A stretch of DNA of 64,000 nt from Megalonaias nervosa (lineage: Eukaryota > Mollusca > Bivalvia > Unionida > Unionidae). The position numbers were made by a program, and so were the translations under genes. The stretch spans positions 45,847 through 109,846 of the forward strand of contig JAECUM010012947.1 in the NCBI GenBank assembly GCA_016617855.1, read 5' to 3'. Numbering within the stretch: the first letter of the stretch is position 1; the number at the start of each line of letters is the position of its first letter. Of the stretch, positions 1 through 64,000 are shown piece by piece. The notes under the pieces were generated by a model. It made no database searches. It saw nothing but the letters and a program-made list of their open reading frames with translations, and had not been told where the DNA came from.

Positions 1-82
1 TGCTACAAATTAAAAGCTGCATACTGAGTTAAAAAAATTTCTTGTTAATAATTTATCATGCCATAACATTTTTCCTCTATAG

Positions 83-664
83 CTCTCACATGTCTCAAGG
101 TTCCATCTATACACATGTCTCATTGTTCACTCTACAGCCCTCACATGTCTCCCTCAATATGCCCATATGTCTCATGGTTCTGTGTCTAGACCTTACATGT
201 CTCATGGTTCCATTTACACCCCAATATGTCTCATGGTTCCCTGTACAGACTTAACATATCTCATGGTTCCATCTATATCCATATATGTCTCATGGTTCCC
301 TGTACAAACCTTGCATGTCTCATGGTTCCATGTACACCCCAATATATCTAATGGTTCCCTATACAGACTTAACATGTCTCATGGTTCTATCTATATCTAT
401 ATATGTCTCATGGTTCCCTGTACAGACCTTGCATGTCTCATGGTTCCCTCTACAGCCCTCACACGTCTCACTGTTCCATCTATACCCAAATGTGCCTCAT
501 GGTTCCCTGTACAAACCTTACACATCTCATGGTTCCATCCACAGCTCTCACATCTCTCATGGTTCCATCTATACCCCTATATGTCTCAAGGTTCCCTGTA
601 CAGAACTTACATGCCTCATGATTCCCTTTATACCCCTTACATGTCTCATGGAGATTTCTTCTTT
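83..664. repeat. Minisatellite, about 30-bp unit
   Basis: About twenty head-to-tail copies of a unit built on TCTCATGGTTCC plus a variable spacer; successive TCATGG words are 29-30 bp apart. Because the period is close to a multiple of three, open frames run through it in several frames, and none looks like a gene. It lies in the inferred first intron of the alpha-catulin-like gene at 6097-6240. Confidence 0.9.
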
Positions 665-1061
665 ACTCTCCATACTCACTCAGAACTAGAGTTAGAATGC
701 AAACAGCATAGGCCGAGATCTCCCATTACATAATGCACTGGCAGATCTGGGCTTATGCAGTTTATTGGGAGTAATCAGCAGAACACACAACCGTGACCTT
801 TACCTGCAGATACATATGTGATGGCAGATCTGAGTCTATGCCAGCAGTTTGGCTCAACTTATAAGCAAGTACAGAGGGTAGATGCTACTTCTCATTCCAA
901 AAAGGTGAAGGAAGGTGGAAAGTAGATAGATTGACAGAAAATATGAAAGATTAATGGAGACAAAAAAGGTTACAAAAAAAGAAATGCCAAACTTGCCAAA
1001 GGAATTTTGCTGGGAGGCGGAGGCTACAGTGTATTGTAGTATATATGAAAACCTAACGCAT

Positions 1062-2035
1062 ACATGTCCATCAAGATACTTCAAGACATCTACATGCATA
1101 CATGCGACTGCACTGGTGGCCTGAGTGGTTAAACCGTCCAGCTCAGATGCATGAGGTCATGGGTTCGAACCCTGGCTGAGTCATACCAAAGACTTATAAA
1201 AATGGTACTAGCAGCTGCCTCGCTTGGCGCTCAGCATTAAGAGGTTAGTGTTAGGAATGGTCGGCCTGGTGTCAGGATAATGTGACTGGGTGGGACATGA
1301 TGCTATGTCTGCAGCGTAATGCCCCAGTCCTGGACATCACTATAAACTGCCACACTGCAGACATCGTAGCAATATGACTGAAAAACTGTAGCTACGTTAA
1401 AAATCCAATCACACACACATATGTATACAATTATACATCAAGGCACTTCAAGACATCTATATGTATACAATTACATCAAGACACCTACATGTATACATGT
1501 ACATCAAGATACTTCAAGATACCTACATGTATACATTTTATCAAGACACTTCAAGACATCTACATGTATACATGTACATCAAGATACTTCAAGACACCTA
1601 CATGTATACATTATATGAAGACACTTCAAGACATCTACATGTATATGTCTACATCAAGACACATGTATACAAGTATATCAAGACACATGTATACATGTAC
1701 ATCAAGATACTTCAAGACACCTACATGTATACATCAACATCAAGACACATAAGACACTTACATGTATACATTTTATCAAGACACTTCAAGACACCTACAC
1801 GTATAAATGTATATCAAGATACTTCAAAACACCTACATGTATACATTATATCAAGACACTTCAAGACATCTACATGTATACATGTACATCAAGACACTTG
1901 AAGACACCTACATGTATACATCAACATCAAGACACTTACATGTATACATTATACCAAGACACTTCAAGACACCTATATGTATACATCTACATCAAGACAC
2001 TTCAAAACATCTACATGTATACATACACATCTGTA
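1062..2035. repeat. Minisatellite, about 37-bp unit, split by a SINE
   Basis: Imperfect tandem copies of a unit containing ATCAAGACACTTCAAGACAC and CTACATGTATACAT, spaced 37-38 bp. The first copy (about 1065-1103) is separated from the rest (1420 onward) by a SINE, so the array predates that insertion. The open frames across it are products of the repeat. Confidence 0.88.
1104..1419 (+). repeat. tRNA-derived SINE
   Basis: A pol III type head: A-box-like TGGCCTGAGTGGTTAA at about 1116, B-box GGGTTCGAACCC at about 1161. A conserved body follows (CAGCTGCCTCGCTTGGCGCTCAGCA near 1211), with an AC-rich tail ending ATCACACACACA. The same body occurs inverted at 4768-4999, so this is a dispersed family and not a tRNA gene. 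It sits inside the 37-bp minisatellite. Confidence 0.82.
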
Positions 2036-2036
2036 A

Positions 2037-2600
2037 GGAACTTGGTAACAACGGTAAATATATTTTCTGTTACATCTCATTTCTGTATGGTACTTTGTAA
2101 AAATGGTAAATATATTTCCTGCATCATCCCACTTTTGTTACAGTACCTGGTAACAATGGTAAATATATTTTCCTATTACATCCCATTTCTGTATGGTACT
2201 TGGTAACAATGGTATATATATATTTTCCTGTTACATTCCATTCTTGTATGGTATTCAGTAACAATGGTACATATATTTCCTGGGGTCATCCCATTTCTAG
2301 ACAGTACTTGGTAACAATGGTAAATATCTTTCCCAGTTACATCACATTTCTGTATGGTACTTGGTATCACTGCTAAATATATTTCAACAAGACATCGCAT
2401 TTCTGTATCATACTTGGTAACAAAGGTAAATATATTTTCCTGTTACATCAAATTTCTTCACGGGACTTGGTAACAATGGTAAATACATTTTTCTGTTATA
2501 TCCATTTTTGTATGGAACTTGATAACAATCCCATTTCTATATGGTACTTGGTAAGAATGGTCAATGGAAAATATATTTCCTGGTTACATCCCATTGTTTT
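2037..2600. repeat. Minisatellite, about 53-bp unit
   Basis: About ten degenerate copies of a unit containing ACTTGGTAACAATGGTAAATATATTTTCCTGTTACATCCCATTTCTGTATGG, spaced 52-55 bp. It abuts the previous array directly. Minus-strand open frames across it are repeat artefacts. Confidence 0.85.
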
Positions 2601-3344
2601 GTTTCTCATTTCTGCCTTTATATTCATCTATATGGATCAATACACCTGTTTTAATACAATTCAAACTAAGTCTGCTGGACTTTTTGGGTAAAAATATCCA
2701 AGTCCAATTGTAAACAGATCAGACCTCCGGCTGAAGAACTCTTCTGATCCTGATATGCATAATATTATGACGATGATATCATAATAAAATGGCAATAACA
2801 CAGCACAAGTTAAGGTTCTCAAGAACATGACCTTGACCCACACTAGTATATGATTATGTCTCTTGCTATTGTTGTAAGGTACAAGTTTTATGTGTCCTTA
2901 TCAATGTCCAAAGGATGTCACAGATATATTTTGAAACATACTATAGCATTTGCACAGGGTATCCTTCACACATTTTGAAACACACTCTAGTGTATACACA
3001 GTATGTGTTTCACATCCATTAACATTATAAATATATGCAAAGGTTCTCTTTGATGTTTTTGGTCTCATGCATCAAAGTCTTACTCAATTCATGGCACCAG
3101 AAGATCCTGATGTCTGGGTGTATAGGAGAAAATAAAAATGCTGTGAAACGGGATCTCAAATGGAGCAATGACCCTTTCGAGCTGGTAGGTTTGGTAGCAT
3201 AAGGCAGAAAAGATTAAAAAAATAATGGCAAAATGAATGGGTATTCCTGAATACAACCATACAACTGCTACATCCACTGTCCACTGGTCATCCTCAATGC
3301 CAATGACCAGTGGTAATAAAGACAACAGTTTTCAATTCAGCTTC

Positions 3345-3402
<58 letters not shown>

Positions 3403-3407
3403 TATAG

Positions 3408-3432
<25 letters not shown>
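3345..3432. repeat. (TA)n microsatellite
   Basis: Nearly pure TA dinucleotide run interrupted by single G substitutions. Confidence 0.97.
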
Positions 3433-3438
<6 letters not shown>

Positions 3439-4657
3439 TACAAATGAAAATAAACAAGACCGTAACATTTACCAACATTCATAAATGTGTACATTGGATA
3501 CAATAACCAAAATGACACCATTTAATCAAGACATTCCAAATTTACCTTTTCCACGATCTACTAGAGAGATTTAATAGGCATAGGTAAGCTATTTATATGT
3601 AAATACTGGTAAAGTGAAATGTCATGACTCACTCATCGTGAGACTGTCTTACTTGCTGTCTTTTACAATATACAATAACGATTCTTTTTCATTTTTTCCA
3701 TCTTTGGAGAAAGAAAGTTCCACTATGGTCCTTATATGGAATATAAGCAAGACTCAGGAACATAAATACAGAAAATCGTCACTGTAGATTTTCAATTGAT
3801 TCAAGTGTACATCTAGCTTACTGAACAGAATGTGTTAATTACCAAAGCTTAAAGCATAAGATGATCACTTTCAATGGCTGACAGAAATTTCTTACCTATT
3901 TAAATTAACTTTGGCACCAATCAAGAGCACATGGTTGATGATCACTGATAGAAAATGTAAAGAAGATGAAATCTTCAATAAAAACACAGCTGCATTTTTT
4001 TTTTAATTAACGAGGATAATCATTATTTGAGCATGAGGAAATCAAATCCCAGTATGGAAGGCTTGCGACAGTGGAGACTGACAATGATCACAGGCACTTT
4101 GGTAATGGATTATTAATTTCTTCCGTAAGTATTCAGTTTTCCTGTATTATATACAATGAATTAGAAATTCAGTATAAAGATTGCATGGTTTGGCACAATT
4201 CCCATGTTCACTAACATAACTGAGCACTGAACAGTGAACAAAACTGTAAAAGAAAAACAACTGAGCTGTAGTCTGACTCTAAAATAAATGATTCAAAATT
4301 GGAAAATTTCATTTCCAAATCCATGATATGAATGTATGTGATAATGATTTGTCTTTACATTTCTTCAATAAACTAGAAATAGATAAGGATATTTGTGACC
4401 TGTCCTTTTTTTTAAATTACCCTACTTTTTGACCCGGTAAGGACCTTTGGGATCCATTCTTTTCATCTCTAAAATTAGCACTGTACTTATTATAACAAAT
4501 TCAGTTTGCAAACACCTCTATGCTGAACTACTGCATATCTGACAACATCCTTGATCGCTATAATATTATAGCCTGTGTTAAAGACATGCATGTGATGAAA
4601 AATTAATAAAACAACCAGACACAGGGGCTTACATCCTCCACACATGCAAATAATGTT

Positions 4658-4660
<3 letters not shown>

Positions 4661-4690
<30 letters not shown>
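4661..4690. repeat. (TG)n microsatellite
   Basis: Fifteen TG units in a row; the minus-strand histidine/threonine-rich open frame over it is an artefact. Confidence 0.95.
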
Positions 4691-4691
<1 letters not shown>

Positions 4692-4767
4692 GGGATTTGG
4701 ATTTTTAATGTAGCTTTTAACAAGTTTTCAGTCACATCGCTACGATGTATGCAGTGTGGCAATTTAG

Positions 4768-4999
4768 AGCGATGTCTAGCACTGGGACATCATGCCAAAG
4801 ACATGTAGCATGATGTCCCACCCAGTCACATTATCCTTACACCAGGCCAACCAGTCTTAACACTAACCTCTTGATGCTGAGCGCAAAGCGAGGCAGCTGC
4901 TGGTACAAATTTTAGAAGTCTTTGATATTAATCTGCTGGTGTTTGAAAACGGTGACCTCCCGCATCCTAAGCGGATGCTCTAACCACTTAGGCAGTCTA
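4768..4999 (-). repeat. tRNA-derived SINE, same family as 1104-1419
   Basis: On the minus strand it begins GACTGCCTAAGTGGTTAGAG (A-box-like), then carries the body shared with the first copy, including GCAGCTGCCTCGCTTTGCGCTCAGCA and AATGTGACTGGGTGGGACAT. The B-box region is decayed. Opposite orientation to the first copy. Confidence 0.8.
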
Positions 5000-6096
5000 A
5001 ATAATGCTCTGCAGCATCTACCAAACTGTGCAGTGGCAAATAAACCTTATACTACATTTCTTTAAAGTAAAATGTACAGATCAAAGGTCTTGCTATCAAA
5101 CATTTTATGTCAAACATAAACAATGTAGTTAAAGGAATATTTTGTCAGCATTATCAGTAAACCAATATGATGTGTATGTAACATGTGGTACAACCATTAA
5201 TTGCTATCAATGCCACATTCTATGTGAAAATTACACATATTTCAAAAAAAATAATTAAGAAAAATAATATTCTTACAGTCCAGTTAAGCAGAGATGAGGA
5301 AATATATCAATTCAAGTGGAACTAGAACTTAATGCATGACTGACATGCATGTTCGTTTGCAGTTATCAACTGTGTACATGTTTACATGCAGTAAACTAAA
5401 TTATGCCATTTACATGCATAAACATTACAGTCTTACAAACATGTACATTAAACTCACAATAAGAAAGGAAACAATATGAATAATAAATAAGCAAATAATT
5501 CTGACCACGAATAATTCTGAAACTTTGAAAGACTGACTGCAAACTGTACGCTGCATTTTTGTTTTAATTAGTGTGGAAATAAAAAGAAAACAAATGAATA
5601 AAAAGTACGTCTCTAATTAATGTTGGGATAGATATATAAAAGTACGTTTGCAACTTCTTTATAAGCAATATATTATTTTACATGTTTATTAACAAAACCA
5701 GATTGCTTTAAAAGTAATCTAAATTCAAATTTAAAAGTAATCTAAATTCAGCATCTAGCGTATAACGTGACAATGGAGCAACGATATTTTTACTTTAATC
5801 AAAACAGTCCGTAATATGACTGATACTGAATGACCAAACCAAAACGGTGCATAAAAAAGGGAAACTGGTGCTTGCACAAAATAAATACACAGACTGGATT
5901 TATTTTCAAACTTTCTAATTCAGATTCGATGATTAAGCAACAAAATGCTGCTGCATTTGATAGCTTATCGGGGTCAAAAATCATATTGTGCGGGTCACCG
6001 AATATGACTTCTGGGCGACAAAGAATGAATGACTGCTAAAAATAAAATGGTTAAATTCTAAGAAACGTCAAGTAATTAACAAAATAAATACATTAC

Positions 6097-6240
6097 CTGT
6101 GTTACAAGAGGTATCAGTGTTTGTTCGATCGATTTCGTACGAATTTCTAGCGATATTTTATTAGACTCCGTTCGGCTGTACTGCGCCGCAGCAGCCATCT
6201 TTTCGCCGACTGCTGCAAGCAAGCCTCGTTGTGACGCCAT
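6097..6240 (-). CDS. CTNNAL1-like: alpha-catulin-like protein, first coding exon
   Basis: This is a 48-codon exon starting at the ATG ending at 6240 and running in phase 0 to a splice donor (CAG|GTAATG at 6097/6096). The last residues, LEIRTKSIEQTLIPLVTQ, correspond to the start of the vinculin/alpha-catenin homology region and look closer to alpha-catulin than to alpha-catenin. The alanine-rich leader MASQRGLLAAVGEKMAAAA is not family-specific. Alpha-catulin is a cytoplasmic scaffold of the vinculin/alpha-catenin superfamily, linked to Rho signalling and the cytoskeleton. Local GC is higher than its surroundings, as expected near a promoter. The remaining exons would lie to the left of the window. 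The main uncertainty is catulin versus another catenin. Confidence 0.72.
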
Positions 6241-7052
6241 TCACAACACATGTACACATTAAGGTAGCTGTGAACGAAGGAACTGCTTTGGCTTAGTGTA
6301 TTTCTACGAATCGATCGATGGTCATTTATTTAATTAAAATTTTTTTGACATTGTGATTACAAAACATATATCTTTTCGAACAGATATATTAAGTAACATT
6401 CATTATCATCAAACCTAACTAATAAATGATGAAGTTGAAATTAAAAATTGAATCTATATCTTCATATTGATTTGTAAGTTAGTTACTTTACACACATGAA
6501 GAAAAATCAAAGAATAAGGTTGAATATGACAGACATTTACTCATATTTGTAAAACAATATTTTCAAAGGGTTAATGCCTTAATAAAACAATAATAAATCA
6601 TATATTGTTAACAATGTGTTGATGTACCTATTCAGTGAAGATTTTTATCTACATTTTTTTACCTCATTTAAAAGAGTGATTGGTATTTAAGAAAGTTTCT
6701 GCTTACACAGCTCTTCTCTAATTACAGCATTGCACAAAATTAACAAACTGATAAGCGTTCTAATAAGTGAAAAGGTTATTCTAGACGTTTTAAGAATCAT
6801 TTTTCTAAATAAAGAGTGTGAATCGGATAAGGTATGACACAATCTTTTAAAACGCAATTCTAAGTTCTTTTTCTGTGTTATTCATTGGATCTCTTCTAGA
6901 GAATTTTACTCCATTTTTGGGTTGGTTTAGAGTAGTGGTATTACAATTACACAAGAAAGATAGTAAAAAGTATCCCATTAATTCTAAACGAATTTCTTTA
7001 CTAGAAAAGTCATTTTCAAACATGTATGTATTACTTGGATGAAAATTGTTTT
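6241..7052. other. Upstream region of the alpha-catulin-like gene
   Basis: AT-rich non-coding sequence between the first exon and the Polinton. No convincing TATA box or other gene was seen. The Polinton sits about 0.8 kb upstream of the start codon. Confidence 0.5.
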
Positions 7053-7294
7053 AGCAGCAGAGAAGCTGAACCCTACAACTTTGATAGAGAGCTCCGTTTG
7101 CAAAAATAAGGGTTCTACGAAAAATAAGGTCAATAATCGTAAACCGAAACCGTTAACCGAGTATATTCCCATTACAAGGGGAAGCAGATCCAATTAACTT
7201 TTTTGTTACCCCGCGCTGACTATCTTTTTCAAATTTTAGACGTGTTCGTTTGCGACGCGTACACGCACATGTTGTCGTCAGCGTCTCTGCTGCT
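7053..7294 (+). repeat. Left terminal inverted repeat of the Polinton
   Basis: About 242 bp matching the reverse complement of 22607-22855 with scattered mismatches and small indels. The repeat is itself bounded by mirrored short ends: AGCAGCAGAGAAGC outside and ...CTCTGCTGCT inside. Confidence 0.93.
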
Positions 7295-7300
7295 GTAGTG

Positions 7301-7968
7301 TCAACCAAAAATTTTATCGATACCAACACGACACCTTGACCTAGGATCATGCAAATTTATCGTTATAAATCCAAACGGAGTAGCTTGTGCTTGTGCAAAG
7401 AAGTTTTTGAATTTAATCATGTCCATATCCCCTGAACACCAAGTTTGATGAATGTTTCGTAACGTATGTGTATCGACTCCGTTAAACACAAATAAAATAT
7501 AACAGTTATATCTGATCACTTTAGGCATTTGTGTGTATCGATGGGTAACATAAATCACGTCCGTGTTTTTATGTCTGCCTCGAGAAAATATCCGAGCTGG
7601 ATTTGATTGCTGTCCAGCATAACATCGTCGTATACAGCTAAATTATTAATAAATCCATTGAGGACATCTACGGATGGAGCTTCATCAATATCGGTGATAA
7701 AATCAATAATATCATTACCATCTTCATCCAACAATTTTGCGTTTTCATTAAAATCTTTAAGTACTTCATAACATCGTTGATCATCTACAGATGGTGCCAC
7801 TAGATACAACTTATCCCATTTCATCCATCTCATTATCAGATTAAGTAGCAACTGTGTTTAACCAGACCCGGATGGACCAATTATTATCATCCTTATAGAA
7901 TTTGATAACGCTGGATGATGTTTAACTGGCTCACGCGCTCGTGTCGCTGAGAAGTTAATTATATCCAT
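7301..7968 (-). pseudogene. A32-like DNA-packaging ATPase (FtsK/HerA type), broken
   Basis: The frame opens at the ATG ending at 7968 (MDIINFSATRAREPV...). A P-loop IIIGPSGSG follows, but the next codon, where the catalytic Walker A lysine belongs, is TAA (7858-7860). The sequence then runs as TQLLLNLIMRWMKWDKLYLV to a frameshift near 7575-7590, then IYVTHRYTQMPKVIRYNCY and a stop at 7301, six bases from the terminal repeat. In Polintons this ATPase is thought to pump the genome into the capsid. It is divergent from the zinc-ribbon gene at 7982, only 13 bp apart, so they probably shared a promoter. Two lesions make it non-functional. Confidence 0.88.
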
Positions 7969-7981
7969 AATAATTTATATC

Positions 7982-8480
7982 ATGGATCTATATTGTGTTC
8001 GATGTAGAGCATCCACCCCCACCAGTGGATTAACTACAGTGACAACTAAAACTAAAAAACGTGCTCTTACAGGTACATGTGAACGATGTGGCACAAAAAA
8101 AAAATTTACATTTATTTCGTCGAAAAGAAAAACCAGTGGTGATATTGCTACGGCGCTATATAAATTACGAGGAACTCCATGGGCGAAGTACCCTGGTGAG
8201 AAACACCTGCCTGGCTATAATTACTGTGGTCCTGGATATCCGACTCGATAACAAAGACCAACCAAAACCTGGTGAGTATGCAATAAACGCAATTGATTAA
8301 GCGTGTCATGTTCATGATGTTGCGTATAAAAGTAAAGATCTACAACAACGGCACCTCGCAGATGTGAAATTGATTCATGCGTTAAATTCTATACCTGATA
8401 AATCTCTCAGAGAAAAACTTGCTAGCTTTCTAGTAAAATCTGCGATGAAAGGTAAACTAATGGTACGGGCTGGTAATTAA
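7982..8480 (+). pseudogene. Zinc-ribbon plus phospholipase A2-like virion protein, broken
   Basis: The N-terminus is a four-cysteine ribbon (MDLYCVRCRAS... then GTCERCGTKKKFTF). A region with LPGYNYCGPG follows, the calcium-loop signature of parvovirus-VP1u-type PLA2, and a downstream ACHVHDVAY carries the His-Asp pair of the active site. The two halves are separated by a single-base frameshift near 8240-8250, and a TAA interrupts the frame at about 8298-8300, just before the catalytic helix. PLA2 domains in Polinton and adintovirus virions are thought to breach endosomal membranes. The gene ends at 8480, 22 bp before the integrase and in the same direction. Confidence 0.82.
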
Positions 8481-8502
8481 TCAACTGATTATTATCATAA
8501 TA

Positions 8503-9495
8503 ATGGAATCTGTTTATTATAGTCCAAGAGGATATTGGAGAGGTAAAGCAGCGATTAGTAAACTTGCTGAGGCAGCAAAAGTCTCACGTGCTGTTGCTGC
8601 AGCGTGGTTAGCACGACAGGCAATATGGCAAATCTATCTACATCCACCTAAAAAAATTAAGTACGCGCATTCTGATGTCAGTATTCCCAATGAAGTTCAT
8701 CAAGCAGATATTTTGTTTTTAACTCATGATACCATTAAAACACGTAGACGTCAATTACGCACGTACAAATACGCGTTAACTGTCGTTGACGTTGCAAGTA
8801 GGTATAAAGAAGCAGAACCACTATCAACTAAAACAGCAACTGAAGTTGCATCTGCGTTTGAACGAATTTATCCACTAGGACTCGGACCACAAGGTGGTCT
8901 ACGATGGCCACAACTATTACAGGTTGATCCTGGCAAAGAATTTTTTTAGTGCAGTATCGTCGTTGATGAAAAAACATAATGTCAAAATCAGACGAGGACA
9001 TACCGCAATCCATCGCGATCAAGCAATTGTTGAAAGATTTAATCGAACACTTGCTGAGAAATTATTTGGATACCAGTATACGAAGGAAATAATTCAGGCA
9101 GATACGAGATCTCGCGAATGGGTTGCAAGATTACCAAGTGTGATAGCTGCGTGAAATAGTGAAATTACTCGTGCAACTTCTATAAAACCCACCGTCGCGA
9201 TTACAAAAAAAAAAAAAACATATGCCAATACAACCACATGACTCTTCCTCTCCTCCAGTACTAGGTAATGTAACTGTAAGATATTTATATGAACCCGGTG
9301 AACTCGAAGGGGGTAGAAAAAGAGCAACTGATCCTATCTGGAGCACGACCACATAAAATTTCTAGCGTGGTTAGATCCACAGGTAAACCTGCAATCTACA
9401 GACTAGATTCAACTGCTCCTCAACGTGGATTTGTACGCGAACAATTACAAGTAACTCCTGAAGACACACAATCACCACTGTGTTCACTTCTGTAA
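8503..9495 (+). pseudogene. Retroviral-type DDE integrase of the Polinton, broken
   Basis: It begins MESVYYSPRGYWRG; the N-terminal helical region is followed by the rve core. The three acidic residues are in place: Asp in HQADILFL, Asp in LQVDPGKEF and Glu in AIVERFNRTLAEK. A run of seven T at about 8940 shifts the frame between the second and third. A TGA (about 9152) ends the core frame early, and another shift in an A-run near 9210 precedes the C-terminal part, VRYLYEPGELEGG-like to EDTQSPLCSLL. In the family it inserts the element, making short target duplications. Its end overlaps the convergent polymerase/helicase gene by about 12 bp. Confidence 0.9.
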
Positions 9496-12400
9496 ACTGG
9501 CACTAGGGCGTTCAGCGCCCCCACGTCGATTACATTCAAGACAGGTCAGCATCACATTTTCGCGTGTGTGACCAAAACAGCTATTAATTCTATCAACTGT
9601 AAACTGTCTTGGATTATCATTCGAATACTGCTATAACATATTACATTTGCAACTTGTACAGTGATTATTCTGTCGTTGTTTCAGCGTCATGATAAATTCA
9701 ACGTCGAGATCAAAATCGCGTTTATTTTTTAAAATTTTTTTGTCAGATTGTCGATACCCAGATAATTTTTTCTTGACAACTTCATCGCATACATCATCAG
9801 TGATTTCTTCGGTTATTACGCAATCCATAATAATCCTGTGCAGTTGAGATATTCTTCTGACTCGAGACACTGCGAGATAAACTAAATTTGACCATTCGAT
9901 CCGATCATCAATAATCCAAATATTTGTATCGGAAATAGTTCATCCTTGTGATGAATGAATCGTTATAGAGTATCATAATGTCCATGGAGTTTTACTCATG
10001 CTGAACGCGCCAGTGACAGCACTGACAGGAACTGTGACAATATCATTAAGTACAAGTTTTTGTTTCTCATTAGTTCCTGGAATTTCAACTTCAATATTCT
10101 GCAGTCGAGTATCTGCTGGTCGATAACACAGTGGTACAGGTAGATTTGAAAATCTTTCCTTGTGCCGCAGGAATAATTTCTCTTGCAGTGTATCTCTAAC
10201 TATCTTTCGACTTGCAGCTATCAAATCATTTGGTTTCCACAAATTCCAAAAATCATTCATCGTAGTTTCTGGAATTACTCCACGCATTATTTCGCACTGT
10301 ATTCTATCTGACTGCAGACTGATTAATTTTTTAAAATTCTTCAGCGGTTTATCAATAGCTCTATGATCATCAGTTATTTTTTCGTAATAATCTACAAATA
10401 TTTTGACCATGATCGCCACACATTATCACAGAAGTATTTTTCGTCAATAACGAATCAAAGAACATTTTAATGTATCCAACGAAACCGTACAAATTTCATC
10501 CCAGATAATAATCTTGGGAATATATTTCTCACCCATCCGCGATGGAGTCCATTCATCTCCGCACCATCGGAAAAATCTATGATAAGTTTGAGATTTTACC
10601 CCTCGTTCGGTCATTTCTCTGGCGAGTCTGTGTGTGGGCGTCAGCACAACCATGTCTGTGTTCTTGAATAATTCAATCACACGTGTTGTTTTACCAGAAC
10701 CTCCACATCCATCAAGATAAACGGTTTTATGTCTGGCCACAGGATTATACACAGATGGCGCTGTCGATGCTTCTATTTGATTGTTATTCTTGTAATATTT
10801 ATCCATAATTTCAACGTCGGCAGATTCCGAATAACTAAATATGTTATCGTGTTTTATTCTCCATGATCCCCATTCACCAGTGCCAAGTAATTTATCTAGC
10901 AAATCCAAATATTTTTTATTTATATAAAATGAATCCGTAGCAACTCTAACCGCGGTATCAACAAATCTGTTTATCATCGATAATAAGTTTATTGAAACGT
11001 ACGCGAGCATCAAAGATCTTAAATGAGTAAGCTGTGGTGACTCACCATCAATATAGTTTACAACTGTACCTAATTTAGTTCTGTCAGACAATAAACATCA
11101 TTTCGGCTTATAAACATTTCTCTCCGTTGTATCAGCAATTATAAAATCGAGTTCTGCATTGTCCATGATCAACCTGGTACACGTTCGTTTATGATCATAC
11201 GCACCACCCTGAGTAAACTTACCTATTTTTTTTCTGCCGAGATCTTTTGCAATTTTCTCATTATTTTCTTTTCTGTATTTAGATACATTATTAATGAGTT
11301 TAACAACTTCATCACCGTCGAGATTAGGAAATTTTCCCCTGACATCACTTTCTACATCAAACTCGTCTGGTTGTGGCAACCGAACTTGCTTCTGCGGACG
11401 ATACGATATTATCGCTTCACTTACACGTAAAGATATTAATATTTTTACATCAATCATATATCGTAACAACACAATAGGAGCCCAGTATTTTTCTGAGAAA
11501 TGTCCTCCAAGCCACACATAAACAATCGGATGAAGATCTCGTGCAAATTCAAATGAATCAACGTAGGCGAATCCAGTCAAACCAAAATCTGACAGGAGTC
11601 CATTTATCGCAACTCTTTTCATCTCGTGTGTTGGATGACCAAATCTATTAAAGTATTCAGAACACTGCCCGTATCCAAGAAAACTTCCAGGATAACACGC
11701 TACCATAACAACCGAGATAACGTCGCTATAATCATATTTAGTATTCCATAATCCGCCGTGTCCGTATTCGACGCAGCTTAGCTGTGTATCAACGAGAAAT
11801 TCCGATCTTGTAGGTTTCTATGAATTTTTCTCCTGAGCAAAGTGAGCAGCAACTGATGGAACGGTAAAACAGTTATTCAGTAATTGTTCGATAACATCAT
11901 TATCATTTGTGTATTTCAACGCAAGATTTTTTATTTCTTCGTGGAGTGATTCTGCTCGATAAATTTCTCCGCTAGGCCTTACAAACTGATCGTAATTTCC
12001 ATCATCGGAACTTCGAAACAGCCAAACAGATACAGGGTCACTGTTACTAATATTTTTAATTGAATCAAATATAACGCCGTTGTAAAACTTAATTGTTCTC
12101 TTTCGTGGAAATATCGTCACCTCGGACGTCCATGAGTGTGCGTTATGATCAATGATTATTTTTGGAGATCCATTTTTTTGTGTATTTCGGCGTGTATAAA
12201 ATCTCTCCGGTTAATGTCTTCACCGTAATCGGAAATCTTAATCGCTTTTCTAGTTCAGCAACGTCGCTGATAGATGCTCCGGTATCTTTAGCTGTTTCTA
12301 CCTATGTGTTTATTTTTTCACGTCGAAAATCCGTTAAACCGTTTCCACGTATCACTGCTGCGAAATGTTCTGTAACTCGCTCAGCTACACAATTTATCCT

Positions 12401-12914
12401 TGACAGTTTCATCGGCGCAAGATCATCAGCGCTAGGTTTATTATTCAGCTGATATAACACATAAACAACTGCAGTCACAGGATACACTCGTTCGTAATAT
12501 GGTTTGTCAATACCGGTTAGCGTACCCGATTTGGAATTTTTATTCAACGTAACGATGCTACTTCCAACGGTCACGCGGACAGGATCACGTTTGTCACTAA
12601 TAATCCAAACGTCGTCGTCTGTCTGCACAATAAATTTTATCTGAATAAAATATCGCTGATCATCGAGGTAGTTGATGATGTTTCTTGCTCGCTCGTCATT
12701 CATTCTACCATCAATATTATTCATGATTCTGAATGTTGACCACGTATGAACTGCACCATCGTCGTGAAATTCCTTCTTGGCTTCGTTGATACGATTAATT
12801 ATATCCTTGTTCGTCATCTTGCATCGAAAAACTAAATTTTGGTTTTGACAGTTTGTCAAGATCAAATCTAGCTCTAGAAGGCTTAATTGCAAATAATCTC
12901 GTGAATTCCTCCAT
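9484..12914 (-). pseudogene. Family B DNA polymerase continuing into SF1 helicase and HNH-like nuclease motif, broken
   Basis: The likely start is the ATG ending at 12914. The polymerase runs through 12892-11098 (MTNKDIINRINEAKKEF..., VISVVMVACYPGSF near motif A, KFTQGGAYDHKRTC), then RVATDSFYINKK as motif C at about 10900-10950. In the same frame follows DGCGGSGKTTRVIEL (Walker A), KIIIWDEICTV (Walker B), a motif III-like CGDHGQ in another frame, and IHSSQG with YLAVSRVRR (motifs V/VI) at about 9850-9960. The C-terminus has two CxxC pairs around QFTVDRINS...GHTRENVML, an HNH-nuclease pattern, ending at 9484. Breaks include frameshifts (about 12850, 12120-12300, 10420-10480) and stops at 11818, 11098, about 9934 and about 9631. 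It would replicate the element; fusion rather than adjacency is inferred from the shared frame. Confidence 0.8.
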
Positions 12915-12995
12915 ATTATAATTAAAGCAAATATGTGTTTAATTAAACTTTAATTATCTATATAATGAATCAAGCAAACAAAATGTAATTGGTTA

Positions 12996-13214
12996 ATGAT
13001 AGGATTTACAACACCGTGTAACCGCGCATGCGTAAACGAATTCTGTGGCTATCATATGCAAAGTTTTCGGCGTGGAAGTCTAGGACCAAAACCGTGTTTA
13101 CGATGCGGTGTTGGAATCAGAGGAGAAACACTGTTATGTGTGCAATGTGGTGGTAAAAGATACAGAGAGCTGAAACGATATTATGATAAAAAAAAAATAT
13201 CGAGTCTCCTATAA
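12996..13214 (+). CDS. Small cysteine-rich zinc-binding protein of the Polinton
   Basis: An intact 72-codon frame. An N-terminal CNRACVNEFCGYH cluster (three Cys, one His) is followed by two CxxC pairs, PCLRCG and LLCVQCGGKRYRELKRYY, making a zinc ribbon. The C-terminal basic tail suggests nucleic-acid binding. It starts about 80 bp from the divergent polymerase gene, so the two may share control sequences. I do not know a function. It is one of the few undamaged frames in the element, though its shortness could explain that. Confidence 0.65.
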   Translation: MIGFTTPCNRACVNEFCGYHMQSFRRGSLGPKPCLRCGVGIRGETLLCVQCGGKRYRELKRYYDKKKISSLL

Positions 13215-13280
13215 AAACCGCCGAAGACTATCTCGCCAGGTTTTCAAAATAACAATTTAGACAAATAATATTAGTATATA

Positions 13281-13776
13281 AATGAAGCAAAATGAATTTG
13301 TAGCACATCCCATCATTAAAAATTACGAAGCGTCTCGAGATGGTGTAATTAGGAATTGTCGACTGAAAAAAAACAGTTGGTACTGTTGAAAATAGTGGTT
13401 ATCTCAGATTTACTGCCGGGGGAAAAATATATTACTCACATAGATTCGTGAAAACGGCCTTATGATCGATCATATTGATGGGAATCAAAAACAAAAATAA
13501 TTTATGTAACCTTCGAACTGTTACGCAAAGTCAGAATTGTAGAATTGGTGAGATGGGTATGTACAAAATGGTTGAGTTGAAAAGAGGGCTGTTAAATCTG
13601 TAAACGCAGAGACAGGCCAAGAAATAACATTTCAGTCAATAAACGCGGCTGCTAAATATTTTGATGTTATCCCGAGTTCGGTGCAACATGTCGTGGATAA
13701 TATAACTAAGTCTGCATTTTCAAAGAAATTCAAGCAAAGAATCAAGTTTAAATATCATACATATGAAGCGAGATAA
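13281..13776 (+). pseudogene. NUMOD4-HNH-NUMOD1 type homing endonuclease, broken
   Basis: It starts MKQNEFVAHPIIKNYEASRDGVIRN, a NUMOD4-like opening in which a peptide region follows 'I.NYE.S..G.IRN'. The sequence continues in shifted frames with SGYLRFTAGGKIYYSHRFV and DHIDGNQK..NLCNLRTVTQSQN (HNH core). It ends with a NUMOD1-like helix-turn-helix region (QEITFQSINAAAKYFDV) and a stop at 13776. The frame breaks at an A-run near 13365 and again near 13450-13490. Such enzymes nick DNA and spread themselves or a host segment, and they are common in phages and giant viruses. Its presence inside a Polinton suggests capture from another large DNA virus, which is inference. Confidence 0.75.
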
Positions 13777-13944
13777 CTCCGTCATCGCTGATAGAATAAT
13801 TAAGCAGTTGTCCCGCTTGTTACTGCGTGACGTGAACGCTCGTATAAAACAACTAAACGAAATAGCGATCCCTTTTTTGTGTCATCGTATTTCTTATCTG
13901 CTTCCTGTGTGTTACTTCGTCCATCATAATTTTATAAAATATTT
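13777..13944 (+). pseudogene. Relic related to the small acidic-tailed ORF at 15750
   Basis: The bases reading AACGCTCGTATAAAACAACT (about 13834) closely match the stretch at about 16077, and both translate to NARI(K/R)QLNEI. Either the 15750 gene was partly duplicated, or one copy was separated from the rest by later insertions. No complete frame remains. Confidence 0.45.
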
Positions 13945-14260
13945 CAGAAACTGAAATAAATCCACACTACAGTTTAAAATAATCGTGATTTTATTCAGTA
14001 TACTGGTCGTACTTAAGTTGCCTGCTTATTCAGCATTAGGAAACCTCAACAAATCCAGGTAGGTTATTTTTAGATCTTTCAGTTAGGTCAACATATGTTT
14101 CCAATACATGGCGGTATTTTATGTCCACGTTGTATTTAGTTAAAATTAAAATAAATCCACACTACAGTTTCGTGTGTGAAATCACACTGTATTTTATTCA
14201 GTTAAAATGTGTGTGAAATTAAAATAAATCCACATCAGTTGAAATGTATGCGAAATCTCA
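13945..14260. repeat. MITE-like repeat cluster inside the Polinton
   Basis: The motif AAATAAATCCACACTACAG occurs at about 13954 and 14149, with a shortened version near 14222. The segment also has AAATCCAGGTAGGTTATTTTTAGATCTTTCAG. The same two blocks occur in inverted order and orientation at 26417-26600, so this is a dispersed family that entered both the Polinton and the gypsy element. Confidence 0.65.
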
Positions 14261-14299
14261 CTGCAGTTCACGTAGTATATACATTATTAGTAATTTCCG

Positions 14300-14500
14300 A
14301 ACATCGTATTTGTAAGAATGGGACTGTGATACAGTGTTAAGAACGTTGGATTCTGATACTGAGGCCTGTGGTTCGATTCCCACGGCAGACACATTGTCGA
14401 TGGGGAGGTACGATGCAGATTTTTCTAAATGATGGGGGGGTTGGGTTCCGTGCCCCAAAAGATTAATGTACACCTCTCATCACGTTAAACAACGTGGTGG
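14300..14500 (+). repeat. tRNA-derived SINE (second family)
   Basis: An A-box-like GTGTTAAGAACGTTGGA is followed by the B-box GGTTCGATTCCC at about 14372. A body ends in ATGTACACCTCTCATCACGTTAAACAACG. The head does not fold as a functional tRNA, and the layout is typical of a SINE inserted in the Polinton. Confidence 0.65.
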
Positions 14501-14850
14501 GTGCTGTTTTGCACTCGCCCCGGGGTTTGATTTGGAGGATATGTACATTAAATCTAAATGCGTTTTCGCCGGGGAAAATTGGAATCCCCTCAAAAATAAA
14601 CAGCAGGGTGATGAAAGTTCGTAACCTTGTGACCTCACTAAAGGGGATATACCCAAAAAGGACATTCAGAAAGAATGTTCGCCGGACAAAAATAGCCTCA
14701 AAAGGTGCCTGTGGGCCATAAGAAAGGCCTTAACCAATGAATAGTGCCTGTAGGCCATTAAAAAAGGCCTTAACGAATAAAGAGTGCCATAAGAAAGGCA
14801 TCAATGGAGGACTCTTAGGCTTTACTGGTGATGAAGGGACCCCGTGGTAG
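14501..14850. repeat. Hairpin-rich non-coding segment
   Basis: It contains repeated small hairpins of the form GTGCCTGTGGGCCATAAGAAAGGCC near 14705, 14747 and 14786, each reading AGTGCC...GGCC...GGCC. It may be the 3' part of the SINE or a separate repeat; no gene seen. Confidence 0.4.
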
Positions 14851-15009
14851 ACCGATTAAAATACTGTTTATTTTTTGTTTATTTTGTTTTTTATTATTAT
14901 ATTAATTCTGGTTAAGAAATATTTTTTATTTTTATATTAATTCTGATTCAGAAATATTTTTTATTTTTATTATTCAGAAATATTTTTTATTTTTATTTTA
15001 TTTTATTTT

Positions 15010-15640
15010 TATTTTTATATTTAAATCAGAGAAATTTGTTTGAATTTCTTGATTTAATCGTGTAAATACCCCATCAGATTTTTTTAAATTTGTTCGAATT
15101 CCTCATTTTCAATCGTGCAAACACCCCATCAGATTTTAAGAAATTTGCTCGATTTTCTCAATCTTTTCATGTCAGATTTATGAAATTCAATCAAAATTTG
15201 TCGGAATTTATCAGTTTTATAAACATATTTCATAAATTTTTTTTTATTATATAAACTGAATTCCAACAAAATTGTTAAGATTTCTCAGTTTAATCGTGCA
15301 AACACCCCATCAAATCATCGAAATTTGTTCGAATTCCCCATTTTCATTCGTGCAAACACCCCATCAGATTGTAAGAAATTTGTTCGATTTTCTCGTTTTC
15401 GTTGGGTCAAAACCCCAGCACATTTATGAAATTTTCTCAGATTTGTCTGATTTTTTCAATTTTATAAAAATATTTCATAAAATATTTCATATTATAAAAC
15501 TAAATTTCAATGAAAGTGTTAGAAATTCTCAGTTTAATCGTGCAAACACCCAATCAGATTTTGAGAAATTTGTTCGATTTTCTCGTTTTCGTTGGGTCAA
15601 AACCCCATCGGATTTGTGAAATTTATTCAGATTTCTCAGA
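15010..15640. repeat. Tandem repeat with higher-order structure
   Basis: Subunits of about 53-57 bp containing ATCGTGCAAACACCCCATCAGAT alternate with GTTGGGTCAAAACCCCA variants. Groups recur about every 235-245 bp (15055, 15290, 15535). The flanks are T-rich with TATTAATTCTGATTCAGAAATATTTTT repeats. The open frames read through it as repeats. Confidence 0.75.
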
Positions 15641-15749
15641 ATTTTACAGATTCAGAAATATTTTTATTATTATATTAATTCTGATTCAGAAATATTTTTA
15701 TTTTTATTATTCAGAATTATTTTTATTTTAAATAAATATTTATCATATA

Positions 15750-16255
15750 ATGAATCAAGAAAATATTAATGCTGTTATTGTTGCCATTAAGCAATTACAA
15801 CATGACGGTATAAAAATTTCTGATGAACTTAATCCTGAAAAAATTATGTGCGATTTTGAATCATTACAATTTCGAAAATTCTAGAACAGATATACGCTAC
15901 CATCCGATTACAGATTTGTAAAGATTATTCAGCAGGCAATATTGCAGTCTTTGGCGTCAGTTACAGATGATCAGGTAAAATTATTTGTTCCTCTTGCAAG
16001 CTCAATCGAAAACATTACGTCAAAATTATCTCACGAATACGAAACAAAAAAAAAAATAAAAAAAAAAATGAGTAAATGCTCGTATAAGACAACTGAACGA
16101 GATTATAACAGCGAGTAAAGCCGCGGAAGAGTTACTTGCAAAGGATAGCGACGAGTGTTATTCGTCCCACAGTGAAAGTGAAAATGAAAGTGGCGACGAC
16201 GAAACTTACTTATTTACTCAGAATCAGATAATAATAATTTTTTATTCTGATAATA
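15750..16255 (+). pseudogene. Small Polinton ORF with acidic serine-rich tail, broken
   Basis: It starts MNQENINAVIVAIKQLQHD and reads to a TAG at about 15881. It continues in the same frame with YTLPSDYRFVKIIQQAILQS, then shifts in an A-rich run near 16050 into NARIRQLNEIITASKAAEELL and an acidic SESENESGDDET tail. Helix-rich with a charged end; I do not recognise the family. One stop and one frameshift make it inactive. Confidence 0.5.
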
Positions 16256-16395
16256 GCAAAAAAAAAATATTCTACTCAGAATCAGATTATTTATTTTTTA
16301 TCCTGATAATATTTTTTTTTTGTTCCACGAAAGCGAGATCTACGATGACGTTCTACGAACGTTAGATCTATGATCTCAAGATCTACGATGACGTT

Positions 16396-16896
16396 CTATG
16401 AACGTCCATACAGATTTACGATTATATCTTCTTTGCGTAAATCCAAAAGGTGACCTTGCTGATCAGTAAGCTTAAAATTTATCCTTGATAACAGTGGATT
16501 ATGCACACGCAAATAAACAACGTTGATTGGTTCTAATACAATTAAATACCCTGGGGGGACTTGAGGGGTAAATGTGAATAAAATGTATCCTTGCTGGGCT
16601 TGAATAGATTTTTGTAAGTCTACTTGATAACTTCCATCGATGGCGTCACATACAAGATTGACTGCGATCGTTGGTGTTATATTTACAATTCCCGGAGAAA
16701 CATGTCTGCCACCCCCGTACGGATCGTTGTTGTATCGTAGAATTGTTGGTGGTGGAGCTACTTTTCTCCATGCCTCCATAACTTTTGGAAAGTTTTCATT
16801 GATTATGCTGCCAATTTCCTGTCCTGTCTCGATCTGAAGATCGGGTAAGGTTAAATATTCATCGTCTAATCTGATTGCTTTTCCGTAATGATCCAA
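16396..16896 (-). CDS. Polinton structural-type protein, 166 aa
   Basis: An uninterrupted frame. It opens MDHYGKAIRLDDEYLTL and ends with a beta-rich segment SRINFKLTDQQGHLLDLRKE followed by alternating hydrophobic residues. Strands with KL.D..G...DL endings recur in Polinton late proteins that are probably virion components. It is the last gene of the minus-strand late block, 36 bp after the 247-aa gene. No catalytic motif. Virion role is inference from position. Confidence 0.6.
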   Translation of the reverse strand: MDHYGKAIRLDDEYLTLPDLQIETGQEIGSIINENFPKVMEAWRKVAPPPTILRYNNDPYGGGRHVSPGIVNITPTIAVNLVCDAIDGSYQVDLQKSIQAQQGYILFTFTPQVPPGYLIVLEPINVVYLRVHNPLLSRINFKLTDQQGHLLDLRKEDIIVNLYGRS

Positions 16897-16932
16897 ATAC
16901 AGATCTCGTAATTCATCATCGGCTTTTATGTT

Positions 16933-17676
16933 TTAAAGAATAATTTTGTTAACATATATTAGGTCTGAATGTACCTGTCTCAGATGCTGAATATTTTCAA
17001 TAATTTGTTGTTTTATATCATCGCTGTAATGTTGTATTATACTGGAAAACAAATTTTTTATGTTGATGTGTGTTCGAGTGTATTCTGACCCGATTTCGTC
17101 AGCGTATGATTTAATAAATGATGTATTGACAATTTTTTTCTGTATTTCTTCAAGTTTAAATAAATAAATCCTTAAATCAGGAATCTTTTCATTTTCGATG
17201 ATGAAATAAGCTCTATCAAGCGGATACCATAAACGACCTCGTCGATATTCCGGAAGATTTATAAATATTCGTTTTGTTGTGAGAAACTCCTCTCGGCGTG
17301 GTTCTGGAGGTCCTTGATAAACCGATGCAACTTCAGGCCATCCAAGTACAGATCTGATCGAACTTTGATAAACATCAACCGAGTAATCCGGTGAAAGAAT
17401 TTCTATCGCGGACGACAACGTTGGTTCGTGAACAGTGATAGCTATCTTGGATTCTTTTCCGGTGATAGATTTAATTCTGCGCTGGAATTCTTCATTGATT
17501 TCATCGATTACGCCATTTCCAGCGATGATCGTAGATGCCGAATAAAGAACTACGTCGATGACAACTGCGCGTCTGCGATATTTTTTTACTTGTGCGTCGT
17601 ATTCATCAATGATTTTTTTCAGTTTGGTTTGACACTCACATACTTGACTGTATCTGTGTTGGTTAGCGTCGATCAT
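16933..17676 (-). CDS. Polinton late protein, 247 aa, helical with central beta motif
   Basis: An intact frame starting MIDANQHRYSQVCECQTKLK. A charged helical N-terminus precedes HEPTLSSAIEILSPDYSVDV and SIRSVLGW, a pattern I associate with Polinton virion proteins. A C-terminal helical stretch (SSIIQHYSDDIKQQIIENIQ) looks like a coiled coil. It lies between the fibre-like gene and the 166-aa gene in the same direction. Function unknown; the intact frame contrasts with the broken replication genes. Confidence 0.6.
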   Translation of the reverse strand: MIDANQHRYSQVCECQTKLKKIIDEYDAQVKKYRRRAVVIDVVLYSASTIIAGNGVIDEINEEFQRRIKSITGKESKIAITVHEPTLSSAIEILSPDYSVDVYQSSIRSVLGWPEVASVYQGPPEPRREEFLTTKRIFINLPEYRRGRLWYPLDRAYFIIENEKIPDLRIYLFKLEEIQKKIVNTSFIKSYADEIGSEYTRTHINIKNLFSSIIQHYSDDIKQQIIENIQHLRQVHSDLIYVNKIIL

Positions 17677-17700
17677 TATTATTAAGTAGAATCTGAAGTA

Positions 17701-18703
17701 TTAAGTAATCAGTTGAGGTGTTTCAGCGACAAATTCAACACACCACCAGTAAGACGCTGCGGTTAATTTTTTTATCAGATGGTTCCAGTATAAACGTTTC
17801 TTCGGTATCTTTATTTAACATTATAGACTCAGTTCCAGAAAAATTATCGGTTGAATGACGCCATGGAAATGTAGTAAATATCCTAAATTTTGCAGAGCTG
17901 AACACGGACAGTCTGTAAACACCAGTTACTTCCGCGGTATGTTTGATAGTGTTATCGCTCAGTGTCCACGTTGATGATCCTGATGATACTGTGTATACTA
18001 TGTTGTTAATCTGCTGGTGAGGAATTTTAATCAGATTAGTTTTTTGAACGATATTAGGAATTCCACTGACAATATCGTTGAGTTTCGTGTTAACGTCGGC
18101 GAGTTTTATGTCAACGGTTGGTGGAGTTCCAAAAATTCATTAGTGGTTCTGTTTATGTTTCTGCGAAAATTTAGAAACAGTTGTACGTGATTAGAAAAAT
18201 CAGTTTTGAGTGTGGTCATTCCGTCATTGATCGTCGACAACGAAGTTGTCATCGGAATGTTGTTATCGTCGACGTATTTTTTTTTTTTTTTTGTTGCAGC
18301 GTCGAGATTATCTGTTGGTTCTCCAACGTTGGTAATTTTATTGTTATTCATGTTAAGAATGCCGGTCATCATATCACCGGTTTTTAATAATCGTTCACCT
18401 ATACTATTTCGGATCGACGACAGAGTAACAACACTAGGGACAAGCTTTCCTTCCCGGTCATACACGGCAACGATACTTTCTCGTGCTGCTCTGTTACGAA
18501 CAATAATATCGTTGACTGAAATATTACTCGTTTTAAATTTTCCATCACGGTTTTGAAATACTACAAGTTCACCATGATCAACGTCGGCAAGATTAAGCAG
18601 GTCAGATATTTTGTCGCTGATCTGTTTTGTTACTTGTTTCAGTAAGTCTTCACCTTGTTTTTTTGTTTTTAGTTTTAGCTGATCTTCCGTAAATATCTAC
18701 CAT
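17701..18703 (-). pseudogene. Fibre-like protein with phage tail-fibre motif, broken
   Basis: It starts MVDIYGRSAKTKNK at 18703 and shifts frame in an A-run near 18655-18665 into a helical region (KQVTKQISDKISDLLNLADV). Then comes MYDREGKLVPSVVTL and KTGDMMTGILNMNNNKITNV with DNLDAATKKKKKYVDDN. That 'MTG.LNM.NNKI..(V/L)..P...DAATKKYVD' layout is known from bacteriophage tail fibres. A poly-lysine stretch comes from an A-run. A second shift near 18120 separates a beta-rich C-terminal part (VTGVYRLSVFSSAKFRIF) ending near 17701. Likely a receptor-binding fibre of the virion; this is inference from the motif. Confidence 0.7.
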
Positions 18704-18727
18704 TATACAATACAATATAATAGTTGT

Positions 18728-19150
18728 TTAAAACGAACGATGCTGGTTAACGGTGTACTCGTGCACAACTTTATGAGGTGGTGCTGACGATGATGAAATC
18801 GCGTCAAGTACAGCAAGTGCTTTTCTGCCACATATTGGTGGGTCGGTTATTTTTTGTGTTGGTAACGTTGAATACCAGACTGGAATATTTTCATCGCTGC
18901 TCACGTATTTTAAAAATTCTTTTGGTGGTGCTAACCCGTACGAATCAAAATAAACAATTCCACGTGGATCAATCGCGTATGCAACCCAATGTGTACCTGT
19001 GCTGGTGGATTTGTCGAGGTTAATATTACCAGTTTCAATGCGGTTTGGTTTACGCGCTAATTGATCACGCATAAAAACACCTCTGAAATTTTTTATGTTT
19101 AGCTGGGCAGCAGCATCAAGTAAATCAAAATTAGACATTGGAAGAACCAA
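18728..19150 (-). CDS. Adenain/Ulp1-type maturation cysteine protease
   Basis: A 140-codon frame; an internal Met (MSNFDLLDAAA) at 19138 may be the true start. The His of GTHWVAYAID and the acidic partner in YFDSYGLAPPKEF are present. The nucleophile region reads TQKITDPPICGRKAL, with the Cys in place. The C-terminal part after it is short and ends in VNQHRSF, so a terminal frameshift is possible. In adenoviruses and Polintons this enzyme cleaves capsid and core precursors during virion maturation. It sits between the core-like and fibre-like genes. Confidence 0.85.
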   Translation of the reverse strand: MVLPMSNFDLLDAAAQLNIKNFRGVFMRDQLARKPNRIETGNINLDKSTSTGTHWVAYAIDPRGIVYFDSYGLAPPKEFLKYVSSDENIPVWYSTLPTQKITDPPICGRKALAVLDAISSSSAPPHKVVHEYTVNQHRSF

Positions 19151-19224
19151 CGAGGTATCCTTCCTGGTAATCTTAGATCTCGACCGTGCCCGGGTATGTT
19201 CCTGGTAATCTTAGACCTCGACCG

Positions 19225-19656
19225 TTACCGGGTTTCGTTCCTGGTAATCTCAGACCCTTTCCCTTTTTTTTTAGATCTTTTTAAACCTTTCCCTGTAGCT
19301 CTTTTTAATGCCATTCCAGCAGCGGTTCCAACAGCACCTAACGCAGCAGCTTTTGCAACAGATGGGGCTGCAGCGGCTATTAACGTGGGTATAGCTGCGA
19401 GAAGTGGAAATATTCCACCGGTTTTAACAGCATTGCTAATAGCACTCGCTGAAAGATTAAGTCGTAATCCGGTTTTTGATTTTTTAGCGTCGTTGAAGTG
19501 CTTTAATTGACGTTCTGTCAGCGATAGTTTATTCGGACCACCTGATATTTGTCCTTGTTTTAACGATATTGTTGTTCCAAAGTTATCTTTGGACGCTGAT
19601 TGTAGTTTTTTAATCTGACCAGGAGTCAGACTGACACTAAGATTATGATATGACAT
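19225..19656 (-). CDS. Polinton minor virion protein with hydrophobic segment
   Basis: Starts MSYHNLSVSLTPGQIKKLQS. A middle block LSLTERQLKHFNDAKKSKTG is followed by an alanine-rich hydrophobic segment (FPLLAAIPTLIAAAAPSVAK) and a basic tail. The layout is typical of a Polinton late protein compared with adenovirus core or membrane-active proteins. The C-terminus runs into a ~44-bp tandem repeat (19160-19260, CCTGGTAATCT...) that encodes GLRLPGT-like repeats in the next frame, so a frameshift may have changed the end. Confidence 0.65.
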   Translation of the reverse strand: MSYHNLSVSLTPGQIKKLQSASKDNFGTTISLKQGQISGGPNKLSLTERQLKHFNDAKKSKTGLRLNLSASAISNAVKTGGIFPLLAAIPTLIAAAAPSVAKAAALGAVGTAAGMALKRATGKGLKRSKKKGKGSEITRNETR

Positions 19657-19689
19657 TTATAATAATATTTTGATTTTTAAATTAACAAT

Positions 19690-21056
19690 TACATGTTTTC
19701 GACTGGGGCATCAACGATTCTCATGTGACCACCAACACCTTCAAGTAACATTGTTTTATCGGACAATATAACCGCGATTGATCTGTAATAGCTTCTCGGT
19801 TTACGCATCTCGAAAGTGTATGTCAATGACGGATTGTCTGAATAAATCTAAATGTTCCAGTGAAAAGTAGTAGATTGGATAAAATGTTGTAAAATCTAGT
19901 TGTGATATTTGTAGACCAGAATCGACATTTTGATCGCGTCCCATAATGTCATCAAACGATGATATGCACGTGCAACATGATTTTGATCGAAATTCAATAA
20001 TATATCCTCTGAAGGTTCCTCATGTCCATTTATCCACAGCGAAACTTCTGTGACGCCAAGCTGGTCAAATATCATTGTACTATTTGTTTGTGAATTTACT
20101 CTTGCAGCATCTTGGAGCGCAATAAATATATGTCGCGGTGCAGAAACACCTTGCTGTGATACTATCGGCCACGTGAATAACCCATTAATTGTACTTTGAA
20201 CACTGTCTGTAGTCATCGTTAACCATGATAATGTCGATTTACCGCCTTGATTCATAAAGGAGAGTAAACGTTCTTCTTCAGGTATCGTTGGAGTTATTAC
20301 TGGCATCCATAATGAAAGTTTTGTTAGTATTACTTTACCTGCATTACCAACAGGTCGCCATATTGCATCATCGTTTGTGGCTTTTCGTACGAGTACAACT
20401 GAATGTTTGGCTCCAAAAATAACCTTTCTGACATGTCTACAAAATCCAAAGATATGTGACAGTGGTATTACACATGAAAATCTTCTACTTCCACCTTGCA
20501 ACATTGCTCGACGTGCTGTAAATCCTAGATTAAAATTTGGATTATCACCATGAACCACAGGAGCTACATCTGCGTCAGCGTTGCCTGCATTGTTTCTTGG
20601 TCGTCTTATATCATACCTTCCGTAGTTGGGATGGTTAGAGGTGTCCTTGACAAACATCATTGATGGACCAGCTGATCTTGAATAATCGTCGCTGTATCTT
20701 GCAAGACCCAATATCGTTGTGGCAACGTCAACGTCCTTCTGAATTGATTCAATGTGCCTTCTGTCGATGATTTTTGTAGCACTATCGAACAATGTCATAA
20801 TGCCATTATTAACAAAACCAACACTATCATTGGCTCCATATTCAGTATTATCTGTTTTTAAGATCTCACCCTCTACCTCAATAAATGCTTCAGCGGGTAA
20901 GAAATATCTGCTTGTATCCTGAACTTGTAATTCGATTCTTTCACGCTGATTTGGCTGTCGTGCATCATAAGAATAGTATTGATAATCACGCACAGACTCA
21001 TCTTTGAGAACTGGTGCATCCATGTCAAATGCGGGATCGGATATACGTTTAAACAT
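19690..21056 (-). pseudogene. Double jelly-roll major capsid protein, C-terminus broken
   Basis: A long intact frame of 386 codons starts MFKRISDPAFDMDAPVLKDE. Features typical of Polinton capsid proteins are present in order: YFLPAEAFIEVEGEI, GFVNNGIMTLFDSATKIIDR, NLGFTARRAMLQ, RFSCVIPLSHIFGFCR, KHSVVLVRKATNDDAIWR. A frameshift near 19920 cuts the frame. The C-terminal part (DSGLQISQLDFTTFYPIYYF) continues in another frame to a TAA, and a final piece (AVILSDKTMLLEG) lies in yet another frame near 19690. It would form the hexon-like capsomers. Identification rests on recognised family pattern. Confidence 0.82.
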
Positions 21057-21064
21057 CTTTATTA

Positions 21065-21520
21065 TTATCGTGTTCGTCTAACACGAAGACTTCTTCCAAC
21101 TATTAAACTTGCGGTTATATTTTTTTTTTTCTTTTCTGATAGTGGTACACAAGCCAACTCTGCTAGTTTCTGATTTGCAGCTTGATTTATTATTTTACTA
21201 ACATTTGCAGGCATATCCGTAGTGCTGGGTAATTTTACTGGTTGAGGCTTTCGTCGTATTAATCGTGCTAATCTTTCTTTGATTGCGGAGAATGCTTTAC
21301 TGGCAACATCGCCAACAGCACCAATACCTTTATCACGAATAACATCAATAGCTTTCATGCCTAATTGTTTTGCAATCGGTATTGCCTTTGGAGCTAACCT
21401 TACAAATAGACCCTGAACAACATCACCAAGTCCATCGCCGTAGAACGCTTTATAGGTTGGTAATCGCGAATTTATCACCCTGACCATAGTCGGTCCACGC
21501 TGAGCATTATGTATAATCAT
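21065..21520 (-). CDS. Core/pX-pVI-like basic virion protein
   Basis: A 151-codon frame, MIIHNAQRGPTMVRVINSRL..., ending eight bases before the capsid gene start. It has a glycine-rich amphipathic segment (FYGDGLGDVVQGLFVRLAPK) followed by basic helices (KERLARLIRRKPQP), a layout like adenovirus-type pVI or pX proteins. The end has a poly-lysine run from an A-tract and a basic tail, so the true C-terminus may be shifted. Probably internal virion DNA-binding or membrane-lytic; inference. Confidence 0.62.
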   Translation of the reverse strand: MIIHNAQRGPTMVRVINSRLPTYKAFYGDGLGDVVQGLFVRLAPKAIPIAKQLGMKAIDVIRDKGIGAVGDVASKAFSAIKERLARLIRRKPQPVKLPSTTDMPANVSKIINQAANQKLAELACVPLSEKKKKNITASLIVGRSLRVRRTR

Positions 21521-21546
21521 TTTATTATAGTTATTATATCTACTGT

Positions 21547-22580
21547 TTAATCACTGTGGTAATTGTCCGTAATTTCATCGACGAGTTCCCGGTAAACATT
21601 AATGTCCATGCTACTGCCTGTAAATAATCGTTGACAAATTGATGCTATCTCGTTGATGATCTCAGTAGAGTTATTACCAGCTCGTTTTCCACCAATCAGA
21701 ATTTCTAGTCGATCAACATCAGCAAGAATGTTATCCAGACATGGAGTAATAAGACCACTTCCTTGAGTACCAATACCACTTCCAGTTGCGCCGGGAGCGT
21801 CTTGCCATTCTTCCTCACTTAATATTTGACTGGCTGCTCTTTTTTGTTGTGGTTGTTGTTGTTGTACTTTTCGCTGCAGCTGTTTTATTTCTTGTTGTTT
21901 TTTTTTTTTTTGTCGTTGTGATATTTGTTTTTGTCGTTGCTCTGGTGGTAGTTGTATCTATGAAATATAATTATCTATTGCATGAATATATTGAATATAT
22001 TTTGAATCGCTGTTTCGAGCTTGATCAACGTTGTAGTATATGCGAAATATCCATTTGTACCAATTTTCACGACTCACAGAATCATCAGCATATTCAGGTT
22101 TTAAAAGTTGTTTTCGACTATCATAACTTTTCACAGCACTCGCAGCTAATTGTTTTATATTTTTGGCCTGTCTGATATTATTAATAACATCTTCGCTAAA
22201 TTTATCAATCAGATTAACCTTGGCTCGTGCTTGTTCTGGTTCTAGTTTATCACCCTCAGCTTGGTCTGCATCTTCAGGTATTTCCGGGGTTGGCATCGCA
22301 GTAGCTATTTTCTCCGGAAGTTCTTGTAAAATCTTTTTTGTCTTCTTAGTTCGCTCTGCTATTTTTTCAGTTACCGCAGCGGTTTTTTGTAATTTTGGAA
22401 CAATATCTTTAGTAGTCTTTGTAACAGGTTTAAATAATTCTTCTGCGGATTCTGCAAATTCCACCTGAGATTCCTTACGTGCTTGTAGTTTTTGTTTGAC
22501 AGAATCTCTCACGGGTATATATTTTTTGATTGCCTCTAGTCGCTCTCGAGCTAACCTTGCTGAGTGAGATCACCAATCAT
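21547..22580 (-). pseudogene. Coiled-coil, glutamine-rich Polinton late protein, broken by a stop
   Basis: The frame is readable from about 22580 (a TGA lies at the W-rich start near 22571). It continues through RLARERLEAIKKYIP, a long charged helical part (TEKIAERTKKTKKILQELPE) and ENWYKWIFRIYYNVDQ to a TAG at 21958-21960. The same frame then continues with a Q/K-rich coiled coil, EEEWQDAPGATGSGIG and a helical end, stopping at 21547. It opens the minus-strand late block next to the right terminal repeat. Function not recognised. Confidence 0.6.
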
Positions 22581-22606
22581 TATTGATATAATAGTTATTT
22601 AATTAC

Positions 22607-22855
22607 AGCAGCAGAGAAGCCAACGACAACATGTGTGTGTGCGCGTCGCAAACGAACACGCCTACGATTTGAAAATAAAATTGTCAGCGCGGGGTAACAA
22701 AACAGCAATTGGATCTGTTTCCCTTTGTATGAGAATATACTCGGTTAGAGGTTTCTGTTTTCGATTATTGACCTTATTTTTCAGTATTCGTAGAACCCTT
22801 ATTTTTACAAACGGAGCCCTCTATCAAAGTTGTAGGGTTCAGCTTCTCTGCTGCT
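22607..22855 (-). repeat. Right terminal inverted repeat of the Polinton
   Basis: About 249 bp, reverse-complementary to 7053-7294. Inner edge AGCAGCAGAGAAGCC at 22607, outer edge ...GGCTTCTCTGCTGCT-like, read as AGCTTCTCTGCTGCT, ending at 22855. Confidence 0.93.
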
Positions 22856-22947
22856 AGACTCCATATTTTTCATACCGATCCGTTGAAATCTGTTAAACTA
22901 GTTGTGTTTAAGATTCTGTCATACTCAGCATTCAGCTGCAATGAGGG

Positions 22948-23185
22948 ACAACTGGGGGCCGAGTAGTCTAAAGCGCTCGAGTTTACCGATCACTGCCATC
23001 TCACCTCTGTACACGTGGGTTCGAGTCTGGGGCTTGGCCTATGTGTGTACGTGAGTAAGCTTGCCAGTAGATTCCCGTGGGTTGGTGGTTCTTACTGCGG
23101 TTTTCTCGGGTTCTTCCACCAGTTATACGACAGCCATATATAGCCAGTCGTGTGCTGAAAAACGGCGTTAAACTCACAACAATAA
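22948..23185 (+). repeat. tRNA-derived SINE (third type)
   Basis: Head GGGGGCCGAGTAGTCTAAAG (A-box-like) and GTGGGTTCGAGTC (B-box). The body is CCCGTGGGTTGGTGGTTCTTACTGCGG and ends CTGAAAAACGGCGTTAAACTCACAA, a tail typical of molluscan SINEs. It lies 90 bp outside the Polinton. Confidence 0.78.
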
Positions 23186-24133
23186 TGGCTGCAAATAAAA
23201 ACGGCCAATAAATCTTTAAGAAATTGCGGCAGCGCAGTGATTTCTTAATATGCACATCTTTCGATGACGACCAAACCATTTACCAAGTTTCACGTCGGTC
23301 CATTCAACAACACAAACATGTGTAATACTAATTGTGTTTGCAAAATGTTGTCATACACTGCATTTATCTGCAAGTCGACAGGGGTAATAACTACTAATAA
23401 AAATTGCATGGTCAAAGTGTTTTTGTTTTCAACATGCACATCATCGGTGATGACCAGAATAATTTCAAAATGGCATGGCAAATTTTGTGCCAGACACACG
23501 GATAGACACGAGAATTGCTATGTGATCCTGCTTCTATAGACGCGGGAGTATAATTATATCAGAACGTAAATATTGACGGGATATTACCAGTTAAATGTTA
23601 TCTAAACGACATTTGGTGATTAGTGAAGGCATATAGTTTGTGATTAGCTTGGATTAATCTGCTTTTTATTAAAACGGTGATACCGACAAGTCCGACGAGA
23701 TCGTGTTAATTTGAAAACTCCCGTTGTGGTCAGGAATGAATCTCCCCAACGATATCCATTTTCTTTTCTATATTAATGGTACAACGTACATCGACTAAAA
23801 CAGGATATTGCAATTTTGTTTTACTGATATTAAACAACAACTTGTTTTCTATTTTTTTTTATACGACAATGCACATTCGGGAGTTGTAATTTCAAACTGG
23901 CTCTAACTATGTACTGTAGATGAGGATAATAACCACACAGAACAACTAAATTCGAAGTGGTCTTAGATTAGAAGGTAAAATTGTACTATTCCATGTGGAT
24001 TTACAAGTCGTCAAACATAGGATTTGATTAAAACATATTCTGCCAAAAGAACGCTTCAGTTGACAGTAACTCAGATGCCTCGAGAAATAAGGGTAAGTGT
24101 CTAAAATATACATCAATTTATTGCGGACACATT
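23186..24133. other. No gene seen
   Basis: AT-rich sequence between the SINE and the gypsy LTR. Short open frames on both strands show no recognisable domain. Confidence 0.5.
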
Positions 24134-24354
24134 TGTTCGATATTGTACATAGTTTGTGCGGTACGAATACATTTCTGTTATACGATGCGCAATTCCGTTG
24201 ACTGTCTAGTAGATAAGGTCAAGTTAGCCCGAATGGGAAATTCTCTCCAGAACAACTTTCAGATCAACATCGTACAAATACATACTAACAGAAGCAAGCT
24301 TGTGTTTGGCTCTTACTGTAACGCTCATATATATATGCACATGAATATGCAACA
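24134..24354 (+). repeat. 5' LTR
   Basis: Begins TGTTCGATATTGTACATAGT and ends ATATGCAACA. Blocks shared with the 3' copy include AAGGTCAAGTTAG, GGGAAATTCTCTCCAGAACA and CTTGTGTTTGGCTCTTACT. Confidence 0.88.
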
Positions 24355-24370
24355 TGGTGTCAGAAAAAAT
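24355..24370 (+). promoter_or_regulatory. Primer-binding-site-like sequence
   Basis: TGGTGTCAGAA directly follows the LTR, as expected for a tRNA primer-binding site. It begins with TGG, complementary to a CCA tRNA end, and is possibly tRNA-Leu. Confidence 0.6.
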
Positions 24371-24441
24371 ATACTAAAAATCCTGGAAGAGCAGAATATT
24401 GGCATATGGATTAAGCTGTGAATTGAACTCTGTTTTACAAA

Positions 24442-25230
24442 ATGGCATTTCAAGTCATCCCACCGGAAACATTTCATTTCTAGAGACCTGAGGAATTGCA
24501 GATATGGTAGACAAGGTTTGAAAGTTGTAAAACTGCATCTGGACTTTCTACCAGACGTGAAGAACAGCAAATTAATAAATTAATATACTCCATGAGAAAT
24601 GACCTAGATGACATTTTTTTTTCTTGTTTCAATCTTAATACTGACGGGAGTAAAAAGTACGAAACGGTGATTGAAGAATTTAAAAACTATTTCGTTGTGA
24701 AACGTAACACGATCTTCGAAAGTGCAAAATTCAGTCTGTGGAAACAAGAGGAAGGCAAAACAGTTGATAACTTCATTACAGCCCTTCATTCTCTGGAAGA
24801 GCATTGCAGCTAGGGGATATTAAAGGATGAATTGATACGTGACAGGACTGTGGTCGGCTTGAGAGACGCGAAGGTATCGAAGTTTTCAGCTGGCAAAGTT
24901 AGAATTTTCTTTTTAAACTTAATGAAAGCGTGGTAAGTTGACCTTGGAAAAAGCCGTAAAAATTGCTGTGTCCAAAAAAAAAAACATAGACTGTAAGAAG
25001 CCAAATGATTAGTGAAATAACATTGACCTGGTCAAGCACAGACACACGAAACAATTAGACAAACAAACACTGCAACATGACAAAAAACTCCAGGTAAGTT
25101 TCGGTCTAAACAGGAAAGATGTACACGATGCAGATCAGTACCAGCGCATAGTCGAGGTAAATGCTCAGCAGTGAGTGCTATTTGTCGTCGTTGCGGGAAG
25201 AAAGGACACTGGCAAAAACAATGTCTGTCA
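24442..25230 (+). pseudogene. gag: gag of the Ty3/gypsy element, broken
   Basis: Starts MAFQVIPPETFHF followed at once by TAG. The capsid-like region reads SKKYETVIEEFKNYFVVKRN and FITALHSLEEHCS, with a TAG after it, then continues in the same frame (LKDELIRDRTVVGLRDAKVS). A 47-bp segment copied from the pol gene interrupts it at 24891-24937. The CCHC zinc knuckle CRRCGKKGHWQKQC at about 25183-25225 ends the gene. Gag would package the retrotransposon RNA. Confidence 0.85.
24891..24937 (+). repeat. 47-bp segment duplicated from the RT region
   Basis: Identical to 25810-25856. At 25810 it fits the RT reading; at 24891 it interrupts gag, so this is the derived copy. Confidence 0.85.
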
Positions 25231-26416
25231 AGAATCGACGTACATGAGATGGGGAATAAAGAAGAGTTTGAGTCGGTGTATCAATTCAAAATTGACACCC
25301 GAGCTGACGTAACTGTCACCCCCGGGAATGTCCACCCCACACTAAGTCATATACCTTTGAATCCGTGTAAAAATAAGCTGTTTGGTCCAGGTCGTAAAGA
25401 ATTAAAGGTTCTAGGTTCATTCGCTGAAACTTTGTCGTGTAAAAATTTGTCTGCTACGGAAGAAATTTTTGTAGTAAGGAATCTCGTTAGGTTGTCAGCT
25501 AGGTCGCCCGGCGATTAAGACTCTAAACATTATAGAGATGCGACACGTGAATGAAGTTTTATATCGTGACACTATAAAGCGGAAATATCCGGGTTTGTTT
25601 AAAGATCTTGGCTTAATAGAGGGAGAGTACCGTATCTCTCTGTGTGAGAACGCTAAGCCGTTCACGCTTTCTGTTCCGCGTCGAGTCCATATATCATTAC
25701 TTACAAAAATCAAGCAAGAATCAGGTGACATGGAGAAAAATGGCGTAATTTTCCGTGTCGATTGTCTCAACACCTGGTGTGCAAGCATGGTAATAGTTCC
25801 TAAGTCCGATGGCAAAGTTAGAATTTTCTTTTTAAACTTAATGAAAGCGTGGTAAGAGAAAATTTTCCGCTCCCCGCAGTATACGAGTCTAGGGTTGTTA
25901 GCAGGGGATAAGTATTTTAGCAAAGTAGACGCAAACAAGGGGCTCTGGCAGGTTAAATTAGCCGAGGAGAGCAAACTGCTCACTACCTTCATATGTCTTT
26001 TAGGTCAGTATGCTTTCAATCATTTGGTCATGGGGTTATCATCCTCAAATAAGTACTTTCAGAAAAGAGTTTCACAAGTCTTAGAGGAAATAGAGGGAGT
26101 AATTTGAATGGCAGATGACATTGGCCGTACAGAACATGAACGTGACCAGAGACTTAATAGAGTTTGGTCTGCACTTAACAGTGCCAAAATCTAACACTTA
26201 ACGAAACTAAGTGTGAATTCAAGAAGTCCTCTGTGAAATTTTTAAGGCACATAGTAGGGGTTTACGGCATTTCAGCCGATCCCGACCAACTCAAAGCAAT
26301 AACTAGATTAGACCCTCCAAATGACGTGCATGATGTACGGAGCTTTCTAGTCATGGTAGCACAGCTAGGAAAATTCACCCTCAAACTATAAGCAGATTGT
26401 CTTAAGAGCATATGAC

Positions 26417-26740
26417 ACTTGTAGTGTGGATTTATTTTAATTTCTGAAATACATGCATTTTATTTCTGCAGGATGTAGTTGGGAGTTCTGACAGATGTTG
26501 CGTGACCTAATGTAACTGGAAGATCTAAAAATAACCTACCTGGAATTTGCACGGCCAACATTGAAAATATAAAAGTAACCTACCTGTAATTTGCACGGCC
26601 ACATTGAAAATAACCTACCTGAATCAAACTCGTGAACAATCTGAATTTATTAAAGTGAAAAGATGTAAATAACAACCACCAACTACAGACAGTTACTGAA
26701 TATAAAACACACACAAAAAAATATTAATAAATCACTACAG
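26417..26740. mobile_element. MITE inserted in the gypsy pol gene
   Basis: The ends are inverted: TGTAGTGTGGATTTATTTTAA on the left and AATAAATCACTACAG on the right. Internal AGATCTAAAAATAACCTACCT is the reverse complement of a block at about 14060 in the Polinton. It separates the RT-end sequence from RNase H. No coding capacity. Confidence 0.65.
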
Positions 26741-26757
26741 TAATAATGTAATCATAC

Positions 26758-26958
26758 TATGGAATCCTGTTAGGGCCAATCGCTCCATCGCTCCATCGTG
26801 TATTTCACCGGGCGATGGAGCGATGCGATGGCGCGATGAAATTACCATCGCTCCATCGCATCGCTCCATCGCTCCATTGCATCGCTTCATCGGTCCATCG
26901 CCCGGTGAAATACTACACGATGGAGCGATGGAGCGATTGACCCTAACAGGATTCCATA
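26758..26958. mobile_element. Foldback element made of CGATGGAG repeats
   Basis: A near-perfect palindrome of about 200 bp: TATGGAATCCTGTTAGGG at the left end and CCCTAACAGGATTCCATA at the right. The middle is packed with CGATGGAG/CTCCATCG words and a GGCGATGGA...TCCATCGCC pair. RNA or single-stranded DNA would form a long hairpin. GC content is well above the flanks. Non-coding; probably a foldback or MITE-like element. Confidence 0.85.
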
Positions 26959-28952
26959 TTAAACTCAAAGAATCAGTTTGGCTGGGGACCAAAGCAGCAA
27001 AATTGATTTGAACAAATCAAAAAGTTGATCACAAAAACGCCTGCTTTTGTGATCTATGATCCAATTAAGCACACTGGTTTTAATGAGTGATGCTAGCAAA
27101 TTTGGACTGGCGGTAGATTTATTTCAAGGGCAAGAAACTGTAGATTTGAAACCAGTTGCCCATGCATCTACAGCCCTTTCACCGACAGGACAGCGGTATT
27201 CTCCTATTGAGAAGGAAGCTCTAGGCGTGACATGGGGATGTGAGAAACACCGTCAGTTTCTTATTGGAATGAAGTTTCACATACAGACTGATCACAAACC
27301 TTTGATTCCATTACTTGGTTCCAAAAAAAAACCTTGAGTGATTTGACTATTAGAATAGAGCATTAGGCTGAGGTTAAAAAAGTTTTCTTACACAATATCC
27401 GATGTACCTGTAAGCAGATGCTGTTGGCAGATCTACTTTGTAGGAACCCTATTAAAGAAAACTCTTCACTAAATGACAAGAAATTCTTCCAGGAAATTGA
27501 TAAATATGACAATTTGATAATCGATAGTTGCCTGCTACAGATGCAAGATTGCGAGAAATTAGGGAAAACAGAACTTTGATCTTTTCTGTCGTACCTTGAT
27601 AAAATGTTGTCAATCAGGGTGGCTTGAAATAAAAAGTGCAGCATGTGAAATAGCTAAACTTTATTGGGGGTATAGAGAGGAAATCTCAGTCAACAAAGGT
27701 CTGCTAATGAGGTCTGACTTGTCATACCAAGTAGTATGAGCGCTGTCCAGAATACATTCAACCCACCAAGGCATAATGAAATGTAAACAGAAAGCTAATG
27801 AGTCAGTTTGGTGGTTAGGGATTAACAAGGACCTAGTTAATCTGGTTCGCTCCTGTGACATTTTTGTGCATAATTGCAAAATGATCATACAGAGCCAATG
27901 ATTGAAACTTGAAACTGATTTGTTTGTCTGGAAAGGACATACTTATCTGCTTGTCATTGATTATTACTGTAGATACATTGAACTGGCAATTCTTTTGATG
28001 CAATCAATCATTTGAAATCTATCTTGAGTCGACGCAGGTTATGTGACATTCTGATTTCAGATAACGGTCCTCAATATTAGTTGGATAGTTTCAAAGATTT
28101 AATGGCACAAAACGGTATCAAACACGTGACTAGCAGCCCAAGATATCCATTAGGCTGAGAGAGCCGTACAAACCGTAAAAAGGATTATTGAAAAAGCGGA
28201 CGATTCCTATATGGCGTTGATGATTTACTGCGCTACGTCTTCTAGCAAACGGGAATAGTCCATCCGAGCTTTTATTTGGCCGTCAAATTAAAACGTCACT
28301 CTCGCAATTACCGGAAAAACTCTCGCAATTACTGGAAAAACTCCTACTCAAGACAGTGAATGCCACAACGCTCCGGAACAAAGAAAATGAAATGCGTTTG
28401 TTCTCCAAGCAAAATTATGATGTTTCAAAACAAGCACGTACATTTCCTCTGTTAAAAGGAGACAGAGTGTATATTAAAGATATTAAAGTGTATATTCAAA
28501 CTTGACGGTAAAATAATCAGAAAAGCAGCTCGTCCGCGATCATTCATTGAAAATAAGTCTCGCAAAAGAGTCGAACGTAAAAGAAGACATTTGGCAAAAC
28601 TGCACAATAATATACAAGTGTATGAAACTGGTAATACTACATTGAAAACAATTTCCGACAAACAACGGTGTTTACAGAATTTAATACATCATTGCCTGAC
28701 CAGCAGAACAATGATCAAAACCTTTATGTCACTAGATCTGAGAGAATTTCGAAGCCGCCAGAAAGATTATACCTGTAGATGAGAATTAGATTTGCTCTCA
28801 TCAGGCTGATAAAAACCATTTAAGTGGAACTGTCAGTGATAGGACAGACTGAAGCAAGAAATGCCCGAGCAAACTGGCAAGAGTAAGAAGAAAGAATGAG
28901 ACATTTGTCTTCAACCGTGTTCATTCACAAACAGAATGAAGGAATTATAAAT

Positions 28953-29281
28953 TGTTATGTGTAGGTTCGAACAATAATAACAAGAGAAAAGAGTGAAGTC
29001 AACAAGCTTTGTATATTTTAACAAAATAATTTATTTCCCTATATATACATACACACACACGTCTCCTGAAATGGAAAATAATTTAATGAAAGCAAATTAT
29101 TTACTTTTAATTATCATTACCCATCATTAATTTTATGTCTAGGCCTGTGCACTCTATGTATAGTGACTAATATGGATTTTAATTTTGATGATGTTACGTG
29201 TAGGCTCGTACAAATGAAAGAGAACAAAAGAGTGAAGTCAACAAGCTTTGTATATTTTAACAAAATAATTTCTTTCCCTAG
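28953..29281 (+). repeat. Direct repeat pair of about 85 bp
   Basis: 28953-29040 and 29193-29281 share AGAGTGAAGTCAACAAGCTTTGTATATTTTAACAAAATAATTT and a preceding TGTTA(T/C)GTGTAGG(T/C)TCG(A/T)AC. They lie between pol and the 3' LTR and may be the start of a nested insertion. Confidence 0.7.
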
Positions 29282-29953
29282 AAAACAATGTAAAAATTGG
29301 AAAATAGGACTTACGGTTTGTGAATATAATCCAAAATTTAATCCTAAAAATGAAAAATACAAGTCCTATTACTAAATAGTTCTATTAGAATCCAGGTTCG
29401 AATCTCGACGACGTTCCAATATGGAAGGCGATGACGTCAGACGTGGTCCTTGTACAAATAGAAACAATTCCTCAATTGAATCACAGTTTATAATTCCAGA
29501 ATAAATTTCCACTGAATTTCTTTCTCCCAGAATTTATAAAACAGTACACTCGTTTGGTTTTCTAGAGAATAAATTATTAAATTCCAAAAACAAATGAACT
29601 TCAAAAACAATCTGGTTTCAACAATAAAAACCTATCCGGCCTTCAAGGTTTCCAAAATACAACTGACTGACGAGCGCTCATAAAGGGTATTATATCCAAC
29701 CAAATTATCATCCCGTTCTCGCGAGATAGATTACGTGGTCTCTTAACACTTGAACAACGTAATAAGAAAAATGCAATTCGTCACGTAGCAAGAACCCCTA
29801 TCTACTCTCGCCCTGAAATAAATTTAAAAATAAAACATTGTTTATTCAGACTAGACGAAATGACCTTGGCAATAGCCAATCGTTTTTACGTAGCAGCGTA
29901 GCGCTTACACTACCGCGGACCAAGGTGAACTAAAAATATTGCTCCTGTAACAC
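29193..29953 (+). other. Possible solo LTR or nested insertion
   Basis: Begins TGTTACGTGTAGG and a matching TAACA end (CTCCTGTAACA) occurs at about 29953. No coding sequence. The TG...CA layout fits a solo LTR, but a target duplication is not clear. Confidence 0.35.
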
Positions 29954-30124
29954 GTTTTACGTCTTAGATAAACAACATTACTAAAAGAATTTCGAATCCC
30001 GTGAAAATAATCATTACAATAAAATGTAATGAAACAAAAATAAAATAAAAAAGAATTTTAAAACTAACACACAAGCAATTTAATTACATATACGTAACAA
30101 AATACACATTTTTGTTGTAAGCTT

Positions 30125-30135
30125 AAAAAGTGGGG
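30125..30135 (+). promoter_or_regulatory. Polypurine tract
   Basis: AAAAAGTGGGG immediately before the 3' LTR, the expected plus-strand primer of a gypsy element. Confidence 0.7.
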
Positions 30136-30349
30136 TGTTGGATATTGCATATAGTTTGTGCCGTACGCATTTGTTTCTGCAAGACAATACGTAGTTCCGT
30201 TGCTTGTCTAGTAGGTAAGGTCAAGTTAGTCCTCATGGGAAATTCTCTCCAGAACAGCCTTCAGATCAACATTGCACAATAACTACTAACTGAAGCTTGT
30301 GTTTGGCTCTTACTATAACGCCCATATATATGCACATAAATATGTAACA
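30136..30349 (+). repeat. 3' LTR
   Basis: Begins TGTTGGATATTGCATATAGT, ends ATATGTAACA; pairs with 24134-24354. Confidence 0.88.
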
Positions 30350-32354
30350 ACAATTGCCTGCATGAATTCCATGATTTAATGAAAGGTGAGGTCATACCTA
30401 AAAACTATCCATCATTATCAGTACAGGATTGGGGGATGATTTATCGAACTAGCATAGGTCCTGTGTGTAGATATTGGAAATACGTCACATGGCGATACGT
30501 AACGAGCGTTTTTAATTGGTTGATTGAGTGTCTTTTAACGAATAACTTCATACATAAACACGCCCGCAACGGCGGATCGAAGCTCGTTTTTGTCATAAAA
30601 CACCGAACTGAGCGGTTGTACTAGAACAAATCTATGCAACAAGGGCAATCGAAGCAGCAATATTACATTTGGAGCAAAAATCCATGGCAATAATATTATA
30701 AGAATAATTTACCCGGTTCTAGCAAATAATCTAAATTACCATTAATCCATATAAATGCGAGGGTCATATCTTCCGTATACATCAGTTCCAATCTTGGGTA
30801 TAAAAAGTCATATATAACCATAATGTTTAGAGAAAGAAATGAGGGAATTCCAGTCCTCCAATCCACCACAGGATATGTTTTGTAATGTATAAATATATGA
30901 TATAAAATGTAGTCATGATAAACTTCAAATACCCTCTTGTATCGGTGAATGTCAGTACCCACAGAGGGATAAACTCAGTTTAGCAATAAAATGCCCATGT
31001 ACGGCATGGACTCGCAGTATCCTTGAGTGCTGTTTTCAGCTTGTATATTTCCTTTTGAATAGATCTATTAAATTTCCTTTGGGTCAAGTGCTAGGCTGGG
31101 ACGAAAACGTTGACTGTAAGTCGGTAAATTAAACGTTGCAGATCAGAGAGTCAGCCATAATACATGTACATTTTTATTTTACGAGTATCTTCCTGAAAGA
31201 GAAAAGTTAACCATGTTATATGGCGTCCAATGTTTGCATTGCAGTGTCAAAGGTCGATCGTTTGCATGATCTGAAAGAGAACAATCTTCACTGACTTTTA
31301 TTGTGATATTTTTTGCGGACAATTTTTGAAGTTCATATACCGTTTATTACTTCTGCATTAGCATTAGAGAAAGTATATATTTTTTTATTGGCAAATAATA
31401 ACAGTATTAATGAAACAAAAACAATAGAAGAATATAAGAACAACTACTTGGATTATTATCTGTTAATTTGGGATTTTTTTGTAAGGCTTACTTCAGCTTT
31501 CATTCTTTTCTTCTTTCAGGTGAACAGAGTCCGACAAAAAGATAACATTCAAATATTTTTTTTATTCATAACCACCTTGTGTACGTGACTTGAGATTCTA
31601 TAATTTTGTTGTATGTAGGAAGTTTATGTCGGAGAGGTATCACTGCGAAGAATGAAATTATGGGTTTCCTTCTGCATTTTAAACTAATCTGAACCATATG
31701 TGGATGAAACAATACAGGGTATAACTGGATGCGCTAAATATTTAAAACTGATTATTAGTTTGGATGTTTGGCACTGTTATAATTGTGAGTTGATATATTA
31801 GTGAGGGCGAAGCGTGATCCATCTGCGAATGTGGATGGAATGTAGCATGTATGCGATGGTGGCTGTAACGTACTCAAGGAAGCTAAGTTACAACATTACG
31901 TACAATGTGCCCTGGAATGCCGATCAAGGTAGCTATGATTACTACACCGAAAAAAGGCAATATTAACAGGAACACAGTATCTGAAAAGAAGACACACCCC
32001 CACACACACACACCTTGCAAGTATTTTTCGCCCGAACCTTCCGGCTAATAATTTGACATAATTTTACGTTCACCTTCCATCTTTTTGTAGATAAGGCCGG
32101 GGTACTTAATCTGGACCTTTCCTTCCTCCATCTGTTCGTGTACTTTGTAAGATGACTCCTCCAGTATCGTAAGATGAAGAGACATCACTTATAGGGATGA
32201 TAGCTCATGGTTTTAGATGTATTGCACACTGGTATCGGAATTTTGAACTGGCTTGTAAGGGCGATTTTAAAGGGTAATGATTGCCAGATATGGTGGGGGC
32301 GGGAAGGACAGAGGCACAATCAAAGACTTAGAAGCTCTATGGTACTTTTAAGAG

Positions 32355-32421
<67 letters not shown>

Positions 32422-33390
32422 ACTTTCCTATTGATTTTGTAATTTAAAGAAAGACTAGTAATAAGTTATTCGAATAAGCTTATTCAATTTTCAACATACG
32501 CAGGTTAGAGTCCACTTCTGACAAGCAGTTAATAAACACCTGGCGAGATATATCACAACTACTCAGCTCATCGGAAGATAACCTCTGATTTTAATTTTAT
32601 GCTGGTATTTTCTTTCTAAATAAGAACTTTGTTTCGATACACCAGTCTCTATGGCGAATGCTACGGCGACTTTGGTGTTTGATAATTTAGAGCTAAAACA
32701 TTCAAGTCTCGGTCAGTAGTGAATGTTTGATTTTTAAGGTTGACTCTATGACACTGACAATGACTCTTCACAGGGAAATCTAAAATATGTAGCGTACTAA
32801 CATCTAGTGATGGTTCACTTAGGTATACTTTCTGCGAAGAAATTACATTGATTTGATGTAACTTAATGAGTCGAATGACATTCCAGTCTCATTTTTGACA
32901 AAGATATTCCGAATGTTAGGTATTCCAATCGGAACTATTTGTGTATCAAATTTTTCGCTACATAAATACGTTTCTTTTTTACATTTGTAAAATATAAAAC
33001 TACAATTAGAAATTCTAATGTTCAAATATTGAAAGATTTCACCAACACTAAATCTATAAGTTGTAACGTGTAATGGATAAGAAGTATTTAGAGGATTATA
33101 TTTTATAGCGACTTTAATGTGTTTGGGCTAAAATTGGATCTGACAAAACTGTCAGCAACGATAATGAATAAATGAAAGTCTGAACAACGTCTAGCTGATA
33201 AAACAATAAAATACATACCTTCAGGATTTTGCATGTACCTGAAATCAGTGCACAAAGAATACACTCCAATAATTTACTGTTTGGCTAAACGTTCTATCCC
33301 GCAATTACAGGGCCTGCCGCAAGTGTCACAACTGTGTTCTACGATAGTAGATCCTGATTGGCGTACTGCTTCCTAAGTTAGCGCTTGCGT
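30350..33390. other. No gene seen; contains a TA microsatellite
   Basis: AT-rich DNA with short open frames lacking recognisable domains. A (TA)n run lies at 32360-32418. The plus-strand frame at 31313-31588 has a hydrophobic stretch but no other support. Confidence 0.5.
32360..32418. repeat. (TA)n microsatellite
   Basis: About thirty uninterrupted TA units. Confidence 0.97.
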
Positions 33391-33900
33391 TTACTTCGTC
33401 CAGCCACAGTTTGTCGCGAAACTTGCAGCGCCAGTTGTCTCTGCTGTTCGCCATTGACTCACATTCGTCGATGTTGAGATCCTCATATCACGCTTGCAGA
33501 CATCTTTAAAACAGAGTTTGGGCGTCCAACTGGTCTCTTGGCATGGGTAACTTCGCTGCATAACATGTCCTTGGGGATGCGCCCATCTTGTATCCAAGCC
33601 AGAGCTGCCGTCTCTGTTCAAGAGGTACCAGAATGCTTAATAATTTGGCCTGGGCAAGGACGTTAGCGCTGGCGACCTTATTGTCGTATGTGGTACCAAG
33701 GATACGACGCATGCAGCAGAGGTGGAAGCTGTTGAGTTTATACTTTTGGCGACTGTAGGTTGTCATTGTTTCGCTGCTATACATGAAGATAATTTGGACG
33801 CAGGCGCGATAGATTAGCATCTTGGTCTTGATGGCAAGTTCTGCCAAAGGTGGTGGTTGCATTTCCAATGCGGGTGTTAAATTCTACGCCAAGTGACAGT
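33391..33900 (-). pseudogene. LINE reverse transcriptase C-terminus relic
   Basis: Minus-strand reading includes KTKMLIYRACVQIIFMYSSE, LNSFHLCCMRRILG and LAQAKLLSILVPLEQRRQLW, then after a shift FKDVCKRDM. These are the thumb and tail region of non-LTR retrotransposon endonuclease-RT proteins (CR1/RTE-like). 5' truncation is typical of LINE copies. Stops and a frameshift make it inactive. Confidence 0.82.
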
Positions 33901-34084
33901 TTCACTGCGCTACCAGACGCACCCAATATGTGAGCTGTTGGAGTCTGCGGAACAGCTTCTTCTCTCCAACGGAGGAGAAGGAATGGTAGAGATGTTGTAG
34001 CAGACTGGTTTTTCCCACTTGAGCATTTCTGCTGAAATTCCTTCATTTCCGTGATCCTTTCAGCTTTCATGGCTGTACTCTTAC

Positions 34085-34410
34085 TCTGCATCTGACAATT
34101 TTTTTTTTGTGTTAAAACCTGAACTTTTAGTTTCATCGATAGACATGGAAGATCTAATGAAAGTAAACTTTTTTGCTCCACATTGAACACAAGTTCCAGT
34201 AATCGCTGTTCGTCTATTACGTGTTTGAACTCGAGTTAGATGTGCGGTACGTGTTTCCGCGCGACAACTCAGACAAAATGAAGACTTGATCCTATTAAAT
34301 AAAAATACTGTATGATTCAACGGAGTGACGCCAAAGAAGATTCGCAGATGATTTTTCCGTAATTCTGCACAAGTAACACCTAAACCGTCCAAGCACGGTG
34401 ATAGAACCAT
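34085..34410 (-). pseudogene. Polinton zinc-ribbon fragment (second element)
   Basis: SFCLSCRAETRTAHLTRVQT and TGTCVQCGAKKFTFIRSS form the same four-cysteine ribbon as 7982-8100. The PLA2 part is absent. The frame extends upstream into the neighbouring ATPase gene; the true start is probably near 34280. It belongs to a second Polinton-type copy of which only this corner remains. Confidence 0.7.
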
Positions 34411-34690
34411 GTTTCCAAACTTAGTTCGTGCGCTAATTATTGGCCCTGCTGAATCAGGAATAAAACAACTGTTGCTGAATATGGTTTACGATGGTGAACC
34501 TGGGACCCGTTGTACATGATTACACCGGCGGCTGATGACCAGCCGTGTTATGATGTTTTAAAAGATTTTTTAAAAAAGCGTTACATGATAAAAGATTATT
34601 GAGATGCGATAATAACGCTTCCGTCGATTTCTTTTCCACCACTGACGGATCACCAGTAGTGATATATGCCACTTGGGGAACATACGAGTT
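34411..34690 (+). pseudogene. Polinton A32-like ATPase fragment (second element)
   Basis: Reads MFPNLVRALIIGPAESGIKQLLLNMVYD, a decayed P-loop (Ile intrudes before the Lys), followed by a frameshift and ADDQPCYDVLKDF-like codons with several stops. It is divergent from the zinc-ribbon fragment, the same head-to-head arrangement as at 7301-8480 in inverted orientation. Confidence 0.65.
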
Positions 34691-34724
34691 GATACAAGGA
34701 ATTTTACCCTAAAATTTATAGGCA

Positions 34725-34865
34725 TATAACGGGAATTTAAAGTGGGAATGGCACTTGTGGGGCAAAAGGGAATTTAAAATGGGAATGACACTTGTGGAAA
34801 AAACGGGAATTTAACATGAGAATGACATTTGGATGACAAACGGGAATTTAACATGGGAATGGTAC
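34725..34865. repeat. Short tandem repeat, about 40-bp unit
   Basis: Four copies of GGGAATTTAA(A/C)(A/G)TGGGAATG(A/G)CA(C/T)TTGTGG-like units; the minus-strand frame over them is an artefact. Confidence 0.8.
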
Positions 34866-35039
34866 ATAGTGGAACAGACGTGTTTATAGGGACAATCAAA
34901 CATAGGCAAACAAACAAACACTTATACAATACAAAGACAACATTTTTTGTGAGTGGAGTTGGAAAAAGAGACAATATTTATACAACACAAAGACAAAAAA
35001 TACTTTGGCAAAAGTAGAAGAGTATATCTTTTCTAGGCA

Positions 35040-35315
35040 AATGAATGGCCCTGAAAAGGACCTTCGGAGTTTCTTCTACGTATTCCCTGCCCTCCAGGTC
35101 TTCCACTTCTCTTCAGTTTTTGCAGTAAATTCATTATCTTCTTTTTCAGTCCTCTATCATCAGATCTGGATGCCTCATCCTCCTGAGCGTGTCCTGTACC
35201 TTCTTCCAGTTTTTGTTCAGTCTCTCAAAGTCTGCTTTTTTCTTCTCATTTTTCCCACTTCTTCTCCTTATCCATTACGGTTTTCATTTTCTCATCTTTC
35301 TCGTTCATGACATCA
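35040..35315 (-). pseudogene. Degraded paralogue of the TIR-borne charged protein gene, with histone-type 3' signal
   Basis: Minus-strand reading starts near 35310 (MNEKDEKMKTVMDKEKKW), shifts, and gives ADFERLNKNWKKVQDTLRRM followed by RHPDLMIED and a stop. The TIR gene at 48011-48586 has EDFDRLNKNWMKIQQKFRTM and GHPDW in the same order, so they are homologous. A stem-loop (35047-35062) closes the gene. It has no terminal-repeat partner nearby and is the remnant of another element. Confidence 0.65.
35047..35062 (-). terminator. Histone-type stem-loop (copy D)
   Basis: Minus strand reads GGTCCT-TTTC-AGGGCC: a six-pair stem (one G-T) and a TTTC loop. TAGAAAAGA starts 11 nt further on, at the spacing shared with the other three copies. 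Confidence 0.7.
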
Positions 35316-35989
35316 TAGATAAGGTTCTTTGCTTTGTATTATAGCGAGTATTAGCCTAATAGGTATAAACAAGTCATGTTACCATTAACATTGCTAAAGT
35401 CGACTGTCTGCAACCGCAGCATGACGTTTGAGGGGGGCAGGACCAGCCTTCACAATCGGTATTGGGTCTGCCGTATGCGCACTGGCATCATACCACACCC
35501 TAGGCGGCTGGTCTCCAGCTTTTCCTATATTTCTTGATCCAGCTATCCTGACACCCCCCCCCCCCGCCCCTCTGGTGCGTTCAGTAGCCTTATAAAAGTT
35601 TTAGAATAAATAATACATATATGAAACTATTAAGGATAAGGGTTATATACTGTGATTTTACCTATGGATTTTATGAATACGATAATATTTTGGTATGTAG
35701 TTAGTGGGTTACCATTGCATTGCTTAGCGATGTCTGGGTATATCCAGGGGACTTGATAGATTTCTGTTTTTCTTGCAAGATCGTTCCTTGGATATGATAA
35801 TTTGGAAAGATATTAAACATGAGTAAGATCTTCTGTTAGAGGGCAATGAGGGCGTCTTGCTCTTTTCCCACAATTTTTGCCATTTTTGGTTGATTTTGAT
35901 CTTAATTTGACTATATAGCTCATGAATACTATAGTGTATTTCGGCTATTGTTTCATTTATTAGATATTCTTTGGCTTTTTAGTCTCCTC

Positions 35990-37870
35990 TATCATTTCAT
36001 TTAAGTTTAATATGTGAGGGTAACCACATGAATTCTAGTGTGTGTCCTTTATTCTTTATTTTCCTAAGTAGTAGTTGTGTTCCCTGTAAAAAGTTGTTCC
36101 TGCTATTCGAATTATCTGATTTTATAAATTTGCGGACACTGAAAGAATCTGTAATATAAGGTGGTCTTTGGCTATTGTATCGGTTGAGTTGTTGATCCAC
36201 TTAAGGGCTTCAATTATTGCCCAGAATTCAGCTGTATAGATAGAGCTTCCGTCCGGTAGTCTACTTCCGAACTCAATATTTCGCTTGGGATGACCACTGC
36301 AGCAGCGGTTCCATTTAATTCACTAGTTTTAGATCCAACTGTGTAAATGATATTTTACTTTTGCTATTTTGGTCTAGTTTTCTTTGATGTATGATAGTAT
36401 TGCCGTTGCATTGTCTTGTTTTTTTCCTATGTTTACAGCTTGTAAATTAATCTTTGGTGGTTGGTTTCTCCAGGGTGTCGGATCTAAATATCTTATTAGG
36501 TCTGCTTGTAGGTTGATTAGTTGAAATTCTCTTGCATGTAATGTATGTTTTTCCCTCCGGGTGGAAAGGGGACCAACTTTTTGCTAAAGGCTTTATTACA
36601 ATTTTGTATAGCCTTTTCCCCCGGTTTGTTGTTTTCATGGATTGAAGTTCTTGCTGCATATCTTAATAATTCTTCATCTCTTCTTAGTTGTAATGGTAGT
36701 TCCCCTGTCAGTATTTGAAGTTTTTCCCTCGAGGTGTTTTTTTAGGGCTCTCGTACATAGAGTGCTTGGTATTGGATACTGTCAAGTTTTTTTAGTAGTG
36801 GTGGGCTCGCCGAGTTGTAGACCTGATACCCATAATTTAATTTTGTTCTAATTAGGGCTTTATATAATTTTGGTCAGCGCCCCAGGTTGTTCCTCCTATA
36901 TTCCTGAGTAGGTTTAAGTCTTGAATGCGTCTTCTAACCAAAACCTTTTTTTTTTAAATGGCTTTTCCAATTTCAATGTTTATCTAGCAGCAACCCTAGG
37001 AATCTTGTTACTTTGACAAATTGTATTTGGAAGTTTTGTAGTTTTAAAATCGGGTACTTTTTTTCCTTCTTTAGTGTGGTGTAGAAAGCATTCCTACAGT
37101 TTTATTGGACGAGATTTAGAAACCCCACTTGTCAGCCCAGTTTCCAGTGGCGTTAAGGTTAAGTTGGATTTCACTGATGATGAAGTTTTCCGGGTTTACT
37201 TGTCTCCAAATTCCACAATCATCAGCAAACTGGGATAATTGATTTGCCAAGATCATTAATCAATATATACAACACTCCTTTGTTGGGTTCCATTGTTTAA
37301 GTTATAAGTGTCCGAATATTGGTTCTCTATCTTGTTTTAATTTGCCTACCAGTTAAGAAGTTAGCAATACATCGATGCATTCGACAGTTAATTCCGTATT
37401 GATTTAGTTTAGCAATAAGTCCCCCAGTTCAAACAAGATTGAATGCTTTTTCTAGGTCCAGAAATGTGGCGATTAGATGTCTATCGCACTTTCATTTGGA
37501 GTTGAAGGCTAATTTGACACTGGTTTCTAATCGAATTAATTGATCAGTTGTTGACCTTTTGTTTCTAAAAATGAGTTGATTTGTGGTAAGAAGTTTATTT
37601 TTTCAAGGTGGTATATAAGTCTATTATTAATCAGTATTTCCATAATTTTACAGATATTATTGGTGAGGGAAATTGGTCTGTAAGAAACTTGAGATTTGAA
37701 GGGTCTATTCCCGGTTTTGGGATTGCTACGACTAGTGCTTGTTTCCGTTTAAGTGGAATATTTCATGTGAGTCATATTTGGCTCAGGAGGTTTAATATAA
37801 TTATTTCCATAATTCCTGGTAAGTTCTTGTATATTTCATATACCAATTGATCATCTCCGGGAGAGGTGGT
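35990..37870 (-). pseudogene. Jockey/I-like LINE ORF2 relic (RT and RNase H)
   Basis: Minus-strand pieces in several frames include YRPISLTNNICKIMEILINN (RT), HLIATFLDLEKAF (RT palm), GGLIAKLNQYGINCRMHRCI and GHTLEFMWLPSHI (RNase H end, near 36010). The RT-then-RNase H order fits Jockey/I-type LINEs. Dozens of stops; no intact frame beyond about 70 codons. Confidence 0.75.
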
Positions 37871-40090
37871 TTTTTAATGGTACAACTGACGATTTATATG
37901 CCTAAGGCGCGAACGTGAATGAAAAGATCCCGTAAACGCAAGACATATCGCGCACATCATATCCTAAAGAGATGGTAGAGCGGACCTAAAAGTAGACGAC
38001 CTGGACTCGCCACAGGCTTTCCCACGGGATAAGGCCTGCTTCTTCGTAAAGAGAAGGAGAACTCCTTAGTGTTGACTCTACAATTTACAAAGCCTCTCTC
38101 TTGCTCTTACTGCTGTTACTGTTGTCGCTGCTGTTTCTGCAACCTATACTTCTCTGTCCACTCTTCTTGCTCCTTCTTTATTTCTTCTTTAAGCACATCT
38201 TCTATGAAGTCTTGCGCCACTTGGATTCTCTATTTCATCATGGTTCTGCCTGATTCGGTGTAAATACACGTGAGCCTGGTTCAGTTTGGTTAACTTGGAA
38301 GGCATCTTTATATGTTGACGATTGAACCATGGGTGGACAGACTTTTTCTTTTCTTGGATTTAGGCCGTATGTGCCGCATTGGGCATGGACGACCAGTTAA
38401 TACCTACACGGTGAGTTATTTAATTTCTCTCGCAAGAGGGAATCCGAGCATCTTCCCACCTGCGTTAAAGTGTGTACACGGCGCACCTCTTAATTACCAT
38501 CTCCGGCCGGTGAAATGAGAGAAAGGGGGCACGGACGGAGTCCTCAACAGCTGAAGGTCTCCGGCATCCATGGGTACATATTTTTGATGAGGCAAAATGA
38601 AAAAATTGTCGTCTTGCAAGAATTTGGAAAATCGGAATCTCTGTGGCTATTATCAGCAGGGTGAAATTGGGTCGGTCCTCATTATTAACAATTTATCAAT
38701 ATGAACCACGATTCCTGTTTATTTTCAGTTTTAAATGGTTCCAATACTGCTACACGTGCAGCCGGGCCTGATGGTTTTTGGAGTTAACCACCTTAATTAC
38801 ACTAATGGTTTTGGAGTTAACCACCTTATATTATACTAATTTTAAGGTCAGTCACTGATACCAATTGGTCGGATCGATGTTTGCGTTATTTACGTTCCAA
38901 GTTAGTGTTCCGCATTGTGCGGGGGGTGGGTGGGGGCTGATTAGTATTGGGCTTTACCACCTTATAATTATTTAATTTGGGGGCCGAATCCCTTGTCAGT
39001 TATTATTAGTTGCCGCATAGTGCAGCTGGGCAAGATGGTCTTGGGTTTTGACGAAATCACAGTATTTCTACTTTGGGGCTTATCTTCTATTCCTAATTTT
39101 TGAATCCTCGGTTTTATTTTGGGGACAGTACCAATTCTTATAGGAGAAATAAGTGTAGGTAAAGCGATGAAAGTTAGAAGCGTGAGTTTCAGAACTTATG
39201 TAAATGCTTGATATCATTTAGGGCTTCATGGTGATGTGACTGATGGAAAGAATTGTATTGCGTATAGTGTTTTGATCTGAGTATATTTTAGTGCAAAGTG
39301 TTTGTTGACTTGTTGCTGGATTGCACTGCACATAACCAAACGTGTCCACCCTGCGGCACTACGTAGGAGTGGCGAGACATGCTATCACAGCCGATACAGG
39401 GTCCAACTACGCGCACAAGCGCAGGCCCGGCCCCTAGGATGTGCGGGGCCCAAGGCAGCATGTGGGGCCCAAGGCAGCAAGCGATGAGCGCCGTGCCCCA
39501 AGCAAAGAAATTGCATTGCGGAGAAGCGCAGGGCCCAAAACGGTTGCCTCGTTCGCCTTGAACTAGGGCCGGGCCTACACAGGTGATACCAAGCCCAAAT
39601 GAGTCCAATTTTTCCTCCATCAGCCAATTCGGCCACCCCGCACCTCTCTCATGCCACACCTCTGGTATGTTCGTTTCGATGAATTATATTCTTACAATAT
39701 TTGAGTGATAATGATGTTGCTCGATGTATGAGTAATTGCTATCGGGCTATATCTTATCTATTTTTACAATTTTGATAATGAAGATGATTATGTTCTTCCA
39801 AACTCCGTGTATGTTAGTACCAGTACTAATATAGCCTTTTCAATATTCTGAGGGATATTTTCGTTTATTTCGTATCCTAATTTACCTTTTTCTGGTGAAG
39901 CTGTCTTTTTCCCTTGGTAATTGACTCAAATTCTAGTAACAATGAATTCGATTCTCTGCCTTCCCTATCTTTCAGTCTTGTGGCCCTGCTGATATTTGTG
40001 CATTATTCCTTTAATTCTTTCTTCAGTTGTTTAACGTCCGTCATTTTGTTTGTGTGTTCCTTTAGTATTCTTATATGTTGTCTTTAATAG
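37871..40090. other. No gene seen; includes a GC-rich MITE-like block
   Basis: Mostly T-rich unique sequence. A duplicated GGTTTTGGAGTTAACCACCTTA lies near 38780-38835. The GC-rich patch at 39421-39577 is listed separately. Confidence 0.4.
39421..39577. repeat. GC-rich inverted-end element (hAT-MITE-like)
   Basis: Left end AGGCCCGGCCCCTAGG and right end CTAGGGCCGGGCCT are inverted copies, with GGGCCCAAGGCAGC repeated inside. Such GGCCC-rich ends occur in hAT-type non-autonomous elements. No clear 8-bp target duplication, so the class is uncertain. Confidence 0.4.
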
Positions 40091-40099
40091 GGGTGGCTT

Positions 40100-41420
40100 C
40101 GATTGGGATGGTGATAATTTACTGCTTGTTACTTGAGTGGGCGCTGGAGATGCCAATTGCTTGGAGTCCGGGTTGTCGTCACTTTTTGATTTGAACTGGG
40201 ATAGGGCTTTATGTCTACTGATTGATTCTGATACTGTTTCTATTTTGTTGACTTCTAGAAATTTCGCTACCTGCTTGCTGGTGTTGCACCGTACTATATA
40301 ATGTAGTTTGTTTTAGACCTTAAGATTTGGAATTCCCCTGCCATCACTCATAACAGAGCCGTTGTAATGCTTCTATCACTCATATCGTGTAGTTGGGTTC
40401 CCTTGCTTTTGATGAATATGGTCAGCTTCTTTGAGTGGTAATTTTGCTTGTTTCCTGTTACTGGAGTGGTCTTTAGTGATGTGTTTGCCTGATTTTTGTT
40501 GCTTCTGTATCTTTCCGAAGAGTCTGAGCTTTGTCCTTGGCGTTGTTTAGATTGTTCTGCTAGATTTTCGTAATTTGATTCCTCTGTTGGTTTTGTCGTT
40601 CCTTGGTGTTTTCCTGTTTGTATTGCATTTCTTCCATCGGGTAATGTATTGTAGCATTCTTTGCCTTCGATTGACCGTTCTTCGGTTGTTTTCCTTTTCC
40701 TATCTTCTCTATTTCCGGTCTTGTGGGTCGTTGGTCTTTAGACTGGTGCCAGTAGTTTGAGATATTCCTCAGTATTTGCTTCAAAATCCGTGTTATAGGT
40801 TGGACTTCTTTCTTTGGATGGTCCGAGGGTTTGGATGTTATGAATCTTGCATCTTTGTTTTTGTTGAGGCTGAACTGATGAATTCAAATGCTCTGTAATT
40901 ATCCTGTATGACGTAATTGGTTCCTCTTCTTCCTTTTCTTATTGGTGATTTGGTTTGATTGTGTATTGTAAATCTTGTCTGGCGAGTTCGCCCTTTTCTG
41001 TACGTTTTGTAGCTGTGGTATTTCACTTCCATGTTTTTCCTTAGTGCCGTTATTATCTCTCTTTGTCGGTATTGCTGCTCACGTGTCTGACTTCTACTAT
41101 TCGGTGGTGTTGGATTGTTGTTGTTGGTTTTCTGCTTGCTGGTAATTTGGGCAGATGTGAGCGGTTCTTGCCCTTCTTTTGTGGTACCGGTATTACTTGA
41201 GTCCGTTGGGATGAGTGTTGTTCTTTCTAGTCCTTGGTTCGATCCTATAATTTGCAGTTGTTACTAGTCCTGTCCTTCCGATTGTGTGTAAGGTATTTCT
41301 TGATTAGAATTTTGCTTGAAAGTCTCTTCATCCTTGTCACTAAACTATTGACCTATTGTCTGGGATGGTACATGAGTTGGTGTTACTTTGCATTATAGGT
41401 CCACTGGGCTGTGCTCTTGT
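40100..41420 (-). pseudogene. Possible LINE ORF1 remnant
   Basis: Minus-strand frames are rich in K, R, Q and T (for example TKSPIRKGRRGTNYVIQDNY), but carry no zinc knuckle that I can see. Its position upstream of the Jockey-like ORF2 on the same strand fits an ORF1. Weak evidence. Confidence 0.3.
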
Positions 41421-41493
41421 TATATTTTCTTAGTAATCAAAGACGTCTAATTCTCTGGCTGTTCTTCTATTCTTAATCTTTATCACAACGCGT

Positions 41494-41976
41494 TTATGAA
41501 CTCTGGAGGGGCGTCGGCGTCTGTTTCTGCCTGCCTTGTCCTTGCTGTGGCGTGAATGAGGAAGGAATGCCCTGGGCAGCAGCGTGTAATGCATTTGATA
41601 TCGGCCTCTTTGGGAGCCAAACTGTCTTTTCCAGTTTGAAGCAACACATTTTTGCCAGCTCTCCAAAGGCTTCTTTTGGATTTTGTTTGTCGATGATGAC
41701 ATTTTGGAGAAATTCTTTTCCTTGTGTCAGGGCAGCATCTTTCAAAACGTACACTCTTTGTGTCATCGTCTGTTTTAAGACGAACAAAACGCAGATTTCA
41801 GCATATCTCCTAGACCATGTCCTCGTTGTCGAGCGACTCCTCGTACACAGGATGCTAGAAAATCGTTTTCGCATATGTAGTTCCACCAAGACTTTCCTTT
41901 CCAGAATGGAATATATTGTCCCAGATCTCCTTTTATACGAATGTTGACACTGTCGAAATACGACTTTAGCGATCAA
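41494..41976 (-). CDS. Unidentified 160-aa open frame
   Basis: A complete frame, MIAKVVFRQCQHSYKRRSGT..., with TMTQRVYVLKDAALTQGKEF and KQNPKEAFGELAKMC, which look protein-like rather than random. It may be upstream coding sequence of the neighbouring LINE or an independent gene. A second frame overlaps its end (41430-41702). No family recognised. Confidence 0.35.
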   Translation of the reverse strand: MIAKVVFRQCQHSYKRRSGTIYSILERKVLVELHMRKRFSSILCTRSRSTTRTWSRRYAEICVLFVLKQTMTQRVYVLKDAALTQGKEFLQNVIIDKQNPKEAFGELAKMCCFKLEKTVWLPKRPISNALHAAAQGIPSSFTPQQGQGRQKQTPTPLQSS

Positions 41977-42217
41977 TAATCCTTTTCCTGCCGCATTATT
42001 TTACTTTCACGGGAAAGGAATCTCCACATATGTATTTTAATCACAACCATGAATATTGGCCTGACTGAAAACCTCACTTGTGTGCAGTACAATTTCAATA
42101 ATAATGGTCGTTTTTTTTACCATGCGATATAAATGTACACGTGTACGTGGATGTGTGCGAGGATGTGTATGTACTCGCGTAATGCTTGCGTAGTACTCGC
42201 GTCATACTCGTGTAGTG

Positions 42218-44880
42218 TACGTGTCTATACTTGTGCATGTACTAGACACAACAACGGAATTTATGTAACATTCTCCGAGACGTGTATAGTGGTATGATAA
42301 TAGAGCTTTGTTGGTTACTGATCTATATTAAAGTCTTCTATCCCACTCATTAGCGTGCTAATGGGGGTGGGGTGGGGGTGGGCGGACGGGGCAGTTTCCC
42401 AGGTGCCAGAAGTCTCGGGTAGCCAAAACAGCCGAAAAAATGACCAAAATTAAGCGTTTGTAAATTTTTTACTCTTGAATCCTGACCTTTCAGCAAATTC
42501 TAACAAGAATTTGCAAACTTATTTCTTTTCCTAGCGTGTGCTTTATCTATGCATCTGCCCCCACCCCCAACACCACGCTAATCGTCTTTTGCATCAAACT
42601 GAGAGGGATCCAGACATCGATTAATAGTATCGCTGGGCACAAAACAGTTAAAATCGACATCTATCTTCCAATCCGTCAGACAACCACTAGTAGTTACAAT
42701 TAGGAGAAGGAGTACGGGGATTATAATTTTGTAACGCCTGCACATGTTTATTTCAAGTAACGCCGATTTTTTTTTTTTTTAAAATATCGACATTTGAATT
42801 GTTGTCAGTCGTTATTTAGTTTGAATCGTGCTTGTATTGCCAGCTGTGTATTGCGTCCGTTAGTGATCGACGACTTCAAACTTCAAAATGTTACAGCGAT
42901 TGTTGCCGAAGGATTGTGTTTCTACAGTTAAATTTATTTGTGTTGTGTTTTATTAATAAAAGAAAAATGACTAGTGGATCCGCTGTGAAAGGTTGCTTGG
43001 ATTCGGCGAAAATTCTTCACATCTTGGTACTGTTACAATTGCAGAACAATATATTTGATTTTGGTTTTAAACTTGCGAAATTCGGTAGCGCTGTTTTGAT
43101 GAAAATTAAGTTTTAGTATTTATATTTAAATTGTTAATTAAATGCCTCCGTTGTAAGGTGTTTTGTAATATGTAATTTGTAATCCCCTCCCAAGAACGTT
43201 CCCCGGCTTCAGCCCTTCGGGTTTCGTATTCTGGCCCTTTGGCCCATTGTGGCCATTTACGCCATTGGCCACAGGGCGCCATTTGCCCATAGTACGCCAT
43301 TGATCCACGTGACTATCCACCGGATATGCCCGACTTTTGGCAACTTTTTTTGGCTGATTTGCGCGGGTTCGCATGCGCGCGCGTGTGATGTGAGTACAAC
43401 ATCATAGGAGGTAGGCTTTGACCTAGATCAGTAAAAAAGAAAAACGAAAAAAAAAAAAAAAAAAAAAAAAATACCATCTTCCATACTACTCCTTGGCAGT
43501 CATCCAAGTCTGTGTAAATATATTAGACTGAATACTGTGATTGCAAATAAAAGCTACACTCTCCACTTCAGCAGGTGCAGCTGCCTTTAGTAGTCTTGGT
43601 CCAATCATATTAAGTCCTGTGGTTTTACAATCATCCATTTTAATAATATACTTCAAAACAAATTCAGGACTAATTTCATGTATTTCAAATTTTATTCAAG
43701 TGGAGTTCGTTACTTTATACCATCAATTGCATCTTAATGTCGATAACAACAATAAACTGTACAAATACATTTTTTTTTTATTTGTAATGTCTTGCTCCAT
43801 TAGTTTCATTGCTTTTTAATTTTTTATATTTTTTCAAATTTTTTTTTCTATTTTTTTATATTTTTTTAACTGCACCTATTTCATCTCTTCTACTTCACAT
43901 ACTTTCTATTAGTGAACATAAATGTCTTTAGGTGGACTGCTCAATTTCAGCCAATCAATGGTGAGAATGTCTTCTCTGCGAAATGCAGACGCAAGAATCA
44001 GTTTCCGGTTGAGCTTCGACGAAATTTGTTACAAAAGTTACTGGTTTTCAAAATTGTTGATTGTATGATCTGCATATGTAAGAACAATCTCGCAGAAACA
44101 AATGATCTCTATATAGTTTAATTACATTTCAGTGCGTAATATCCATAAATCAGCGGTTTATATAGACTGCTGCATCTAGAAAAAGCTTTGCTCCTCACTG
44201 GGTAGTCGTCCGAGACGGACTTTTTAAGTGTTATTTACTTTGTTCTGTCATTCGAGATATATTCATAAATTCAGATGAACATTAAATTTATATGTTAACA
44301 ATAAATTTCTCTGTATTCACAACCGTAAGATCCTCTAACCTCTAAAAAAATTGCTTTTAATATTTTTTTCCATCTGTCGACCTAGGAAATAGAGGCCACT
44401 TTCCATGAACACCTGACATTGTTGGCAGCCAGCTGCAAAGATTCGAGGCTAACTGCTTTAGTTGTACTATGCTTACTCTGATGCCATTTTCCTTTTTGTT
44501 ATATTCTTTGCAAATGATGTCTTAAAAAAGTGACTTTTTGATCTTCTGTTCTTTTCTCTCTTAGACTTTATAAAGTTTTACGGTGGTTGTCTCTGTGCTA
44601 GTTAGAGAAAAGACTAATGAAAGATGGGATTGAATATCAATAAAAACACAATAGGATGTATGTTTTTAAGAGTAATAAAACTGAAATGAAGATGAAACAG
44701 AATTAGAAATAAACAGTTTCCACTGGTTGTTTATACCCCTCTCTAATGTGGTCATGTAGGCACATTTACTCAAATAATAATTGTTATAAAATTTAGTACT
44801 AAATTAGTTTAACCAAGGTCTGTTTAATCCAGCATGTTGAATGCTCAGCACCTTCAATGTCATCAAAAACTTTCAGATCA
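42218..44880 (+). repeat. Long direct repeat, copy 1
   Basis: Near-identical to 61367-64000 with an offset of 19145-19149 bp, small indels and scattered substitutions. It begins TACGTGTCTATACTTGTGCATG. Content is largely non-coding with a LINE RT scrap (43500-43690) and a poly-A run. The right edge cannot be fixed because copy 2 meets the window end. Confidence 0.93.
43500..43690 (-). pseudogene. LINE reverse transcriptase scrap
   Basis: Minus strand reads MDDCKTTGLNMIGPRLLKAA and EVESVAFICNHSIQSNIF, the N-terminal RT block of non-LTR retrotransposons. It is repeated in copy 2 of the direct duplication (62645-62835). Confidence 0.65.
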
Positions 44881-47531
44881 AATTTATTGATTGCTTTGGA
44901 TTTTGATGGAAGCCAGGTAGTAAACTGGGTCAAGAAAAGAGGATGTCAGGTTTATCATAGCAAATGACAGGGTAGTATGAATTTTTTTTCAATGTGCACT
45001 GCTTTCATTGTGATACCTCAGCATGCCACATTGAGTCCAGTTTGCACTGGATCACATGTTTAGGTTGACCTTGTCCAAAAGTGTCGATGTAATTTAACAT
45101 TGATTTTGTCATATTTCTCAGGGTTTATGAATAATGACCTTCCAAAGGAATATGGATGTGCGAGGATCCCAATAAAATTAATAATTCCCATTTAAAGATA
45201 TGTGTAATCAAATTTTAAGAAATGAGACCCATTATTAATAGTTCTGAACACCTACATGACCTGTATGACTTTTACTAAAGCGACTAAATTCCCTCCTGGA
45301 ACAACTTAAGTTTTTAATGAAAACTACTCATTCTTTAATCTGTCACACTTGACACTTAATTAGCTAATTCAGTGGTAGGCAGAGAAGAAATAAAAGGTGT
45401 ATTGAGTGAAAGTAATATAGTATAGGTTCTTAAGAAAGTTGAAAAGATGAAAATGGAATTATAGGCAAGCAGTCAGTTTCCAAACGTTGCATTTGCCCCA
45501 TTCAGACTTAAAAAATATGGCCTCCAGTACCAGTGATTAAATATCTCTGTTGGTGCAGCTGAAGCCTTTCATGAGTTCACCCAAGGCAGCATCTTCACTA
45601 GCCAAGGTTCTAATGTGTTAATGCTATCTATGCCATGGCAGATCAGTCAAATAATTCAGTGCTTTGTGTCTGTGAATTTCATTGGATGCAGTGGCAGGCC
45701 ATAGCATCCAGTCATAATCAAGTTGTTCAAATTTGAACACTGCTCCTACATGATTGATACAAGGGGAGCACACAACCGGCATAGACTGATAAATAAGCAC
45801 TTTTCCACTGCTGGTCCGTGTTTATACAAATACATCATTTCCCTCAAATATACATGTAATAGCTTCTCTCTGGTATATAGTCATGCTTTTGATGTTAAAC
45901 TTACCAAGTATCATTTTGAAGTCGGTTGCCTCAACCATTTTCGGCTGATGTACAACAAAGTAACAATGCATTGCTGTTATATGCTGTTGGTTTGTTGTCA
46001 TTACATACAGCAGGAGACAACTCATGAAATCCAGTAGATGTTGCACAAAAGCACTCAAATATCTGATCGATACACTATGGTATAGATAGGGTTAACATAT
46101 CGGAACTTTGACATATTTTGATCTTGGAACCACATTTTGCTTTTATGTGAGAGAACTAGATTTAATTGTCAGCGATTCTGCTTCAGTAATCCAAAATTGT
46201 TTTGCAAATTAAATGTTGAAGGAATGAAAAGATGCATTTTGTTACCAGTATTTCAGTAATATTCAAAGACAATCCTTGTTTGCAGTACATGTCCAATGGT
46301 AATATTGGCAATAGTACATAAGGAATAACCAGTCTTCCTATAACCTAGCATTGTACCGTGAGAAATTAAGCAATGAATGTGAAGAAAAGAAGTGATCACT
46401 ATGAATAAATTTTTTTCAAGTATACTTTAAACATGATCAGTTTGAATTGTCATTTCTTCAACATTGAGTTGCCCCATAGCATTTAATAGGAAATATGTAT
46501 TTATTTTTGTAATGAACTCCACAAATAACTCACTAACTCTGGACTTGCAGACCCGTTACTCCATCTGCTTCCAAGCTGAGTACATTGGATGAACAATTGA
46601 TGGGGGGAAAAATATGCTTAGAATATTGGGTTACTGGTGCTTGTGAAATAAAGCTGAGAAAATGGAGATATTGCATAGTAAGTGAAGAACAATACAGTAA
46701 TCAGTTTGTCATTTATTTAGCTAAAATTAAAGATCTGTACAGTGCTTCAGTGCATAGCAAAGATACAGAGATGCAAGAGAAATGTACTTCATAAGATATA
46801 TATTTTCTATAATGCCATTCCTTGGTTTTAACATTTTTTTTATATTTCTCTACAGAAGCAATGTTGTATTTTTTGTGTAGTTTAATCTAAAATAAATAAC
46901 TAATGGAAAGTATGGTATGAATTTCCATGTTTGTCTTGTGGTAGGATTCTCAATAGGCGTGTATGTTTGCAATTTGATGCATGGAATTTATGTTACACAT
47001 TTCTGATGCAAGGAAATTCCAACCTACACATTTTTATGATGCATGTTTATTTCAGCTGGAGCATCAGTCATTATTACCATCGAATTGCCTCTTGCATAAT
47101 TTTCTCCTGAGCATATACTGTCCATAACAAATTGACTATGCGCCAGTGATCGACATTTGCTAGACTAGTATTTACACCTTATTGGCACCAACGCAAAATC
47201 AATATGAACTGGGTAGAGCTGACAGGTCACTGATGTCTTGCTTATGTGGGCATAGCTGAATCAAGGTTAGATTGTTTGGAGAATATCTTTGATGTTTATG
47301 ATAGAGGAAGATGGAATCAATTATGACTTGATTGGCCTAACTTTTGAATGAATTATCTACATTTGTTTGAATGCCCATCAACATACATGTGATTCTACCT
47401 GTGTTAGACAAAATTACCATTTCAAATGCCGTTGACCATACATACTGTTTTATAGCTTTAAAAAATTCAAATTCATATTATTTGTATTTTTACGACAAAA
47501 TGAATGGGATATATTTGTGCGTATTCACCTA
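44881..47531. other. No gene seen
   Basis: Unique AT-rich sequence between the direct repeat and the second element. TTGCAG followed by TRYSICFQAEYIG near 46545 resembles a short exon with a 3' splice site, but I cannot connect it to any gene. Confidence 0.35.
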
Positions 47532-47599
47532 TTATACCAAATTACTTAAGTACATAGAATCACGAACCATTCGTGTTCTACATCAATTTAATTCCTTAA

Positions 47600-47765
47600 C
47601 TCCTAGACACTTGCAACAATGTAGCAAGTACCGTGACGTCATGCCACCTGTGTCATTTCTATATACAAACACGAATCATTTGCGTTCGTGTTTGTGTATA
47701 GCAAGTACCCTGACGTCATGCCACCTGTGTCATTTTTTTTAGAAAATTTGAATCATTCGCGTTCG
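47600..47765. repeat. CRE-bearing 77-bp tandem units, left
   Basis: Two units with TGACGTCA at 47634-47641 and 47711-47718 (77 bp apart), each followed by TGCCACCTGTGTCATTT. Confidence 0.85.
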
Positions 47766-47979
47766 TGTCAGTGAATAGTATAGTATAGTATGTTTTATAT
47801 GTTCTTTTTTTTTCCATAGATTGATGAACATCAATCTATCATACACAAATTATAAAATCGACTAACAAAATTTTTTAGGTAAGAGAATAATGTTTTGGGG
47901 AGTTAAATATAAATTATACCATCGAATAAAAAAAATTTTTAGGCAAGAAAGAATAAATATCTTTTCGAGACAGTGGAGT

Positions 47980-47995
47980 GGCCCTGAAAAGGGCC
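47980..47995 (-). terminator. Histone-type stem-loop (copy A)
   Basis: Minus strand reads AAA-GGCCCT-TTTC-AGGGCC-ACTCC: a perfect six-pair stem and TTTC loop. It lies 15 nt after the stop of the gene at 48011. TCGAAAAGA follows 11 nt later, in the place of a histone downstream element. Processing by the U7/SLBP pathway is inferred. Confidence 0.82.
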
Positions 47996-48010
47996 TTTGG
48001 GTTTTTGCTT

Positions 48011-48586
48011 CTATTGTCTCCAGTTCTTCCACCAGCTTCTTAATGTTCCAATGATTCCTTTCTTCTTCTTTTTCTTTTCTTCTTCTGGTATCCAGTCTGG
48101 ATGTCCCATAGTTCTAAATTTTTGCTGTATTTTCATCCAGTTCTTATTCAGTCTGTCAAAGTCCTCATTCTTTGTTTGGTTTTCCTTCTCCTTTCTCTTT
48201 TCTGTCCATATCTCTTTGATTTTCTTCACCTCTTCTCCCATTACCTTTTTCATAATCTCTTCTCCTTTCTTTAATCCGTCGAAGCATTTTTTGACAGAAG
48301 TCCACTCGGTTAAATGGAATATGTCTTCCAAATAACATCTGACTTCTATAACAATATCAATCACTTGTTTCAAAGTTCCCACTCTTGCATATTTAAGTTG
48401 TATAAAGCCTCTTAACTTCTCCACTTCCTCCACTATCATCCCTTGTAAATCAAAACTGGCTACTTTCAGTCTGGTCACCAAGTCTTGGCTGCCTGGGAAC
48501 CTTCATTCCTTTTCAAACCTATCCAGTATGTATGATCCATCCATCATCCAATACCAACTGTCTTTTAATTGGTTAAATACTTCCAT
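48011..48586 (-). pseudogene. TIR-borne charged helical protein, left copy, one stop
   Basis: The best start is the ATG ending at 48586 (MEVFNQLKDSWYWMMDGSYI), about 55 bp below a TATATAA box (48641-48649). An in-frame TGA (48503-48505) breaks the frame after 27 codons. It then continues with a helical region (MIVEEVEKLRGFIQLKYARV), a K/E-rich coiled-coil-like part, EDFDRLNKNWMKIQQKFRTM and a basic aromatic tail ending RSWWKNWRQ. No known domain. The 3' end has the histone-type signal. Homologues: right TIR copy (59872) and relic at 35 kb. If the TGA is recent, an internal start (from about 48481) is possible. Confidence 0.65.
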
Positions 48587-48639
48587 CTTGATAGGTGTTG
48601 ACTAGTCAACGTGGGTAGCCAGACTCACTAGCGTTCCGC

Positions 48640-48650
48640 GTTATATACGT
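48640..48650 (-). promoter_or_regulatory. TATA box of the left TIR gene
   Basis: ACGTATATAACGC on the minus strand. The right TIR has GTATATAAC in the matching place (59695-59702). Confidence 0.65.
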
Positions 48651-48689
48651 CAAGCACGGACGTGAACGAAAACATTCCTTAACTTACTT

Positions 48690-48869
48690 CACGTATTATA
48701 TACTATCCACATCAACGAATGAAAAAGCATAAAACACACCTATTTACTATCCACACGAACGAACGCGAATGCATAAAACACACACCTATTTACTATCCTC
48801 ACCAACGAATGAGAAAGCATAAAACACACACCTATTTACTATCCACACCAATGAATGAGAATGCATAAA

Positions 48870-48912
<43 letters not shown>

Positions 48913-49040
48913 TTTACTATCCACACCAACGAAGGCGAATGCATAAAACACACACCTATTTACTATCCTCACCAAATGAGAATGCATAAAATATACACAT
49001 ATATACTATCCACACAAACGAACGCGAATGTATAAAACCC
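48690..49040. repeat. 46-bp minisatellite with (AC)n, left TIR
   Basis: Units of TATTTACTATCCACACCAACGAACGCGAATGCATAAAACACACACC, one with an expanded AC run (about 48873-48908). The reverse complement recurs at 59310-59650. Confidence 0.88.
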
Positions 49041-49223
49041 TACTCGGTTTTAGTGTCGGAACGCTATGATAGCTCATGTCATGGTGAGGGATAGAGAGAA
49101 GTCAAAGAGCATTTGTAATGATAAAATTTTTTGAAAACAAACAACAGACACATTTTTTCAAAACTCAACATTTTTTATTCAACCAACAACTAACCACTAA
49201 CAATAACAATAACATCAAACAAA

Positions 49224-49781
49224 TTATTTTTGACAAGGTTGACAACGTTGTGAAATCTTGTGAGATTTCCACTGATGGAAGTCATGAGGCCATTGATGTA
49301 CACTACGTTTTCTAGCTAAAGACAAAAGATAGCCATAATGGTCACAAAACCATCGATCTACTTTCTCATCGTTTCTAGAAGAGTGACGATCAAAATAAGT
49401 CACTAAATGTTCTAAGGGATATCCAAGACTGCGTTGATGAAGAAAATACACACAATATTGTCCACACACCATGGAATCTGTGCCTTGTAATTTCACATTA
49501 TTGTATCGTGTCGTCTAGGCATTTCTTCTCATAAAGTCAATGATATCGTCTTCCAAAGGGGGTAATCCATACGAATCAAAATATTCCACACAATTCTCTT
49601 GAGGGAAGTAGACGGCAACCCAGTGAGTTCCTGGAAGATGACTTTCGTCCGTGTTGATGACATAAGCTTGATGGTCTTGAGGTTTGCGATGAGGTAGTTC
49701 ATCTTTAGCGCACACGACAGGATTCCAAGAAGCAGTATACGAACTGTTGTTCAAAAGGTAATAAAGTTCCCAGGTATCCAT
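49224..49781 (-). pseudogene. Adenain-like cysteine protease, one stop
   Basis: Starts MDTWELYYLLNNSSY. Catalytic His in PGTHWVAVYF, acidic partner in YFDSYGLPP, and nucleophile Cys in DSMVCGQYCVYF. An in-frame TAG at 49515-49517 separates the His/acid half from the Cys half. The remainder runs to a basic C-terminus (KISQRCQPCQK). It would mature capsid proteins, like adenovirus protease. Last gene of the minus-strand cluster, 25 bp after the 168-aa gene. Confidence 0.88.
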
Positions 49782-49806
49782 TTTGTTGTGTTGTTTTTGT
49801 TTTTTT

Positions 49807-50313
49807 TCACAGGTAATGATAAGTCATCAATTCAATTCTGACTTTTTGTTTGAAACGATCTGTCAAGTATCCGTTTCTTTGCCTTGTCTCCGCACTCTGG
49901 TCTAAGAGAGCTTCGATGCGATAGATCTCTAGAGTAGTCAGTGGAGGACAGGAATGATCACGCAAGCCTTTATACCACTCATGCAACACGGTTTCTTCCG
50001 AGATGAGACCCCAAGCGTCGTCCAGATACTCGTCCAATTTTTCCTCTTGACTCATCATCATACATTTATCGTGTTGAATTTGACTGAGATGATCGTTTTG
50101 ACATCCATAACAATATTTCTTACTCAATTCCGTAATTGTATTCGCCAGGTGTTTAGCAAAACAGGACACTAAATGTTGTTCTTGTTCTGGCCATCTGGAC
50201 GTGACCACTACCTCGTTCTCTTTGTCTTGGTCTTGGGGTTTTGTTTTCACGCTATCCTCCCATTCCATGTCCAAAGATTCTCTATCGCTCAATGAGGGAT
50301 AGGAGTCTTCCAT
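49807..50313 (-). CDS. 168-aa protein with Cys/His cluster
   Basis: An intact frame, MEDSYPSLSDRESLDMEWED. The acidic N-terminus is followed by a zinc-like cluster CYGCQNDHLSQIQHDKC and a helical C-terminal half (LTTLEIYRIEALLDQSAETR). The start lies 5 bp after the capsid gene stop, so it is probably co-transcribed. I do not recognise a function. Intactness between two broken genes may be chance. Confidence 0.6.
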   Translation of the reverse strand: MEDSYPSLSDRESLDMEWEDSVKTKPQDQDKENEVVVTSRWPEQEQHLVSCFAKHLANTITELSKKYCYGCQNDHLSQIQHDKCMMMSQEEKLDEYLDDAWGLISEETVLHEWYKGLRDHSCPPLTTLEIYRIEALLDQSAETRQRNGYLTDRFKQKVRIELMTYHYL

Positions 50314-50318
50314 TGTTT

Positions 50319-51030
50319 CTAATAGTCTAGAATGACTTCTCTCAAACTGTTGATTTCGATGGTATTATCGAATTCGGCATACAAGATGACGTTGACCGTC
50401 TCGGTGAGAGCTTCTGCAAACTGAAGTTCCACACGCAGTTGACCAGATTTTATAGGGTGGAAATGTCCCTCGTCGCTGCCTTGGTCTGGAGTGAAATCAA
50501 AAGCCCACAAAGTGTAACCTCCTTCATAATCTTCGTACGAAATGCCGTGACTGGTGTTGATTCCTAGCTGTCCGGTAGCTTCGTAAAGGGACAAGTACGA
50601 TCTCAAGTAATTCTTCTGGGCAAAGTTAGGTTCGAAGGGTCTGGTACACAAGGTCTTGCCATCGCGACTGACTTCGATCTTGGACACTCTGTAGTGCTTA
50701 AACTGGAAAGGAGTTTGATCGTGGGCTCCGTCGAGGGCTGCATTACTGACGATGCCAACGATTAAACGTTTGGGTAACTGTCCTTGGAACAGATGATCTT
50801 CGATCTTGGATCGGAGTCCAGCAGCAATAGTGAATCTTTTCACTTCTACACGTCGTATCGGATATTTGGCGGTCGATCAGCTCAATGTTTGACTGATGTC
50901 GTTTCCCGCTTTAGGTAACACTTCTACGCGACGCATGTAAAGTCTGGCTTCTTGGATGATGGTTTTGTACTCGTTGGCATGAGCCATCAAATGGAAAGCG
51001 ACACTGCTGCGATTGAGTTTCAGGCGAATA
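50319..51030 (-). pseudogene. Capsid protein ('F54H12.2-like'), C-terminal part only
   Basis: The remaining part begins near NGVDIRLKLNRSSVAFHLMA and continues YMRRVEVLPKAG. It meets a TGA (50877-50879) and resumes in frame with AKYPIRRVEVKRF, LFQGQLPKRLIVGIVSNAAL and YTLWAFDFTPDQ, ending VILDY at 50319. This family is widespread in adintovirus-type elements and is thought to be the major capsid protein. The N-terminal half is missing: the sequence abuts the ATPase end at 51030-51050, pointing to an internal deletion. Confidence 0.78.
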
Positions 51031-51051
51031 TCCACTCCATTGTGGTTGTGG

Positions 51052-51774
51052 TTAAGTCGACGACGGGGACGTGTACACGACAGGCCCTCCGTCTTGGCAC
51101 CAGTGGTGAAACAGATGGGTACGAAATCGCAAATAATCGGGAGTGGTGGGTTTTAAATCCACGAGTAAATAGGCATGTGGGGTTTGAGTGGCATCGTCGT
51201 ACGCATGAGTCAGCCAAGGCATTCCTAACTGTTTGGCTTGCACTTGCGATTTATCTCTAGGACTTTTAAAAAAGACCACGTAATGAGCATTGAGACTGAT
51301 GGTGCGATGGGCTTTACTTGGTTGAAACAAATTTTGAGTGATGTAAATGGCACTGGCATTACGATGATGCCCTCTGCGCGTAAACCACAGTTTAATTTCT
51401 TCTTCGTCTTCTCCTAACATGTCGTCAAAAATAACCAAATGAGTTTGACTAGGGTCAGACACGATCCTGTCGTCTTCGCTAGGAATGCCTTCCACAAACA
51501 CGATGGAATCGCCTTAACTTTCTCGCAGAAGGCTGTACGCCGATTGCTACTCTTTGTAACACCACACGATGCGTTGAGGGGGACGATCGATCAAATGATG
51601 TTTATGTTCGATCAAACGTTTGACAAATTCGGTTTTGCCGGAACCGCTAGGTCCAGCTATGAGCATGTTAAAGGGATGTCGAAGATACAAGGTCTCCCAA
51701 CTAGCACGATCTAAGTGTTCGTCGATGACTTTGAAAGTGGAGGAAGAGGGAGCAGAGACAGCAGAGGTAGTCAT
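51052..51774 (-). pseudogene. A32-like DNA-packaging ATPase, two stops
   Basis: Starts MTTSAVSAPSSSTFKVIDEH. An intact Walker A (MLIAGPSGSGKTEFVKRLIE) is followed by in-frame TAG (51547-51549) and TAA (about 51514-51516). Then come Walker B HLVIFDDMLGEDEEE and a sensor-like region SAIYITQNLF. A TATA box (GTATAAAAAC, 51831-51840) lies 57 bp upstream. It would translocate DNA into capsids. The stop is followed directly by capsid sequence (deletion junction). Confidence 0.88.
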
Positions 51775-51830
51775 AATAGTAGCAGTGCAAGGAAAATGTC
51801 AGTTTTGACACGAAGACAGACAAGACAAGA

Positions 51831-51840
51831 GTTTTTATAC
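51831..51840 (-). promoter_or_regulatory. TATA box of the ATPase gene
   Basis: GTATAAAAAC on the minus strand, 57 bp upstream of the ATG; the same word recurs upstream of other genes of this element. Confidence 0.65.
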
Positions 51841-51868
51841 TTTTTTCAGGACACGTTTATTGTCATCT

Positions 51869-52237
51869 TTAAATGTGAATAACACGAAAGACAAAAATAC
51901 ATAAAATCCAAATGGTTAAGTACATGAATAAAAGACACATCAAAACGATCATAGTGGAATATAAACAAGTCTCTGTACAACATTTGTGATGATCAAGAGG
52001 TGAAATCGTAGGGGTAGTGTGTAATGTTCTGAGAGTCTCTACACTCCTTGGCACAGTCACACAAGAGTCCTCCCGGAATGGCCTTTCGGGAATGTCAATC
52101 ACGGTCCTGTCCTGAAGAGAGTGGTTTTCCTCGGTCACGACTTCTTCTTCTTCTTCTGGCACTGTCACTAACACTGGTTTAAAAGTTACTTTTTTCACTG
52201 AACGTTTTAATTTTTTAGGATTACAAATCTTTGGCAT
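51869..52237 (-). CDS. Single-pass membrane protein, 122 aa
   Basis: An intact frame: basic N-terminus (MPKICNPKKLKRSVKKVTFK), an acidic EEEEEVV patch, a cysteine pair, then a hydrophobic span MIVLMCLLFMYLTIWILCIF near the end. No signal peptide, so a tail-anchored protein is likely. It overlaps the preceding gene's end by about 16 bp. Function unknown; could be a virion membrane or host-interaction protein. Confidence 0.6.
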   Translation of the reverse strand: MPKICNPKKLKRSVKKVTFKPVLVTVPEEEEEVVTEENHSLQDRTVIDIPERPFREDSCVTVPRSVETLRTLHTTPTISPLDHHKCCTETCLYSTMIVLMCLLFMYLTIWILCIFVFRVIHI

Positions 52238-52687
52238 AGTGTGCCACTACTTTTGTCCATGCCTCAAAACCCCAACTTTTCCAGTCACGTACATCTTTCC
52301 AGTGAGGGTGTAAGTCAAAAGCTACACACACGTCGTCGTACACATCTTCAGTGCCTAAAAGTTGACGAATCTTGTTTTCCCGTAGAGATTGAGAAGTATC
52401 AAGATGAAAGCGCAAAGCTTTGAGCAGAATGAGTCTCTCGTGTACATTTAAACGGACCACTTTCATGCTTTTTTGAGTGGAATGTACTGTTCGTAAAGAA
52501 TCCACAAGGAATCGGCTGGTAAACGAAATCCCAGAAAGCAAGTCACTAAGACACACACTACACGTCGACCCCAATTCAATGGACACAGTTCTCGTAATAG
52601 GTGTTGGTAATCCTCCACTGTTTGAATAGTGTCATTGATTTCAATCCACGGAATCTGTAGTATCACGAATGATAAAGGTCGTGGCAT
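52221..52687 (-). pseudogene. Unidentified accessory gene in two overlapping frames
   Basis: An upstream frame (52463-52687, MPRPLSFVILQIPWIEINDT, then LCPLNWGRRVVCVLVTC) and a downstream frame (52221-52586, MKVVRLNVHERLILLKALRF, then PHWKDVRDWKSWGFEAW) overlap and probably form one gene split by a frameshift. However, the TATA box at 52696-52706 is only ~10 bp above the first ATG. That favours the second frame (start 52586) as an independent gene. NWGRRVV resembles a Bcl-2 BH1 core, a weak hint given the neighbouring BIR genes. Not assigned. Confidence 0.4.
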
Positions 52688-52695
52688 AGTAGTCT

Positions 52696-52706
52696 GTTTT
52701 TATACC
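52696..52706 (-). promoter_or_regulatory. TATA box
   Basis: GGTATAAAAAC on the minus strand between the 52700-53002 gene and the next one. Confidence 0.55.
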
Positions 52707-53002
52707 TCTTTTCTCTTACCTAAAACACTTCTCCTAGAGCGAAAGTAATGGACGTAGTGAATAATTTCTGACCACTGCCATTCCAGGAAACGGTCAAGAA
52801 TGTCAATAAAATCTTCAAATGTAAATGGTCTAAAGCGGAATAGTAGGAAGAACGCACCCTTGATCGAGAGAAATCGGATTTGTTCGTTGACTTTCGTCAA
52901 TTTCCTCTTGTGAATTTCTCGACACAAAAGTTCTACAGTCACTAATTGAGATTTGGCTCTGGCAAGTCCCTGCCAAATGTCCTTGTAGATCTTCTCTTGC
53001 AA
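52700..53002 (-). CDS. Unidentified helical protein, about 100 aa
   Basis: Reads MQEKIYKDIWQGLARAKSQL by an alternative start; the frame stays open further upstream to about 53095. VELLCREIHKRKLTKVNEQI and FEDFIDILDRFLEWQW suggest a six-helix-like bundle. A death-fold (DED) resemblance is possible but weak. It overlaps the TATA box of the following gene. No function assigned. Confidence 0.4.
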   Translation of the reverse strand: MQEKIYKDIWQGLARAKSQLVTVELLCREIHKRKLTKVNEQIRFLSIKGAFFLLFRFRPFTFEDFIDILDRFLEWQWSEIIHYVHYFRSRRSVLGKRKEV

Positions 53003-53123
53003 TTCGTTTGGTAATGTTTGAATATTGTTTTCTACATGGGGTTTAAAATGCTTGTCTAGGGGTTGTCCAATGTTTGACTCCTAGACACGTAGCTGGTTTC
53101 TTACACGACATGGTATGCCCACT

Positions 53124-53741
53124 TCAATGACGAGGTGCCACTAAAGGTAGGTAGTGACAATCTGGAGACCATCGAGCATGTTCCAGGTAAGCGCAATCTT
53201 TCTGTTCCCACTCGTGAAGTGACAGACCGCAACTGAAGCACTTGAGTTTATCCCCTCTGCCCAAGTAGATAAATCCGGCTCTAGCTAATTTTTCGGGGGT
53301 AGGTCCTCCCAGATATTTTGGCCATTTTCCTTGGAAGGTTTGGATCCGACTTTCAAAGTCGCAGCATTCAGGCAAACGCACAGGGAACGAATGTTCGTGT
53401 TTCACAGGTTGAATTCGATGAGGGTACGGTGAAATATGCAGGAGTTTGCTCAGTTTTACATGACATCCGTAGGGTGGTAGCCACATGGTTTCATAAGGAT
53501 GACATCCACCATGAAAACCAGTAAAGTGAAAAGGTGTACGATAACGAGTGGCATCGCTTTCGCATCCATCAGGTTTGACACGCACAGCATAACTTTCCAT
53601 GGTAGGTACAGTCGTAGCAAAATTTCCATGGTGAGGTACTGAATCTCTGAGGTCATAGCGTACGACATCCCTGCCATCGCAAGGCACAGCATCGTACTCG
53701 AGTTTACTCTTGCTTGATACTTGCTGTGTGAAAGGATTCAT
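53124..53741 (-). CDS. BIR-domain protein 1 (IAP type), 205 aa
   Basis: An intact frame. The N-terminal 110 residues have no known domain (MNPFTQQVSSKSKLEYDAVP). The C-terminal BIR has the arginine/phenylalanine opening (ESRIQTFQGKWPKY), LARAGFIYLGRGDKLKCFSC and the rest of the zinc site, EHARWSPDCHYL (CxxC...H...C). There is no RING domain. BIR proteins bind caspases or related partners, and viral forms block apoptosis. A TATA box (53796-53806) lies about 60 bp upstream. Confidence 0.88.
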   Translation of the reverse strand: MNPFTQQVSSKSKLEYDAVPCDGRDVVRYDLRDSVPHHGNFATTVPTMESYAVRVKPDGCESDATRYRTPFHFTGFHGGCHPYETMWLPPYGCHVKLSKLLHISPYPHRIQPVKHEHSFPVRLPECCDFESRIQTFQGKWPKYLGGPTPEKLARAGFIYLGRGDKLKCFSCGLSLHEWEQKDCAYLEHARWSPDCHYLPLVAPRH

Positions 53742-53795
53742 CTTTCTTGCTTGGCGTTTGTAGTGACAATAAACTCTCGGTCTTGGACGTTGTCC

Positions 53796-53806
53796 CTTTT
53801 TATACC
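53796..53806 (-). promoter_or_regulatory. TATA box of BIR gene 1
   Basis: GGTATAAAAAGGG on the minus strand. Confidence 0.6.
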
Positions 53807-53851
53807 AGTCGTAATAAAGTCTCGAGCTTGTACATCGTTCCTGTTTTATGA

Positions 53852-54280
53852 CTAGTTTTGGAAGTCTTCCTTTTTTTTCTTCTTTAACAACGGTACTACC
53901 TTTTCTAAGGTACCGTCATACCTGAACCGTAGTGTGATGGGTGGAAATGCCATAGAAAGGTAAGGACAGTGTGGAGCCCATTGAGTATGTTCCAGAATAG
54001 CTGAATCTTTATAGATACGTCGATCCATACGCAACCTCAGGCCACAACTGAAACACTGTACTTCGTATCCCAATCCAGTCTCAGGTCCCAAGTAGACAAA
54101 CCCTGTTCTAGCTAAAACATTCGCAGTAGGTAATCCTTCCCTATCCGTGGGCCACTTTTGAAACGTTTCCAATCGACTGGCACAACTGCAATAGTCAGGC
54201 AAGAAAACAGAAAAATGGTATGGTTTGAACTTCGAGTTCTCTGTGGGTTTCTCACTCGATTCTTGCTGTGTCGAAGTCAT
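53852..54280 (-). CDS. BIR-domain protein 2 (IAP type), 142 aa
   Basis: An intact frame, MTSTQQESSEKPTENSKFKP. The BIR covers about residues 33-110: ASRLETFQKWPTDREGLP, LARTGFVYLGPETGLGYEVQ, CFSCGL...ILEHTQWAPHCPYL with all four zinc ligands. A C-terminal lysine run (KKKKKED) comes from an A-tract and may mark a shifted end. No RING. It overlaps the polymerase end by 29 bp, and its TATA box (54314-54322) lies inside the polymerase gene. Likely a paralogue of BIR gene 1. Confidence 0.87.
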   Translation of the reverse strand: MTSTQQESSEKPTENSKFKPYHFSVFLPDYCSCASRLETFQKWPTDREGLPTANVLARTGFVYLGPETGLGYEVQCFSCGLRLRMDRRIYKDSAILEHTQWAPHCPYLSMAFPPITLRFRYDGTLEKVVPLLKKKKKEDFQN

Positions 54281-57200
54281 CCTTCTTGTTGGTGACTATC
54301 GTCTTGGAACCATTTTTTATACCAGTTTGACCGTACGGTAAAGTGAAGTGATTGGGAAGTCGTACTCGCTTCTGGTACACGATTTGATAGACTTTTTCCA
54401 AGGGTCGACTGACGATTTGGTGTGTGGGTAAACGTACAATCTTGTGCGGTTCGTGGGTCGTCACTTTAAAATTTCCATCCTGTCCAGACTGCAAGGCTTC
54501 TTGCAAGACGCCAAAGTTCACCACTCGACTGGTGCGATAACTGGGAGTCAATCCTTTCACTTTGCACTCCGTGTACACTTCTCCTTGTTTGTCCCGGTAT
54601 TCGTAGCCGTAATTTTTGGGACCACCACTTGGAAAAATTAGAATCTTGTCGTCCGGATGCTCGTCCATCCATGCGCCTTAACGATCTCCTTCGATGTCAG
54701 GGTGAGGTTGACCCAGGCGATCGATGTAGATGCAACTGTCCGTGTCAAAATACAGCACACGATCTCCTAACAGTTCTAAAGCTTCGTACAGTTTTAAACG
54801 AGCATGGGCTGTCACGTAAGCCGAAATGAAGACATTTCCAAATTCGTCGGCTTCTACAAAGTCCAGTTCTTCTTCGTAATTGACTAAGAGCAAGTCCTCA
54901 CGAAGGGCGTCCACGTCTTTCATGCATTTCGTTTTGTCGTGAATCATCTGGAAGTAGCGGGAAGGTTCTGTCAAATACTCCGTCTTGGGTAAACACGGTC
55001 GTTGTGCCACTTTACCCCACAAACAATTCAACATCACTTTGGCAAACGATCGCCTTCCTTCGTTTTCTCGATGTGGTCTAAAGGGATGCCTTCCTGCTCC
55101 AAGTATTTCTCTTTGAATTTCTTTTGGTGTTCGGGAGTGTCGCACCAGGAAGGATAGCCGCTAACTTTTTGTTTCAGTTTCAAAATGGAATTCACATAGT
55201 CTGCAAAAATCCCTTTTTGAGTCTCGTCGCCTTTGTGGTATTTTTCTGTCTTGGGAAAGTGGTAAATTGTGTACACTTCTAACAGTTGGTATCCCAAGTC
55301 CAGAGCTTTAAACAATTCCACGCTGACCCACGTTCCCGTGAAGGCGCGTTCTTCCTGAGTGTGCTGACAAGGTCGGTCTTGGTTGCACGTTTCGGAACAA
55401 GTACGGCACAAGGGAAACATCAGTTTTCCTTGGCAATGGTGAGGTAAAACGGGATGGTATAAGTACGTGGGAGGCAAGACTTTACATTTGATCAATCCTT
55501 CGTATTGTCTAATATTGTCCACGTAGATGTGTTCCGTCAGCAATTGTGGGTGCCCTGCGGGAAAGTGACAATATTTGCACACGTACGGATACAGAGAACA
55601 CACGTCCAAGTATTTGATTTCCTCTCCTTTCTCTTCGTCGGCTTGGTATAGCAAACAGGTGGCATTCGTCCGTCCTCCGTACAAACTGTCCCTTGGGTTC
55701 AGTGGGTCCACCAGCTTGTAACTTTCCACGATGCGCTTCAACTAAGAATCGGTTTTCAATCGCTGATCGTACTCGTGTTCCCACATTTCTACCACTTGGT
55801 ATCCTTGCTCTTCTAACTTCAAGCGTCGCTGACAAGTGGCCTGGTACAAGTCTTCCATGGTCCGCTGTAAAAACTGATTTTTAGTGTTACGTTGAGGTAG
55901 CAGATAGGACATCCGTGAAATAAGCACCCGTTAAACTCGTACACAATCTTGGGGTTTTCTAAGTCCCAGCCATCCACTGAATATCTTCCGATGGCCTTTT
56001 CGCCTCCTCCGTTGCGAGCATGTTGGATCCATTTGTCTTCCTTGTCACACAAGTAATGTAACCAGCGTAGGGCTTTGACCGAGTACTGACGTTTGAAAAA
56101 GTTCGTCGTTTGAGGACCTATGACAGCCATTGTGTTTTCGGGCATGAATCGTTGGCAGTACACTAAGGAACACGCTTTGGCAATGGTGCAGGCTTCTTTC
56201 AAAGGATCGATCTCTCAGTGTTCCATGAACAGTTCTCGAAATTTTCCACAGCAACGCCGTAAAATGTCCACGTCGGAACGACAATATTTTAACATTTCTT
56301 CCTGAAAGTCGAAAGGGCCCGAGGCGTGAGCGTGGTACTAAGCGTAGAAAGCTTCTCGTTGTTCGGTACGCATGTTGTCGGGGTCGTAGTAGTGAGCCTC
56401 GGGCAAATGGGGTAGAACGGTATGTTGATTGGCTTCGGTATTGAAAAAGTGCGGAAAATAGCCTTTGGCCATTTCTGTCATGCCAAACGTTTTAGGCATG
56501 CGACTCAAAGGCATGGCCAAGTAACTCATCGAATCTTTAAACTGCACTTGGCCCACTTGCATGGAAATGATTTTGGCTCCGTTCAAAGTCACTTTAGGAC
56601 GTTCGGTACTTTGTTCCGTATAGTATCTCAAAAGAAACTGTCCATCGTATCCCGAGAAATTGTGAGCCATCACCGTGGCATAGCGATGACAATCTCCGTA
56701 ACGTTCGATGTCTTCTGGGCTCCACGTCTCGTCGATAGGGTTTAAGATCCATTGGGCAAAATCACCCAAAGTATTCGGTCCCCGAAAAATTTTTTCACGT
56801 TCTCCAGGAATCTTGCTACAGTGAGGGCAATGAGTCAAGATAGGCTCTTGGATGCACTTCTCACACGCTCGATGAGCCACGCAGAAATTTGGAATGTGAA
56901 TGCCAGTCTCTTGCATGCATTCGAAATCGAAAAAGATGAAATTCCTTTTCTTCTTGTGGTCATCTGCTTCCTGTATGGAATGCTATTTCTGAATGTAGCA
57001 TTCGTGTTCCAAGTCCAAGATTTGGTGACAAATATGACATCGTTTCTTTCCTGAACAGACGTGAGCCTTGGCATTATTGGTACGTATGCCTTGTCTACAA
57101 GTAGGGCACAATCTCAGGAGTTGGCAAGCACTTTTCCGCTGTGAACCTTGCGTTTCAGATGTTGTTGGTAACAGGTAGGGCTGACAAACGTGCGCTGACA

Positions 57201-58291
57201 AGCTGGGCAATGCACTCGTTCTTGTCCTTGGTCCAGACAGGGCTTAGAGGCTAAACATCCCTCACATTTAGATTCACAATGCTTGTGTTACTGTCGATTG
57301 TTATAGCAATAGTCACATTTCTCACAGTAATAACCGTATGACAGGAATGCAGTGATACTGGTAATGGCATCGAAATGTTCATCGTGATGATAGACGTGAA
57401 TGTATTTTCCGTCTTTGAAATTTTTGCCTCGTGGAGCCAAGACGTCTTGCAATTTTTGCATTTCAGGAATGCCGCAGGGTGTGTCTTTGGATAGCTCTGC
57501 TTGTTGTAACAGGAGTTCTGCATCTCTTTGTTGTTTGGCTCGGTCCGATTGCTGAATAGTTTTCCAGGCTCTTTTCCATTCTGCTGTGTCGTTCTTGTCG
57601 GCATACGTTCGTCCCACCACGATGGCACGGGCTAAACACATCTGGTCTTGAGGGTTGTTAATTTGAACGATGCTGCGCTTGATGCTGCGAAAACTGTCTA
57701 CCAAGATCACCTTTTTTTTGCCATGTCCTGTCCCTTAGGGAAGAGACACGTGGGTCATGAACAGTGTCGCTTTTCCGTCGGTGATGTGAAACTTGTCGTT
57801 GGATTGTTGTACGTGTTGAATCTTGTCCATGACTTTGGAATTCTGCTGGGCTGCTAAACTCGATCCAAACGGGTGACTTCAAACTGCCGTGATGAATAGA
57901 AAGTCTCAAGCGATCATCTTCTTTGGCTTGACATTGCCGTGGTTAACAAAGAATCCCACACATCAGTGATGAACCCTTCTGCTTTCTCCAACGGTACGTC
58001 GGACTTGAAATCTTTAAACTTCACTGCGTACGTGTAGGCCGTAGTTCTAAATTTTCTACAGGAGCGTTTGTCCGTCTCTCGAATGTGGAAGTACTTTTCA
58101 AGGTTTACTGGTGGCGATGGACTTTGGTTTGGTGTAGACTCTCTGGGCCTAGATTCTGGTTCACTCATCTCATCTTCAAAATCGCTGGAATGAATTTGAG
58201 CCAAGACTTCAGCTACTGTGCGAGCCGATAAATCACACTTCTGCCTCTTACTTTCTTCTCCTTTCTTTACGAAATGATGCGATCGTTTCAT
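54252..58291 (-). pseudogene. Family B DNA polymerase (protein-primed type) with long N-terminus, broken
   Basis: The start MKRSHHFVKKGEESKRQKCD at 58291 lies below TATATAGG (58339-58346). A long N-terminal region (RSIVQINNPQDQMCLARAIV) includes cysteine pairs (CEKCDYC, CHICHQIL). The exonuclease has FFDFE-type and HNFSGYDGQFLLRYY motifs and CRSDVDIL. The palm has KYLDVCSLYPYVC, AKVMLNCLWGKVA and VLYFDTDSCIYID; the C-terminus has SGGPKNYGYEYRD. Stops: TAA about 57288, TAG 56338-56340, TGA 56215-56217, TAG 55742-55744, TAA 54678-54680. Frameshifts near 57910, 57760, 57200, 55915 and 55110. About 1,340 codons, longer than usual for Polintons. It would replicate the element. Confidence 0.9.
54314..54322 (-). 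promoter_or_regulatory. TATA box of BIR gene 2
   Basis: GGTATAAAAAATGG on the minus strand, about 35-40 bp above the ATG. Confidence 0.55.
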
Positions 58292-58426
58292 CTTGACTGC
58301 AAAAAGTTAAATTACTACATTTGAAACGCCACGGACCCCTATATATCCATGTCAGACTCAATGTGTATATAAAGGGCTGGTGTCTTCCCTCTCAGTATTC
58401 ATTTCGCTCTCAAGCCGATCAACACG
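58292..58426. promoter_or_regulatory. Bidirectional promoter between polymerase and zinc-knuckle genes
   Basis: TATATAGG on the minus strand (58339-58346) is about 50 bp from the polymerase ATG. TATATAAAG on the plus strand (58366-58374) is about 53 bp from the zinc-knuckle ATG. The two TATA boxes are head-to-head, 20 bp apart. Confidence 0.7.
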
Positions 58427-58861
58427 ATGGAAGAACCCACACAGATCGAACTTCTGATCAGAGCTTTGCGAGGTGTCATAAGAAAGTTTTCTTCAAACAA
58501 GCCGACGGACTACTCTACCTCCTTTCGAGATAAAAGTCAAGATACTTGCTATATCTGTCAGAAGAAAGGGCATTGGGCTACAGAATGTCCAGACCGTCAT
58601 AAAAGCAAGACCAGTGTCAAAAGAGACAAGAGTCAAGATACCTGTTATCATTGTAAAGAGAAAGGACATTGGTCTTCAGAGTGTCCTAAGAAAGAACAGG
58701 AGCAGGAGGAGGAAGAAGAAAAAGAGGTGCCCTCGGCAAAGGAAGAACCCCGTCACGTTCAGAAAGAGAATACAGAAAAGAAAAGAAGACGAGAAAAAAG
58801 TCAGGAAGAAGAGGAGGAGAAAACTGTGAAAGTGAAGAAATTTAAGAAACAGAGAGAGTAA
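58427..58861 (+). CDS. Two-zinc-knuckle (CCHC) protein with acidic/basic tail, 144 aa
   Basis: An intact frame, MEEPTQIELLIRALRGVIRK. Two CCHC knuckles, CYICQKKGHWATEC and CYHCKEKGHWSSEC, each follow DKSQDT, so the second looks like an internal duplication. The tail has a glutamate run followed by K/R-rich residues (KVKKFKKQRE). CCHC knuckles bind single-stranded nucleic acid, as in retroviral gag or CNBP. It is the only inward gene on the plus strand and the best preserved one. Role in replication or packaging is inference. Confidence 0.82.
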   Translation: MEEPTQIELLIRALRGVIRKFSSNKPTDYSTSFRDKSQDTCYICQKKGHWATECPDRHKSKTSVKRDKSQDTCYHCKEKGHWSSECPKKEQEQEEEEEKEVPSAKEEPRHVQKENTEKKRRREKSQEEEEEKTVKVKKFKKQRE

Positions 58862-59120
58862 AGAAAAAAGACAAAGAAGAAGTCTGTGAACTTTTTAAAA
58901 AAGTGTTGTATTATATTGTGTTGTGATATTGGATTGTAAAAATTTGTAACAGAATAGACCAGACTGAAAAAACGTAAGTGTCTCTTGGTTTTGATTGTTT
59001 AGAATATTAAGGACCTACGCTCACGCACTCACACACGTACATCATTGAGTAAACAAGGGATTTTGAGTTTTAATTGATTTTGGCAAAATGAATTAGTATC
59101 TCTTTTCGAAAGAAGTGAGT

Positions 59121-59136
59121 GGCCCTGAAAAGGGCC
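59121..59136 (-). terminator. Histone-type stem-loop (copy B)
   Basis: Minus strand reads GGCCCT-TTTC-AGGGCC followed by ACTCA, and TCGAAAAGA 11 nt after the stem. Same layout as copy A, but outside the inverted repeat. Confidence 0.8.
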
Positions 59137-59162
59137 ATTGGGTATTTTTTCAGAAAACAATC

Positions 59163-59354
59163 TCAGGAACGATAAGCAATCCGCTTTAACTGCCTTAAGC
59201 CTTTGCCACGGCCAAGGCCTACTTCTGGACTTGCTCCCGTCAATGATTTGGTAGAAATCACTAGGGGTGGTATCTCCGGTGGTGGTGGTGTGTGTGTGTG
59301 TGTTTGCGTTCGCATTTGTTTGTGAGGATAGTATAGTGTGTATGTTTTATGCAT
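59163..59354 (-). pseudogene. Gene remnant upstream of stem-loop copy B
   Basis: The frame begins in the minisatellite (HTHTPPPP), so only the end is informative: LVISTKSLTGASPEVGLGRG, then KGLRQLKRIAYRS and a stop at 59163, 26 bp before the stem-loop. It is a basic tail of an unknown protein. The stem-loop suggests a third gene of the histone-type 3'-end class. Confidence 0.4.
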
Positions 59355-59512
59355 TCTCGTCCGTTGGTGTGGATAGTAAATAGGTGTGTGTTTTATGCTT
59401 TCTCATTCGTTGGTGAGGATAATAAATATGGTATGTTTTATGCATTCTCGTACGTTGGTGTGGATAGTAAATAGGTGTGTGTTTTATGCATTCGCGCTCG
59501 TTGGTGTGGATA

Positions 59513-59565
<53 letters not shown>

Positions 59566-59650
59566 ATGCATTCTCGTTCGTTGGTGTAGACAGTAAATAG
59601 GTGTGTGTTTTATGCTTTCTCATTCGTTGGTGTGGATAGTAAATAATATG
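59310..59650. repeat. 46-bp minisatellite with (GT)n, right TIR
   Basis: Units of TTCGTTGGTGTGGATAGTAAATAGGTGTGTGTTTTATGC, one with an expanded GT run (59516-59561); the counterpart of 48690-49040. Confidence 0.88.
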
Positions 59651-59694
59651 TGAAGTGAGTGTAAGGGATGTTTTCGTTCACGTCCGTGCTTGAA

Positions 59695-59702
59695 GTATAT
59701 AA
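59695..59702 (+). promoter_or_regulatory. TATA box of the right TIR gene
   Basis: GTATATAAC, with the surrounding CACGTCCGTGCTTGAAGTATATAAC shared with the left TIR. The 5' leader to the ATG at 59872 is about 140 bp and GC-rich. Confidence 0.6.
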
Positions 59703-59871
59703 CAGTATAGCGTTCGTCATTCGCACCACATGGCCCAGCTCGGGGCCATGAGCCCAACCCGGGGCCAAGGGCCCAGCCCGGGGCTATAACCAGTCGCAAA
59801 ATCGCTTAAGTGCACAAGCGACTATAATTCTTCAGTCAGTCATTCGCACCATTCAACGCTGAATACAAAAA

Positions 59872-60248
59872 ATGGCTAGCAACATGGAGAGAATGATAAG
59901 ATTGCAGGAGGTGGTAAACATACTAGGCATGGTGGAGGAGATGCTACTTAGAATGCAGCTTGGGGCTTATAGCCCGCACAGACTGGCTATGGAAATCAAC
60001 AATTTAAAGAGAGGAAAGGAGATATTAAATAAGATGATTAGAATTGAAAAGGATGAAAAGGAAGATTTAGAAGACAAAAGGAGGATGAGGGAGTGGAACG
60101 AAAAAATAGAAAAGGAAGAAGAAAATGAAAAAAGGAAGAAACAGGAAAAGGAGGAGGAGAAGGAAAAACAGGAGGAAGAAAAGAATGAGAAGAAGAAAAA
60201 AGTGTAGGACAGAAAATAAGAAGTTGGTGGAGGAATAGAAGAACTTAG
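59872..60248 (+). pseudogene. TIR-borne charged helical protein, right copy
   Basis: Starts MASNMERMIRLQEVVNILGM in good context. A hydrophobic/helical first half is followed by NNLKRGKEILNKMIRIEKDE and a long E/K-rich coiled coil. The frame stops at 60205-60207. The tail homologous to the left copy (IRSWWRNRRT, stop at 60246-60248) is in another frame, so a shift in the A-rich tract has cut the protein. The stem-loop copy C follows 25 nt later. Compared with the left copy, the coding region is strongly diverged while the flanks match. Confidence 0.65.
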
Positions 60249-60272
60249 AAGAAGACAAAGAAGAAAACCAAA

Positions 60273-60288
60273 GGCCCTTTTCAAGACC
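60273..60288 (+). terminator. Histone-type stem-loop (copy C), decayed
   Basis: Reads GGCCCT-TTTC-AAGACC, so two stem pairs are lost. ACTCCATTGCT is followed by TCGAAAAGA at the shared 11-nt spacing. Confidence 0.65.
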
Positions 60289-60528
60289 ACTCCATTGCTT
60301 CGAAAAGATTTATTCTTTCTTGCCTAAAATTTTTTTTAATCGATTGTATAATTTATATTTAACTCCCCAAAACATTATTCTCTTATCTAAAAAATTTTGT
60401 TAGTCGATTTTATAATTTGTGTATGATAGACTGATGTTCATCAATCTATGGAAAAAAAGAGAATATATAAAACATACTATACTATACTATTCACTGACAC
60501 GAACGCGAATGATTCAAACTTTATATAG

Positions 60529-60800
60529 AAATGACACAGGTGGCATGACGTCAGGGTACTTGCTATACACAAACTTGAACGCGAATGATTCGTGTTTGTA
60601 TATAGAAATGACACAGGTGGCATGACGTCACGGTACTTGCTATACACAAACACGAACGCGAATGATTCGTGTTTGTATATCGAAATGACACAGGTGGCAT
60701 GACGTCACGGTACTTGCTATACACAAACACGAACGCGAATGATTCGTGTTTGTATATAGAAATGACACAGGTGGCATGACGTCACTGTACTTGCTACATT
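60529..60800. repeat. CRE-bearing 77-bp tandem units, right
   Basis: Four units with TGACGTCA at 60545, 60623, 60700 and 60777 (spacing 77-78 bp). Each also has ACACGAACGCGAATGATTCGTGT, an imperfect palindrome. Confidence 0.88.
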
Positions 60801-60964
60801 GTTGCAAGTGTCTAGGAGTTAAGGAATTAAATTGATGTAGAACACGAATGGTTCGTGATTTTATGTATTTAAGTAATTTGGTATAAGCCATCAGCCTACG
60901 AAACAGTGGCTGATTTTTTAGTACTGTTGATTGGCTGATGGCGTGTGTATAGAGAGTTATAATA

Positions 60965-61130
60965 TCCACAAACACGGACGCGAATGATTCGTGTTTGTAT
61001 ATAGAAATGACACAGGTGGCATGACGTCACGGTACCTTCTATACACAAATACGTACGTGAATGATTCGTGTTTGTATATAGAAATGACAAAGGTAGCATG
61101 ACGTCACGGTCCTTGCTACATTGTTGCAAC
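60965..61130. repeat. Extra CRE-bearing units outside the element end
   Basis: Two further units (TGACGTCA at 61022 and 61099) lie beyond 60886, suggesting a duplicated or truncated second end. A GCCATCAGCC...GGCTGATGGC inverted pair (60887 and 60933) separates them from the TIR. Confidence 0.75.
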
Positions 61131-61139
61131 TGTATGGTA

Positions 61140-61366
61140 CCGTGAGGTCACCCTACCTGTTCCATTCCTCTTGTCGCTATACAAAATTCCCATTGAGGCT
61201 ATACTATCCCAGGGTGTGCTAGTCGCTATACAAAATTCCCATTGACGCTATACAGTCCCAGGGTGTGCTTTTGAGGCTATAATTCGTGTCCGTAAACGTG
61301 CCCGGGGGCGTGGGTTGGTCTGTAATGCTAATTCCCATTGACGCTATTCTATCCTACTGCACTACT
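61140..61366. repeat. Short direct repeats between element and duplication
   Basis: Three copies of ATTCCCATTGA(C/G)GCTAT with TCCCAGGGTGTGCT; no gene. Confidence 0.6.
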
Positions 61367-64000
61367 TACGTGTCTATACTTGTGCATGTACTAGACACAA
61401 CAACGAAATTTATGTAACATTCTCCGAGACGTGTATAGTGGTATGATAATAGAGCTTTGTTGGTTACTGATCTATATTAAAGTCTTCTATCCCACTCATT
61501 AGCGTGCTAATGGGGGTGGGGTGGGGGTGGGCGGACGGGGCAGTTTCCCAGGTGCCAAAGGTCTCGGGTCGCCAAAACAGCCGAAAAATGACCAAAATTA
61601 AGCGTTTGTAAAATTTTTACTCTTGAATCCTGACCTTTCAGCAAATTCTAACAAGAATTTGCAAACTTATTTCTTTTCCTAGCGTGTGCTTTATCTATGC
61701 ATCTGCCCCCACCCCCAACACCACGCTAATCGTCTTTTGCATCAAATTGAGAGGGATCCAGACATCGATTAATACTATTGCCTGGGCACAAAACAGTTAA
61801 AATCGACATCTATTTTCCAATCCGTTAGACAACCACTAGTAGTTACAACTAGGAGAAGGAGTACGGGGATTATAATTTTGTAACGCCTGCACATGTTTAT
61901 TCCAAGTAACGCCGATTTTTTTTTTTTTTAAAATATCGACATTTGAATTGTTGTCAGTCGTTATTTAGTTTGAATCGTGCTTGTATTGCCAGCTGTGTAT
62001 TGCGTCCGTTAGTGATCGACGACTTCAAACTTCAAAATGTTACAGCGATTGTTGCCGAAGGATTGTGTTTCTACAGTTAAATTTATTTGTGTTGTGTTTT
62101 ATTAATAAAAGAAAAATGACTAGTGGATCCGCTGTGAAAGGTTGCTTGGATTCGGCGAAAATTCTTCACATCTTGGTACTGTTACAATTGCAGAACAATA
62201 TATTTGATTTTGGTTTTAAACTTGCGAAATTCGGTAGCGCTGTTTTGATGAAAATTAAGTTTTAGTATTTATATTTAAATTGTTAATTAAAAAATGCCTC
62301 CGTTGTAAGGTGTTTTGTAATTTGTAATCCCCTCCCAAGTACGTTCCCCGGCTTCAGCCCTTCGGGTTTCGTATTCTGGCCCTTTGGCCCATTGTGGCCA
62401 TTTACGCCATTGGCCACAGGGCGCCATTTGCCCATAGTACGCCATTGATCCACGTGACTATCCACCGGATATGCCCGACTTTTGGCAACTTTTTTTGGCT
62501 GATTTGCGCGGGTTCGCATGCGCGCGCGTGTGATGTGAGTACAACATCATAGGAGGTAGGCTTTGACCTAGATCAGTAAAAAAGAAAAACGAAAAAAAAA
62601 AAAAAAAAAAAAAAAATACCATCTTCCATACTACTCCTTGGCAGTCATCCAAGTCTGTGTAAATATATTAGACTGAATACTGTGATTGCAAATAAAAGCT
62701 ACACTCTCCACTTCAGCAGGTGCAGCTGCCTTTAGTAGTCTTGGTCCAATCATATTAAGTCCTGTGGTTTTACAATCATCCATTTTAATAATATACTTCA
62801 AAACAAATTCAGGACTAATTTCATGTATTTCAAATTTTATTCAAGTGGAGTTCGTTACTTTATACCATCAATTGCATCTTAATGTCGATAACAACAATAA
62901 ACTGTACAAATACATTTTTTTTTTATTTGTAATGTCTTGCTCCATTAGTTTCATTGCTTTTTAATTTTTTATATTTTTTCAAATTTTTTTTTCTATTTTT
63001 TTATATTTTTTTAACTGCACCTATTTCATCTCTTCTACTTCACATACTTTCTATTAGTGAACATAAATGTCTTTAGGTGGACTGCTCAATTTCAGCCAAT
63101 CAATGGTGAGAATGTCTTCTCTGCGAAATGCAGACGCAAGAATCAGTTTCCGGTTGAGCTTCGACGAAATTTGTTACAAAAGTTACTGGTTTTCAAAATT
63201 GTTGATTGTATGATCTGCATATGTAAGAACAATCTCGCAGAAACAAATGATCCTTATATAGTTTAATTACATTTCAGTGCGTAATATCCATAAATCAGCG
63301 GTTTATATAGACTGCTGCATCTAGAAAAAGCTTTGCTCCTCACTGGGTAGTCGTCCGAGACGGACTTTTTAAGTGTTATTTACTTTGTTCTGTCATTCGA
63401 GATATATTCATAATTTCAGGTGAACATTAAATTTATATGTTAACAATAATTTCTCTGTATTCACAACCGTAAGATCCTCTAACCTCTAAAAAAATTGCTT
63501 TTAATATTTTTTTCCATCTGTCGACCTCGGAAATAGAGGCCACTTTCCATGAACACCTGACATTGTTGGCAGCCAGCTGCAAAGATTCGAGTCTAACTGC
63601 TTTAGTTGTACTATGCATACTCTGATGCCATTTTCCTTTTTGTTATATTCTTTGCAACTGATGTCTTAAAAAAGTGACTTTTGATCTTCTGTTCTTTTCT
63701 GTCTTAGACTTTAAAGTTTTACGGTGGTTGTCTCTGTGCTAGTTAGAGAAAAGACTAATGAAAGATGGGATTGAATATCAATAAAAACACAATAGGATGT
63801 ATGTTTTTAAGAGTAGTAAAACTGAAATGAAGATGAAACGGAATTAGAAATAAACAGTTTCCACTAGTTGCTTATACCCCTTTCTAATGTGGTCATGTAG
63901 GCACATTTACTCAAATATTAATTGTTATAAAATTTAGTACTAAATTAGTTTAACCAAGGTCTGTTTAATCCAGCATGTTGAATGCTCAGCATCTTAAATG
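61367..64000 (+). repeat. Long direct repeat, copy 2 (runs to the window end)
   Basis: Matches 42218-44880 in the same orientation. Contains the same short open frames and the LINE RT scrap at 62645-62835. Still similar at the last base, so it may extend further. Confidence 0.93.

What the first reader, a model, noticed from the sequence alone, without database searches (positions are those of the whole stretch)
47980..60288. Non-histone element genes with histone-mRNA-type 3' ends
Four stem-loops of the form GGYCCT-TTTC-AGGGCC (one decayed) lie 15-26 nt after stop codons, on the coding strand. Each is followed by exactly 11 nt and then T(C/A)GAAAAGA. This matches the known metazoan replication-dependent histone signal (stem-loop bound by SLBP plus a purine-rich downstream element pairing with U7). 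The associated ORFs are not histones. An integrated DNA virus using this pathway would get non-polyadenylated, S-phase-linked mRNAs; I know of no described case in this group. Motif and spacing are seen; processing is inferred.
Basis: partly seen in the sequence, partly recalled or inferred. Interest (0 to 1): 0.88.

Follow-up and report, generated by a model that had tools for sequence, protein, structure and literature searches.

The report
Viral-element genes with histone-mRNA ends
A decayed virus-like DNA element carries non-histone genes that end in the signal animals use to make tail-less histone mRNAs, which suggests, but does not yet show, that it borrowed the host's S-phase mRNA-ending machinery.

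Summary
Three perfect 6-bp stem-loops (47980-, 59121-, 35047-; the last outside the given range) and one decayed copy (60273+) each sit exactly 11 nt before T(C/A)GAAAAGA. Rfam Histone3 (RF00032) scores two above its cut-off of 34 (38.8, 35.4 bits) and two below (22.7, 19.4). Three diverged copies agree at 94-100% over the loop, 55% over the spacer and 89-100% over the purine element, against 16-58% beyond: the footprint of an SLBP + U7 signal. Of 132 readable background matches in viral and prokaryotic collections, 0 carry the purine element.

The setting is a ~13-kb, decayed Maverick/adintovirus-like element. Two loops lie in its inverted repeats and end outward-facing genes that encode no histone. 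The left gene has five full-length relatives (56-68% identity); the right has two, one from a freshwater mussel; 35047 follows a diverged copy of the left gene. The stub before 59121 is unidentified.

Most likely the element used histone-type 3' processing for its terminal genes. Cleavage, SLBP binding and U7 pairing are untested; the host genome could not be searched. Open-access literature searches found no virus or transposon described with such ends.

The parts
47532..49038 (.). left terminal inverted repeat: outer part with 77-bp units, 3' cassette with stem-loop, a diverged coding stretch (about 48086-48639), promoter-like stretch and inner array
   Evidence: inverted repeats; blastn of the two arms: 47622-48085 vs 60642-60172, 47532-47778 vs 60886-60640, 48640-49028 vs 59703-59309
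59309..60886 (.). right terminal inverted repeat, same order mirrored; further outer-array copy at 60958-61133
48011..48586 (-). left terminal gene: 191-codon frame with one in-frame stop (open part 48011-48502); K/E-rich protein family, predicted helical
   Evidence: 5 hits, all full-length relatives, 56-68% identity to the open part; tblastn 48586-48014, 70.7% to P0121; model of P0121
47980..47995 (-). histone-type stem-loop, 15 nt after the stop of the left terminal gene
   Evidence: Rfam RF00032 38.8 bits, match 47955-48000
47960..47968 (-). purine-rich element TCGAAAAGA, 11 nt after the loop (candidate U7 pairing site)
59872..60248 (+). right terminal gene: open for 111 codons to 60207; a C-terminal motif like that of the left gene continues in another frame to a stop at 60246-60248
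   Evidence: P0126 (E 5.0e-9) and P0127 of the mussel Potamilus streckersoni (E 3.8e-8), the only 2 hits; frames
60273..60288 (+). decayed stem-loop of the right arm (2 of 6 pairs broken)
   Evidence: RF00032 19.4 bits, below the cut-off
60300..60308 (+). purine-rich element TCGAAAAGA, 11 nt after the loop
59121..59136 (-). third stem-loop, just inside the right inner array, after a short frame ending ...GRGKGLRQLKRIAYRS (stop at 59163); gene identity unknown
   Evidence: Rfam RF00032 35.4 bits; frames
59101..59109 (-). purine-rich element TCGAAAAGA, 11 nt after the loop
35047..35062 (-). fourth stem-loop, in a separate remnant outside the element; one G-U pair keeps the RNA stem
   Evidence: RF00032 22.7 bits, below the cut-off
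35027..35035 (-). purine-rich element TAGAAAAGA, 11 nt after the loop
35137..35265 (-). remnant of a second, diverged copy of the left terminal gene
   Evidence: tblastn with 5 of 5 relatives P0121-P0125, E 6.7e-7 to 4.5e-9
54456..56982 (-). family B DNA polymerase of the element, in several frames
   Evidence: PF03175 on three pieces (the 54678-55145 piece alone is under the cut-off); P0011 aligns to 54456; 532 relatives of one piece
49515..49823 (-). piece of an adenain-like protease; the next open piece, 49224-49514, is its presumed continuation and is followed by AATAAA 44 nt after its stop
   Evidence: BLASTP to the protease-like ORF of the window's other element, 47% over 53 aa, E 5e-11, whose own Peptidase_C5 match is under the cut-off (E 0.026); no Pfam match for either piece
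51547..51798 (-). P-loop piece of a packaging-type ATPase (51052-51501 is a possible further piece)
   Evidence: Pox_A32 E 2.2e-4, 21.2 bits, under the cut-off of 22.8; 51052 piece E 0.094
53124..54280 (-). two BIR-domain (IAP-like) genes
   Evidence: PF00653 above the cut-off in both
48640..48690 (-). shared promoter-like stretch (GTATATAAC) before the left terminal gene; counterpart at about 59655-59703(+)
   Evidence: sequence; arm alignment; promoter activity not tested

Best explanation
The terminal genes of this Maverick/adintovirus-like element end in a metazoan histone-type 3' signal that worked in the living element. The hairpin with its CCAAA flank would be bound by host SLBP. The transcript would be cut about 5-6 nt after the hairpin, at the CA present in all four copies. 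The purine element 11 nt on would pair with the 5' end of host U7 snRNA. The mRNAs would then lack a poly(A) tail and be most stable and best translated while the host cell replicates DNA, which would tie these genes to S phase. Shown: the two-part signal, its exact spacing, its orientation, its conservation against diverged surroundings, and the gene families it ends in the two terminal genes. Inferred: SLBP binding, U7 pairing, cleavage and S-phase timing.
For: Rfam RF00032 above the gathering score at two sites. Ungapped footprint among 47980, 35047 and 59121: loop 94-100%, 11-nt spacer 55%, 9-nt purine element 89-100%, the 6 nt just before the loop 50-83%, all other bins 16-58%. 3 of 3 perfect loops carry the element, against 0 of 133 background matches to GGYCCTTTTCAGGRCC (83 viral, 50 prokaryotic; 132 with 25 nt or more of sequence after them, 113 able to form all six pairs, 109 distinct) and 0 in 150 simulated windows. 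The left gene has five full-length environmental relatives and the right one two. A copy of the left gene at 35137-35265 keeps the signal though its gene is broken up. The G-U pair of 35047 keeps the stem on the coding strand only; the opposite strand folds otherwise. Bivalve histone mRNAs carry this kind of stem-loop (PMC6210712, one passage read).
Against: No RNA data. Host U7 and host histone 3' ends could not be compared: the own-genome search did not complete in 12 tries. The copies in the window are decaying (stop in the left gene, broken frame and loop in the right, truncated 35047 and 59121). The DNA around the environmental relatives could not be read, so the signal has not been seen beside an intact gene. 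In PMC6210712 the clam's purine elements were found in only some histone genes and at varying places, so the fixed 11 nt here was not matched to bivalve histones. Absence of AATAAA is weak support: none within 950 nt after the stop at 4 of 4 loop genes, but its mean spacing in the window is 727 nt per strand and 10 of 12 other ORF ends examined also lack it within 300 nt; ATTAAA lies 88 nt after the stop before 59121. Folding z-scores are poor for 35047 (-1.3) and 60273 (-0.3, where the best fold is not the loop), and the two good loops fold as well or better on the opposite strand.
Confidence: 0.74

Rival explanations
1. A host histone gene end was picked up once, and the block has since been copied with the terminal repeats without being used; it is a passenger.
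For: 47980 and 60273 are repeat arms of one element; the copies in the window are damaged.
Against: 35047 and 59121 keep loop and purine element while the spacer and flanks have drifted; 35047 keeps the stem through a G-U pair; 59121 follows a gene end that looks unrelated to the terminal genes.
Confidence: 0.13
2. The hairpin is a DNA or RNA element of another kind, such as a transcription terminator, a replication or packaging signal of the repeat ends, or a cruciform.
For: Two copies lie in terminal repeats, where replication and packaging signals are expected; the two good loops fold as well or better on the opposite strand.
Against: 59121 lies inside the repeats and faces inward; loop, flanks, spacing and purine element together fit the histone model; both terminal genes and the 35047 gene copy have the loop on the coding strand.
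Confidence: 0.08
3. Chance hairpin matches.
For: Single 16-mers of this form do occur: 83 stretches in viral contigs. In two of three loci from a looser scan GAAAAGA even occurs, but 27 nt after the stem.
Against: Rfam E-values, 0 of 132 readable background matches with the element in the next 40 nt, 0.06 expected loops against 3.
Confidence: 0.01
4. Hybrid use: the terminal genes make both stem-loop-ended and polyadenylated mRNAs, as reported for H2A.X.
For: ATTAAA 88 nt (59121), 418 nt (left gene) and 578 nt (right gene) after the stop. PMC7807067 on dual ends of H2A.X mRNA was seen only as a listing with the start of its abstract.
Against: No AATAAA within 950 nt of the loop genes, which is weak evidence.
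Confidence: 0.04

Closest known systems
Metazoan replication-dependent histone mRNA 3' end (Rfam RF00032; SLBP + U7 snRNP)
   Same: 6-bp stem, 4-nt loop, CCAAA-type flank before and AC(Y)CA-type flank after, purine element downstream; close to the stop codon; single-frame short genes
   Different: The genes encode no histone and belong to a virus-like element; the purine element is GAAAAGA 11 nt after the loop (mouse core AAAGAG, PMC7026596, passages read)
Adintoviruses / Maverick-Polinton elements
   Same: Family B polymerase, terminal inverted repeats, adenain-like and packaging-ATPase-like pieces (below curated cut-offs)
   Different: No integrase found in this copy; the capsid gene could not be proven; outward-facing terminal genes with histone-type ends are not a feature I know of for the group (recalled; the main adintovirus paper is not held)
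Viral histone-like genes ('Histoid' of adomaviruses, PMC11071296, passages read; bracovirus H4 is recalled)
   Same: Animal DNA viruses drawing on histone biology
   Different: There the protein is histone-like; here the mRNA end is histone-like and the protein is not

Membership tests
Histone 3' UTR stem-loop (RF00032) | Score above Rfam's curated cut-off | tested here: met
   2 of 4 copies (38.8, 35.4 bits; cut-off 34); the other two not (22.7, 19.4)
Histone 3' UTR stem-loop (RF00032) | Purine-rich element downstream, CA cleavage site between (positions recalled) | tested here: met
   T(C/A)GAAAAGA at 11 nt in 4 of 4; CA ending 5-6 nt after the stem in 4 of 4
Histone 3' UTR stem-loop (RF00032) | Pairing with the 5' end of the host's U7 snRNA | not tested
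   The genome search on the own genome unanswered in 12 tries (first, last)
Histone 3' UTR stem-loop (RF00032) | Cleaved, poly(A)-minus transcript | not testable with these tools
   no RNA data
Replication-dependent histone gene | Encodes a histone | tested here: not met
   no histone family among Pfam matches of the two terminal ORFs or of the five left-gene relatives; the two right-gene relatives and the 59121 stub were not scanned
Adintovirus / Maverick-Polinton | Family B DNA polymerase of the group | tested here: met
   PF03175; 532 relatives, 120 listed, 13 of these with an organism name: 11 arthropods, 1 clam (Mercenaria), 1 bacterial MAG
Adintovirus / Maverick-Polinton | Adenain-like protease and packaging ATPase | tested here: inconclusive
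   one protease piece matches the window's second element, itself only weakly C5 (E 0.026); Pox_A32 E 2.2e-4, under the cut-off
Adintovirus / Maverick-Polinton | Retrovirus-like integrase | tested here: inconclusive
   no rve match among the 20 distinct element ORF pieces scanned against Pfam; 89 stop-to-stop frames of 60 aa or more overlap the range, so most were not scanned
Adintovirus / Maverick-Polinton | Double-jelly-roll capsid protein | tested here: inconclusive
   candidate 50319-50876(-) (resemblance recalled) has only a weak, unrelated Pfam match, no PHROG or PDB match, and a poor model (mean pLDDT 43.8)
Adintovirus / Maverick-Polinton | Terminal inverted repeats | tested here: met
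Adintovirus / Maverick-Polinton | Target-site duplication | tested here: inconclusive
   only the end sequences were printed and read by eye; the right end is disturbed by an extra array copy and a short insertion; none recognised

The most novel reading that the evidence does not exclude
A lineage of animal Maverick/adintovirus-type viruses expresses its terminal genes through the host's histone mRNA pathway, so that viral mRNAs without poly(A) tails are made and kept mainly in S-phase cells; the same cassette (shared promoter-like stretch, gene, stem-loop, U7 site) is held at both genome ends, and the signal is re-used by at least one further gene. This would be the first viral, and as far as I know the first non-histone, user of SLBP/U7 processing in animals.
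Probability: 0.5. Interest if true: 0.9.

Novelty: new variant of a known kind. Interest (0 to 1): 0.76.

Why it matters
In animals the SLBP/U7 route is taught as reserved for histone mRNAs (recalled). A mobile DNA virus carrying the full signal on unrelated genes would show that the route can be taken over by a block of about 50 nt, would give a natural test of what SLBP and U7 require, and would suggest how a virus with its own polymerase links gene expression to host DNA replication.

Tried and rejected
Related loci in viral contigs with one polymerase piece, with a 26-row polymerase alignment and with the left-gene alignment: none confirmed; the left-gene alignment also none in genome contigs. 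So no DNA of a related element was obtained. A first loop pattern in viral contigs gave 3 stretches, unrelated in sequence; in two of them GAAAAGA occurs, 27 nt after the stem. Rfam was run on 10 of the 136 loci held (L003 and nine): no Histone3 match, one abiF. Structure of the left-gene family (P0121 first): helices only, mean pLDDT 78.0, no fold match with E <= 0.001 in PDB or viral models. Homology of the left and right gene products over their length: not found (hhalign probability 2.2%); the shared part is the 3' cassette. Capsid model of 50319-50876: too poor to use. The idea that all four loops are independent was dropped: two are repeat arms. A mollusc host is a guess from one right-gene relative; the named polymerase relatives are mostly arthropod.

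Literature: ten searches of open-access PMC papers. Six aimed at viruses or transposons with histone-type ends and none of the listed papers describes one, as far as titles and starts of abstracts tell (388 papers, 25 listed, 0 of the 25 holding 'histone stem-loop'). Four aimed at the sequence, mollusc histones or U7. Passages were read in PMC11071296, PMC6210712 and PMC7026596; no paper was read whole. Subscription papers are not held, nor is the main adintovirus paper.
Full report
WHAT IS THERE. The window holds three perfect hairpins, GGYCCT-TTTC-AGGGCC, and one with two broken pairs: 47980-47995(-), 59121-59136(-), 35047-35062(-) and 60273-60288(+). In all four, 11 nt follow and then T(C/A)GAAAAGA; a CA ends 5-6 nt after the stem, where histone pre-mRNA is cut (position recalled), and CCAAA, CCAAT or CCGAA stands before it. 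Rfam's Histone3 model scores 47955-48000 at 38.8 bits and 59097-59141 at 35.4 bits, above its cut-off of 34; 35047 (22.7) and 60273 (19.4) are below it.

CHANCE. The loop pattern with up to 3 mismatches matches 4 times, against a shuffle mean of 0.72 and a maximum of 3 in 100 shuffles. In 150 first-order Markov windows a perfect loop appears 0.06 times per window and never with GAAAAGA 6-18 nt after it. As an empirical background, GGYCCTTTTCAGGRCC was scanned in viral contigs (83 stretches) and, with AY added, in prokaryotic genome contigs (50 stretches). Of these 133, 132 have 25 nt or more after the match, 113 can form all six pairs and 109 are distinct; 0 have GAAAAGA in the next 40 nt. In the window 3 of 3 perfect loops do. 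A looser scan gave 3 more stretches, two with GAAAAGA 27 nt after the stem.

FOOTPRINT. Comparing 47980, 35047 and 59121 position by position without gaps, the loop is 94-100% identical, the 11-nt spacer 55%, the purine element 89-100% and the 6 nt just before the loop 50-83%. The 24 nt after the purine element are 42-58%, and the other bins 16-48%. A recently copied block would not show a drifted spacer between two frozen parts; constraint on just the SLBP site and the U7 site would. 35047 keeps its stem through a G-U pair, which the opposite strand would not form; there the predicted fold is another one.

THE ELEMENT. Three of the four loops lie in one element bounded by inverted repeats: outer parts 47532-48085 and 60172-60886, inner parts 48640-49028 and 59309-59703. 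Between them are a family B polymerase in several frames (532 relatives of one piece), an adenain-like protease piece, a P-loop piece with a Pox_A32 match under the cut-off, two BIR genes and a zinc-knuckle gene. No integrase was found in the 20 ORF pieces scanned and a capsid could not be proven, so I call it Maverick/adintovirus-like and no more. The host is unknown. One right-gene relative comes from the freshwater mussel Potamilus streckersoni, while 11 of the 13 organism names among the 120 listed polymerase relatives are arthropods and one is a clam.

THE GENES. The left arm's gene runs from 48586 to 48011 on the minus strand with one in-frame stop. Its open part found five relatives of 182-197 aa at 56-68% identity, all from contigs of 0.9-1.15 kb. 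AlphaFold predicts helices, with no significant fold match; the C-terminus is basic. The right arm's gene (59872+) is a different protein with two relatives. Its 3' end shows a C-terminal motif like the left gene's in another frame, and the arms are alike from there through the loop. 35137-35265(-), upstream of the 35047 loop, is a remnant of a second copy of the left gene (5 of 5 relatives hit it). The stub before 59121 ends in GRGKGLRQLKRIAYRS; I could not identify it. Both terminal genes start downstream of a shared array and a TATA-like stretch.

POLY(A) SIGNALS. None of the four loop genes has AATAAA within 950 nt after its stop; the presumed protease end has one at 44 nt and the 51869 ORF at 7 nt. 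But AATAAA is spaced 727 nt apart on average per strand, and 10 of the 12 other ORF ends examined lack it within 300 nt, so the contrast is weak. ATTAAA lies 88 nt after the stop before 59121 (all).

MECHANISM. The best reading is that SLBP binds the loop, U7 pairs with the purine element, the RNA is cut between them, and the mRNA stays tail-less and S-phase-linked (0.74 for a working histone-type end in the living element). Histone mRNAs of the clam Lucina carry such a loop, though purine elements were found in only some of its genes and at varying places (PMC6210712, one passage). That U7 base-pairs with a downstream element with a purine core is from PMC7026596 (passages). Against the reading stand the decayed copies, the lack of any RNA, U7 or host histone data, no view of the signal beside an intact gene, the weak folding scores of 35047 and 60273, and opposite-strand folding as good or better for the two good loops.

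COMPARISON AND NOVELTY. By signal, two copies are members of RF00032; by gene it is no histone. Six literature searches of an open-access library aimed at such a case listed none; subscription papers are not held. The nearest theme seen is histone-like proteins in adomaviruses (PMC11071296, passages), which is a different thing.

Noticed in passing
8503-22512: A second, unrelated Maverick-like element or set of genes (rve match under the cut-off on the plus strand; AAA_19 ATPase/helicase, adenain-like protease under the cut-off and DJR capsid PF21738 on the minus strand) without any Histone3 match.
   Followed up: partly
47622-47775, 60487-60811, 60963-61133: 77-bp tandem units in the outer repeats that hold the palindrome TGACGTCA, 2, 4 and 2 times in these stretches; CRE/ATF-like by recall.
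   Followed up: partly
60887-60942: Short insertion at the right end whose edges read GCCATCAGCC ... GGCTGATGGC, like a small inverted-repeat element (read by eye).
   Followed up: no
53124-54280: Two neighbouring BIR-domain genes beside the polymerase.
   Followed up: partly
58427-58861: Zinc-knuckle gene with two CCHC motifs and an upstream TATATAAA stretch, reading towards the right repeat.
   Followed up: partly
34728-34861: 37-bp tandem units downstream of the 35047 loop, unlike the 77-bp units of the main element, suggesting the end of a different element.
   Followed up: partly
26804-26881: Long imperfect hairpin that weakly matches mir-592 (E 0.12, 27.3 bits against a cut-off of 67); probably repetitive sequence.
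   Followed up: no
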